Under the pieces are notes generated by a model, which saw only the letters and a list, made by a program, of their open reading frames with translations, was not told the origin of the DNA and did no database searches. A program made the position numbers and the translations under genes. Below are positions 1-64,000 of a DNA stretch of 64,000 nucleotides, in pieces; the first letter of the stretch is position 1, and each line of letters starts with the position of its first letter. Source of the DNA: Antedon mediterranea (Eukaryota > Echinodermata > Crinoidea > Comatulida > Antedonidae); contig NC_092675.1 of the NCBI RefSeq assembly GCF_964355755.1, forward strand, positions 24,468,412 to 24,532,411. The letters are read 5' to 3'.

Positions 1-1200
1 TTCGAGACATTACATTATTTTAACACTCTTCTTCATTATTTATTTTTCCAAAATAAAAGGCAGGCAAGCTTCTACGTGATAGTGATATAGTTTCCTAATG
101 TTTTCGTCCTCTTGAATATAACTGGCGAAAGGCGCGGCGGGAAAATATGCGTGAAACGTCGACTGTGACCTTTCCATTACAAAATCCACTAATTGGCATA
201 AATTTGGAACCACGATGTATGATGTGTACATACAGTAAGAATGCACCCATTTAGAACAAAATAATGAATCATAAGTATTTTAGGTTAATAAAAACAATAA
301 AAACAACAAAAACAGAAAGTATAAGTACCATGAAGTAAAGAACAAAATAAAGTGAAAATGTGTTGTTTAATAATATATACTGTACTGTATATATTAATGT
401 AAAATCTGTGAAATAGTATACATATAAAAACCTTGAAAATATTCTGAGAAAGTGGTGTCGACTTTCAATAAATATGATGACCCAGTTATGCAATCACCCT
501 ACAAACTGTATAAAAATTAGTAACCTTTCCTTAACATTTGTACATGTACCTGGTTCATGGTTTGTATTTTAAAGTTAAACTAATTTGTATTTGAGGTCCG
601 GGGGAGGGGGACGGGGGTTTGTGTTAGTGGTGTGGATAATTGTTTTTCCCACTAAATCATAATATCTATATTACGCCAGCCTCATTAGAAATTATGTTAC
701 AAATAAATACACCAGAATGACTTAAATATTAAAAATAGATTATGAATTTATGAATGGTAATAGGAAAAAATAATAAAAATGATAGATTGCACATTAAATG
801 CAGAAAAAAAATGTTAAATAGTTTATGGATGATGAGTAATGGATACTGATAATAGTGGTGTGGATAATTGTTTTTCCCACTAAATCATAATATCTATATT
901 ACGCCAGCCTCATTAGAAATTATGTTACAAATAAATACACCAGAATGACTTAAATATTAAAAATAGATTATGAATTTATGAATGGTAATAGGAAAAAATA
1001 ATAAAAATGATAGATTGCACATTAAATGCAGAAAAAAAATGTTAAATAGTTTATGGATGATGAGTAATGGATACTGATAATACAAACTGGCGAATATGTG
1101 CAGTAATATTGACACTATGTCATGCAATCCCTCAGTTATTTGATTTTCTCGTAGAAGTCCTGCTTAAAATAAGTAATGACGTCACTTGAAATACGAATTA
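1..1200. other. 3' flank of CCDC112, no gene recognised
   Basis: This stretch lies downstream of the CCDC112 stop codon. It is AT-rich, has a G-rich tract near 598-618 and holds the exact 228-bp tandem duplication described separately. A short minus-strand open frame at 40-246 has no recognisable domain, splice context or homologue and is not called. No clear AATAAA was seen on the minus strand just below the stop, so the 3' end of the CCDC112 mRNA is not placed. Confidence 0.5.
625..1082. repeat. Exact 228-bp tandem duplication
   Basis: Copy 1 begins at 625 and copy 2 at 853, a period of 228 bp. By eye the copies are identical over their full length, including A-homopolymers and a (T)5C3 tract. 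Both start with TAGTGGTGTGGATAATTG and end with GGATACTGATAA. Such identity means a very recent duplication or an assembly artefact. No coding content was seen. Confidence 0.9.
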
Positions 1201-1231
1201 TCATAATCCACTTCTCCACGATGGTACAGCT
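1201..1231 (-). CDS. CCDC112: CCDC112 terminal 31-nt coding microexon
   Basis: After the exon ending at 2107 (phase 2, last bases AG of an Arg codon) the human protein continues HRAIPTWRQG. The only match downstream is here: acceptor TTTTAG just above 1231, then A-GCT-GTA-CCA-TCG-TGG-AGA-AGT-GGA-TTA-TGA, reading RAVPSWRSGL stop. It closes the frame so that the 13 exons total a multiple of three. It is too short for ORF finders. The intron before it is about 875 bp. Confidence 0.85.
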
Positions 1232-4200
1232 CTAAAATAAGGAATCAATAATTATCTAGCATTACTATCATGTTATCAGGAGTAGTCAAATGGAACTTTT
1301 GTTCACTTTAGCATAATTATAATAATTTTCTCATCTTTATAATTTCATATTATAAGATTATCAGTATTGATGTTCTTTTGTTAATGTTAGTACACTGATT
1401 TACACAAAACTGTAGTACAAATGACTTTAATGCTTATGTCAATAATCTCTTCTTACACCCTTGATAGTAAACAGAAAAAGGACAAGAGCAAAAATAATGG
1501 AAGCATCATAATAGTAAGAAGGTTTGTCATGACTACTCTGTATTCTGTTATCCAGTAGGCAATACATTCATGTCATTAGAACATTCATGAGTTCTCATTG
1601 GTGTAACATTTTTTCACATCACAAAAAAACAAAAAAGTAGTTAAAAATGTAATTACAAAATTCAAAGTTAAGTTTCTGATTTTAAGTATAGTCTAGTATG
1701 TCAATTGATGTAAAATTAAGAATGTTTATCCATCAGTATTATCAAAATGAGAATACACAGTTGCACTAATCATGGAGTAAAGAATCTGATTCAAACCATG
1801 GAGGTATAAAATATTATTTTATACCTCCATGTTCAAACCATACTTCCCTACTTCCACAATCGGACCTACATCAGAGTTGGTGAAAATTGGTTTTTAAGAT
1901 ATTGTAGGTTGGTTTTGTGGAAGTTGCTTATATTGTTAATTTTCTGGTGTGTAATTTTTTTTCTTCTTGTTTTGTTTTGTATGATTTGTATAATGGATGT
2001 ACTATGCGAAATAAAGAAATCCATGAATGAATAAATCATTCAATCACAACCTTTTCTTAGTGCACTTGCTTTAAAATGTATAGCAATTAAAATATGATGT
2101 AACAACCTGTGAGGTATGTGAAGGACCTGTGCATTGCCTGATGGTCCAGAATCCTTGGTACGCTCCTTCCATCCCTTAGTCATGCGGTAGAGACGTGTGG
2201 GATCCCTTTCAACATTAACTGCAACCTTAAAGCAAGGAAATAGGAGTAATCAGATTATTGATAGATTTACAACAAGTCTCAAGTTATTGTTTTTTACAGC
2301 ACTACCAGCAGGCTTTTAAATTCCAGCTCAAGTATCAGAATAAGATGCTATGTATGTCAAAATATAAGCTGCATCAATATGATAATTTATTAATAGCATG
2401 TTGCAAAATATGTAAATTACTTACTGTTTCTTTTAACCTATGTAACCTCTCCTCTTTTTCTTTGGCTGCTATCTGTTTTTGTTTATCCTTAATTATTTTC
2501 TTGTTAATGTTATCTTGGTCACGTTCTTGAAATCGTTGTATCTCTAACTGACCAAAACGTCTCTTTTCAGCTTGTTCCCTTTCTTTTTGTAATTCATTTT
2601 CAACATTCTGTTGTTCTTCCATTTCGCGTTTACTTTGAATATAAGATTCCACCTTAGATCTTACTTGAATCTATAAGTAAGTCACAAGATATTATGTAAT
2701 TCCACTAAATTTTCAATTTTTTATAATTATGATTAATAACTGTGTGAATAAATTACCCTCAATTTCTTTGCTGCAGAACCAAGACAAATCGATTTAATAA
2801 AGGTTGTTAAATGGCAGTGCGAAAAAAATGGTTAAAAATACCCATTGCGGGATAGGACGCCATTTGACAGTTATAGCTGTGCATTTTTTAGCTGCAACAT
2901 GGTTATTTCATTGACTGCTATTGAGCTTATCTTAAGCCAACCGAATTGACTTTCTATGCGCATTTCACTTTGGCCAACAATATCCATTGACTACCACCCA
3001 TTCATTTGAACGGTTATTTGGGAGCAAAAATTAGCAGAAATGCAATCAATATAAAAATTATATTTGACATTTTTCTTTAAATAAACGGTATGCAGCAGAA
3101 ACAGACCCAATAATAAGATGCTGAACTTTATGTAACCAAGAAAGTCAATATTATTGATTTGGTGAACATACTGTATTCTAGAACTGGTCTTATACAGTAT
3201 ATGAAGTATACACTGTTGCACTATTGTGACCTTTTAAAAAATTACCAGTAACACCACATAAAGATCATATTTTTTTAAAAGGTTGAGATTGAGTAATAAA
3301 GCTACAGTCAACAAAAAGGAAAAAGTACATTGTGCTTCATGAAATCTGTCTTATTATGTATGTGTCCTGTCATTGCCATGTTTTTATTGTTATACAGTAT
3401 ATAGTAGTTCTTTATATAAATATGTTTGTGTTTGTATATAAGTACAGTCACATTACCGAGCATTGCTGTTTTGGTTTTTTGAAAATAAATGTAAATAAGT
3501 GGATTAGTCTAGGTTTTAGACTCTGTACTAAGAAGATAAATAATTTTGGCACATTTTAGATAAAAATTTAAAAGCGAACTGATGGAGTAAAACATAAAAA
3601 ATAAAATAACTAGACTTAGGGCAAGTCTATAAGCACATAATCAAAACAGAAAAGTAAAGTATATTTACAATAAAGACAATAAATGACATACAGTAGGCCT
3701 ACTTGAGTGGGAGAAAACAGTCAAAAGGAAGCGGAAAGGGCAGAAGGATATCTAAATTAGTCTTGAAAATTCTAAACCGTTTTGGGTGTCACAAAGGAGG
3801 GGTTCTACAATAGTAAATAACATTTAAATAACGTTTTAATTTTATCATTGTTATTTTGTCAAAAAAACTGCTTTAGAATCTGCATATGCCACCAAGTCTT
3901 GGTGGCATATGCAGATTCTAAAGTATGTAATTACCATGCACTGTTAATAAGAACAATTATTGGTTGAAATAGTAAACAACTAAAAACAATTTTTGAGATT
4001 GGGACAACTTGTTATAAGAACAAAAAAGTAGTCTAGTCATATCATGCTTGTCTGTTCAGTTTATATATTATAATAAAATATGAACATTTAACCCTAGGAA
4101 TGTACTGGTGGTTTATAATGGAGAAAAAAAGAAGAGGGTTGTATTACCATACCGTACTGTAACTGCTTAAGGGCCTGTTTCTGCTAAAAACTGTTAATTT

Positions 4201-7200
4201 AAAAAAATATAACTTTTTATATCTGTCGATCGAAACATGCAAATGCAAGGTGGCCAAATGTTTAAGATTCTACAGTTACTATAGACCCACGTCATTGCAG
4301 TATATTAAATAAATGTTTGTTTGCATTGCAGCAAAGAGGTGGGTGTTTTTAACTGTTGTGAGAATACATTTCAAACAGTTATTGAAAAAGTATCCTGTTT
4401 CTGCTGCTGCCAAGAAATTATGGTTAAATTTGGTTATAATTAATCCTTATTTTTCACAGCAGAAACTGCAGGTCCATTGTTTTGTTTAGGAAATGTCTAC
4501 ACACACAAGGGACATTAGTAATACAATTGTTTCAGAGCATGTGACCTTCAGCTTTCCTTAGGACTACTTTTCCCCAAGGCATGGAAGCTGTCAGGATTAT
4601 TATGAGATAACATATGGGATGTGTTCCTGCCTGCATGCTGCAAAATCAATGGGTCATCATTGATGAAAATGTCATCATTACATTACCAAATTAAAACAAA
4701 CATAGTCTATTTACATATATACATATTTACAGGCATTCTACTGAATATTATCTATAAATTAATTTAGTTTGTGTTTCTCTTCTAAAATGTGTAATTCACA
4801 GGTTTCATATCAGAATACTGTCAATATTTTGAGAACATTACCTAACTGATCAGAAAATGGAGGTTATAATTTATTTATGTCATGTGACCAATGTTGACAA
4901 TACACTGTATGATTTCTATGGCAAAGCTGATTGACTAAACAAGATAAAAACATGGTTGTTGATGTGATTATCACAGTTCAATAGTTTGATTGACCAAAAT
5001 ATAAATTACATTTTGTGACGCTCAGATTTTATAGTTTGTAGTAAAATCCATGATTCAATAACTATTACGGTATTTGTATTCATTCTGTTTTAATGCGTTA
5101 ATCATGTAACCTTTAAATAGTTTGTTATTTGCTATTAACAGTTTGATATCATATATTTAATTAATTTTTTCGACATTATTGTTATTGTTGTATTTTTTAT
5201 ATTGAAGGATGCACCTTTGTATTATTAATTATTAAGTGTGGCAACGATGTAACAATGTAAATCCAAATAAATAAACATGGTATTAATAATACAGTAATAT
5301 AAAAAACCTCTGCAATAATAAACACAACTCATCTGCTGAAGCCACAAAGTACAAGTTACATACATAATGATTACATACAGTATTTGCGAATGCTGCAATA
5401 ATGTTCACGTTTTATTGTATTTATATGCCAAGTTGCAATTCTTCTTGGATGTATTTAACTCCATTTCCATACATCCTAATTAGGCAGGATGTCTCTGTCT
5501 GATATTTTGACTATTTTCCTTCACTCAATGTATGTTTTCAATTATGCATCATTGATGATGAAGAGATTGTACCTAGTTGACCTTGCCATTTACTTGGCAG
5601 TGTGTAAATTGTATAGCAATGACATCATTGTTGACCATTCAGAGAGTAGAGGGTTGTAATTGGTAAATGAGAAGGTTGTAATTGGTAAATGAGAAGTGTG
5701 TAATTGAGAAGGTTAACTTATAATCATGGCAGAATTATCAAAGACCGTGTTCGTACGGCGATTGAAATACACGTTTATTTGGTTTTTACCCTTGGGGTAA
5801 AACCCACTCCATGGTATACTATATAATAAAACAGGTTATATTATAATATGATATTAACCAATTCTTTTAAGCTAAACAAAATATAAAATCAATAAATTAT
5901 TACTAAGATAAATAGATGGAAATTAATATTAATTAAATACCTGCATGAAATTAATAAAAAAAAAAGTATATGACCAAGAATAGGAAAACTATACGCATGT
6001 ACCTGTCTCAAGCGTTCTTTTTCCTTTTCTTTATCCCTCTTCATTTCCTGTTGCAGTTTTGTCTCTTCTTCCACAGCTTTTTCTAATTCCTTTTGAGCCT
6101 AAATTTAGAAAAATATACATGAATACAGACAATACAATGTTAAATCATTGTGTGCATGTGGTTGGGATGTTCTTCCTCACTATATTTGGTGGTTCCTAGG
6201 CCGCAATGCACAACACCACATCAATGCATGGGTGCAGGTCAAGTCGGCCCTAAACCGTCTCGGCCAAAGTCAAGTCGGCCCCACGTCAACTCGGCCTCAA
6301 GTCAACTCGGCCTCAAGTCAACTCGGCCTCACGTCAACTCGGCCAAAAACTAATCGGTTAACTCGGCCACAATAAAGTATGGAACGCAAAAAGTGCTTAA
6401 TATTATTATGATTCTTACTATCCACGCTTTAAAAAAAATAAAGAAATAAAAAAAATAATATAATTAAATAATATATAAAAAAATGAACTCATTGCCGATA
6501 TGAATATAAGTACCTGCATGTTATAAAAACACGTGCAGGTACCGCATTTTAGTAAATCGAAGACAACATTTGGCCATAGAAAAAATGATCGTACATATCG
6601 TTTTTGTCCATGATTTGCGTTTTTAAAAAAGGGGAATCCCCCGGTCAGTGAAAACACGTAGCAGTTGTAGATCGAAAAAGCTGCCAAAGGCGCAGGGAGG
6701 CGCGCGCAGCTACGAATTGTTTTCAATTGTGCAATTTGAAATTTTATTAAACGTAAATAAAGGAAAGTTGGTGAAATCATTCCTATTTTTTTTGCTAAAT
6801 ATATTATTGTCTAAATATTAATATTCATTAAAAGTCAGAATTATTTATAGTTAAAAAATTGTGAAGAAATATTATTCTATCAATCCCCTTCATTTGCACT
6901 TTTTGCGTTCCATACTTTAACGGGGCCGAGTTGACCGATTATTTTTTGACCGAGTTGACGTGAGGCCGAGTTGACTTGAGGCCGAGTTGACTTGAGGCCG
7001 ACTTGACTTGGGGCCGACTTGACTTGGGGCCGACTTGACTTTGGCCGAGACGGTTTAGGGCCGACTTGGATCGAAATCCAATGCATAGGTCAAATCAATA
7101 GCTCCCTATTACATGTCCAAGGCATTTGGCAAACTGGATTCAGCAAATTGGTTGGGTATATTAGTAGTGAAACAAAATATTTTGACTGTTATAAGAAAAT

Positions 7201-10200
7201 ACAGAATTTTCCTACCTTCCAGGCATTTAGTCGCCTTTGTTTTTCTCTACGTTCTTCTTCAACCTTTTTCAATCTAACTTGCTCCTTTTTTGCCTTCTCT
7301 TCTATGCTTTCCACATCATCCTCAAGTGTTAACATTTCATCTCGTTTTAACTGAAAATAAACGTGTAAAACGATAAAAATTATCTGGATACAAGATACAC
7401 GTAGATTATGCAGATAAATAAATAATAACTTCACGTCCACTCTCACCAAATTGTTTAGCCACATGATTTATTACTTTGACATACTATTACTATGTAAGAA
7501 AAATGTTAAGGTGTAGTGATGTAGGCATTTTACAGTAAAAATTATAGTGTTAAGGAATCATAACTTTTAATTTGTAAAGAAAAGAGTAACTTGTCCTCCA
7601 AAAATATGCAATTATATTTTTGTTGGTTATGCTTCACTAATCAGCATTGTTTATCATTTATCAAAAATGTCTTCTGTACAGTGAAGAAGGTGTATTCACT
7701 GATTTTCGTGTAGGAAAATTATAGGCCTACTGTAGATAAAGGTTTAGAGTGCCTTCTAGTCATTATACCTGCTTTTGTGATCTCCATTTTTCTATAGCCT
7801 GCTTTTTCTCCTCTAATAATTTGTTGTACTGCTGATACCAAGTTTCATGCTGTACTATATCTGTAATGGATCGTATAGGTAACTCATTTACTGCAACATC
7901 CATGAATGCTGATTTTCCCTGTAAAATAATTTAGGTTTTTGGGGGATTGACTTTAGAAAATAGTGCAAAACAAAAGGTACAATTCTGTAGATTATTAACA
8001 GTATTAATGATTATAAAATATCAAGTAATTCTACAGCAGTAAACATCTATAAATGTAATGCTGTATCAATGTGAACACTAGTAGTCTAATTTAATGGTAG
8101 GAAGGTACTTTAAAAGATTCCAGATTTGAATCTCGATTGGGACAAGTTTGAATCTCAATTGAGATAGCTTATATATAATTAATTTTCAATATATCACAGG
8201 GTGGTTGGAATTATTTATATACTGTACATACATAAATTAACTTTGATTGGAATTAAACCCACAATAGTGATTAATTATTTAAACAATATTTAAGACACAA
8301 TTAAATACACCAAAACAAATGCATACACGTCCACATCCTCCTCCAAACACACACAGATTAATATATAACAAATACTATGAAGAATAAAATAGCATTCACA
8401 TTAAAAATAGTTGGTAACAGCTAGTAGTAATAGCCTGAGGCTCATTATGAAGAGTTTTAACACTAGTAGCAACATACCTTAATATAAGGGTATGTTCAGA
8501 CTCGCGGAGTTACGGTGGAGTTATGTAAGCGGCATACATATTTTTGTGTCTGAACCATGCCGCGGATTAGCGTTAGGAAGCTGTTACGCGGTGCCAGTGG
8601 CGTTAATAAGCAGGAGAGGGTAGATTTCATAACGCTAATCCAGTGATGCATCGGTGATTTTAACCTTAAACAATGAAAATACACAACCACGATTTGCAGA
8701 CAACAACTACATACTCGTACCCTATGATACGACAGCGAAATAGCTATGTCAAATGTATTTTCAAACAGTAAAGTTGGCGTCAGTAATGATATATTCATAA
8801 ATTAAATCAATTATTTGAATTAAAATGCTATTCTACAAGTAGTAAGAACAAATCATTGAAGGTAAACATATAAATAAAAATTTGAAAAAAAACCAATGTA
8901 AACGATGTAAACTTTCATGCATTGTCATGAATGTATATATATAGTTCTATCAGATAAACAGTGGGGGTGGTTGGGTTCGAAATCTGTTGAACAATAACTT
9001 GGCCACGGTTTCTATTGTTACTATATTCTGTACAGAGATAAAGTTGGCAGAAACAAATACAAATTCATACATCATTGAAAATATACTACGGTATGAATTT
9101 ATTAAGACATTTTATTAACCCACTGTATTCTTTATGCTGAAACATACATTTTAATATTTATGTATATTATATGAACAGCATAAAAAGTATTGAATAGATG
9201 GCAAAGCATATAGAATTTTACACATTTTAACACTGGCATTGTACTATTATAGCATTGCATGAACTAATGGAATGCTAATGACATTGCCTACTACACAAGC
9301 AACACAAAGCATAATTGCAAATGTGATCAAGTAAAAAAAAGTGGATTTTTTATTGACAGATAATTTAATCAATAGTGCTTAGATTAGAATAGTAACATAA
9401 TCTTACCATCACATAACCAACTTACTTTGAAAGTACTACGAATTTTAAGAAATGTTTGATGATCATATTCATCCCATCCTCCTCGATTACCTCCATTTTG
9501 TTGGAGAAATTTCTACATATTAAATGAAAGATAAATATCAAAGGCATGCAATGTTGAATTGTTCAAATGGTGAGTCGCTATACCGTATTTATTTGAATAA
9601 ATGCCTACCTCCAATAAACACCCATCCTAGAACATCTGAATAAATGCTCACCTTGAATAAATTCCCCAGGGCCTTTATTTATTTCCTCTAATAAACACCC
9701 CATAACACACAATATTGTATTAGAACACAGTTGTACATTAGTAGAATTCATTGATTGACATGATATAGAACTTACCAAGCAATTTTATAAAGATTTTAAT
9801 GTATCTTATAAACTTCCCGATATTAATTATGTTGTATTTTTCATATCTAGGGGGTATTTATTTGATCATATATTACCATATTACACCTAAAAAAACGCCT
9901 CCCACGAAATAAAAGAACAAACGAGATAAAACAAGTATTTCTAGCCCTGGTTAATAAACAAATATCAACCTCAAATGTTATGACTTCTAGGGGGTAGTTC
10001 TGAGCAGTAGTAGTAGTGGACGACCTCTGTTTATGTTTAGCTGAAATGCTAGGTTTTGTCTTTGCAATTGGTACACTTGTTATTTTTGACCAGGCTTCAA
10101 ATCTCTTCTCAAGTGCTATTACTTCCTGGCAACAAATCTTCTCATCCCGAATCAGTTCTTCATAACTGGTGAATTAATGAATGGAGAATTGCAGATTTAT

Positions 10201-13200
10201 AGAGTTAGTTTTAAAATATTATCATTAAGAGTTACCAATCTGGGAGATCCTATTGTGTGACAGATTCCACTTGTTGGAGGAAGTGTATAGACTCTTGTGG
10301 GGTGGACACATTTGGCACTCTTTGATGGTTTCATAATATTATTTTATTGACAATATCAATTAAAATTGCAGCATCGTTTTCACCCATCCATCTGCGCGCA
10401 CACGACTTACTAGAGAAAAGGCCGGTCTACACAACAACGCATTTTTCAGTAAAATCATTTTCAAAATGAGGGACCATCCTGCACGATATAAATAAGACAG
10501 TTGGTAAATATGATTCATCAAAATATAGGCTCCTTATTCAACGAATATAAACATACTAATTTCATTGTGTCTAGTAAAACTGTACTTTACTTAAATTTTA
10601 TACTGAACTGAACAAGATAAATAATTACTCAAATGGCATCAAAGATACATAATTAGCCTGCATAATATTATTAATTATTAAGTAACACTAACTGTACACA
10701 GACATGACATTATCAATTAATTAATAAATCCCCTCCGCTGTTATTGTTAAAAAGGATGCATTTTCATGTTACATCACTAGATTAGAAATGTGCGAATTAG
10801 TGGCTAGATCTTAATGACCGATACAAACCAATAAAATAAGCTATAAGTTTAAAGAAAAGAAAAGTTGGCATGATATTGATCTAAATTATATAAGGAATAA
10901 GCGACTCACTTGCTATTATTTTTTCTGATCGATTTTTTCTGTAGTTTTTCAAAAACGAGTAAATAATGATGTACTTTCATAACATAACCACGATGTGCAG
11001 GACAATTGAAATACCACTAATTTTTTTAGCTGTAATTAATGCTGCCACGTTAAATATTTCAGAGTTCCGGTTAAAAAAGGTCCTAACAAAAAACCCTTAG
11101 ATTAGCTTAAAATATTCTATTCCTATTGATTGAGGAAAATCGAAATACTGTCACAAAAACATCTTGAGATTTATCTTCAATACGGGCAGAATGACAAGTA
11201 TTTAATTCATTGTTATTTTTACTTACACTGTTTTCTGGTTTTCTTTGAAAGTGTTCATGTGAATCTCAATGTCTTCCATCATAATTTTTAGTTTTTCAAC
11301 AACTAAAAATAGTATAAACAATTGTATATTAAAAGGAGGTTGTCATAGTATATGAAAAAACCATTTTGTAAAAATTTGCAAGGATGTTGATCAAATTAAC
11401 TTGGGTGAATACAAAAAAAAAAAGAATTTTAGGGCTAGGTTTATGTGAAAGGAATGTTCCTATTGGCATTAGTTATACATTTTAAACAGAAAGCAAGGGA
11501 AAAAACCTAGCCTAATAAGTAACAGGCAATTAGCACCATCTATCACTAGTGTTAACATTACAGTATATCGAATTACTGTATGTGAAATGCTTCACCCATA
11601 TATGAATGTGTGTGTGCGTGTACATACATATTATGTATTGTTTATTTCATGTTTTTCTTTGCGATAATATATTTTTTGTCTTTTTTTGCCAATATTGTAA
11701 CAATGTAAATATTTATATATTTTTGAATAAATGTGGATGATGATGATGATGACTTGGAAATGAGGAGGATGAAATGAAGAAAATAAAATAAATATTTTTG
11801 GGAATCTCATATAAACTAAATTTAATGAACAATAAAAAAAGGTGGTCATGATTCATAATAAAAAAAAAAGAAGTTATAGTCAACTCTAAATTGAACTTCC
11901 TCAACAGGATATTCTCCAAAAAGCATAATTTTCTTAATCCATACATTATATTAGGCAGTTTTCGACAGAATATGTACCCTTTATTGGATAATTTCACCAT
12001 TAAATAATACGATAGTATGCATATGAGCATTAATAATAGGCTCTATTATAATAGAGTTATCAATAACTATAACATACAATTTCTTATTGATTTTGATTCT
12101 CTGGTTAGATGCAACATACATTCTCTGCAAAATGTACTATTTGTATAGAAAATCATAACCCGATGGAAGACTTTTTATAAAAGTGCATTGGTAAGGTGAT
12201 TTGGAGCTGAATTATTCTTTTTTACAGATTTATTTTTAATAAAAAGTATTCTTATGCTCTTAATTCTGCAATATTATTAATGAATTCATACATGTATGAT
12301 CGTAATGTTTCAATATCCCTTTCTTTGATGATAATTAAAATAAAGTTTTTGTAATTGTATGGCTTCGCATAAATTAAACTTTAGGCATAAGCACATCAAT
12401 TTGTTACCATTATGCAGAATTTGCACATAGTATAAAAGTTTAAATGTTCTGTCAAAAACTCTCCGTTATTTAAAACATTCTGATGAATGAAAACTTTGGA
12501 AAACAAGATATTTTTGGGAAATCTCCAGTCCGGGGTGTCTGATTGTTTTGAACTTACATTCAGGAGATGGTTTAACATTCTGTAACTCCTTTTGAAAACG
12601 ACCTACAGCTCCTCTCATTCTATCCAGGTGTTGCTTCAATTTGATTTCTTTAAAAACAAAAATTAAATGAAAACATACTGTGCAAGAAATGTGATCATCA
12701 AACAAGGTTTTTGAAAGTAATATAGCAAATGTATTTTTAATAGTATAATAAGATGAAATGCTCTATTAAAACTTAAATTACACCTAAAGACAACCTTAAG
12801 ACACCAAAATCTATTATTGTGTTATAGGCTAATTCTAAAAAATATTTAATTTCTTTATAGAGTATCATGGTGCTGACGTCACAACGGTAGGTGGCGCTGC
12901 GTGGTTGCTAGCGCAACCAAAAATACGTTCAGCCTGCCTGAGTGACTCCAAGATCACCAATGGTTTGGAATAGGCTTATTGAAGTAGTCATTTTAAAACT
13001 TAATAACAAACAAACTAAAATTTCAAAAGATCACTAAAAATAGTAAATATTTGTTTTTAATAATCTATTTATTCTTCAACTACAGTTTAAGTTAAAAAAA
13101 ATCAAGCTAAGATACATAATTTGATAGAAATACAGATCTTTACTGTTTATCAACATCGTAGTGCTGAACGCATTTTTTAGTTGTCTAGCAACCATGCAGC

Positions 13201-16200
13201 GCCATCTATCGTTGTGACGTAGCATCGTGATGTCGTACTGCTGTTTGCTTCTATTTTTTATTGATTTATTGTCTCAATTGTTCACTTGTTAATTATATTA
13301 TATTAGTTCGGATAAGGGTCTTATAAGTGACAAGAATAATTTATTCTTCTAGTATACATCCTCAGTATCATATTGAAATAAAAATAACCATCGGGGAAAA
13401 AAAATTAGGCACTTTTATATTATAGGCTTTATTACAAAATATGATGAAATGGAAACAAAATTAGGATTAATATATTATAACACTATTATGAGATACATCT
13501 CATTAATTAGTCCTTCCTGTTTACATAAATAAAAGCCACTTGCTGATAGGCTATCCTTTTCTTTAACCTCCCCACGACCTGAATGTGTGAGGTTCGAAGA
13601 TTGCTATTTCAAAGAAGAATTTTCATTCTAATATTATAGCTAAACACATCAGGTGAATTTGAGGGTTGCCCAGCATGAATGGCTCCATGGATTAGGAGCA
13701 GATATAGCACCCAACACCTCAGCTATTATAAAAGCCATTGCTGCTAAACAAATTGGCTCACATGGGCTCAAAGTATCAAGTCTTTCTATTCATAGATTTT
13801 ATGCCTAGACATCATATTACTGTAAGTCTCTGGTAAAACCATGGAACTATAATATAAGTAAAACCTTTAGATTATTAGACTATACTTTCTTATCCACTAC
13901 TGGTAGGGAGGAATTTTAATGAATATTTAATTAATTTATTGAGCTTAAGGTCCTATAGGATGCAACCCAAGGAAGATTGCACAACAACATTGCAAGTTAT
14001 TTGATTAATCTCAATTGCTTCAGTTTGGATGATCCAGCGCTTGTGATTGGCCAAATGACTTGTACTGTGTATAGGTCATTGCATTTATTCCATAATTCTG
14101 TAAAGAGAGCATCTAATTAGGGTAAACAGCAAAGCTGAAAATATTACTTTTTTGATTCATGTAAAATATTTGTTCTTCTTTCCCCAATATAAAAGGTTTT
14201 ATTATTAATTAAGTACATTACTAAATTTGTATTAATAATGTCATCGATCATCTACCATCAGCATCGATATACCCTGAAGAGACAGAAAGTCAGCTACCTC
14301 AGGAAATTGGTCCAGATTTTAAATAAGCATCATTGTTGAAAAATATGATTTTTGTCAACAAGCATGTACTGATAGTTGTTTCCCTCTTTTATATTATTAA
14401 TGATGAATCTTTATATGCCTTTTTTGTTTAATGTTCAAAAGGTACTGTACTGTACTCACAAAACAGTGTATCGGTCGGTCGGTTGGTCTGTCGGTCGGCC
14501 AGTCGGTAAACACTAACTCAAATTTGCGCACACGACTGCAGCCATGTATATGGCCTTGCAAGTATTTCATGTTTTAATTTTCTATTGCGTATTGAATTGA
14601 TGTGTTTTAATGTCCAATGATTTTTTTTTACAACCCATATATTTTTGCTTTTTGATTGATTTTTCATATCGAAATTGGACTTGATTTAAAAATAAAATAT
14701 AGTCTTTAATGTGTAATTGTGTAAATAAAAATGATAAAAGAACTTGTTTAAGAGTTTCTTTACATTTTTTGGTAAAACTTATTATTATCATCGCCTTTAA
14801 AGATAAGTATTAAAATAAAAAGAAGATTACGAATCCTAAAAATATTTTTGGATCTATCAATATGATTGCAGGAGAGACATGTTTTAACAAAATAGTCACC
14901 ACCAAAAATGTGTTGATCAGTTTCCTTCAGGGGAAATCAGGTCAGGCAGAGCTGTTCCTTGTACATGTTGCAATGCATGGTAATATTAGATGTTTTGACC
15001 TTTCATGTCCTGTTACTAATTAAGGTCCTGTTTCTACTGTGAAAAAATAAACATGAAAAAATTACCCACATTTTCTAATAGCAGAAACACAAAACATTGT
15101 CAATATCTGTTAAATAGCAGAATGAAAACAACGGTGTTAAAACGACGCTATTTAACTGGTTACCCAGGACTGGTTATCACTTGGAAACTTTTAGGTGCAA
15201 TGCAAAATAAAGGTTATTTGATTGACCTTGATTCAACTACACTGTAGCAAAATTTGATTGATCGCCAGTGTAATGCTAACGATTTCAGTTGGCAACAAAT
15301 TGAGCAGAAATGCATTCGATATTAACATTACATTTTAATTATACTGTATTTCGAATTAAACAGTTTATTCGGTGAAACGCAGCAGAAACAGAACCTATGG
15401 GCCTGTATGCTGCAAATACATAACAATTAATAACTGCATGAATATATAGAAGAAACAGGCTCTAAGAACCTGACCTCTTTAAATGTATTGTGTTTAGTTG
15501 ACATTCAAGCCAAGTTAGTTCTGAATCTTAGCTGGTAGCAATATCCATGGTATCTCACAAGTAAATATGTTAATGTTTAGCATCCCTGACCATAGTGAAA
15601 TGTGTTCAAATATGAACTCTCCTTTACGATAATTTCCAGTAGGTAAGTAATACCATACTGTATTACATACAGTTTTTTCATGCTATTTGGTTTATTCTCA
15701 TAACTACTGTTTTAGAAACAAATCAAGTATAACCCCAAAAAAGTATTGTCCCCCAAAATCATGAAAAATAAAGATTTTTAAAATCAGACTTTGAATAGGC
15801 CATTTTGCAGTTTTAATGAAGTTGTTCACTTCCATAAGAAAAAAAAACGGGGGAAAAAATTATTTCACCTATAAAAAGACAAAATAAACAGTTAAATTAC
15901 CCAAAAACTCATTGTCTTCCAGACAATTTGACCATTTTTTTGCTTTAAATTACATTTTTCTCAGGTAAATAAATTTTTTTCAGACCCAATTTTTTGTGAG
16001 AGTGAATAACTATTATGTGACATTAAAATAACATATTCAACAAAAAAATTTAAAAAAAAATATTTTTTAGGGGGACAATATATCTTTAAGTGTTATTTTC
16101 CATAAAAAAGGTGGTTAGTGCGTAGCATGGAGTAATAGTAGAGGAAAATTGGAGCAAAAAAAAAATTGTACCGCAACCGGCAAATTAACAAGCTGAAACA

Positions 16201-19200
16201 TGTATAAATATGTTCTATGACATATTGGGGTCATAAAAATGGATGATTTAATTTTTGGTTACCCTCATCTCCACGCTGCCTTTACAGAGAATCCTAACAG
16301 ACCTGGGTTCGGAAATATGTATTCCAATGTTTCAGGTCTGTTAGGATTCTCTGTAAAGGATCCATATTGATGACAGCGTGGAAAGGATCAGATGAGGGTA
16401 CCCAGGCTTAGGCCTAAGAGGTTAAAACAAAATCGCGAGCGGGAATGACATACGCCGCCAATAGTTTGACTTTTCAATTCAATTCAAACATTTCATTCAA
16501 AACATTTCATTCAAAACATTTCATTCAAAACATTTCATTCAAAACATTTCGTTCAAAACATTTCATTCAAAACATTTTATTCAAAACATTCAATTCAAAA
16601 CATTTCATTCAAAACATTTCATTCAAAACATTCAATTCAAAGCATTCAATTCAAAACATTTCATTCATATATCGCGCCATTCAATTCATATCGATGCATT
16701 TCATTCACATATCACGTCATAAAATTCATATCATCAAAATGTTGCGTAAACGGAGTTCCATACTATATTGTTTAGTAGACTAAATTATCAATATTCAGAG
16801 GAATAAAATGTGTGCGTATTGTGGGTAACATATTAAACAAGACCTTTGACACAAGCATATCCACAGCTTAGCAAGACACAAGGAGGTGAAAGAACATCCA
16901 ATATGGCTGTATAATACGATATGCCAGTGTCATTGCCCCTAGCATCCATCTCCGCAAGTAATTAATTGACATTGTATGGTTCAGTGCAATATCAATTACA
17001 GTAGCGTAATATTATATATCATATAACTATATTTATTAATAAATATATTATACCCTTGACATTAACAAAGGAATAATGTCCAATACTACATATAGTCAAT
17101 ACTACATACGGTAAAGATAATTTAAAATTCAATATCTTTTGCAAATTAATCCCACACTCAACTAAAGTCCTGATTTTTTATTAGGAGGTGTCATTTTTAG
17201 TTACCTCCGCCTTCTGTATGATATGTTGTAACCACCCTGTGTAGAGGCCGTTTTTATCTGAAACCAACAATTTTGCCACAATGTTCTATGACCCAACATA
17301 TTGATTTTGAAGGGGAAGGGTCGAAGGTCAAGCTTACTGTACATCCACAAAAAAGTAATTTCTTATATTGACAACCTACAGACCACATTTAATTTTTATT
17401 TGATTCTTGCCTATGATCCATAATCTATGGCTAGTTAAATTTTAAAGGGAAAAAATAAAATGTCACAATCACAAATAACAAAAAATCACCCACTTAAGAC
17501 AAAAAATCAATAAAAAACAAATTTAAAATTACTATATTAAAAAAAACTGCCATCACAGGGTGGGGGAGGGGGGGGGGTGCTATAAGCAGGATCAGAAGTA
17601 GTTTCAACAATCACCTTTGTCTTGGTTAGGAAACTTGCACAATTACTTGAGGGCAGCAGTCAATTCAACTGGATGAAAACATTTTATTTGTTAAAGGGGT
17701 AAACTAGTGGCCACATTTTCGAACTTTGATTGACTGTTGAATGACTGTACGATCTTTTCTGGAAAATTCTGATTATAAATCTGAAATTCCCTTGCCCACA
17801 TGTCTTTGCAATGACTTTTATTTGCGAACTCTTATTGACTGTTCCGAAAAAAATGAATGACTGTACGACCTTTTCCGGAAAATTCTGATTACAAATCTAA
17901 TATTCCATTGCCCACATGTCTTCGCAATGACTTTCCTTTGGAATCGAAATATTAGTAAAAGAAAAATCAAAAACATGATTTTCCAAAATATCTAAAACAG
18001 TGTATACCATTGGTGTATAGAAGGAGCATGTGGCTAGTGTGTTGGAAGTTGGATTTCTGATCGCTTGATTGGGAGTCCAATGCATGCCTGTTGCATTGGC
18101 TTTGTCTTAAGCAAGACACTTTACCCAGGTGTACATATGGGTACCTGGATACACTAGGTCAAAACACCAACTGCGCTGATTTCTGTCTGTAAACATTATG
18201 AGCGTACAGTATGTTTTCCTATGTGTTTGATCGATAAAAACTAACCGGGCGGTGTAATAATGCAAAAAGCGTCATTTGAACAACGAATTTGCGCTATATA
18301 AATGAATACATTATTAATATTATAATATGTGAGTTCTTGATATGAATGTCAAAAGCCTTTATAAAATGTATCATTAAAAATAAATGCACAATAAAATATA
18401 TCTGCTGGTCAACTAACAAAAAAAAATGATTATGTTGCATTGGATTATATATTCATATTTCCATAGAAATGACTTACTCTCTGCTTTCCTCTCTGTGTTC
18501 AGTTTAAGTTCCATTTCTTCTAATGGGCAAAACTCTTTCCTGAAATCGTTTCGTTTGTTATATAATTGAGTGTTCTTCTCGCGATCTATTGCTGTAATCC
18601 TGTATTTAATTCAAGAAAATAATATAGGTTTCAATTTCTTTATTGAGCTTTCTAAACCAACTAAAAGTTCATTAGAGAAAGAAGGAATCACACAATTAGC
18701 TGTGGTTACTATATTCAATGTTTAATACTTCAATTTCAAACTTCATTCTTGGACATCTCTCTAAAAACTTTCGACCTTAAATATTTCTAGCTTTAAAAAT
18801 CAATGTCTTACTTGTGTGTTAACTGTTCAAGTTCCTTGAGAACTTCAATTTTTTTGGTCTTATCCGATTTGGATTTGACGGCCCATGAGGTGCCCTTGTC
18901 TACAGACATATTCTAAAGAAAACAAGATTCAAGCAAGTAATGCACTTGTCAAATTTGTATGACCCCGGGAGAGGTGCGTCATTTACAAATAATTACTGAC
19001 ACTGGGGTACATAAAAAAACCTAGAAGGTACGTCACATCAATGAACAATTGTGTGTCAATGTCCGTCACTTTACCACTCAAAATATCATAAACAACATGG
19101 TCACAGTGCGTCAAAATGGGTGTGTCATGGTCACCTAAAGGCAAGTCACATTTAATTTATTACGCACCCATGCGTCATGGTACTCATAAGGTATGATGCA

Positions 19201-19836
19201 CATCGGACAAATTACGCACCTCTCCCGGGGGTCGTATAGCCTAGGCCTAGTGGGTCAAACAATTGACAAGTGCATAGTAGGCTAGGCCTAGGCCTAATAT
19301 TATATCACGATATTTTTTATAAACAAATTTTATCAAAAAAACACAAAGATATAAAAAAAAGAAAAAATACATAGGCCTACAAAGTAAATAACATTAATAA
19401 CAATAATAATTACAAAAAGCACAAAACTATTTTTTTTAAAGTGGAGCTTTTTAATTGTGATAAATAAAAAGATGTGAGGTGAGTCGACTACTACTACTCC
19501 TATTCTAGGCCTAGCTAGGCTTGCCTAGTAGGCCTCTAGCTAGTAGGGCCTAGTCTAGCTAGAGGCCTCGCCTCTCCTAGCTAGGCCTACTAGGCCCTAC
19601 TAGCTAGACCTAGCTAGTAGTAGGGCATAGGCCTATATAGGCCTAGGCCTAGGCTAGGCTAGCCTAGCTAGGCCTAACTAACTCCTAGGCCATTTAGTTT
19701 CTCTTTTAATCCATGTCTTATTAAACACTAGGATTAAGCCTTTTAATTTCTTTCTTTCAAGTCATAACCTGCCAAGGCATGATGTGTAAAAAATACAACA
19801 AAAAGTGTTTTTTACCTTCTTCGCGGACGTCGCCAT
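1201..19836 (-). CDS. CCDC112: CCDC112, coiled-coil domain-containing protein 112
   Basis: Thirteen GT-AG exons on the minus strand: 19836-19816, 18912-18812, 18599-18478, 12647-12558, 11302-11227, 10165-9970, 9512-9426, 7918-7769, 7350-7216, 6098-6003, 2670-2425, 2225-2107 and 1231-1201. They sum to 1470 nt, 489 aa plus stop, and phases agree at every junction. The start reads MATSAKKNMSVDKG; Met9, in exon 2, is an alternative start. Recognised CCDC112 landmarks are NDFRKEFCPLEEME (N-terminal helix), PSPEFVEKLKIMMEDIE, the block FEKFLQQNGG...GGWDEYDHQTFLKIRSTF, HETWYQQYNKLLEEKK, a long charged coiled coil from about residue 265 to 440 including QRFQERD, and the tail VLHIPHRAVPSWRSGL. The vertebrate protein is linked to centrosomes/centriolar satellites; no enzymatic motif is present. 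Introns 3 to 11 are full of transposons. The gene is divergently paired with a cilium-type gene, which fits a centrosome/cilium role. Confidence 0.9.
1797..1831. repeat. Short perfect palindrome, CATGGAGGTATA family, copy 1
   Basis: Two 16-nt arms (1797-1812 and 1816-1831) are perfect reverse complements around a 3-nt loop. The arms begin CATGGAGGTATA and are flanked on both sides by TCAAAC. A related palindrome with the same arm start and flanks lies at 31839-31860, so this is a small dispersed foldback family rather than chance. It lies in the last CCDC112 intron. Confidence 0.7.
3871..3923. repeat. Perfect 53-bp palindrome (26-nt arms)
   Basis: The arm 3871-3896 starts CTTTAGAATCTGCATATG. 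It is exactly repeated in reverse complement at 3898-3923, with one spacer base at 3897. It lies in CCDC112 intron 10, in otherwise AT-rich DNA. It would extrude as a cruciform or fold as a hairpin in RNA. No gene is associated. Confidence 0.85.
4167..4475. mobile_element. MITE-like element, GGNCCTGTTTCTGC termini (copy A)
   Basis: The left end is TTAAGGGCCTGTTTCTGCT and the right end is CAGCAGAAACTGCAGGTCC, giving an imperfect terminal inverted repeat. Related termini occur at 15023-15396, near 3090-3110, near 15450-15475, at 37122-37352 and near 62360-62380, so it is a dispersed non-coding family. The TTAA at the left edge recalls piggyBac target sites, but the right edges do not consistently show TTAA, so the superfamily is open. 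Confidence 0.55.
6230..7078. mobile_element. Foldback DNA transposon with 16-bp subterminal repeats
   Basis: Long inverted arms (6238-6396 and 6897-7070) are made of tandem units of about 16 bp, consensus GTCAACTCGGCCTCAA. Each arm also has an inner shared segment that reads TATGGAACGCAAAAAGTGC in the left arm. The centre (6397-6896) is AT-rich with no credible transposase. The octamer CAATGCAT flanks the element on both sides (6222-6229 and 7079-7086) and could be an 8-bp target duplication, as in hAT elements; it contains the palindrome ATGCAT, so chance is possible. The whole element lies in the CCDC112 intron between exons 6098-6003 and 7350-7216. Confidence 0.8.
9590..9870. repeat. Degenerate repeat rich in AATAAACACCC/AATAAATGC words
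   Basis: Several degenerate copies of a word like TGAATAAATGCTCACC / CTAATAAACACCCC occur here, and an opposite-orientation GGGGGTATTTATTTGATC lies near the right edge. It looks like an old non-autonomous DNA element in a CCDC112 intron. Boundaries are approximate and the class is unknown. Confidence 0.35.
12864..13231. mobile_element. MITE with long terminal inverted repeats
   Basis: The left end contains TGACGTCACAACGGTAGG then TGGCGCTGCGTGGTTGCTAG. The right end, read in reverse complement, contains ACGTCACAACGATAGA then TGGCGCTGCATGGTTGCTAG, so terminal inverted repeats of about 60 bp enclose about 250 bp of AT-rich non-coding DNA. The arms carry a GTTGCTAG...CAAC near-palindrome. It is inserted in the large CCDC112 intron 3 (12648-18477). 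A target duplication could not be fixed by eye. Confidence 0.7.
14466..14512 (+). repeat. (CGGT)n simple repeat
   Basis: A degenerate tetranucleotide run of CGGT/TGGT units is followed by AAACACTAACTCAAATTTG and a GCGCACACGACTGCAGCC segment, which looks like part of a larger interspersed repeat. It lies in CCDC112 intron 3 and is non-coding. Confidence 0.6.
15023..15396. mobile_element. MITE-like element, GGNCCTGTTTCTGC termini (copy B)
   Basis: The left end AGGTCCTGTTTCTACTG and the right end CAGCAGAAACAGAACCT form terminal inverted repeats matching copy A at 4167-4475. The 64-codon plus-strand open frame inside has no family resemblance and is probably fortuitous. TTAA precedes the left end (15019-15022). 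It lies in CCDC112 intron 3. Confidence 0.55.
15744..16080 (+). mobile_element. MITE, TATTGTCCCCC termini, copy 1
   Basis: The element begins TATTGTCCCCC and ends GGGGGACAATA, a perfect 11-bp terminal inverted repeat, with AT-rich non-coding sequence between. A diverged copy in the opposite orientation lies at 59792-60109 and shares internal blocks such as ACATTAAAATAACATATTCAACA. The terminal TA may be a mariner-type target duplication (inference). It is in CCDC112 intron 3. Confidence 0.75.
16257..16403. repeat. Composite foldback with perfect 26-nt arms
   Basis: The inner arms 16280-16305 and 16333-16358 are perfect reverse complements (arm starts CTTTACAGAGAATCC). Outer arms also pair: CCACGCTG (16271-16278) with CAGCGTGG (16374-16381), and ACCCTCATCT (16261-16270) with AGATGAGGGT. 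This is a stepwise foldback of about 147 bp, probably a small non-autonomous element. Confidence 0.75.
16438..16763 (+). repeat. Interspersed element with 14-bp minisatellite core, copy 1
   Basis: The core is about 12 tandem copies of a 14-bp unit like TTCATTCAAAACAT (roughly 16490-16670). It is followed by a conserved tail with TCGATGCATTTCATTCACATA and TGTTGCGTAAACGGAGTTCC, and preceded by GGGAATGACATACGCC. A second copy at 56030-56285 has the same head, core and tail, so the minisatellite is carried inside a mobile element. The apparent plus-strand open frame here is just the repeat and should not be called a protein. Confidence 0.75.
18025..18330 (+). mobile_element. tRNA-derived SINE
   Basis: The head has RNA polymerase III-like boxes: TGGCTAGTGTG as a degenerate A box near 18031, and a B-box-like GATTGGGAGTCCAATG near 18067. 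The body contains CTTAAGCAAGACACTTTACCC followed by GGGTACCTGG. The 3' end is GCGCTATATAAATGAATAC with a TTATTA-type tail. This layout is typical of marine invertebrate SINEs. It lies in CCDC112 intron 3, on the strand opposite the gene. Confidence 0.65.
18961..19233. mobile_element. MITE with GACCCCGGGAGAGGTGCGT termini
   Basis: The terminal inverted repeats are about 20 bp (GACCCCGGGAGAGGTGCGT at the left; the reverse complement at the right edge has one extra C). They enclose 273 bp with repeated GCGTCAT/GTCAC words and no coding content. GTAT flanks both sides (18957-18960 and 19234-19237) and is a candidate 4-bp target duplication. It lies in CCDC112 intron 1. Confidence 0.75.
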
Positions 19837-20176
19837 TTTGCTCTTTTATCGCAGAAATTCTGAAATAATGTTTTTATAAAATATATTACCAATATATAAA
19901 ATTATATTCTTTTCTTGTTTTATCTTCTAAAAATATTTATATGACTAAGTGTTATTTTATATTTAAATTATTTGTTTTTCTATTTGAATATCAACATTTA
20001 TTTAAATCGTATTATAAAATACAATATAAATTCCATGGCAACGGCTTAGCAACGCTACGCACTGGGACGTTTTTAACCAGCATATAAAAACTCAAACAGA
20101 GTAGGCGCGCCTAGTCAGCAGAGCGGGAGAGAGAGAGAGAGCGGTAGCTTCTTGTCTAAAATTGAAATTGTTGAGA
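19837..20176. promoter_or_regulatory. Bidirectional promoter of CCDC112 and the SPAG8-like gene
   Basis: The two start codons are 340 bp apart and diverge. In between, CCATGGCAAC (20033-20042) is followed by TTAGCAAC (20046-20053), two RGYAAC half-sites as used by RFX factors at cilium genes. They lie about 125-145 bp from the SPAG8-like ATG and about 200 bp from the CCDC112 ATG. A GA-rich run (20127-20141) follows. On the minus strand AAAATGGCGAC overlaps the CCDC112 ATG (19834-19836) and matches the YY1 motif. No TATA box is positioned convincingly. The left half of the X-box deviates from consensus, so RFX binding is inference. Confidence 0.6.
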
Positions 20177-22984
20177 ATGACCACTCTTAATGCTACTAGA
20201 ACTATCAATAATTCTGATGGCAGGTGCCTTCTGGAGAATTGGGTAGAAGAGGTAAGATAATAGACAACAGATTACCGTTATTGAACTACTAGGCCTAGGC
20301 CTAGCGGCCGCTTTGTTGGTTGGTTGGCGGCCGCTTCGACCGTAATCCCTACCGTAATCTCTATCTAGCCTAGCTAGGCTAGATAGAGGCCTAGGTTAGG
20401 GTCATGGGCTAGGCCTAGCCTCCTTTACTTTAGGTAGGCTAGGGCCTAGGCTTATCAGATTGGCTTATCCTTGGGCCTACTAGGTTTAAAACTAGGCCTA
20501 GGCTAATAATACTAATAGCCTCGTAGTAAGTAGGAATAGGCTAGCCTAGCCTAGGCTATTCCTACTTACTACGAGGCTATTATTAGCCTAGTTTTAAACC
20601 TAGGCCCTAGGCCGCCTAGCTAGCCTAGGCCTAATTAGCTAGGCTACTAGCATACTAGGCCTAGGTCAATCTAAACTATAATAGATAGGCTAGGCCTAAA
20701 AGCCTAGCTAGCTAGCTGGGCCCTAGCCTAGCCTAGGCCTAACTAAGACTTAATTTAAAAACTCATTTATTAGAAAATTTTAGGATACAATTCCCAATGA
20801 TCATCTTTTTTGAATTTGTGCTTGCCTATATAGGCTAGGCTAGGCTAAGTATATGGATAGGCCTAAATGTTTGCTTAGCCTAGGATATCGTAATATTATT
20901 ATTATTATTTTTAACTAGGCCTAGGGCCTAGCCTAAATAAATTATTATCTATTTTTCTTATTTAAGAGATCCTGTAAAGATTTGGGGTATGAAGAAACTT
21001 CACATCAAGACAATGAAAAACCAACAACTGCAGCTTTTAAAGATGGGCACCCAGGAATCATGTCAATTAATACAAACGAAACTGAAAAATTAACAACTTG
21101 CAAAAACTCCTACCAAGAACCTCCAAAATCACAAGTTCGTACTAAAGGTAGGTCACACATTTGTTCCTCTAATTAACCTGTATTCTTTGATACCTTCCTT
21201 TTTTTGGCATATCTGAGCAATGCTGTTACTACTAGTACTACTTACTAAATATTAATGCTAATATTTTAATAATTAATATGTGTAGTCTTTGCTGTGGTTT
21301 TAGCGTTTGATTGTTTGTCATTTGAATGATAAAATATGCATTGATGTACTTGATAATGTCAACAGTTTATTATTAATAGCATTAGTAGCATTTTATGATG
21401 ATAATTTAACAAAACCACAGTACAAGTTTTATGATTTTATAATCAGCCTGTAAAGTTATTGAATCTTAAGTTGTCAATCCGCTTATGCCTTATATAAAAA
21501 GAATGGTACTGTACTATATAGAAACTCATTCACTCACAACTCAGTGCATACAATACTTATAATAATGCTACCGTTGACTGATAATTCCTTGCACAATACC
21601 TGTACATATGGTTTAACTTATTTTTTAGTTTTTGATAATATATTCATCACTGTTTGATAGGGCGGAAACGTGAGCTTTTAGAGAAGGCACTGTTTGAACA
21701 AGTAGCACAAGAAGTAAACCAGGAATTCAATCCTCCTCCTCCAGATGTAGAATATGTTTCTATTACCAAAAAAGACTTTACCGTGGAAGGTTTTCAATCG
21801 AAGGAAATACAACCTCAATTTGAGCACAATGTAGAGACAGAACAGCCAGTAACATTTTGGAGTACACACAAAAATAAAATCCATGTAAGTGATACTTGTG
21901 CATTCAAACAAAATTAATTTCAGTAGTCCTGCTTAAAAATGTTCATAGCAAATAGACAATTTCAGCAATTTTTTTTATGCAAACTTGACATTGCATTGTC
22001 AAGTTTGCATAAAAAAAATTTCTGAAATTGTCTATGTTATAATTATAACCTATGAGCCTTCAAAATAAAAGGCCACCACACTGTCTTTTATGTTTGGGAA
22101 AAACCTCGGAAGACAGACATTTTTGCTATGTGGGGAATTGATTTATTCATAATTATTTATGTGTTTGCTGGGGTTTCCCATAATTAAGGAAATTTGAATT
22201 TAAGGAAAGGCTTCCTGAAATTCTTTTATTTATCACACATTTTATAATCTATCTATTTTTTGTAAATATTCTTGCTCTTTTAATTTTTAATTGCCAAAAT
22301 GCTTGCAAAGAATTTGCCAAGGTGTGTAAATAATAGATGCCCATGCCTATCGATTTCTTAAAAATCAATATGATGATGTCACAAACGCTTATTGCAATCT
22401 TGAGTTACTGTACTGTATCATCAATAAGATATTCAACATTACCTCAGTTTATTAGCACTTCATTTATTCAACGTATTCCATATTAAACACATCAGCTACA
22501 AAAATATAATATTTACTACTACTATTCCTTTAATCTACACTCATACACCCAAGTCTCACTATTTATCTAGATTTCCTCGGCATCATAGGAAAATTCTGTA
22601 ATAATACAGCATCACATGTGTGTCATATGTATCACCTAGTACTTTCATAGACCATAAACTATAAACCTACATGATACAGGTCATTGATAGACATGAGAGA
22701 TGCTGTATTCAAGAATTTTCCTATGATACAGTGGAAATATTGTTTTATATGGAGATATAGCTCTGAGAATGTTGTGTAATATTGTACTGTATGTTATGTT
22801 ACATGTGCACATCTATATTTCAAATGATAATAAACTGATTTTTTTATTTTTTATTAATTCACAGGGTGTTACCCAAGTTAAAACTGATACACCATTCAAG
22901 AAGAACACATCGTTTAGTAAACCAATATCAGAATACACCGATGAATCTCAGCCATATGACGCTGAACGATATCCATGGATGTGA
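20177..22984 (+). CDS. SPAG8/CFAP143-like axonemal protein
   Basis: Four exons: 20177-20251, 20967-21147, 21661-21884 and 22865-22984. They sum to 600 nt (199 aa plus stop TGA at 22982-22984), with GT-AG borders and consistent phase. The N-terminal third is low in pattern (MTTLNATRTINNSDG...). The conserved part begins at GRKRELLEKALFEQVAQEV (about residue 86), then NPPPPDVEYVSITKKDF, TEQPVTFWSTHKNKIHGVTQ, and DTPFKKNTSFSKPISEYTDE, ending RYPWM. This pattern (the TEQ-FW block, then TPF+KN--FS-PI-E) is what I recall of SPAG8, a ciliary microtubule-associated protein of sperm flagella; the match is from memory, so no symbol is given. The divergent arrangement with CCDC112 and the X-box-like promoter support a cilium role. 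No catalytic motif, signal peptide or TM segment is present. Confidence 0.75.
20513..20582. repeat. Perfect inverted repeat in SPAG8-like intron 1
   Basis: The 27-nt arms 20513-20539 and 20556-20582 are perfect reverse complements around a CTAG-rich 16-nt centre. The arms include CCTCGTAGTAAGTAGGAATAG. Weaker pairing extends outwards to about 20482 and 20600 (GGTTTAAAAC / GTTTTAAACC). It sits within the CTAG-rich cluster. Confidence 0.8.
21952..22035. repeat. Long hairpin, 39-nt arms with one mismatch
   Basis: The arms 21952-21990 and 21997-22035 pair at 38 of 39 positions around a 6-nt loop (TTGCAT). Each arm contains a run of 8 T or A and GCAAACTTGACA or its complement. It starts about 70 nt after a splice donor in intron 3 of the SPAG8-like gene. 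It would form a very stable hairpin in the pre-mRNA. No mature small RNA can be inferred. Confidence 0.8.
22581..22728. repeat. Foldback repeat, arms of about 30 nt
   Basis: ATCATAGGAAAATTCTGTAA with a following ATACAGCATC (22582-22612) pairs with GATGCTGTAT and AGAATTTTCCTATGAT (22699-22728). The centre is about 85 nt. It is probably a small MITE in the last intron of the SPAG8-like gene. Confidence 0.65.
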
Positions 22985-24350
22985 GTGTCTGTCGTAGCAA
23001 GTGTAATAAATATATTTTAATGGATTTTTCTTCATAATAATTGTACACTAATAATACCACTATTTCTGTGAGGCATGAACATAATATTTTGATGATAAAA
23101 TATAGTACATAATGGGGTGAAAATTGTTTTGTTTGAGTGGAGAACATATTTTATATCAATAAAATTATCAAAAACAATACAATTTGCCCATTTTTCATTG
23201 AAATGCCTATTTACTAATGTAATAAATATAACAGTAGGTTCGTGGTTCGGTATGACTTTCATTTACCATGCACTAAAAAAAGGTAACTCTGTCTTTACCA
23301 TGCAGTGATATTCCAAACTGTAGGCCTATAGATGGATTTAAATAATTTATTGATTTATTTAAACTTCTTTGCAGTGTGGTCTATTGAAATTAACAATTAT
23401 CCTAACACCCCTGCTGGCCAAATACGCCTTCCATAAATTGTCTAGCTTTATACGAAAATGCATATCAAAGAATAGAATTTGACCTGTACATGGTTTTTCA
23501 CTCGACTAATTGTGTCCATTTATGAATTTATAATTACGTGCTGTTAAAAGGAATGAAACTGAACGCCATTTACTGGAGTCTCATTAACATTTTTAAATAA
23601 TTTTTCAAAATTAGTTTCTAATAAAGTCTAGTTTTGCATAAATCCTGAACGTCAGATTTTCAGGGAGTAGTATGTGAATGTTTTTTTTTGCATTTGAAAA
23701 TAATACATGTACCAAAAATAGTAATTTTAAAATTAATTTCATTGTCAATTTCTGAGATTTCAGTCTTAATTGTGTTCCTAAGTACAATACATCTGCTTCA
23801 GGAGGCAATAAAGATTACATTATGATTTTGGGGTAGGTCTTTTTGACTTTCCCCTTCCCCTCCCCACATCACTGAACTACTTTTTTTCATAGTTTAACTA
23901 TTTTTATAATGTCATTGTATAATATTAATTATATAGTTGTTATGTGGAAATAAATAGAAATTGAGAAATTAATTAATGTCCAATGGATGATTTATTCTCA
24001 TTTATGCAATTCGTATGTGTATTTTTTATTCATGAACAATTATTTATATGGAAATAAATAATAAACAAATGGAGTACTGTACTCAAGTAAACTCGATTAT
24101 CTTAGATACCTGATGAGGCTATATTCTTTATACAATCAGCATATATTTATTTATTCATACACAATTATTATTTATTCATATGTACACTTCATCAATGTAA
24201 ATTATACTTTATGTAGCTCTCATATGTAGATTTTGGAATAAATTTCACCATTATTTGGTTATTAATGTCTTCACTGTTGTGAATCGTGATGAATGCTTTT
24301 GTCATTGTTTGTAACTACTGTGGAGTAGCTTTGCATCAGGATGTTGAGTA
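22985..24350. other. Intergenic DNA between the SPAG8-like gene and a LINE
   Basis: AT-rich sequence without recognisable exons. AATAAA at 23005-23010, 21 nt after the stop codon, is a plausible poly(A) signal for the SPAG8-like gene; another AATAAA lies near 23220. Short open frames on both strands have no domain or splice support. Confidence 0.5.
23005..23010 (+). terminator. Candidate poly(A) signal AATAAA of the SPAG8-like gene
   Basis: A canonical AATAAA lies 21 nt beyond the TGA stop, followed by a T-rich tract near 23024-23030. The 3' UTR would be very short, so a later signal may be used instead. Confidence 0.4.
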
Positions 24351-25722
24351 ATTGGTCAGATGTTTTGCCCTACTCTGACGTAATTTGTTGCGTATTTTTT
24401 CACAAGTATTACTTGCATATTTTTTCACAAGTCATAGTCATAGTCATATATACTTTATTGTCCATTTAAAAAAAACAGAAATGTGATTTGAAAACTGGCA
24501 AAATACAAAAATATAAAATACAATTTACAAAAACACACACAAAAAGTTAAGAGGCTAAAAATTGTTAAAATTAGATAAAAATTATCGGTTACATTTTACC
24601 TTTGTACTCTGGAGTTATATAAGTGTATAGCATTAGGTACAAACGAGCACCTAAACCGTTTTGTTTTGGTATTAAGTGCACGTAGTCTTATGCCAGAATT
24701 CATGAGAGCAAATTGTTTGTGAAGAGGATGTGTTTCATCATCAATGATACTTTTTACTTTTTTTAACACATTTTCTTTATACAAGGATTCAACATCAGGT
24801 AAGTGCTCTCCTACTAGTCTAATTGCTCTATTTCCTATTCGATTAAGTTTAATTTTATCTTTTTGCATTGTATTACCATAAAAACAAACATTACAAAAAA
24901 GTATTACACTGAGAATTACAGAGTTATAAAACAATTTAAGTATAGTTTTGTCAATTTGTAGGTACTTCATTTTTCTTAAAATAAACATCCTTTGGTTGGC
25001 TTTGCATGTGGCTTTATTTACATTATTTATCCAATTTAGCTTATTGTCAATTATACAACCCAGATATTTGTACTCATTTACTACTTCAATCTCATTTTCA
25101 TTTATAATCAGAGGTTCTAAGGGTTCTTTAATTTTCCTAAAATCAATTTGCATTTCTTTTGTTTTCTTTATGTTTAGTTTCAGGTTGTTATTGCAGCACC
25201 AGTGATAAAAATCACATCCTAGTTGTCTATAGCTTGTTTCATCATTGCCAGTAATGTATCCAGTGATGACTGTGTCATCTGCATATTTTACTATACAACA
25301 TTCATTTGAATTGGCTCTGAAACTGCTGGTGAACAGTGAAAACAACATTGGGGAGATAACAGACCCTTGTGGCGTGCCAATGCTAACAGTTCTTTTATCA
25401 GATAAAATACCGTTTAGTTTAACATACTGGAACCTTTTTGTTAAGAAATTATATATCCATGAAGTCAATGTGTCGTTTACGTTCATTTCTTTAAGTTTGC
25501 GTACTAATGAACCAGGTTCAACGGTATTAAAAGCACTAGAAAAATCTATATACAAACATCTTACATATGATTTAGGCACATCTAAATGTTGGTAAATATT
25601 ATGTAAGTGGAAGAGCACAGCATCTTCAACACTTCTATTACTCTGATAGGCAAATTAGTATTCTCAATGTACTTAGAATGAAGTACAAATTACGTCAAAG
25701 TAGGGCAAAACATCTGACCAAT
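24351..25722. mobile_element. LINE fragment enclosed by 38-bp inverted repeats
   Basis: The left arm 24351-24388 (starts ATTGGTCAGATGTTTTGCCC) and the right arm 25685-25722 are reverse complements at 37 of 38 positions. Between them lies a minus-strand, 5'-truncated LINE (about 25670 to 24430) whose 3' end is a short (ATGACT)n-type tail near 24430-24450. GAATGCTTTT occurs just right of the right arm and also about 50 bp left of the left arm (near 24292-24301). Either the LINE entered a DNA element with these arms, or the arms belong to a composite foldback that captured it. Confidence 0.75.
24596..25660 (-). CDS. LINE reverse transcriptase, 5'-truncated but open
   Basis: The frame is open to the stop at its low-coordinate end and continues upstream of the first possible start as FAYQSNRSVEDAVLFHLHN, a typical LINE RT entry block. 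Motifs in order are LYIDFSSAFNT (motif A, first catalytic Asp), GTPQGSVISPMLFSL (motif B), IVKYADDTVI (motif C, YADD), NLKLNIKKTKEM, EYKYLGCIID, and a C-terminal RCSFVPNAIHLYN. About 355 codons remain; the endonuclease and N-terminal RT part are missing, as usual after target-primed insertion. The family is a CR1/L2/Rex-type non-LTR element. The lack of internal stops points to recent insertion. It is not a host gene and has no start codon of its own. Confidence 0.85.
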
Positions 25723-27036
25723 GAATGCTTTTAATAAATAATATTGAATTTTCAGTAACATTTTAACATGTTGCCAAATCAGGAATACAAAATACACTCA
25801 TTAACAAAGGAGACAGGAACAACCAATAATTGTTTTTTATGAGTTATTATTTATGAAAAATCACTTCAAAATCAAGGCATATTTAAGTTTTTACTTGCAT
25901 TAATACGTTTTTTTAAGTCTGTAAATGCCATATACCATATATACCATTCTATTCTGTAGCCTACTTTAGAAATAATACAATATATGAAAAATTATTCTCT
26001 ATACAAATGTTTTAATATTTTAGTTTTAAAATATATATTAATTTACTTTATTACCATCAATATTTAAAGTATCACTTAACTTTTGAATCTAATTATTTCA
26101 TTACAGCAGTAAAATAAGTTGTTGTGTTAAAATCGACTCTAATGCAAATGTATACAAATAAAAGATGTCAAATTATATTCAGTGGTACAAATATTTGGAA
26201 TATGGAATGTCTATTGATTGGGTATATGCAAATATTCATTTTAACACTTAATGAAGAAAAATGTGCTTGTTACATCCTGGTACCATTCAGTACCCAAATT
26301 GAAAGCATCTACAGTACAAAAATTCCATAAAATATGTCACAATACAGTATTTAGAAATTATTTATTTATGAATAAAATTAACATATGTTTATTACATATT
26401 ATTACTGCAAGCCATTGAAATTCTGAAAAATTCTTTATCATTCCTTGTTATTACGATATACGTGTATTTTTATAATTAAAAAAAATATATTTTTAACCCG
26501 CATGTTTAATTATATATTCTATGTTGAAATATTTCCACCACCAAACAATTTACCATTATTCTATAAAACATTGGTACAAAAATCTTTACCTAGGTAACCT
26601 TTTAAATTTATTTTCAAGAAGTGCAAGGCAACACTTTTACATATAATTATAAAAATAAGAAATATGAATAATTCCACTTTATTATACACAGTCACATACT
26701 AATAATCTAATTAATACTACTAATTATTAATAACTAATAATAAATTAATTTGCATTATTAATAGTAAAAATTAATTATTTTGTTAGTAGTGTATGATGAA
26801 TGAACTTTGATACATTAATTACACATAATTAATCAAAATTGTTATAAATTTGCACCATAATTTTGGTTAACAAAATATAATATTTGAAGAATTATAGTTA
26901 ACTAATGCAAGTCATTTCGTTTACGAGACTATGACACAATACTGTATTAACATTCTCAAGACCCTTTATACTATCGTATTTATCATAAAATGTGATATCC
27001 AGGCAAATAAGCGATATTCTAGGTGGTTTAATATAA
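25723..27036. other. Intergenic DNA between the LINE and the myosin 3' end
   Basis: Very AT-rich with no exons seen. From about 26145 to 26330 it contains one copy of a short interspersed repeat (TATACAAATAAAAGATGTCA...) that recurs in the myosin intron at 28755-28940. Confidence 0.5.
26145..26330 (+). repeat. Interspersed repeat TATACAAATAAAAGATGTCA, copy 1
   Basis: It shares with 28755-28940 the start TATACAAATAAAAGATGTCA, then CAGTGGTAC, an AAATATT block, AACACTT and a CCTGGTAC right part. It is non-coding and its class is unknown. The plus-strand open frame over it is fortuitous. Confidence 0.55.
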
Positions 27037-27042
27037 TTTATT
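27037..27042 (-). terminator. Candidate poly(A) signal of the myosin gene
   Basis: TTTATT on the plus strand is AATAAA on the minus strand, starting 14 nt beyond the TAA stop (27059-27057). It is very close to the stop, so a more distal signal in the AT-rich flank may be the one used. Confidence 0.35.
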
Positions 27043-27056
27043 TTCTTTCAACAACT

Positions 27057-30000
27057 TTACTTCTTAGAAAAAAATGACCGAATACTGCCAGCGATAGATG
27101 TTCTTTTATCTTTATCAGCGGGCTTCTGTAAATGAAAAGAAACCAAAAATATATAAAAATACTAGAGATTGCGATAGTAAAAATTGGAGTGAAAAAATAT
27201 TTTAATGAAAAAATTATAGAAAATGTTTATTATATAATGGTTGTAAGTACCTCTTTTACTTTTCTGACTTGAACAGGGGCAACTGGTTCCTGAAAAAGAT
27301 GCATATAAAATACTGAACACAACTGTTAAAATAATGTCATACATTCGGTCATTTGGTTGGAAAATTTCTAACACTGTTTCCTACTGTACTTAGATAAAAT
27401 ATAGTATTTCTCTCATCCTGTTACCTGTACCGGCAATTTTTAAAAAGCTGTACATACAAAGTACAAAATTCATTCCTATATGAGAACGTATGTAGTTACT
27501 GTATCATGAATTAATTAGTCCCATATACTATCACTATGTTGTAAGATTACAGTAGCTAGCTATTATACTAGTGTTATTAATGTTGAAACACCATTGAGAA
27601 AAAACCAGTGTTAATTAATCCCTGTTTATACAGATCATTCACAGATGTCAACAGACAGCAGCAACTTTATAGACAAATAAAATAAATTGAAAATGTGATG
27701 ATTATTATACAGTAGTGTGCAGTGAAGTTTCATACAGTATAATAATGAGTGATTAAAGTGGGTAGTTAATGATTGTGCAATTGAAATAAACTGAAAAAAA
27801 TATAACTTTATATAGCTAATATGACATTGACACATTCAAACTACATAAATAACACCAAGAAATCATCATGTACTACTAATAATATGATTAAAAAAAGTGT
27901 TTGTGAAAACAAAGCTGGTTATTAAGGCCAAATGCACATTACCATGCACCATCACCCCTTCCCCCACTCTCCCCAAAGAAAGAACAAAACAACAAATCTG
28001 CTTATAATGTAAGTTAATTTAGCAAGCTCAAAAATGTCTCAGCAGCTAAGTCAAGTGAACCAAAATTATTATACAAAAATGAACTTGTTTTTAAAACAAA
28101 TAAGCAGGCCATGATAACAAAAATTCTCTAAAAAAAAAAAAAAATGATGGTATTCAGAAGATACCTGTATGAATGAAATGCTGCAGAACCAAAAGCAACC
28201 TGTATGAATTAAATGCAGTTGCAAACCAAAAGCAAGCAGTTGTCAATTATTTTTGGCACCAGTCATTTTGGCCGCCGTTTATAGAACGCCTAAATTCATG
28301 ACATGCCATTCTCATTACTTCATAGCTTTACTTACCAATCTTCTAATATGGCAGGGTAATAAATACATTCTCAACTCAACTTGGTGTTAGCCAAATGAAA
28401 ATGATATTTGTCCTTTTTGGCGAATCATGAATTTGGGCGCTCCATACTTGGTGGGCAAAATGAACAGTGGCCGATATGCACTGTGACCAAGCAAGCATAC
28501 CTTTTCCCCAATAAGACTAATGTAGGAGGCTCGACTTACAGCTGTTTCACCAGACGCATTTGTAGTTTTTTCCTTAGATGTGAGACGGTTTGGCGTTCTT
28601 CTTACACTGGCTGTATCACTGCTTGCACCTTCACCAGCCATAGCATTTCTTGGGGAGAGATAGTCTTCTTGGGGCTATGTGAGGAACAAGTTATTCTTGC
28701 TTTTGCCTTTCTTTTAAAAACTACTCCAAAAAGTAGTTGTATATAGGTTTCATTGTACATTATACAAATAAAAGATGTCAAATTCAGTGGTACGAATATT
28801 TGAAAACATAGAATATTTGATATTTGATATGTAAATATTCGTACCAAATAATAACATTTATTTATTTTGTATAACACTTTTATTCAATTCTTTCAACAAC
28901 TGTGTTGTTTCACCCTGGTACAGTAAATGAATGTGCAAGACAATGACATAGAGTTTAATACAAATTTTATTTTATTTCTAAAATATAACGAGGGTGGTCC
29001 ATTCAGTCGAAGCTGATCATTATCAATGCTTATAATTGATATATGGACAATACTTTAAACCTCTCTGCTCTAAGCCCATTTTAAATGCATATTCAGTACC
29101 ACCATTTTAATGGGGCCATTAACAAATGAGAAAAAGGGTGGAAATGATTAGTCATAATAAAAAGAATAGAATTGAAATATCAATGCAAGAATCTATATGT
29201 GTCAGTTGATAGCAGGTGATGTGATTTTAATCTTTTGTAAAAAAAAAAGTGAGCTCATGATAAGGCCAGGCAAATTACAATATATGGTTCATATCAGCAA
29301 CATCTTGGTGCAGGATTTTAGTAAACTTTCCTCTTCAGATTATAATCACATGCGCAAACACATTGACTCAAGGTCAACAGGTCATAGTAATTATAAGTAT
29401 CCTGTTAGGCCAACACTTTTACTATGGATATATGAATACAAAAAGTCATTTTGTGAATAGAATGTAACATACTATCCGCTATTTTCATTTTTCCCGGTCA
29501 ATCTCAGTTGTTTTATTATATTTCTTAAAAAAACAAGAACATTTTATGATAATTTCCAATGAAATCAGTTGATGAGAACCATATAATGTACTTCCCATGG
29601 CCTAAGATTAAAATAGGATTAATTAATCATTTCACCAACATTTTTATCATGACCATCATTTTTTTTTTAACGTTTGGAAAATTTGTAAAACTTACTGCAA
29701 TTGGTTCAATTCCTTGGTAATCATCTGATTCCGATTCATTAATGATCAGCTCTGCATAATCAAAGTCATCAGATACCTGAATAAAAGTTACTATTCATTA
29801 TCAAATTTCCATACAAAATTGTTAATACTAGGCCTATAGTTGTATGGGAAATTCTGTCTCAAGAACAAATATCTAAGTTTGAGACTCTCAAATTTGTTCA
29901 AGGTTGACTGGAGGATATTGATCAAACTATTTATTACATTATAATTATATACATACACTTTCAGTACTAGTGTAATGTGGTAAAGATTTATAAAACTATA

Positions 30001-33000
30001 TGACATTTTGTTAAATTTATTATAAATTAATTAATTATAGTCTGAAATATTATATTGTAATGAAGAAAATACAGAAAAGCATACACCAATCCATTGCAGT
30101 ATTGGTTACTATTAATGGGTTACTATTACAGTATTACTACGTAGTATTAATAGGTTACTATTATTTGGTTACTAAAAATACTGTATGTTGTTTACAAAAG
30201 TACAGATTACCATTACAGTATGGTTTACCATAGAGATATTATAGTTCACTATAATATCTCTATGGGTTTACTCAGTATGGTTTACTATTACAATCAATAA
30301 AGTCGGCTCTTGAAATGATGTTTAAATCTATAGTTCATAATATATATAAATAACAGTACAAATTTGTATTTATCTTAATTAAATCATCTCCAAATGTTCA
30401 TATCTAAACCTTTTTATTCCCCAAATAGGCATCATTTCCCAGGGCCTTGCCACCTGACTCGTCAGGTTTAACCTTTTAACAGTAGGCCTATACCATTGAT
30501 TGGTTGATTGATTTATCATTAAGAATATTAATAAAATGCATCTACATTAATGCTAATAGTACAAAATACACATGACAGCCACATGACCACTTCTACCTAA
30601 ATCAATCGTTACAATCTAACTTAGTCACATGTCTATTACTAGGTTACAGTTTGGTACTGACTCCTACATATGTAATTATTAGAGTAATGTGTTATTAATT
30701 AATATTAATTAATACACACCTGTCCACATGCTTCAGTTAAGTAGTCAGAATAAGGAGATACTGGATTCTGTAAAACAAAATGCATTTCATTTGAATTAAA
30801 ACATTTAAAATAATTTTTATCTAGATTTAGTATTAAGAGTATTAATTTATTTACAGACATTCAGAATTATAAGTTAACTAAATTTTCAATGAAAAAACAA
30901 CTCAACATCCCCAATCAAAAGGACCAATCCAATACTGCGAAGTATTGTAAATCCACAAAGAAAGCCCTATTAAGCTCTGTCTACACTATCAAACTTTATG
31001 TGACAAAAAAGTTTGATGTGCCCAAATATGGTTGTGATATGCCCAAACATGGAAGTGATATGACATCATCATGTCCATATATGGGCACATCACATTTTTT
31101 TGTCACGTAAAGTTTGATAGTGTAGACAAGGCTTTACAAGCAAAATTAAGGTACAGATATATTATAACCTGTGTATCTTGCGATGTAATTAATTAACTAT
31201 TTATTATAATAAATTATTTATCTGCTTTGTTAATGGAATTGTATTTGTATGTCTTTCTATAATCTAAAAAAGAAAAAATTGTTAACCATAATTGTTGTAA
31301 CTTTTGGAATTTTCCTCTATTATATATGCATGCATTTCTTTAATCATGGACCATTTGTAAGAACATTATTTAAATGAAAATGTCATCCATGTAAAATAAG
31401 TTTATAAATAAATAAATAAATTATACAGTAGATGTGTACCAATACCTTTTGGTAGTATGCAACCATCTCATTTAGTGTTTTAAATACTGGTAGCTCCCCA
31501 ACCACAACATACTTGCCATTGCGTAATTGATCAATCATAAAATGCTTAATTTTTGATGGTGTCCTAAAAGAAAAACATTTTTTCCTTATTAACATGTACA
31601 CTGTAAAATCACTGCAACACTTCATGACGGAAATGTACATAGGTAGTCTAGCATACGATGACATACGATAGGTGTGTAGGCCTATATACAGGAACATATT
31701 TTTAATATTATAGTAGTGTAACCACTCACAATTATACAACAAACAAGAAATATGTACAACATTTACATAAAAAGAACTTATAATCAAAATATTCAAATTG
31801 AAATGTCAAATTGAACCTAAAGGAATTCATTCTCAAACCATGGAGGTATATACCTCCATGCTCAAACACACGCAATGTGAATACCACTAATTACATAATA
31901 TTGCCTACCATTAAGAAGTTAATAGTGAGAAATACAGAAACAATGTTGATACTGAAATATATGATATAAATTTTTAATATTGTTTGGAATCTGGTATAAT
32001 TCGACTCAAACCTTTTCTTAAGGCTACAAACTACATTGTGATCTGATTCATAAAACTGATACACAAAACTTACTTAATTGACATCGAATAACCAAAGCGA
32101 CTTTCACTAACACGTATCAAGAAACATCCAATTGTTTTATTTTCCAGTAATTGCTCAGATGCTCTGAAAATGGAAAATCAATACATTTAAAACAATGAAC
32201 CATCAGAGTAGTATTCGAAAATCATGTTCATCCAACAATACTGTGTATGTGTCTTTAGCCGAAAAGAGTAAGTGATTGCTACTGGCAGCGAAAGGTCTGT
32301 GGGTCCTCAGTTACAACCTCTACATTTGATATGTCCCTTTCAATTAAATGAGGCCAATATTTCATAAAGTGACAACTGAGTGAAGTGAATCTAATAATGT
32401 AATGACTCAATTAAATATTAGCGATGGTAGACAAAGAATGAATATTAAATCAAGCATACATTCCCAATAATGAATTTTTTTAATTACTGTACAGAATCTC
32501 AGTTATTCTGCTGTGATTTGACAAAGGGTAATAAATCTTACTTTACATATTACTTTATGGAAGTGATCATAATTGAAATAAATGAAATTATAAAAATAAC
32601 CAAAAAATCAAGGGTCATAACTTTATGACTATGATGATAAGGACTTTACATTTAATAATGTCTTGATAATTTCACAAAACTTATTCTTATCTATTTTCCC
32701 TTTCACACCCATATGCTATACAGTGTATGATATAGTTGTTTTACAACAATTAGTAGATTGTGTTAGGAAAAAAAGAAAATTCAAAAATTGAATCTATTTT
32801 ACAGTAGGCCTATATAAACTTTTACACATGCACAGTATATAAAGATAGGCCTACCCACCTCCTCGTAATGATACCATGAAACCAAGGCGCAAACTGTCCA
32901 TCTGATGTCTGTCTAACTTGGTCTGTCTGTGTCTGTTGAAACCAACGTACAGATGCTGCCCGTGTTCCCTTTTCGCCAAACTTTCCAACCTCTTTTGTAC

Positions 33001-36000
33001 GAATAAATTCATCTTCCAAAATGTCCTCTTGATCTGTATCACCCCCTGACTCATGGGCCTAAGTTAAAATATTTTTGGGTAAATTATGAGTGCTTGATCT
33101 ATCACTAACTGGCTCAATAGTTAAAAGTGTCACCAGAATGGGTTACTCCTAACACCGTTCACTCTACCCCTAAAAAATGGCATTATTGATACTACAGAAA
33201 AGGTGCCTCCCTGAATGCAAAGGTCATACTAAATGGTTCAAACTACTCACTTCATCTCTATTCTCTGCTGTAGTAGATGCAGGAGCAAAGTTTACCGTTG
33301 GTGGTGGTGGTACATCAAGAATTTGAATGACTGGTGCTGGTTCATTCTTTTCATCAAAATAATCTGAGAAAAAGTGTATACAGCAAACCGGTCAACAAGA
33401 GTATTTTAGTATGCAAGTTACAAAGTGAAATGCTATGAACACATACTGTGTTACTATTTACGAATGTATATTAAAAGAAACCATATAACAAAATTGTTTT
33501 TTTTTTTAACTGGGAATTTTTCAAATGGTATTGAGGCTCAATAAGTTTTAATTTGTTTTATAAACATCACCTTATTGTTGAATGCAAACTCTTGCAATTA
33601 AAAGTTACCTGAAGGAATATCCTTATCTTGTTCAACTAATTTCAACTGGATTTGTTTGTTCTCTAAAGACAATTGTTTCATCTTTTCAAGAAACTCCTTT
33701 GCCTCTCTTGCTTCACGGCGTGCAACTTCCAACATTCGTCGGAATTTGACACGTACCAAGAAGCCTCGTACAACTTTCTGCATCTGAATGGCAGACTTTC
33801 CCATTTCAACCATTTTCTCTTCCAGTTTTTCTTGATGATAGTACTTCAGGAATACTTTTGTCTTTCTACAGATATAGGATTAATATTTATTTATAATATA
33901 TTTAAATTTATGATACTAGAAATTAATTAATCAATTATATACATTTAACTCATTTAGAAATTTTAAACCACCCAGTGATATACTGGAAATTAATTAATTA
34001 AAGGCATAGGGAAATTCTAAACCACCCAGTGATGTACTGAATTGATTACTTATATACATTTAACAGGCATATCATTATATTTATAAATTACTACTTATTA
34101 TAAAGCTGCCTCAACCAAGATTTGAACCTACAATATTCTGTTTGATATACAAACATCATACCATTAGACCACTGGGGCTTTTTGATATGGTTCTTCAAAA
34201 TCAATTATAATAATACAGTAATAAAACAATACAAAATGACTTCACACTTTATTCCCTTGAAGTTTAATAAAATAGATTCATCTTTTATTTCTTTCTTCCT
34301 TCCTTTAGGCGATGATGTTCACATGTTAGTAGCTGTGTATTAATACTACAGATCTCATTATTATTATGATAGTCTGACTCATGCTGAAATTGATTTGTTT
34401 CTGTGGCATAAGAGTGTGAACTATAGCTGAATATGAAATGGGTCAGACCATCAGCGCACAAATGTCAATGCCTTGCATATATTTTAGGCTCAACTTATCT
34501 TTAAATCCAATATCATGTGTTTTTTTAAATATATTAATTATTACACAAAGGCACCTCACAAGTTGGAAAGACCTTTGCTTCAAGGTGCCTCAGCTAACAA
34601 ATACAACATTTTAAAACAAAAAGACAGAAACATCAATCAAATCTTCCAGAATTAACAAGAAATTGTTGTACATAATAAAACACTAAAGCATTTACACAAG
34701 TCGAAAGAAGATCATGTTTTATTATCATCATAGACAATTAAGCATTGGATTTGATTGATTATTCTGTGCATATATCATCACTACAAATTATCCAAATTAT
34801 GTTAAATTGAAAAAGTATACAAATATTTTTGAGAAAATGTAAAATAAAAAATATAATATAATAAATCCTACCCAATCTGCCAATCAGTTAGTTTCATGTC
34901 AGTCAAAATCTTGATAACTCCACGGTTATCTGTTACAAGGTTTGGACTTAATGCCAAGATACGGTATCTGTAGAGGGAAAAAAACAATTACAAAAAGTCA
35001 CTTTACAAATTTTTAAATTTTGAATGTTTTTTTAATCTATTTTTGCTGTCATATTTTCATATTCATGTTGTTAATTTTAAGGATTTTAAACACATTTTAA
35101 ACAGAAGTAGGTTGATTGCAAAATGTAACTAAAAATTGTGTCTTTAGACAAAATTCAGCATCGTGTTATTTATGCATAATTAGTGATCCATTACAGATTT
35201 TCAAACACGTACACATTTATTTAATGCAAAGTTTAACTTTAAATGGCATCCCTAGAGAGACATCTACAATATAAAATATAACAGTAATTGATACGGTAAC
35301 CTTTTAACAAAATCTGCAAAAAGAGGTCGAACTGCATATCCAAGCTTCCTAATCCTAGTTGTCTCAAGCATGCCTGTGTAACGGAGCTAATAATAAAGCA
35401 TAATGCATTAGTGTGGTACTTCAAATCTGTTCTATAAAAGCATCATCAACCTTTTGTATATCTCAATATTTAAGTTAATAGTTGAAATAAATACAAAAAA
35501 AATGCTTGTATGCTTTTTTCATTGTCCTTTATATGAAATATATAACATAAATGGTTTGTCCCTTTCGATTTGACTTTGTACATTGGATACATTTGTGATG
35601 TTCGGTGTTTGAACAATTATCTAGTCCATGATGAATACTGTTATTTATACTCTATTCACATGAGGAAATAATATTGTTATAATAATTGTAATGTATGATT
35701 CTCACCTGAGCAGTGACAAATTTTGCTTCAAATTTCCGAGCAGCTTTTGAAGTGTTTGGTTTCACACATCGAATAAAATGAGGGTTGGATAGATCTAGTC
35801 GTTCCATTAACACTGACAGTGAGTTCTGAAAATTTAATTATAGTAAATGTAGGCTTACATACAGTACAGTACAGTGTATAGATATTAGTTTTATCTATTT
35901 ATTTGTTGACCATGCACCTTTGAATCAGTGGCATTCCTTATGTTAAGATTTTTAAAAATTGCAATCAATATTAAAAATTACAGAAAAAATATGTTAAATG

Positions 36001-39000
36001 TTGATGCATATTATGTTTACATAGTTTGTAAAACATTATTAGTTTATTTTTATTCCATTGAATTGTAAATTTTTAGTTCACTACGACTTGGCCTTAGAAA
36101 TTATAACAATTACCTTAAACTGTGCACAAACAGTAAGTTTCTTCTTTCCAGCTGCAGCCTTCATTACTTTAGGTGTTCTCTAAATGTAATATACAATTTA
36201 CATTAATATTGTATAAATTATATAAGTAAGCCTATAGTTCTCCTAAAGTTAACATAAATCTGTATTCTTATTAGCCGTTTACACAAAAATTTAGTGGGTT
36301 CTTTTATATATTCTACTATTAAACAGAACGTACGGTGACCATGCGCTCATGGATATGCACCAAAACTTTGGTATAAGCTTCCGGCTGAACTCCAAACAAT
36401 GAAATCTTACGAGTTATTTTTCATACAATATCAGCAAAACTTGAAAACAAAAATATGGCTTCTATATTTTCTTTACATTTTGGCTCGCAAAACTTTTGTG
36501 TTTGGTGTATCAGGTGAGTTATATTATAATCTATGCTCTTTTCACACATAAATTGCAGCATATGCGGTAATGAAGCTAGTATTGCTACAGAAAGTAGTTC
36601 TTTTTAGTTAATTTTATCGTTTTATGTGTGAATTGGGGACAATTTGCATCTTTACAGAACAAAAAGGATTTTTACACACAATCTGGAGTTTTGTGAAGTT
36701 ATTGTAATATAACCGTCTCACTGATCTGTGTAAAAAAAGCTATACTATAGAATTCACTTATTTCTAACTCAATGTTCTTACTCTTCGTCTTCTTGATTTA
36801 ACTGTTGATTTTTTGCTGCTTCTTCTCTGTAATGCAAGCGTTCCTGTGCGTGATATAGTACCTGAAAAAATTTTTTTTTTAAATTATTAATGGTGCAACA
36901 GTAATAATGCAATGATGATAGACAGTTCAATCCAGTTTGTGTAATTTGTGTAAATTGATATAGGTAAATATGCACCGTAATTGAGCTTAGCTACTAGTTA
37001 AGATTACATTTAAATGTCAGGTAATTGAAACAGATGTGTGAGGTGTCCTGAATGATTGGTTTGGTCTACTAGTGTTCCTGTTCCCAGACATGAAAGAAAT
37101 TGAACAAAAGTTTTTTTTTTAGAGCCTGTTTCTACTTAGCAAGAAAATACAGATTATAAATACCATATTTAAAAAAAACAGTATTTTTTTGCCAGCAGAA
37201 GAATTGTTTATTGGTTTTAAAATCCCAATTGATTGCAATTCTCGTCAAATACCAGTTTTTAAAATGTTTCTCTGGAGAAATGTTTAGTTGCAAAGCGATC
37301 CTTTTCATAAAAATGGTTTCTTAGGAAACTGTTCTTTTGACATTTTTCAGTAGAAACATATTTTACAAAAAGTGTTCCACTAAAAATATACCTTTAAATA
37401 TAAGGCTAAGAAGATGGATGCTTGACCTCTGAAACACTTGCATAGTTCCATTTGGTAATGAGTCACGATTCTTCTCAAGAAAATTGTTAGCATTGTATTC
37501 AACCTATAAATAAAATACAGCACTTTAATATTTAATATTTTAACATACAATTATCACAAATAAAATTTTAAAAATTCTTGTCATACTAGTAGAACGCCTA
37601 CTTTGTTTCTATGAAACAATGAGAGAAATAAATGCGCTATATAGGTAGATACTAAAAGTGTGTTTTAAAACCTCATTATAATCACGGAGTGATGATGATG
37701 AAGGTTTGAACTAAAAACCCTATGTCTATATGGTAAGCATAATTATACTGACCCGTCCAGCATAGTGGTCAATGCTGAAATTATTACTGGTAGACACTTT
37801 TGCCTTTATGTAATGGTGATTCTTAGAAAAGTTTTGACCCATCTTCTCAACCAGTGAATGGTCAGTTCCCTGTATACACACATAACAAATATTATTGAAT
37901 ATTTAAAATAAAAAATATCCATCTGGAAAAATGTAATTATTAGTGACAACTTGTGAAACTTATTTGAAATTAATTGAATATTAAATAAGTAGGTTATAAA
38001 AATTGTTAAACTCATGGTGATAATGTTGAATTGACTTTATAATCATTTTGCTTGGATAAAGATGGTGTTAATACAAAATAACAATTTGATTTTAAATTGT
38101 TCTAGAATGAATTCATTCATACATGCAATTTATACAATTTTGAATTATTATAATTTTTAAGGCATATAATGAGAGAAGATCAATTATATAATGTTAAAAA
38201 ATGATCATACAATTACAAGTAGGCCAAGTAAAAAAAAATGTAGTTTCATGTCCAAAATTTATTCCTTTTTTTTTACTATTTACTTTATTTTTATAATTTA
38301 TTTGGTAATGGAAAACTGAAAATTATTATAATAATTTTACTAATGATTGCAAGTGGGTTTTTGTCTAAATTTGGCAGTTTATTACGTTTACGGATTAGTT
38401 TTCCTTTGGTTTTCCACAAGCGACTTTGAGCACTTTGGTGGATATATTCACTCAACAATGTTGAGTAAATTGAATTTCTTTTTTTAACTGAATAAAATCA
38501 TTTGTCTTTTTTATGAAAAAGAAAATATATATGTGTATGCTAATCATGCTAATTTTATAAGGGAGTGGATGTGAAACTAACTTTTTTTTTGATTTGGCCT
38601 TATTAAATTATGAACTATTGCACTCTGAGGAAGCAATATCTTGAATGATTTATAAGAGAGCCTACGGACATGTGATTGACAGATAAGACAAGTGATTTGC
38701 TGTTTAAAATTAATATTCACAAACCTTGGGGAAATGGCTTTCTTCATCCAGGAGTGCAAATATTCCAATTGGCTTTGCAAGAAACAGATCCTTTATAAAA
38801 AATAAAATTGATTGTTTACAGGCTTTGCACAAACAATCACTATACACACTACTAAATAAATTATTAAAACAGTGCTCATATTCAGAACATATTCCTGATA
38901 TAAGCAATGTTTCAATAATTTGACAGTATGATTTATATATATTGCACTGATGAAGGGCTAGTGTTGCCCGAAAGCTCTACTAACTTTTCTGACTGTTTTA

Positions 39001-42000
39001 CTTTATCGTTTTGATTTAGCTTTTCACTTTCTTTTTGTATCTCCATTGAGATCCAGCCACTGATACCCACAGCATTGTCATTTTTTTCAGTAATTTGCCT
39101 TTGGATTTATATATACATACACACTATATACACACAGCAGGCAGAAAACATGAATTCTAAACCGCCTGGTGGTATACTACACTGTACATTGGCAAAAATC
39201 TGAAATTTTGAGACAGTGAAGGAAATTGTGAACCGTGATGATGTCACTAAAAATTTAAAGTTCTAAAAATTTTTGTTTGTTTGTGGTAATGTTTTTTAAC
39301 AATATTCGAAAAAACATGTAACAACATGAATATAGTAGAACAGTCAGAACAACAGTTAATACATCTTATCCGAAGATATTTTATTTAAATTATATTACCT
39401 GAACTTAAAGAAAACTACTAGAATAATGGTTTTAAAAGTTCCTATAATAGCATATCATACATAGGCTATTTATATAAAATGGTTAAAATCTATTTTGTAT
39501 AAAAACAGAACGTTGAATACTAACCAACAGTGGCTGGTTGTTAACAAATGGTATATTTTTCCAATCAACTCCTTCATTCTTGTACTCTTCTTGCTCCAGA
39601 AGAAAAATGTGCTATATAAAAATATTAAAATTGGTGTAATGGTCAATTTCTATTTAGAAGTTAATTTAAAGTTTTTTTTTAAACTGGTATTTTAGTGCCA
39701 ATATAAATGGTTCCTCACAGTAAGGAACACGTTTTTATTATAATATGAATTTTATAAAATGGCAACATATAATTCTTCTTATTTCAAAAAATAAATAACT
39801 AAATTTACATGTAAATTTGTTCATAATAGCATGTTATACACAATGATTTGCAGAATTATTACTGGACAGGTGGTTTTTGGCAACATCTTTCTATCCATTA
39901 ATATTTATGGTGCCATAATGCATAATGGGGCAATTAAGCAATATGATATTAACAACAGCAAAAATTAACAGTGCATCTCTCAAACATGATGGTTTCAACG
40001 TGATTGACATTTTCATAAACTTAAATATGAATTTAGGTCAGGGTTAAACCAATTGAATATTAAACTCCTTGATTTAACAGAAGCTTGAGGAAATGCATTT
40101 TTTTGTCCATGTAAACATGTAATAAGATTGTAGAGGGGGCACTACATGTTTTGAAATGTATGTACTTCTATACTACGTTTGCTCATAAATTCCTTGAGTG
40201 ATATGCAATAATTATTTGGGGAGTTGCAGGGGAAACGAAGCTACAGAGAATACACATACTTTTTAAGAGCTTCGGCTCATTACATACCCATTTTGTATCA
40301 AATACGTTTTCCATTCATTATGATTTAGATTAAACTTATAGAAATATTCTTGTAAAAGAAATACTATATATATAATTATAAATAAATAGTATGTATAGTA
40401 CCGCGAATGATGATTTACTTACCTGGTTAAAGAAGAATTGAAGCTGCTCATTTGCAAGGTTAATGCAGGCTTGTTCAAAGCTGTTGGTTTGTAGATGTTC
40501 AAATCCAAATATATCTAAAATACCTGTGAATATACAGAAAAGGAACATTTGAATAAAAGCTGCCCTTTTACTGTTATCTGGTAGTTAGGAGGTGAGGCAG
40601 TGCATCAAAACATGTTGGGAATATGGATCACTTTTAATAGGCGCCTAATTTAACTATGTTTTTACAAATGTTCAACACACAGATGAGCTGGACCACCTTT
40701 CAATGCCAAAGCCTCTGGTATATTCAGGTTTAAGCCTCCCTAAGAATTTGAGAAAGGTCCAATTAAAAATAATTGTTCTTACCAACTTCTGTACATTTAC
40801 TTGCATCTAGATCTTCTTCAGAGGCTAGAAGCTGGTTAATTTTATTCACAATCCAACTAAAGAGACGGCCATACAAAGCTTTAGTCATAGCATCTCTAGC
40901 GTCACAGGCTTGCTCTGCAGTGTAGTTACGTTGAAAGACTTCTCCATGAGCAGAACTTGTTGCATATGTCAAAATTCCACATAACTCATCCTTCTGCATT
41001 CCAAGCAAGTCCTACTCAAATAAAACATTTAATACATTTTTAAATTTGCGTTGAATCAATAACTAGATTAAATAAAAGAAAACAATAGGGTGTATTATTT
41101 TGTAACATAATTTGACCGCTGAACTAAATACTCACACAAATAACTTGCACTGCCTGTGGATTCTTAATGATGGCTGCATCATTATCATTTGTATCAAACT
41201 CAATTTGACCGAATGCCAGAACCGCTGCAAGGATAACAAACATGTCCTCTTTTTCCTAAAATACAATCAAAAGTCAACAATTACAGAATAACTACTTTTT
41301 GGACCACTGAGGTTTTTAATTAGTGACCATAACAGAACATGCTTAAAAGAGCTTAGGGTCTAAGCAACAGAAAAATGGAGCTACATAACATTTTATTAAT
41401 ACTGTATCAAGAGTTTATAGAAAAAGAACTATTCATTTCTTTATATTTCAGCTTCAATCCATGGAAAACTGTAAATATCAGATATCTTTAAAATCTAATC
41501 CACAAATTATATATATATACAGTAAATGTAATATTAATGATGGTTTGGCCAAAACAAGAGGGAAAAAGACATGAATAGCTTTTACATATATACATTACCA
41601 GATTTCTCTGTTCTGTTTCTGAAAAGTTGTAATTCCAAGTTGATGGTTACAAGAATAATCTTCTTATTTGAAGATCATTTTATTTACATAAAAATTAAAA
41701 GACCAAGAAAATAGAAAATTAAAATGTCTAACTCACCTCATCAAGGAAACCAACCAGATCCATTGCATTATTCACTTCAGAAAACAGTTTTTTTGTTTCT
41801 GCTGATTTTGTCTGAACTCTTCCAGAACCATTTGTTAAATATCTAAACAGAAGAAAATAATTTCACAGTTTGTCTATTTAAAGTGTTTTATTGTTTTAAT
41901 ACTTCTCTAAGGTAATAATTTGTTGTATTAACGCCGGAAAGTTCAGAACTTACACTGGGTAAGTTTAGCTCAACGGCAAAGATATCTTGCAGTGCTTATA

Positions 42001-44713
42001 TCCTATTAAGGCCCATTACAAATACTAAATAAACAGCTTTACTCAATATAAAATAAAAATATGAAACTGATTTACTAATCTTACTTGTAGTTTTCTGCAT
42101 GTTTTAGTTTATATCTTTTAGAATCTTCTGTACTTAAACCAGCAAACATATAGTAGAAGATATGAAAATTCTCTTCCTCTGAATTTTGATAAATAACACG
42201 TGACTTCTCAAGCAGATATTCTGAAATTTTAGCTCCCATGACTTCATAAAAAAAACACAGTTGTATTAGAAATATAAAAATAAATTTCTACAAATGGTCA
42301 CAAATACCAATTGATAATTGTGCTGCACCAATACTTTGGCATATTCTTACAATCGAGAATATCTACTTTTCTACGTTCTACTAAGTACAAATAATTTGAA
42401 CATTCCTTGTACTGTATTTGGAAAAGATTTTAAGTTTCAAATAGAAAATAAGGCCTAGTGTTTAACATTCATACTTTTTTATTTACAAAAATGTTTTTTA
42501 TTATTCAATTAGAATTTTGAGAACAGAAAGAAATAATATGATGGCAGAAATAAAGTTCTAGAGATGGATGGGGCATGGTCTGACGAAAAGATGAAAGGGT
42601 AAATAAGTTAGAAGTTGGATGTAGAAAAGTAAAGGTGACCTGCAAAGATATGATAAAAGAAAGATCAGTTTGGAAGAAAATGATGCACAAAACAGGAAGA
42701 AGTAGAGAGATCGTGTAACAGCATGGGTGAGTGTCAGTGACTACTTGGAAGAAGGAGAAAATTGCTTTTAATAAAAGATGATGATTGGTATGCCTTTAAC
42801 TTACCAGCACCATTCATGAATTTAAGCTGAATATATTTTCCAAATCTACTTGAGTTATCATTCATAACTGTTTGTGCATTGCCAAATGCCTCAAGTAGAG
42901 GATTCACCTATAAATATAGAAAAAAACAAAGCCATTATTATTTGAATTTACAGTTATTTACAGGTTATGGAGAAAGCATCATCTTTTACTCTTTTCATGC
43001 ATATAATTCTAGTAAGTTATTATTTGATTTTTTTAATTTTTCAACTCTTTGATATGAAGTTTATTATATCTGCATATTTGTTTAATTTCATATATCTTTC
43101 ATATTTATATTTAGTTTGTGTCTCTTGATAAAATGTCTTCTTTCTTCTTCTGTAGGCATATTTTATTAGTTATGATGGTTGTCTTTTCTAAAATTTTATC
43201 AGGTAATATAACTAAAATAAACGCATTTATCATTTTTAATTACCTGTAGAATCTGTTGTTCAAGTTGAGATTTGCCATGACAAATGTCAATGAGGTGTTT
43301 AATGATCAATTTGGTGCTCTCTGTCTTCCCAGCTCCACTTTCACCACTTTAACAAAAAAAGAATATCTTTAAAAAAAATTATTTTTAACACCATACTGTT
43401 CAATTGCATACTTTGTTTTTTTCAAAAATATATTATTCATTCTCAATTGAGGACATTTGGATTGGGTTCTCTGTGTACCAACAGCATGCACAGTGCAACG
43501 CTCACAATGTACTGCTGTACATGGAAGGGGCTGATATTGATCAGACACGTCACCAAGGTTACCTCCAGAAATGCACTGGGTTCTTGAAAGCGCCTACGAG
43601 TCAGATGTGTACACTAGAACTTAGTACTCGTCCGAGAAGACTTGTTCTATTATCGAGGAGAGCATGAACCATTTGTCCATTTTATGGCACTATATGCATA
43701 TTTTGTTTATCTGTTGTAAAGACCAGATAAACCACTGCTTTATACTTGGGTCAGAACGCAAAAGCAATGGTCTCACAAAAATAAATTACCTGATAACAAT
43801 ACACTGGTTTCTTTTACCCCCTATTGAACTTCCCGTCACCATAGCCTGATATGCAGCATCAGATACTCCAAATATATGTGGCGGATTCGCAGTACGCTTT
43901 TGGCTCTTGTATTTTTCAGAAACCTAAAGAAAACATTATTTTTATTGAATTGGATGAGATACTATACATTATATTTTCTTTTGATTGTCTGAAATGTAAG
44001 ATTTAAATATATATTATATAAATCCAAACTTGCGTTCCATATTTATATAATAATAATGTATTGTTGTATTGTTTTGATATAATAACAACAATGCACTTTA
44101 GTACTTTATGCCCTCTAATATTGGAAAGATAAGGCATTACAAACGTTTTTCAATCAGGGTACTACTGTAATAAAGTACATTAGTACAAAATACATTAATT
44201 GGTTTTGTTTCAATTATTACTATGCACTTTTAATGTAACATTTCCTGTTCGCTATCAAATAAAACAGTATGCATGCATTATTACGTTCTCTGTAAACATT
44301 GACCTTGGATTTATTTACTATTGTTATGATACGCATGGCTTTGTTATGGTAATTTTTGTAAAGTACACCTTCTTACCTCTTTCCCATAAATCCCAATGTC
44401 TCGAAATGGATTCACGGCTACTAAAATATCTCCAACATAGGTCTGAAAAGATTATATATTTTTAATATTAACATACTTTGTTTAAAATGCATTGAATTTT
44501 CAGTACTAAGCCTACTACGTCGACTCTTGTACCCACTACCAATGACGTGTACTGTAAACAACCAAGAAGGGGCTCTAATTATTAGCCCTGAAAGTAACTC
44601 ACGTAAATTTTATCCTGGTTGTAGCGGCATTTCAGTTCTTCAAGTAGAATTGCTTCATCAAGATTAGAGAGAGTTGCTAAATCGTCTATATTTCCAATAT
44701 CAGTTCGAGACAT
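27057..44713 (-). CDS. Unconventional myosin with C-terminal SH2 domain (class XXVIII-like)
   Basis: 29 minus-strand GT-AG exons (high-low): 44713-44603, 44442-44377, 43923-43790, 43346-43244, 42907-42805, 42241-42085, 41842-41737, 41255-41136, 41011-40783, 40523-40423, 39611-39525, 38790-38725, 37869-37753, 37503-37392, 36861-36782, 36179-36114, 35825-35706, 35386-35301, 34967-34872, 33865-33609, 33363-33251, 33058-32859, 32163-32074, 31563-31446, 30767-30720, 29776-29696, 28674-28540, 27289-27251, 27125-27057. Total 3210 nt, 1069 aa plus stop, in phase throughout. Motor about 1-697: P-loop GESGAGKT (105-112), switch I NDNSSRFG (154-161), switch II DIFGFE (380-385), basic loop 2 (538-564), actin-site HFIRCVKPN. 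One IQ motif ([13 protein letters not shown], from 713), short coiled coil to about 770, PPPP segment, SH2 about 869-946 with FLIRVSES, acidic Tyr-rich tail, end SIRSFFSKK. No kinase domain precedes the motor, unlike class III. As I recall, IQ + coiled coil + SH2 is the class XXVIII layout; the class needs a phylogeny. Confidence 0.9.
28755..28940 (+). repeat. Interspersed repeat TATACAAATAAAAGATGTCA, copy 2
   Basis: It matches the repeat at 26145-26330 in its start block, its GTAC-ATATTTG block and its CCTGGTAC right part. In this copy the centre also folds back: TTATACAAATAAA near 28759 pairs with TTTATTTTGTATAA near 28860. It lies in the myosin intron just above exon 28674-28540. Confidence 0.55.
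30228..30265. repeat. Perfect palindrome, 18-nt arms
   Basis: CCATAGAGATATTATAGT (30228-30245) and its exact reverse complement (30248-30265) are separated by TC. Both sides carry CAGTATGGTTTAC words, so the palindrome is embedded in direct repeats of GGTTAC/GTTTAC between about 30100 and 30290. It lies in a myosin intron. Confidence 0.75.
30971..31136. mobile_element. MITE with arms of about 60 bp, CTTGTCTACACTATCAAAC type
   Basis: The left arm (from 30971) and the reverse complement of the right arm (ending 31136) share GTCTACACTATCAAACTTTA, GTGACAAAAAA and GATGTGCCCA, with few mismatches over about 60 bp. Only about 45 bp lies between. The 73-codon open frame over it is a by-product. It is in the myosin intron between exons 31563-31446 and 30767-30720. 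Confidence 0.75.
31446..32885 (-). other. SH2-domain exons of the myosin tail
   Basis: The SH2 domain is split over three exons: the end of 33058-32859 ([10 protein letters not shown], alpha A entry with the conserved Trp), 32163-32074 ([20 protein letters not shown], with the phosphate-binding Arg at about residue 894, then RFGYSMSI) and 31563-31446 ([17 protein letters not shown], then [13 protein letters not shown]). Both the invariant Arg and the beta-D region are kept, so the domain should bind phosphotyrosine. Exon phases 2, 2 and 0 match the frame of the whole gene. Confidence 0.85.
31839..31860. repeat. Perfect palindrome, CATGGAGGTATA family, copy 2
   Basis: A 22-nt perfect palindrome starts CATGGAGGTATA. 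It is flanked by TCAAAC on the left and CTCAAAC on the right, as at 1797-1831. It lies in the myosin intron just above exon 31563-31446. The shared flanks show that this is one repeat family. Confidence 0.7.
34107..34178 (-). pseudogene. tRNA-like pseudogene or SINE head
   Basis: On the minus strand 72 nt start GCCCCAGTGGTCTAATGG, with an A-box (TGGTCTAATGG). A stem around TATAT and a B-box-like GGTTCAAATC follow, and the 3' end is TTGAGGCA. The acceptor arms pair except for one C-A mismatch (and a terminal G-T). The T stem does not pair well and the anticodon loop is irregular. It is more likely a decayed tRNA copy or the head of a SINE than a working gene. It lies in a myosin intron. Confidence 0.4.
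36782..36861 (-). CDS. Myosin loop 2 exon (phase-corrected)
   Basis: The long open frame across this region reads [14 protein letters not shown] and ends at a stop, but the phases of the flanking exons require another frame. Read so, it gives [20 protein letters not shown] and then KSRRRR, joining IFKG upstream and RTPKVMK downstream. A Ser/Arg/Lys-rich stretch is expected for actin-binding loop 2. The donor is GTAAGAAC and the acceptor TTTTTTTCAG. Confidence 0.8.
38941..39110 (+). mobile_element. Penelope-like fragment with hammerhead-type core, copy 1
   Basis: CTGATGA (38947-38953) is followed by a stem GGGC-loop-GCCC and GAAA (38970-38973), the order CUGAUGA / stem II / GAAA of a hammerhead ribozyme. 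Then CTCTACTAAC could give a very short stem III and a UA cleavage site. Downstream lies a conserved block ending ATCTCCATTGAGATCCAGCC and ACTGATACCCACAGCATTG. A second copy is at 57345-57510. Penelope-like elements and retrozymes commonly carry such ribozymes; stem I is not convincing here. It is in a myosin intron. Confidence 0.5.
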
Positions 44714-47700
44714 ATTTAATGATTACAATCCTCAAAGTGTCTACTACTATTAGGTAGTATAATACTACCAACTCATTATATCGACAACAGGTGCGGTCAT
44801 TCCGAATAAAAATAGAAAAGGTATTGTCACTAGCATATACAATACAAACAATATATACCAGTATCTGATTGGTTACCTTTATTTAATGTATGCGTCATAA
44901 TGCATCATCAGGTAAGTTATTGAAGTTTACCGATCAACCATGATATAACGGGCGTATACAGACGTTCTGTTACGTCAATTGCTGTAAACTGAATTAATCA
45001 TCACACAATTTAATGAAAAATACTAACAAAATAACATAAGCCTATCTGGTTTCCTAACCTTATTTTGGTTTTTTTAGATAGTACCTAGGTGATCAGGTCT
45101 GGGGGACGAGCTTTAGGCCTACAACGTTACACTATTTACTTCCACACTGTGCTAATAGTATCCTACCTTGCAATAATGTGTATACATAATATTTTGGACT
45201 ACAAACTAGAAAACTGTACATTAAGTTCTGAAACTGTGTATGAAAACAAACATTATTTTATATCGACATCAATATTCTAGAATCAGAATAAATTCTAGTA
45301 AAGGACGATCATACGGATTAACATTTACAACCTAAAAGACAAAAGTCTTTTAAAGAAAAAATCGTATAAAGTTGTGTAAAAATAGAATGTTTATGAACAG
45401 TTACAACTTATATTTACCTATTGGTTTTGCTCACTTTATATTCCTGTTTTGTGATATAAAAGGCATTATACTTAATTAAAATAGGTAAATCTTAACTTAA
45501 CTCAAATATATTTTCCAAATCCACTGAATTACTTTGATCCAGGCATTGTCTCTTTCGGTTTGTAAACTGATGTATTTCCGTCAAAATGTTCCCTTCAACG
45601 GATCAGCTCTTATAAGACAATTTAATTCCAGCTCGATTTGGGCTATTTCATATACCATCAAGTTTTCGTGGCATTTTTACATATGTGTTCGTCTATATTT
45701 TTATCTGCATACTTAAAAATATCTCCTTCCTATTCTCACTATCGATAGGATGTCATTGCCCAATTGATTGATTGCAACATTTACAATTTGACAGAAAATG
45801 AGCTAATACATCTTCTGAATCGGCTGGGTACATTTGATTTGCGTTCAAGCGCTTCATTTTAAAAAACATGGAACTCTTTTTGAGTGATTATCCTGGAAAG
45901 CATTCTCGGTTTGTGGTTCAAACATATCTCCATTGTTGGACTTGAGTATCCGCTGTTCCTGGTAAGTTGTTGTCATTCTCTATTGGGTCACGATTGCTGA
46001 GATTATCAATATATATTTTATTGTTCTTGTTGTTATTGGTGCTTTTCCTCCCTCCTATTGTCATAGGCAAATTACTAATGACAAACATTATCAAGCAAAA
46101 CAATTCATTCCTTCAATATCATGCATGGGTGCTATCTTGTTCTTAAATAACAAATGAACACATTTCTCTACTCTCTTTTTTTTTACGTGTTTTAAAACTT
46201 TCTTTAACAACTTTTTCTTTGTAATTTTAGTGGAGTTGCTTGCTATTCTCGTACGATTAGGGTTACTTCTTTTTTTTTTCAATTTACGAATAGTTCGTTG
46301 ATGAGGTCAACCACTTAAATTATCTAGGCTCAGTTAAAACATCCACTGCAAACTGCACAATTGATATTAAGCCAATGTTTGGAATGGCTAAAAGATAGAT
46401 AGAACTTCAGGAATGATCACGGTCTTACAACAGCACTGAAGATGAAATTAATCAAAACTTGTATGGAGTGTATTTCTTTACGTTAAGAAAGCCAATGCGA
46501 ATCGGATGCTTGCTGCTGAAATGTGGTTCTTAAAAAGATTACTAAAAATCACATGGGAAGAGAAAAGAACAAACAAAACAAGGAACTTGGTGTGAAGAGA
46601 CAACTGCTTTGAGAGATCGTGAAAAGAAAGCTAGCCTACGTTGGCCACATCTTAAGAAGCGGAAGTGCACTAACACTACAGATTTTTTTTTCGTCAACGG
46701 TTATTTTTATTTCAATATGAGATGAATACAGAAAAAGTTCACATAATAGACAATGAAGCAACTAGAATCATATTGAGTATATACACTAAAAGAATAAAAT
46801 ATTCTTGTCACGTAACGTCACGTAAGACCCTTTTTAAACTAAAATCATATATTTAATTAACTACCGGTAAGTAAACAGATAAAGTAAATCAGACAATAAA
46901 CCAAATATCGAATAAATGAAAACAAAATATTAATAAGAAACATCAGTACGACATCATCAGATAATAGAAAGAAGGGTAGAAGGGAAGAGAAAGAGAGGAC
47001 GGCAGAAGAAACAATAGTTTGATAACATCAATGAGTTGACAGGATCGAATTTAGTTCAAGCCAAAACGGACCTGCTTGGAAAAACAAATGAGATGTGAAC
47101 AGATGGTAGCCAATCATCAGTATTGACGACAGCCGAACTTGAACTTGAGTACGCATTGTGATTGCATTTTTTTATTTTGTGATAAACCCCATGATTATAT
47201 ACCATATATTTCATTTCTTTTGTTGTATATGCAAATAAATCCTCTTGCACTTAATAATGTCATTTCAAGGTAAATAATAAAAGGACACTTCTTGGTGAAA
47301 CAGTCTAATAAATACAATGTAGACTGGGTTTTGGAGTTGCATACATTTGATATATTTATTGTATCTAAAACATAATTAGCATAAAAAAGACTATGGTCAA
47401 CTTTTAAACATAAATATATTATATTAACATATGTATAAAGAATAGTAAAATGAAATATGTACAAGATGAAATAGACTACTAACAACACTAAAGTCAGTAT
47501 TTACATTATTTACAAAAAAAGAATGTTCAGCTCCCAAAACCGCGTAATTCATGTTGGAAAATAGACATTATTACTGTAGGCCTATATTACATTGTTACTT
47601 GGTACATGGCCAAACCATTTTTTTTCCTTTAACAATTTAAATATATTGAAATGTTTTTTAAATAGTTCTACAAATAAAAAAAAAATAATCTGTTTTTTCA

Positions 47701-48336
47701 AACTTAATAAATACTTTGTATAAATTAAAAACTTAGAAAAAGTAGTTTTTTATGTTTAAAACTGTTAAATTGATAATACAGTAGTAATACTGTTTGTAAA
47801 ACTTGAAATTAAAAAAGCATTATACGGTTTGTGTTTCAAACCGTTTCTAATATACATGTTCTTATAAAACTTACACTACTTTCTTTGGTGTTTGGAATTT
47901 AAAAAGTCAAATTTATATTGTCATAAAATACAATAAATGTATATTACTGTATAAATCATCAATTGTTTTTAAACTACAGTAATATAAAATGTATGAAATT
48001 AAAAGTAAAAAACACAGGTATGGTACAGTAGGTGTCAACAAAAACAAAGCTAATATGGGTTTAGTTTTACTTTCTGTTGATAATACTGACAATAAAAACC
48101 AACTGACAAACCAGTAATGGTTCGAGTAATAAGGTACGCTAAAATGTAATCTTGCTTTTAAGAAACAGGCACATACCTGCTTCACACTATAGTTTTAGGC
48201 AGTGCAACTTAGCAGAATTGAACACTATGGCTATTATGAAAGCATACAATGGTAATTAGTATTAACATAGCAAATGTCAGAGATTATGCATATAATTATG
48301 CAAATAATTATGCAAAATTAATCAAAACTTGAGATA
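44714..48336. other. Region between myosin start and CSPG4 stop
   Basis: No intact gene recognised. It should hold the myosin promoter/5' UTR (right of 44713) and the CSPG4 3' UTR (left of 48337). A decayed RTE-like LINE lies at 46290-46690. The rest is AT-rich, and short open frames on both strands lack domain support. A serine-rich/poly-Lys frame at 46091-46282 (minus) looks like low-complexity sequence. Confidence 0.5.
46290..46690 (+). pseudogene. Decayed RTE-like LINE, 3' part of ORF
   Basis: With frameshifts, the plus strand reads EVNHLNYLGSVKT, then AEMWFLKRLLKITWE, EKRTNKTRNL, RQLL, and VKRKLAYVGHILRSGS. This succession (YLGS; W-RR-L-I-W; the KR-L-Y-GH-LR block) is the conserved C-terminal region of RTE-type non-LTR retrotransposons. 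It contains several frame breaks and stops, so it is inactive. Confidence 0.7.
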
Positions 48337-51300
48337 TTAGACCCAATACTGGCTCTTTTTTAATTTAGGAGTATGCATTCCATGAGAGTCATGAGATAGA
48401 CTATAAGACAATGAACCTGTGCCATTTGAATTTATACTTACCATCGACGATTTCTTAATAGAGGACGGAGAAGGAGGACGTCCAAGTGCTGTGACAGTTA
48501 CCTGTGGTACTGCTGGACTTGCCACAGGACGATGTAGTGAACCAGATCCATTGTATGGAAATTCATGCGATGCTGCACTATAATTCACAGCACACACATT
48601 GAGAGGAGGTAAAATACCAGCTCGTCCTGGTATTGTTGAAGCACCCGGGTATGGCCCACCATCCATGTCTGGATATGGCGACTCTCGTCCACTATTACTT
48701 TCCTTTCGCTTTTTTTTCACTACAACTAAAACTACTACAAATATTATGATAAGAAAAGCAATGATTACAATAATGATTGGAATGATAATTGGAAACAGAC
48801 TACTGTCCGAAGGAACATTGTCAATATTCTCTTTAATATACACTGGTAATGTTGTAAGTGGTTCTTCTGTGCCAATATCTTTGGCAACACTTGACAGATC
48901 AAAGTCTGCAACAAAATTAGGCCCAACTACTGTACCACTACCTGTATCAAATGAAGTTGTTTCAAATATTTCTGTAGTAGGTTGAAAGGGAGAGGGGAAT
49001 ATTGTAAAAAATCCATTTAATTGAACAGGTTGGGCTTTTATTGAGCTAACAAGTAAACTGTACATATCAGTCAAAGTTTCATTATCTTCAAGATCAACAT
49101 GATGCATTTCAACAGCAACAAAACCTTCTGTTAGATCCATGAATGTAAATTCTGATAATTGTATCGATGTTGATGCATTTATTATGGCACCATAAGCTGG
49201 GTTATCTACAACGGTAAAGATTAGATCTGTCTCAGTATTTTCCTGAAGCTTGGTTGCACTGATTTGATCTGTAGAAAGTTGGAATGTATCTTCAGTAGTG
49301 ACATTGAAACTGTTAAGAACAAATGCAGGTACAACAGTGATGTTAAGCGAGCACTCTTGAGAAATTGTCTCATCAACTGTTGCAACATATGAGAAACTAT
49401 CACCAGATACAGAAAGATCCCACTGTACGTATTGAACCAGTTCCATGTCAACGTCATCTTGTAAAAATACTGTTACAATTTTTCCTTGCATCACAAAATT
49501 TCCAAATTTAGGTGCTGTAGTAATGTTGTAAGCAAGTTGCAATTTGTTACCATTTGTTGTTGAATTTAAATTGGATCTGTCAAGAAATATTTCAGTATTT
49601 CCTTGAAGAAGAAAAATATCTTTACCAGGCATTACGTCTATTGTGGTTGGAATGACTTTAACACTGAGGAGTTTGAACAAAGGTTTATGAGCACCATCTG
49701 AGACTTCAAAGGTAATGGCACCTGGTGTTGTACTGCCATCCTGAATAAACAGTATATCATGTGCGTTTATGTCTCCTTGTGTGAATGTCATGACATGGAG
49801 CTGTATGTTAGGTTTTAAAGTAATATACCCATTGGTTGGTTGAGTAAGAAGTTTGTATACTATCTGATCTGGTGGAGTGTCTTGATCGATGGTCTGCAAG
49901 TCATTTTTAGTGACAACATATTCTGCTCCTTGTGGAACCTCCATCAATAACTGCTTTGTAACAATCTCAAACATTTCATCATTAACTGGAGTAATAGTAA
50001 TATTAATTAGTTCACTTTGACTAGTAACAACCAAATTCTGTTCATCTACAAGTGCAACTTTGATTTTTATAAAGTCTTTTTCAGTGTCTGAATCATCATG
50101 CACATATGTAATCTCATTCTTTTCTATGTTTTGATTTGTAAAGGTTTCATTTAATTCCATATCAATGTTATTTAACTTGAGAATTCCTTTATTTGGAAGT
50201 TCCGTTACAGCATAAAGAATTTTGAGATTTTCATCTTTTCCATCAGAAAATGATGGAAATGTAAACAGCTTCTCAGTAAACAGATTTGTGACACGAATGA
50301 CAACTTGTTCGCCTTCTGTTACATTCAAACCACTATTATGTATATTCATGCTCTCATTAGCCTGAAGTGGGGTAATAGTAATGTTAACCATTCGATTAGT
50401 GAGGTTTTGTGAAAAAGGAACAAAAACATCAAATCTGAAAGAATCATGTATTGCTGGATTATGTATATCTGTATGTAGATAACATATAGTGCCATTTGAG
50501 ATGTCATTCTGTGTAAACTGGCTAACTTGAAGGTGTGAAGAACTGGTTGCAGAAGTTAATTTTACAATCTCTCCATGCTGAGGATTCTGAGTGATGACAT
50601 AAGTGATTGGATATCCTTGAATTTCCTGATTGGCAGTAACCAGCATGTTATCAATTGTGATTGGTTTTAAAGAGTGAGTACTAACTTTGAAAGGTTGGTT
50701 ACTTGTTAAGCGTATTCTAAGTTCTTTTGCTGTAATGCTGAATATCTGTCGATTTGAAGTGTGGGTACCATCTGTAACATGAAAGGGAAATCCACCCGTA
50801 CAGGAACCTAGAAGAAAAACAAATAAAATGGAAATTACTATTATACAATCAATAAAAGGCATTCAGGCATTATTAATAACATCAGCGTCATAACTGAATA
50901 AAAGTAATAAACTAATTTACAGCACATTTCCAAGAAATCTCTTATTTGGAGTGACATATTTTTTAATGAAACATGTTTATTTATGATTAGTACACATTGA
51001 ATATTGTATTCGGATTTAGTGTATTACCTCTGTGTACAAAAATGACTTTTTCCTCATCCAGATCTTGCTGGGTAAAGGTCAAAATCGATTGGTTCCTGGC
51101 TCCTTTCATAATCAAGTGACCATTATTTGCTGAAGTTAATGTGTACACAAGTTCATTTGGACCAGAATCTTCATCAACGGTTCTTAGTACATCTCCAGAA
51201 AGAATTGCAGTAGAGTTAATGATAACCCCAAGTCCTTTATTTACAAGAACATTTGGTTTGTGATCATTAACAGTTAGCACATTAACCAGCATTTTGTATG

Positions 51301-54300
51301 TGTTGCTGACCTTACCAATTTTGGTGAAATTTGCAATGAAAGAGAAGCTATCAAGCAGGGTATTGCTACCATCATGAACATAGTAGACAAACTCATCTTG
51401 GATATCTTCCTTTGTGAAACTGGTGATGGGAACTCCTGCATTTCTATAGTGATCCAATATTCCATGTGATGGATTTGTAGTCAGTTGGATGATGTAATCA
51501 TCTCCTTCATAGTATGGATGGTCAATACTAATGATTTCTGGTGTTATTGCTTTAGATCCACCTTCTTTCACAGTGATATTGTTAATAGTTAGTGGAATAA
51601 TATGTGGTGCAATTTCAATAGTAAATGTAAGATTATAAAGCATTGATTGTCCATTATTAACATCGTATGTAAATGTATCTTGACTTTTACCTGCATCTTT
51701 GGTTTGAATATATTCTACTCTTCCTTGATTGACATCATGCTGAGTAAAAGTGAATTCTGCATCTCTTCTTTTTCTTGTATGTCTATTGGAGTTTAATTGT
51801 AAAATACCATATCTAGGTAATTTATTCACCATAAAAATAATATCGCCTGGTAAAGAATTCTCATGGTATACTCTAAGGTTTGACTTGCTCAGGACAACAG
51901 CTTTGCCTTGCTCCACAAAAAAGGGCTTGTTCTTAAAAATCTTTGGTGGAACCTGATGACTTTCAACATAAATGCTAATGGTAAGTGATCCATCCGTAAC
52001 TAGATCTCTAGAAACAACAACAAAATCAAATCTATCCTTTAGATTTTCTAGACTATTTGTCTGTTCCGTACTCTGGTACTCAATTTTCTCCAAATACATA
52101 TCTTCAAATGTAAATGATGTAACTGGGGAACCAAGATTCAGGATTTGTCCAAATACTGCAGGTTTCACAATATCAACAACAACATTTTTGTCCTTTATAT
52201 TCATATTTGTTTCAAGTTGCAAGTATGAACCAGTAATAGTAGTGGTAGCACCATGTTTTACAGGCAATTCAGAATTGGTTGTAACAGTGAGAAATGGATC
52301 AGAAGCTATGACTTTAAAATAAGAAGTTGTTAATCGACTTTGATCATCATCTCTAACAACCAACAACATGCGAGCCTCATCCACACCATTGTGCTTAAAT
52401 AGTAACTTTTCTTCATCAATATCTCTCTGGCGAAACCTATATACTTGCGTTTCAACATCATGAACCCAAACAAACTGTCCATTGCGTATTCCCTGTCTTC
52501 TGATTTCAATATCAGCATTATCAAAATTGATATCGTCATCTACAAATTTCAAATCTCTGTTGGTGAGAAGTTTCTTCCCATTCCGAACAACATGAAAAGG
52601 TTTGTCTACAATACGTCTAGGTTTATGATCATTGATCAAAATCACAGTTATATTAAAGTATCCAGGCTGTTGCACTTCATGCATTATTCCGGCTTGGTCA
52701 ACAAATGAAGTTGATGCTAAGAAATTAAATGAGTCATTAAAACCTTCTGAATGATCATGTTGGTAGCGAACAGCACCATCTACAAGATCACTGTTAAAAA
52801 ATGCTGAAATATTTCTAGATACAATTTTAGATGTTGAATCAATCAGCTGCAAAGAACCATGTTGCAAAGTTGATGTTAAAATGAACTCAAAATCCTCATT
52901 TTCCTCTACACTCACATATAATTGTTGAGCAGTTATTAGGCCTGATGCACCTTCTTTAACTGTGATTCCCAAATTTGTCATATTTAGTGGTCCAACTTCC
53001 GACACAAAGGAAAGATTGAATTTTAAGTGTGATGATTGCGCATTAGAAACAAAAGCTTGAAAGAGAAAAGAATCATTAATAGTTTGACCAACATCATCAT
53101 TTATTTTATACTCTATGATTCCATTATTTATATCTCTTTGAGTGAAATTTTGACCAACCATTATTTTGTCTCCATTTTTTAGCAAATGACCCTTCAATGG
53201 AGGTCTGAGTATATTAAATCTTACTGGTGATGGAAAGGGTGCATCTATAACATCTGCTGACAAACTTTCCTGTGTAATCAATCCTTGTCGTTGTTTATTA
53301 AGTGTTAATCCAGTGTTGTTCAAGATTCTAATTTCAGTAATAAGTATATTTACTAAAACTCGTATATCCTCACTGGTTTGATCCAAGCAAGTCGCACGAA
53401 CAGAAAAGGCATCACGCTTTCGACCGGCTCCATAATTATAATTATTAAGAATGTATCGTAACTTGTGTTTATCAATATGCCGTTGAGTGAATATGTTAAC
53501 CTTTTTCCAAAGATTTCCATTTGTATTTTTCTGTATCTCACCATATCGTGGATTAGCAACTATTTCATAGCTTACGTCTAGTTCTTGATTGTTGGCATTT
53601 GATTCTATATCTAAATTCTCTTTTGTTATGATGACAGAATTTCCTGGATTGACACGCAATTTAGTACCATGAATCACAGACAGCTCTAAAGGGACTGCTT
53701 CAATTCGTAATGGCACTGGCCGGCTATATTTAAATCCATCGTTAACACGTAGTGTAACTCTTGATTTATTTGTAGGCCCAGTATGTACAAAAAATACCCT
53801 CCCTGCATTAACATCAGCTTGTGTGAAATCTTTTGTACGTAAATTGTCTACCGTTACATAGCCAATTTTTCTTGAATCTAAAACAGAATATGTTAAATTG
53901 CTTGTGTCTGTATCAGGATCATTAGCATTTAGTTCAGTTGATGACAATACAATGCTGGACCTTCGAATTATTTTAAGAATGTTATCAGATGGTATCAAAA
54001 GTTTTGGTGGGTCATTCACAGGTATTACATTCACATCTAAATTAAATTCTGCATTTTCAAACTGTTCTGGTAAGTTGTTCTTCCCAATCACTTCCAACAC
54101 TAGCTTGATCTTATCTTTGAAATGTTCACTACCATCATGCCGATATGTAATCTTAGAAGAACCACTTAAATCGAGTAGAGTAAATTGCTCCGTTTTATCA
54201 TTCTTCCTTAAAACATATCGATACAATCCACCATGCTTCGGCGGTTTTTGCTGGCGAAACAAAATTTGGGATGGACGTAAACTGTATAACGTAAGGTCAA

Positions 54301-55656
54301 TGTTCAAGCGAATATTATTTGATGTTATAGTGACCCTGCCACCTTCTAGTAATGTCACCGGTTTTGTGCTAATTGGTTCGTTAATGACATCTACTGGAGG
54401 AAGTGTTGTAATTGTTTTAGTTGATTGGGAGATGTATAACGTAGGGTCCATTGTAGTGGTAAAATCTGCATTGCAGCTTTGTGAGGCACAATTACATTCA
54501 TAGTTCTCTGTACCTATATCTGTGCAAAGTTCTTCTGCTTTGCATGGATTATCGTAACAAGGAAATCGGTAAATACATCCCATGCTAACGCCATGTGTAA
54601 CACGTGTATCAGCTAGGGTTAGCTGTTGATTATTTACTTCAATATCACGTATACATCCTTGGAATGAACCACCTCTACTTGAATGCGTTATAGAATGAAT
54701 GCCACTTTGAAGCGCATCAAGACGCGACTTTAGCACAACACCACCGATAAACATCATTTCATTCATGTTAAATATTTCGGAATCAGCTTCCAGCTCTTGG
54801 ACCTCTGCTTCATAATCAACACTAATACTTATTGATGTGTCTGTAAATTCAATGATTAAATAATGCCAATTTGAGTTATCAATTTGTATACTAGAACTGA
54901 AGTCTACAGCACCGCTTCCTCGATTAAAAGTTGTACGTACTTTCCCATCTTTTAATTCTACAGCAATGAAATCCTTCGTGATTCCTCCTTGATAGAGAAT
55001 TAAACCATTTGAAACGGACGTTTTCAACCAACAAGCAAATGAACCTCTTGTTAATATAGCCCATCTTGGCATCTGTAAATATGCTGTGTCCGATAAAAAG
55101 CTTATAGGGTCATTTGGGGCAGCAACAAATTGTGCGCTGCAGTTTGGAGTGATGTCATTTGATGTGGCATCATCAGTTTCCAGAGCCAGCTGGAATACAT
55201 CAATATTATTAAATAAGACATTCTCAATGCAGCCCCTAAATGACTTTTCCACTTTACTTGAATAAGTGTGATTAAAGTGAATTGATGTGCCTCCGATATA
55301 TATTCCATCTGTCACATCAAATACATAATTATTTCCAGGGAGATCCACTATTTTTGAGAATTTTTGATCAACAGAAAGCTTGACTGATCCTTCAAGTTGC
55401 TCAATAGATATCTGATGCCATTCAAGGTCATTGACCTTGATCTTCTGGTCAAGGGTCATATGAATTTCACCAGATCCAACTTGCATCCATACATGTATTC
55501 GGGAAGATTCAATCTGTATTATGCAGTAATCTGTTTGGCCTACAGCCATAAACAATAGTCCTCTTGTACGACTGGTACGGAACTGAAAAGAGATTTCATT
55601 CTCAGATGAGACATCTTCAAGTGGAAGGTGGATGAAACTTGTTCCATAGAATGAAG
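48337..55656 (-). CDS. CSPG4: CSPG4/NG2-like transmembrane proteoglycan, first coding exon missing
   Basis: Two exons, 55656-51028 and 50807-48337 (stop), joined in phase as VHRG|SCTGG; at least 2365 aa, close to human CSPG4. The N-terminus begins ASFYGTSFIHLPLED, matching the start of mature vertebrate CSPG4 after the signal-peptide exon (human ASFFGENHLEVP from memory). Order: laminin G 1 (ends FRGCIENVLFNN...C), laminin G 2 (FQGCIRDIEVNNQQL...C), an EGF-like module (CYDNPCKAEELC...CNC), a Thr-rich linker, then a long series of CSPG repeats marked by 'FTQ-D' and 'YVHDGS' motifs, one TM helix (PIIIPIIIVIIAFLIIIFVV), basic KKKRK and a cytoplasmic tail ending QYWV, the PDZ ligand known in NG2. 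A membrane proteoglycan for cell-matrix contacts. RKRRDA inside a repeat (near 51759-51779) is a possible furin site. The Met start predicted at 55717 lies in the intron and is not used. Confidence 0.9.
48719..48793 (-). other. CSPG4: CSPG4 transmembrane segment
   Basis: About 25 residues of Ile/Val/Phe/Leu (starting PIIIPIIIVIIAFLII) are followed at once by KKKRKES, a stop-transfer sequence. This gives a type I topology, with the laminin G and CSPG repeats outside and a tail of about 130 residues, ending QYWV, inside. The tail is rich in Ser/Pro. Confidence 0.85.
54470..54562 (-). other. CSPG4: EGF-like module after the CSPG4 laminin G pair
   Basis: Directly after the second laminin G domain the protein reads CYDNPCKAEELC, then TDIGTENYECNCASQSC. 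The six cysteines are spaced C-x4-C-x5-C-x8-C-x-C-x4-C, an EGF-like pattern, in the position where neurexin-type proteins put EGF repeats after laminin G domains. It precedes a Thr-rich linker and the first CSPG repeat. Confidence 0.65.
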
Positions 55657-55786
55657 CTATAATAATAAAAAAAACATGATTATTAGTATACAAATATATA
55701 TTTCTACTAATTAACATACACCATTCACATACTGGCTAAGGGTGGGCTAAAAGTCTTGATTCTTTAAATGTAACAAATTTGTAACA

Positions 55787-55817
55787 CAACAAATCCTGGC
55801 AGATCCAGGATTTGTTG
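55787..55817. repeat. Short perfect hairpin, 13-nt arms
   Basis: CAACAAATCCTGG (55787-55799) pairs exactly with CCAGGATTTGTTG (55805-55817) around CAGAT. It lies about 130 bp into the intron upstream of the large CSPG4 exon. Confidence 0.6.
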
Positions 55818-56029
55818 CTTAAAAATTGCATATGTTCTATCTGTATATGTCCTGATTTTTTTCTTCTCACTGACATTAGTAAGCGGGAAGTTAGTGCCTC
55901 ATCGGCAGACTAGTTGTCGATGAAAAGTCACAAACTATTGTGGCGTATGTTATTCCCGCTCACAAGTTTTTTCTCAACCTCTAAAGCCTTGGTACACTCT
56001 TCTACACGGTCAAGCTACCAAGAGAGCGC

Positions 56030-56285
56030 AGTGGAAATGATATACGTTACCATAGTTTGACTTTTTCAAGCATTCAATTCAATCCATTAAAAACATTTCA
56101 TTAAAAACATTTCAATCAAAACATTTCATTCAAAACAAAACATTAAATTCAAAGCATTTCATTCAAAGCATTTCATTCAAAGCATTTCATTCATATCGCA
56201 TCATTCAATTCATATCGATGCATTTCATTCACATATTGCATCATAAAATACATATCATCGAAATGTTGTGTAAACGGCGTTCCAT
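56030..56285 (+). repeat. Interspersed element with 14-bp minisatellite core, copy 2
   Basis: It has the same layout as 16438-16763: a head GAAATGATATACG...ATAGTTTGACTTTT, a shorter and more variable TTCATTCAAAACAT-type core, and a tail with TCGATGCATTTCATTCACATA and TGTTGTGTAAACGGCGTTCC. The orientation is the same. The core copy number differs between the two copies. Confidence 0.75.
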
Positions 56286-57344
56286 ATGCAACAGACATGG
56301 TACTGTGGATAAAAATATGGATTTGAGTTTGAGTAATCTGTTTCACATTTTTGTACAAAATATGGTAATTAGGTATTTAATGACATTTATGTTATGTACA
56401 ATTAAGTTTTATTTGCATTTAAATTTACATAATCTTGGAAATAGCGAACATCTTGATTTCAAAAGCGTAGTCATTTTACATGTAGTAATTGATTTACCTA
56501 GAACAGCTGAGATGATAGCCAACTAAAATAACTACTACTACAGTATAACCCTACAAGTCTCTCACATTTCACCCAATCTCATCTGACATAATAAAGGCAT
56601 GTTGTTTAGTTCTCTGCAATAAGCTGTTTAGGAGTATTTAATTCCATTGGCATACACCCTACTTTTAACAAGAGGCTAGGCCAAGGCCTAAACCATAAAA
56701 TCTTTCGAGACGAGTAGGGAGTTACCCCGGTGTATTACTACATCACAGCCACTGACCACCAACTGGGCCCTCTGGGAGATCAGTCTTTGACTGAAGAGGT
56801 CACCCAGTATAAAGATAAAACAAACAAACAAACAAACACAATTTGTGGAGGCAGTCCATTCCAATTTTGTAGAATAATTATAGACGGCGCACACTACAGG
56901 CTGATTTTCGAAAGTGCCCAGTCAACAGCCTATCCTTGTGTTGCGCGTGTGGTTGTTGCTCATTAAACAAGGATGAACCACATACAACAAAATTCAATGG
57001 GATAATTTACAAGATTGCACTTAAAATGCATAGTTGATGACATAAGAGTTCAATGGAGTAGTTATTGAATATCATCTGACCCACAATCCTCCAATCAAAT
57101 GTCAAGAATCTACTACTATGTTACAATAAAGGAATAAACTCTTTACATTCAAACAATTGTTGTTTATTATACTGGGTAGGGCACTAGGAAAACATTTTTT
57201 TTCGACAAAATGAAGATTTTTTATTTACATTCACCAAAATAAATAATCATTATATATGCCTCTTTTGTTTTTATTTCTTTTATTCCTGTCCACTTAAGCA
57301 GCGCTTGTCTGATATAAATCTATCTATCTTGTCCAAGTACCTTC

Positions 57345-57510
57345 ACTTGCACTGATGAAGGGCTAGTGTTGCCCAAAGGCTCTGCTAACTTTTCTGGCTA
57401 TTTTACTTCATCGTTTTGATTTAGCTTTTCGCTTTTTTTTTTTATCTCCATTGAGATCCAGCCACTGATACCCACAGCATTGTCATTTTTTCAATATTTT
57501 GCCTATATAT
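57345..57510 (+). mobile_element. Penelope-like fragment with hammerhead-type core, copy 2
   Basis: It is nearly the same as 38941-39110: CTGATGA (57352-57358), GGGC-loop-GCCC, then CAAAGGCTCTGCTAAC in place of CGAAAGCTCTACTAAC, so the G of GAAA is lost here while the small stem III is better paired. The downstream ATCTCCATTGAGATCCAGCC and ACTGATACCCACAGCATTG blocks are identical. This copy is likely ribozyme-inactive. Confidence 0.5.
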
Positions 57511-58750
57511 ATATATTCTAAAATATACAGGCAGTACTGTAGAAGACATTTGTATGCCAAAGGTTACAACATTTATATTGAAATACGTTCATCTGGCAAC
57601 AACTCAAACATATCAATATGCATTATTTGCAATTAAGTAAATTAAAACATTGATCTTTCAGCAGGAATTATCTGATAAGTTTCAAATAACATTAAGCTTG
57701 ATACTAATCAACGTGATAGCACATGACCGTACAATCTGGTCTAGTGAATACATTGACATAATTAATAGGATTCAAATTTTACCAATCATAGCGATATTAT
57801 ACATAATAAATAGGACTACAGGGCATTCTAGTTTATAATAAATAAATGCAATTAAAATTACTACTGCATATTATTGAGCTAGTGATGTGTTTTGATTTAA
57901 AGAAGATGACTGCCACCTGGAACTTGATGTTTAATTTCTTTGCAACTCATAACAAAGCTATTCTGGGTTTGCCAAAAAAATGTGCAATAACTTATTAGGT
58001 TACTGAACTGAGGAAAAACACTGGTGCATTGAAACTCATGTTCTTTGTCAACTAAAAAAAATGGTGGAGATTTTGCACTCATTGCACAATGAATTACTAA
58101 CTTGAAGCAAAGCAAACTTCATCCTCAAAAATAATAACTTTTATGTAAATAATTCTTCGTACACATCCGTGTTAGGAAATCAAACTGGAACTAAACTCAT
58201 TTTAAAGATAATTAAGTTTTTTTAACCTCTACATTTATACATTATAAATAATTATATTATAATATTATGTGATTACAGTTTTTTAATTAAATGTTATGTT
58301 GTCATTTAAAATCATTTGAAATCAAGCTCGAACTACACTCATTTTAAAGATAATTAAGTTTGTTTAACCTCTACATATTTATATTATAATTATGTTAATA
58401 ATATGCAATATCAGTTTTTTAATTATGTTATGTTGTCATTAAAACCGAATTGCATGTTCAAGGTTAGTGGTCACCCAGTGAATGACATCAAATAATTATC
58501 TAATTCTGAAGAGATACAGTTTAAAAGTATTTTAAAATGTCATTTGTAATTTGTATTGTACTGAAATTTGCCAAAGTCCCAAAAATGGTTAAGACACAGT
58601 CACTTCAAGTCTTCCACTTATAAAAAATAAATTAAATCAATTTTAGAGAAATATAATCCAATTCATAATTCCAGTTTGTTAGCATTAGCAAAACTGCGTT
58701 GTTAAAAAAACAATTATTATGATTCACAAATCAGCAGTCCTACAATATAG

Positions 58751-58790
58751 CAGGGAGTTGTAAAATATTTTCTTATTTTACAACTCCCTG
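58751..58790. repeat. Perfect hairpin, 17-nt arms
   Basis: CAGGGAGTTGTAAAATA (58751-58767) pairs exactly with TATTTTACAACTCCCTG (58774-58790) around a 6-nt TTTTCT loop. No gene is nearby. It resembles the other small palindromes in the window in size but not in sequence. Confidence 0.7.
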
Positions 58791-59791
58791 AGTATAGCAA
58801 CATATTATCTGATAGGTTTTATGGGTTTTAGCATGGTCCTAGCAAACATCCTATCCAGCAAACCCGCTCTTAAATAGTAGGCCTTAGTATTATTTTTTTT
58901 TAATGTTATAGCATTTTTAACCTAAGGGTTTATTTCTGCTGCATATAGCACAACATAAGCCATTTTAAATTTCTAAAAAAGAAAAAGAAGCCCTCCAAAA
59001 TAAAAGAAGAAGAGTTTCAAAATTTGGCCAAAATGATATGAATAAGCTCTCACGCTGAGAGTAGGCTATAAAGTCAAAATGAGCATTAAATTAAATCACT
59101 GACGCCATGTTGATGACAAACATGTTTTAGTACAAGTTTAGTACAGAGAGAACATTGTTTTGCGAGTAACATCCTATCTATCTTTAACATCTAATTTTAT
59201 TTTAGTACTTATCCAATTCTTGATCTTGTCAGTTTTGCTTCCAACGTAATAATCTGTTAAAAACAAGATCTCCACTCAACTCAAACTAGATTTAGAATGA
59301 ATTGAAAATCAATTTGCCTTGCCCTGAGTTGAAGAGATAATTGTTGTCAGTTTTCTTTTTTTCTTTTCTCTACTAAACCATATTTTGCATATTAAAGGGA
59401 AAGTTTTGTATTGTACTTATGAAAATAATGTACACTTTAATTTGTCAATAATAGTAATATAGTATATTGAACACACACTTGAGTGTATTCTTGGTTAATA
59501 GGTTAATTTCATATGTGCGCTGCTCACTATTAGTTCAAATTAAATAGCACAGAGTGAAATACGGTATTCTCTTAATTCAATGAATACAAAACATTCAAAA
59601 TATTTTCACTATTTAGTTTCACCATTTATTTTAACTGATTCATGTCAACCAATGTTAACATCTAAAACAATGATATTAATATACACAACATAAAATGATA
59701 GGTTAGAATTTAAATTTATTTGTCGTACTAATTCATACAAGACAATTGATAGTCACTGGTCTACCAGTGTTGTGCATTAAAGATTGTATTG

Positions 59792-60109
59792 TATTGTCCC
59801 GTCCCCTTAAAAAATAATTTTTACAATTTTGTTTGTTGAATATGCCATTTTAATGTCACCTAATAGTTATCCACTTTGAGCAAAAATTAGATTGGAAAAA
59901 AATGTATTTACCTAAAAAATGTATTTTAAAGCAAGAAATAGTCAAATTGGCTGCCAGCCAATATGGTTTTTTATGGTTTTATGTTATTTTATAAGTGAAA
60001 CATTATTTTTGTCTATGGAAGTGATTAGCCTTATTAAAACTACAAAATAACCTATTCAAAAGTCTGATTTAATTAATCTACATTTTTCATGTTTTGTGGG
60101 GGGACAATA
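59792..60109 (-). mobile_element. MITE, TATTGTCCCCC termini, copy 2 (inverted)
   Basis: It begins TATTGTCCCGTCCCC and ends GGGGGGACAATA. The internal order is the reverse complement of copy 1 (15744-16080), for example TGTTGAATATGCCATTTTAATGTCAC. It is diverged in the middle. Confidence 0.7.
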
Positions 60110-60639
60110 CATTTTTAAATTAAAATTTTACTAATCTACACAAGACCATTGATGGTCACTGTGCATTAATGTTAAATGATTTTGTTTATTCTTGCGATAC
60201 TTTACAACCTACTAGAAACGAAGAAGAAACCTGACAACTAATTGCTTTCAACCTTAATAACGAAATCAATAAAATTAATTGAATATGGAAACGTGATAAT
60301 AGCCATATTGAAGCCTGTATGAGAGAGTCTAGCTGCCTTTGAATGAAACCAATTACAGTACTTTGTCAATGAAGACTAAAATTTACTCTTTTCATCAATG
60401 AATTATAATTAGTAAATTTGAGAATGGGTCTAATAAGAATTGTGTGTAGTCAGCATACTGTAGATTCCAGGTAACAATATATTATAGCAAGCCAAGAATA
60501 AACCAATTTAGAAAACAGTATTTTCATTATTAATGCTGAAGCTGAATGAAACAGTGTTCATAAAAATACTTATTACTGTATATTTATCTCAATTGTTTAT
60601 GTGTCATAGGTAAACAAAATTTGTATACATATGTTTTAT

Positions 60640-60780
60640 CCGGGTAAAAAAACGATTGGGATTCCCGGGATCCCGCCCGGCAGTGATTTGCGTAAAATCC
60701 CACCGGGAATTATGGTCTGGATCGATTCCTGGTTGCTTTTCACGCAAATCCCATCAGGATCCCGCTATAGTATTGCGATG
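60640..60780. repeat. GGGAT/ATCCC-rich inverted-repeat patch
   Basis: Unlike its AT-rich surroundings, this patch has repeated ATCCCG/CGGGAT words: GGGATTCCCGGGATCCCG, AAAATCCCACCGGGAATT and CAGGATCCCG, with TTGCGTAAAATCCCACCGGG facing CACGCAAATCCCATCAGG. The plus-strand frame (IPGIPPGSD...) reflects the repeat. It may be the terminal part of an unknown DNA element. Confidence 0.4.
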
Positions 60781-63700
60781 TTTAGATTGTTCTACTCAAT
60801 ATTCATGAGTTTTCATGTTAAGTAAGTTTGTGTTTTTAAAGTGCACATTCCTAGTTTACATGACTCATGTAATTCAAACATCCAGCTTAATGACAATATA
60901 AGCACATTGTAAACAATTGCAGTGAAATGAACCAATTACCATAAAGAATGTTGCTGTTACTCATAAGTAAACTAAACAAGCTTAATTGTCTGTCTGGTGA
61001 TGAGAGAATTCTATCAAAATATCATACAACCAAGGAAAACCATGTTACTAAAAATTGATTGCAAATATATATAAAGACCCTTGCACTAAACTATCATGCA
61101 ATGTTCTCAACCTAATTTTGTATTACTGGTAATTGCATGATTTGATCTAACAATTATCATATATAGGTCTGGTAACAAAAAATAAAGAAATTCTTTTTAC
61201 TCGGGGTACCCGAGTCTAGGACTCACTCACCTTCTCCTCCATCCGACACTATTGAGTAAAAAATGCGATTTATAAAGTACTACTCCTCCCTTATTCGTTG
61301 TAGTATTGAGCTGGGATTTGGCATGAATATACTACAGGGACATGTCCGCAAAGCTATAAAGCCGGATTTTTAAATTTCAAACAGGATGCAGCCATATGAC
61401 GTCTCAAAGACGGTACCGTATAGCCGTATAAACTATTTGGTAGCGAGGTTATTGATGTGTATGTGATGTCACATCCCGTCTGACATCGACGTCATTACAG
61501 CTTCTTTTGTGGTACCGAGTATCGCACATTCGTGCTTGTTTTTTCTATCAACAATTGTCAACAATTCAACACACTTCATTTAAACAAATAAATAAATTAA
61601 TAAATATTAATATTTTCTGTACTGTACAGGGTATGTAATTGAGAGATTTTACTGTAACTAAATATTGCTGTATTATTTTCCCAAAATAAATGGATACTGA
61701 ATGGATTATTTATTAACATGATATACACAGAAGCTATTCTCAAATGATACACAGAAGCTATTCTCAAATGATACTCATCATCTAATATCTAATAATACAA
61801 TGAAAATTAAATCACAACTGACCACCAGATAGCGATCATCAGTTCAAGTATATTGACCAATTAGTTAACATCTGGTAATGTTTAACATCACAGGTTTTTT
61901 ATGATAAACTAGAAAGAATGGAACAAATTACACAGTCCATTAATTTCAGGGATATGGTACCTCTTAAGGAATTAACACTGCATAAAAAATGTGACTTGAG
62001 CAAGAAAAAAAAACCTTTTCTGTGTAGACTAGGAGATTACCTTTTCTTTAAAATAATTTAAAAATTAAAAGTATATTCTAATACTTACTGTATTTTAATA
62101 ATTAGACATAGATCTTACATATTGTACACCATTCCTATTTCTCCTGCAAAAAAATAAATGATTGAAAACCTCCAATTGCTGAAAACTTTTAGGTACAACA
62201 CAAACTAATTTATTTTCGCCATTGACCTTAAGTGACCTTACTACTGTACAGTAGCATCTTGAACATTTGACCACATGAGAGTATTGCATTTTGGGTGATG
62301 TTAACATTAGTTTTTGACACCACTGATACGGTTATTTGGGAGCACACATTTAGCAGGTTATTCAGCAGAAACAGACCTATATAGTGCTACATGAACTATT
62401 AAATGATCCACTTTCCGTGTTGTTGTTTTATCATGCTAATTACTTCCTCATTTACATACAACCTGTCCTATTGGTATATAAGTACTCTAGGCATGGTTTT
62501 CTGTTCCAAAATGAGAATAGTTTCTCCTAAAAATAGCACATTTTAAGGCAGTTTGCCTATTCTTTAAATGTCTCACTATAGTTATTTTAACTTGAAAGTT
62601 CAGTGGAATCATTCATGAACTAAATGACTTTTTAAAATAAGTTCCAGCATGTTTTTATTCTACTGTCTAATATAAAAACAATGAACTGATCACAATGATT
62701 GACATGCTGTGTGTGTTGGTATATAGTAACCACTCTTGTCTTATATTGGTATCAATTTCATCAGTCATCAATAAAGCATATATAATTGTGCATTAATTTA
62801 GATGAGAAATTATTGATGAATTCTAGGTTTAGTCATGTATAAGATATCTATTGCAGCAGGGAACTTGATCTATGCCTTAACACCTCTTCCTTGTCACCTG
62901 GCAATTAATTGTTTTGTTCATAGCTAACCTACTGATGCAATTTTTAAAATATGATTTTAAATATCATGCCAATGGAAATCACTGAGAAGCAGCAGCAAAT
63001 ATGAAGAGAAAAAGAACAACTAAAGCATTAAGCCTTTTACATAATTCTATATAACCAGTTGCAGCCGGTGATTTTCTTTTAATTTAAATTCATTTTCAAA
63101 TCCTATTTTTGATTATTTAACTACAATGGTATTAAACTACCTGTACATCTATAAAACAGATTAATTACTATTTAAGAAAAAGTTATAATAAATTATCACT
63201 TTTCAAAATATGAAGTACAGTATTTGTATTAGTTTGCTGTAGGTGTGTTACAGGAAAGGTGACTAGACAGCTTTGCCATCTAATTGCTCATGGTATAAAA
63301 AATACACATTTAACATATATCTATTTTATATTCTAAATAATCAAATTAATAGTAATAGCCAAAACAATGAATTTCATAAAAGATATAACTCTCCTCTACT
63401 ACTAATTTGTACATTCTCTTAATATACAGTACAGTACCTCAAAGATCAAAGGGCTTTCTTCAATGCATAGGCATACAACACTCTATTATTCTCAATAAAT
63501 ATTTTACTGAATAATAAACAAACAGCTAATATATTGTTATTCATTGTTCTGCCACACTTTATACAATATAGTCATTCACAGAAAGCTAATAGTCTACACA
63601 ATGAATACAAAGATTGTTAACAGGCTAAGTATTGTAATTGCTTACAATTCCACATCTCGTTTTAACTGCCAGAAAAGTACTCATGGATTATATTAAATGA

Positions 63701-64000
63701 TGTGATGTAGGCCCATATAAATCATTTTTGTGGTAGCAGAAATTAGACCAAATTGTTTTAAAACTTCAAATAAAGTGATTATTATTCTCAGCTTATTGTC
63801 TGTTAAAATTTGATTTGAGATCTGGTTAACAACAGCAATGCAGAAATATAAACAGAGAAAGATGTTTGCCTGACACTTAAAAAAATATATTACAGAAATT
63901 GCACAGAAGAACACAAAGAGTATTTAAATATGCCTATAGTATATAGAATGTGTAGTAATTATTCTAATTATTTCCCAGTATATTTTAATAATAAAGACAC

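Follow-up and report, generated by a model that had tools for sequence, protein, structure and literature searches.

A 64,000-nucleotide stretch of the genome of Antedon mediterranea (hereafter the window) probably carries an intact gene whose product is an unconventional myosin of class XXVIII type, an assignment that we draw from the layout of its tail and from the broad neighbourhood of its motor. The gene is a further example of a known and little studied myosin class that was described in 2007. It lies on the minus strand, with its ATG at 44713 and a stop codon that ends at 27057, and its 29 hand-placed exons join in frame into a coding sequence of 3,210 nt (stop included) for a predicted protein of 1,069 residues. 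The exons are as follows.

Exon 1, 44603..44713, minus strand: start codon and start of the motor (residues 1-37), with an in-frame stop four codons upstream
Exon 2, 44377..44442, minus strand: motor
Exon 3, 43790..43923, minus strand: motor
Exon 4, 43244..43346, minus strand: motor, P-loop GESGAGKT
Exon 5, 42805..42907, minus strand: motor, switch I
Exon 6, 42085..42241, minus strand: motor
Exon 7, 41737..41842, minus strand: motor
Exon 8, 41136..41255, minus strand: motor
Exon 9, 40783..41011, minus strand: motor, TEDS position Glu324
Exon 10, 40423..40523, minus strand: motor, switch II DIFGFE
Exon 11, 39525..39611, minus strand: motor
Exon 12, 38725..38790, minus strand: motor
Exon 13, 37753..37869, minus strand: motor
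Exon 14, 37392..37503, minus strand: motor
Exon 15, 36782..36861, minus strand: loop 2 region, strongly basic
Exon 16, 36114..36179, minus strand: remainder of the basic loop 2 region, and motor
Exon 17, 35706..35825, minus strand: motor
Exon 18, 35301..35386, minus strand: motor, LRYTGMLE
Exon 19, 34872..34967, minus strand: end of the motor
Exon 20, 33609..33865, minus strand: end of the motor, single IQ (residues 712-725), short amphipathic helix (about residues 731-770)
Exon 21, 33251..33363, minus strand: proline-rich linker
Exon 22, 32859..33058, minus strand: linker and start of the SH2 domain
Exon 23, 32074..32163, minus strand: SH2, FLIRVSES arginine
Exon 24, 31446..31563, minus strand: SH2, KHF histidine
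Exon 25, 30720..30767, minus strand: SH2 region, C-terminal edge
Exon 26, 29696..29776, minus strand: acidic tail, Tyr969 and Tyr982
Exon 27, 28540..28674, minus strand: tail, Tyr994
Exon 28, 27251..27289, minus strand: tail
Exon 29, 27057..27125, minus strand: basic C-terminus and stop codon

All 28 introns, which measure 124 to 1,250 bases, have GT-AG boundaries, and their donors agree with the splice consensus, position counts placing a G at donor position +5 in 20 of the 28. No internal stop interrupts the 1,069 codons of the joined frame; as a chance control, the joined introns read in three frames contain 1,062 stops in 14,445 codons (7.4%), which for a frame of the same length would amount to about 79. 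Because the exon boundaries were chosen to keep the frame open, the matches to Pfam families are a stronger control than the count of stops. The Myosin_head family covers residues 10-694 (profile 2-679 of 679, E 8.3e-223) and the SH2 family residues 869-944 (profile 1-77 of 77, E 1.2e-16), with no third Pfam family at E 0.001. The 29 phase-consistent exons that a sequence-only reading had placed at 27057-44713 are thus borne out by the intron boundaries, the open frame and these full-length matches. The gene is apparently intact and would encode an SH2-tailed myosin, under a splice model predicted from DNA alone. That the exon joins come from DNA and not from RNA favours a different reading, in which an adjoining motor gene and a separate SH2 gene have been wrongly merged into one model; we consider this exceedingly improbable, as the junction between motor and SH2 is crossed in a single phase-consistent frame with GT-AG introns, and the introns at the junction (245, 192 and 695 bases, following exons 20, 21 and 22 in turn) do not exceed those of the motor, which reach 1,006 bases. 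Moreover, the fusion of a motor with SH2 is the published layout of the class (PMC2375034).

Several features lie within or around the myosin gene. Intron 19 contains a tRNA match on the minus strand (34107-34178; Rfam, 37.6 bits), the sole Rfam match in the window at the gathering threshold, which is either a true tRNA gene or a repeat derived from a tRNA. An inverted repeat at 30972-31134, between exons 24 and 25, has 67-base arms that are 87% complementary and a 29-base spacer and is possibly a small mobile element, and a second inverted repeat with 42-base arms (74%) lies between exons 26 and 27 at 28760-28874. The palindrome TAGGCCTA occurs 28 times in the window against 0.5 predicted from base composition. 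Downstream of the myosin, a retroelement is marked by a reverse transcriptase ORF on the minus strand (24596-25654; RVT_1, E 1e-23). The upstream neighbour, at 48337-55735 on the minus strand, encodes laminin G and many Cadherin_3 repeats and is unrelated to the myosin; we take it to be a CSPG4-like gene.

The motor of the predicted protein is complete. Pattern checks find the ATP-site motifs intact (P-loop at residues 105-112, switch I at 154-162, switch II at 380-385), together with LRYTGMLE at residues 627-634 and a glutamate at the TEDS position, residue 324, and the segment around loop 2 (residues 534-586) has a net charge of +18. The motor is followed by one IQ motif at residues 712-725, found by a pattern that could miss a degenerate second IQ, and the Pfam IQ model is unlisted for this protein at E 0.001. 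For the helix after the IQ, the heptad moments of the overlapping stretches 731-775, 735-765 and 742-770 were matched by 141, 152 and 288 of 5,000 shuffles, respectively, so that a coiled coil is weakly indicated; it would be short, and it is the least well-founded part of the tail layout. Between this helix and the SH2 domain lies an acidic, proline-rich linker. In the SH2 domain the arginine of FLIRVSES is intact (pattern FLIRVS, residues 891-896) and the KHF histidine is also present, the two residues that would contact phosphotyrosine. The final 124 residues include five tyrosines (952, 955, 969, 982 and 994), several of them next to acidic residues, and the net charge of the tail passes from -10 at residues 945-990 to a basic C-terminal end. 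In the architecture that had been proposed for the protein, the motor, the single IQ and the SH2 with its FLIRVSES arginine therefore stand, the IQ by pattern only, and the coiled coil is weakly indicated (141-288 of 5,000 shuffles).

The tail layout points to class XXVIII. This class has a tail made of an IQ, a short coiled coil and an SH2 domain (Odronitz and Kollmar 2007, PMC2375034), which bears out the class named for this layout in the sequence-only reading. That survey, which covered the sea urchin, lists members in Nematostella, Xenopus tropicalis, chicken and some fishes, gives the class as lost in most metazoans, and includes seven orphan myosins of Monosiga with SH2 domains (PMC2375034). 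A class-28 member is also reported for Capsaspora (PMC5583752). The Antedon protein has the same succession of motor, one IQ and C-terminal SH2, with the short coiled coil weakly indicated, a comparison made by published tail layout and not by motor sequence. The earlier estimate of the gene as a strong candidate for undescribed biology was overstated, since the class was published in 2007 (PMC2375034) and SH2-tailed myosin III-like proteins of choanoflagellates and filastereans and a class-28 myosin of Capsaspora are also described (PMC3942036 and PMC5583752, respectively). Our search of the open-licence literature found no functional study of class XXVIII.

Other classes were compared by the domains that define them. 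SH2 tails are found among class III-like proteins (PMC3942036), but the myosin described here has one detected IQ and is without the N-terminal kinase of class III, for which Pfam gives no match in the protein at E 0.001. The ATG is preceded, four codons upstream, by an in-frame stop with no AG between the two, and hence an upstream coding exon cannot join the start of exon 1; the minus-strand ORFs further upstream (46091-46306, 47195-47500 and 47913-48194) have no Pfam match at E 0.01. We reject a class III kinase fusion on both grounds, the missing Pfam kinase and the upstream stop that closes this form of exon 1, and the kinase-free N-terminus that had been read from the sequence is upheld. 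Class XVI myosins carry N-terminal ankyrin repeats, and Pfam at E 0.001 detects none in the SH2 myosin. At the same threshold it contains neither the C-terminal MH2 of class 80, the MH2-neighboured myosin of this genome being a separate gene on contig C1, nor a MyTH4 tail domain.

To place the motor among the myosins of the same genome, we built a tree from 10 partial in-genome motors over 477 columns, with no named reference sequences. The scan of the assembly (354 Mb, 18 contigs) scored 65 of 335 candidates. The alignment initially had 11 rows, of which a muscle-type row from contig C3 was dropped at 195 columns, and the rows are partial because exon pieces were aligned to the query. Myosin loci at C1:19.15, C2:7.66, C1:24.74, C1:6.1 and C3:38.3 Mb, as well as other members of the C3 cluster, stand outside the tree, and given these loci and the fraction of candidates scored, the tree may lack a class III motor that the genome encodes. 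The C3 cluster is a large expansion of near-alike myosin heavy-chain genes, in which a single motor exon (profile about 342-408) recurs at least 19 times over approximately 5.5 Mb of one contig (C3:19.6-25.1 Mb), a count that is a lower bound given the 65 of 335 candidates scored.

In this tree, the SH2 myosin clusters with two myosins that have ankyrin or MH2 domains as neighbours (SH-aLRT 99.2, UFBoot 99; FastTree 0.992). The first is a class XVI-like motor at C5:784.8-800.0 kb with ankyrin repeats upstream, and the second a class 80-like motor at C1:18083389-18098632 on the minus strand, where part of the MH2 profile (40-106 of 174) is matched at E 1.5e-10 a few kb downstream on the same strand; in both cases the domains are assigned to the motor by position and strand. 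These are the nearest motors to the SH2 myosin in the in-genome tree, but they differ from it in having ankyrin repeats upstream or MH2 downstream instead of SH2. Within this trio, the AU test returns p values of 0.87 (best tree), 0.25 (MH2 myosin as sister) and 0.10 (ankyrin myosin as sister). The same test rejects a clade of the SH2 myosin with the two MyTH4-neighboured myosins used (p 0.0008) and one with the myosin at C6:17.57 Mb (p 0.008). Raw identity hardly separates the candidate relatives: it is 53.3% (512 columns) to the ankyrin-neighboured and 51.9% (549 columns) to the MH2-neighboured myosin, and the next values are 50.9% for a MyTH4 myosin (395 columns) and 49.7% for the myosin at C7:0.2 Mb (312 columns). 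Among the best 60 of 150 matches to solved structures, the nearest to the motor are myosins VIIa, X and XV, and because no myosin III or XVI structure is among these 60, the structure ranking says little about class.

According to Sebe-Pedros et al. (2014), SH2 domains occur on a choanoflagellate-expanded myosin III-like group and on filasterean members, myosin XVI is related to the holozoan myosin III-like group, and MH2-tailed myosins are present in a sponge and a choanoflagellate (PMC3942036). MH2-tailed myosins are also recorded in annelids and molluscs, and the MH2-neighboured myosin is a suggestive but not a decisive sign of an ambulacrarian. Taken by themselves, the SH2 domains of the choanoflagellate and filasterean proteins would agree with the Antedon gene being a holozoan myosin III-like protein that gained its SH2 independently and is not class XXVIII proper, and the seven orphan Monosiga sequences suggest that SH2 tails may have arisen repeatedly (PMC2375034). 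The in-genome tree, which puts the motor in the wider neighbourhood only, also leaves room for such an origin. We nevertheless judge it unlikely, because the tail order found here, with one IQ, a short helix and SH2, equals that given for class XXVIII (PMC2375034). Membership of class XXVIII remains our preferred assignment.

The SH2 domain was also compared in its own right. Its nearest solved structure is HSH2D (2cs0), at E 8.6e-22 with residues 7-102 of the 102 searched aligned, so that the alignment extends beyond the Pfam SH2 boundary, and the second nearest is SYK (E 1.7e-17). HSH2D, for haematopoietic SH2 domain containing, is a stand-alone adaptor without a motor, whereas the domain that it matches best here is joined to one. 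A search of the genome with the 102-residue region returned six places: two belong to the myosin gene itself and the remaining four, at 33-37% identity, to other SH2 genes. We therefore reject a further copy of the tail, which is single copy in the Antedon genome as far as this search sees. The nearest of the other SH2 domains (C6:7519503) was considered as a relative of HSH2D and rejected, since GRB2 is its best structure match (E 4.3e-7), whereas HSH2D reaches E 7e-6; by motif it is putatively SH2D4-like.

We propose that this class XXVIII-type motor would walk on actin or anchor to it, and that Glu324 at the TEDS position together with the very basic loop 2 may allow actin binding independent of TEDS phosphorylation. 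A calmodulin-type light chain would sit on the IQ, and the motor may be monomeric, given the weak coiled coil, or may dimerise once on cargo. The SH2 domain would dock the motor on tyrosine-phosphorylated proteins, and tyrosine kinases would thereby set where the motor is located and what it pulls or tethers. Direct steering of an actin motor by phosphotyrosine is a reasonable inference. A further step, compatible with this explanation, is that phosphorylated tyrosines of the tail bind the protein's own SH2 domain, in a folded or paired form, and so set the availability of the motor for cargo. The five tail tyrosines, several of them beside acidic residues, are what such self-control would use; however, their phosphorylation is purely putative, and we regard the addition as rather unlikely. 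We hold as very unlikely the wider combination in which the phosphorylated tail, by clamping or pairing via the HSH2D-like SH2 of the same protein, gates the motor, and in which the HSH2D-type SH2 of vertebrate immune adaptors and the tail of this class also have a common origin.

It seems that a single species possesses three members of one motor group that differ in their tails, with SH2, MH2 and ankyrin domains, respectively. A class XXVIII-type myosin in an ambulacrarian would bear on how widely the class survived.
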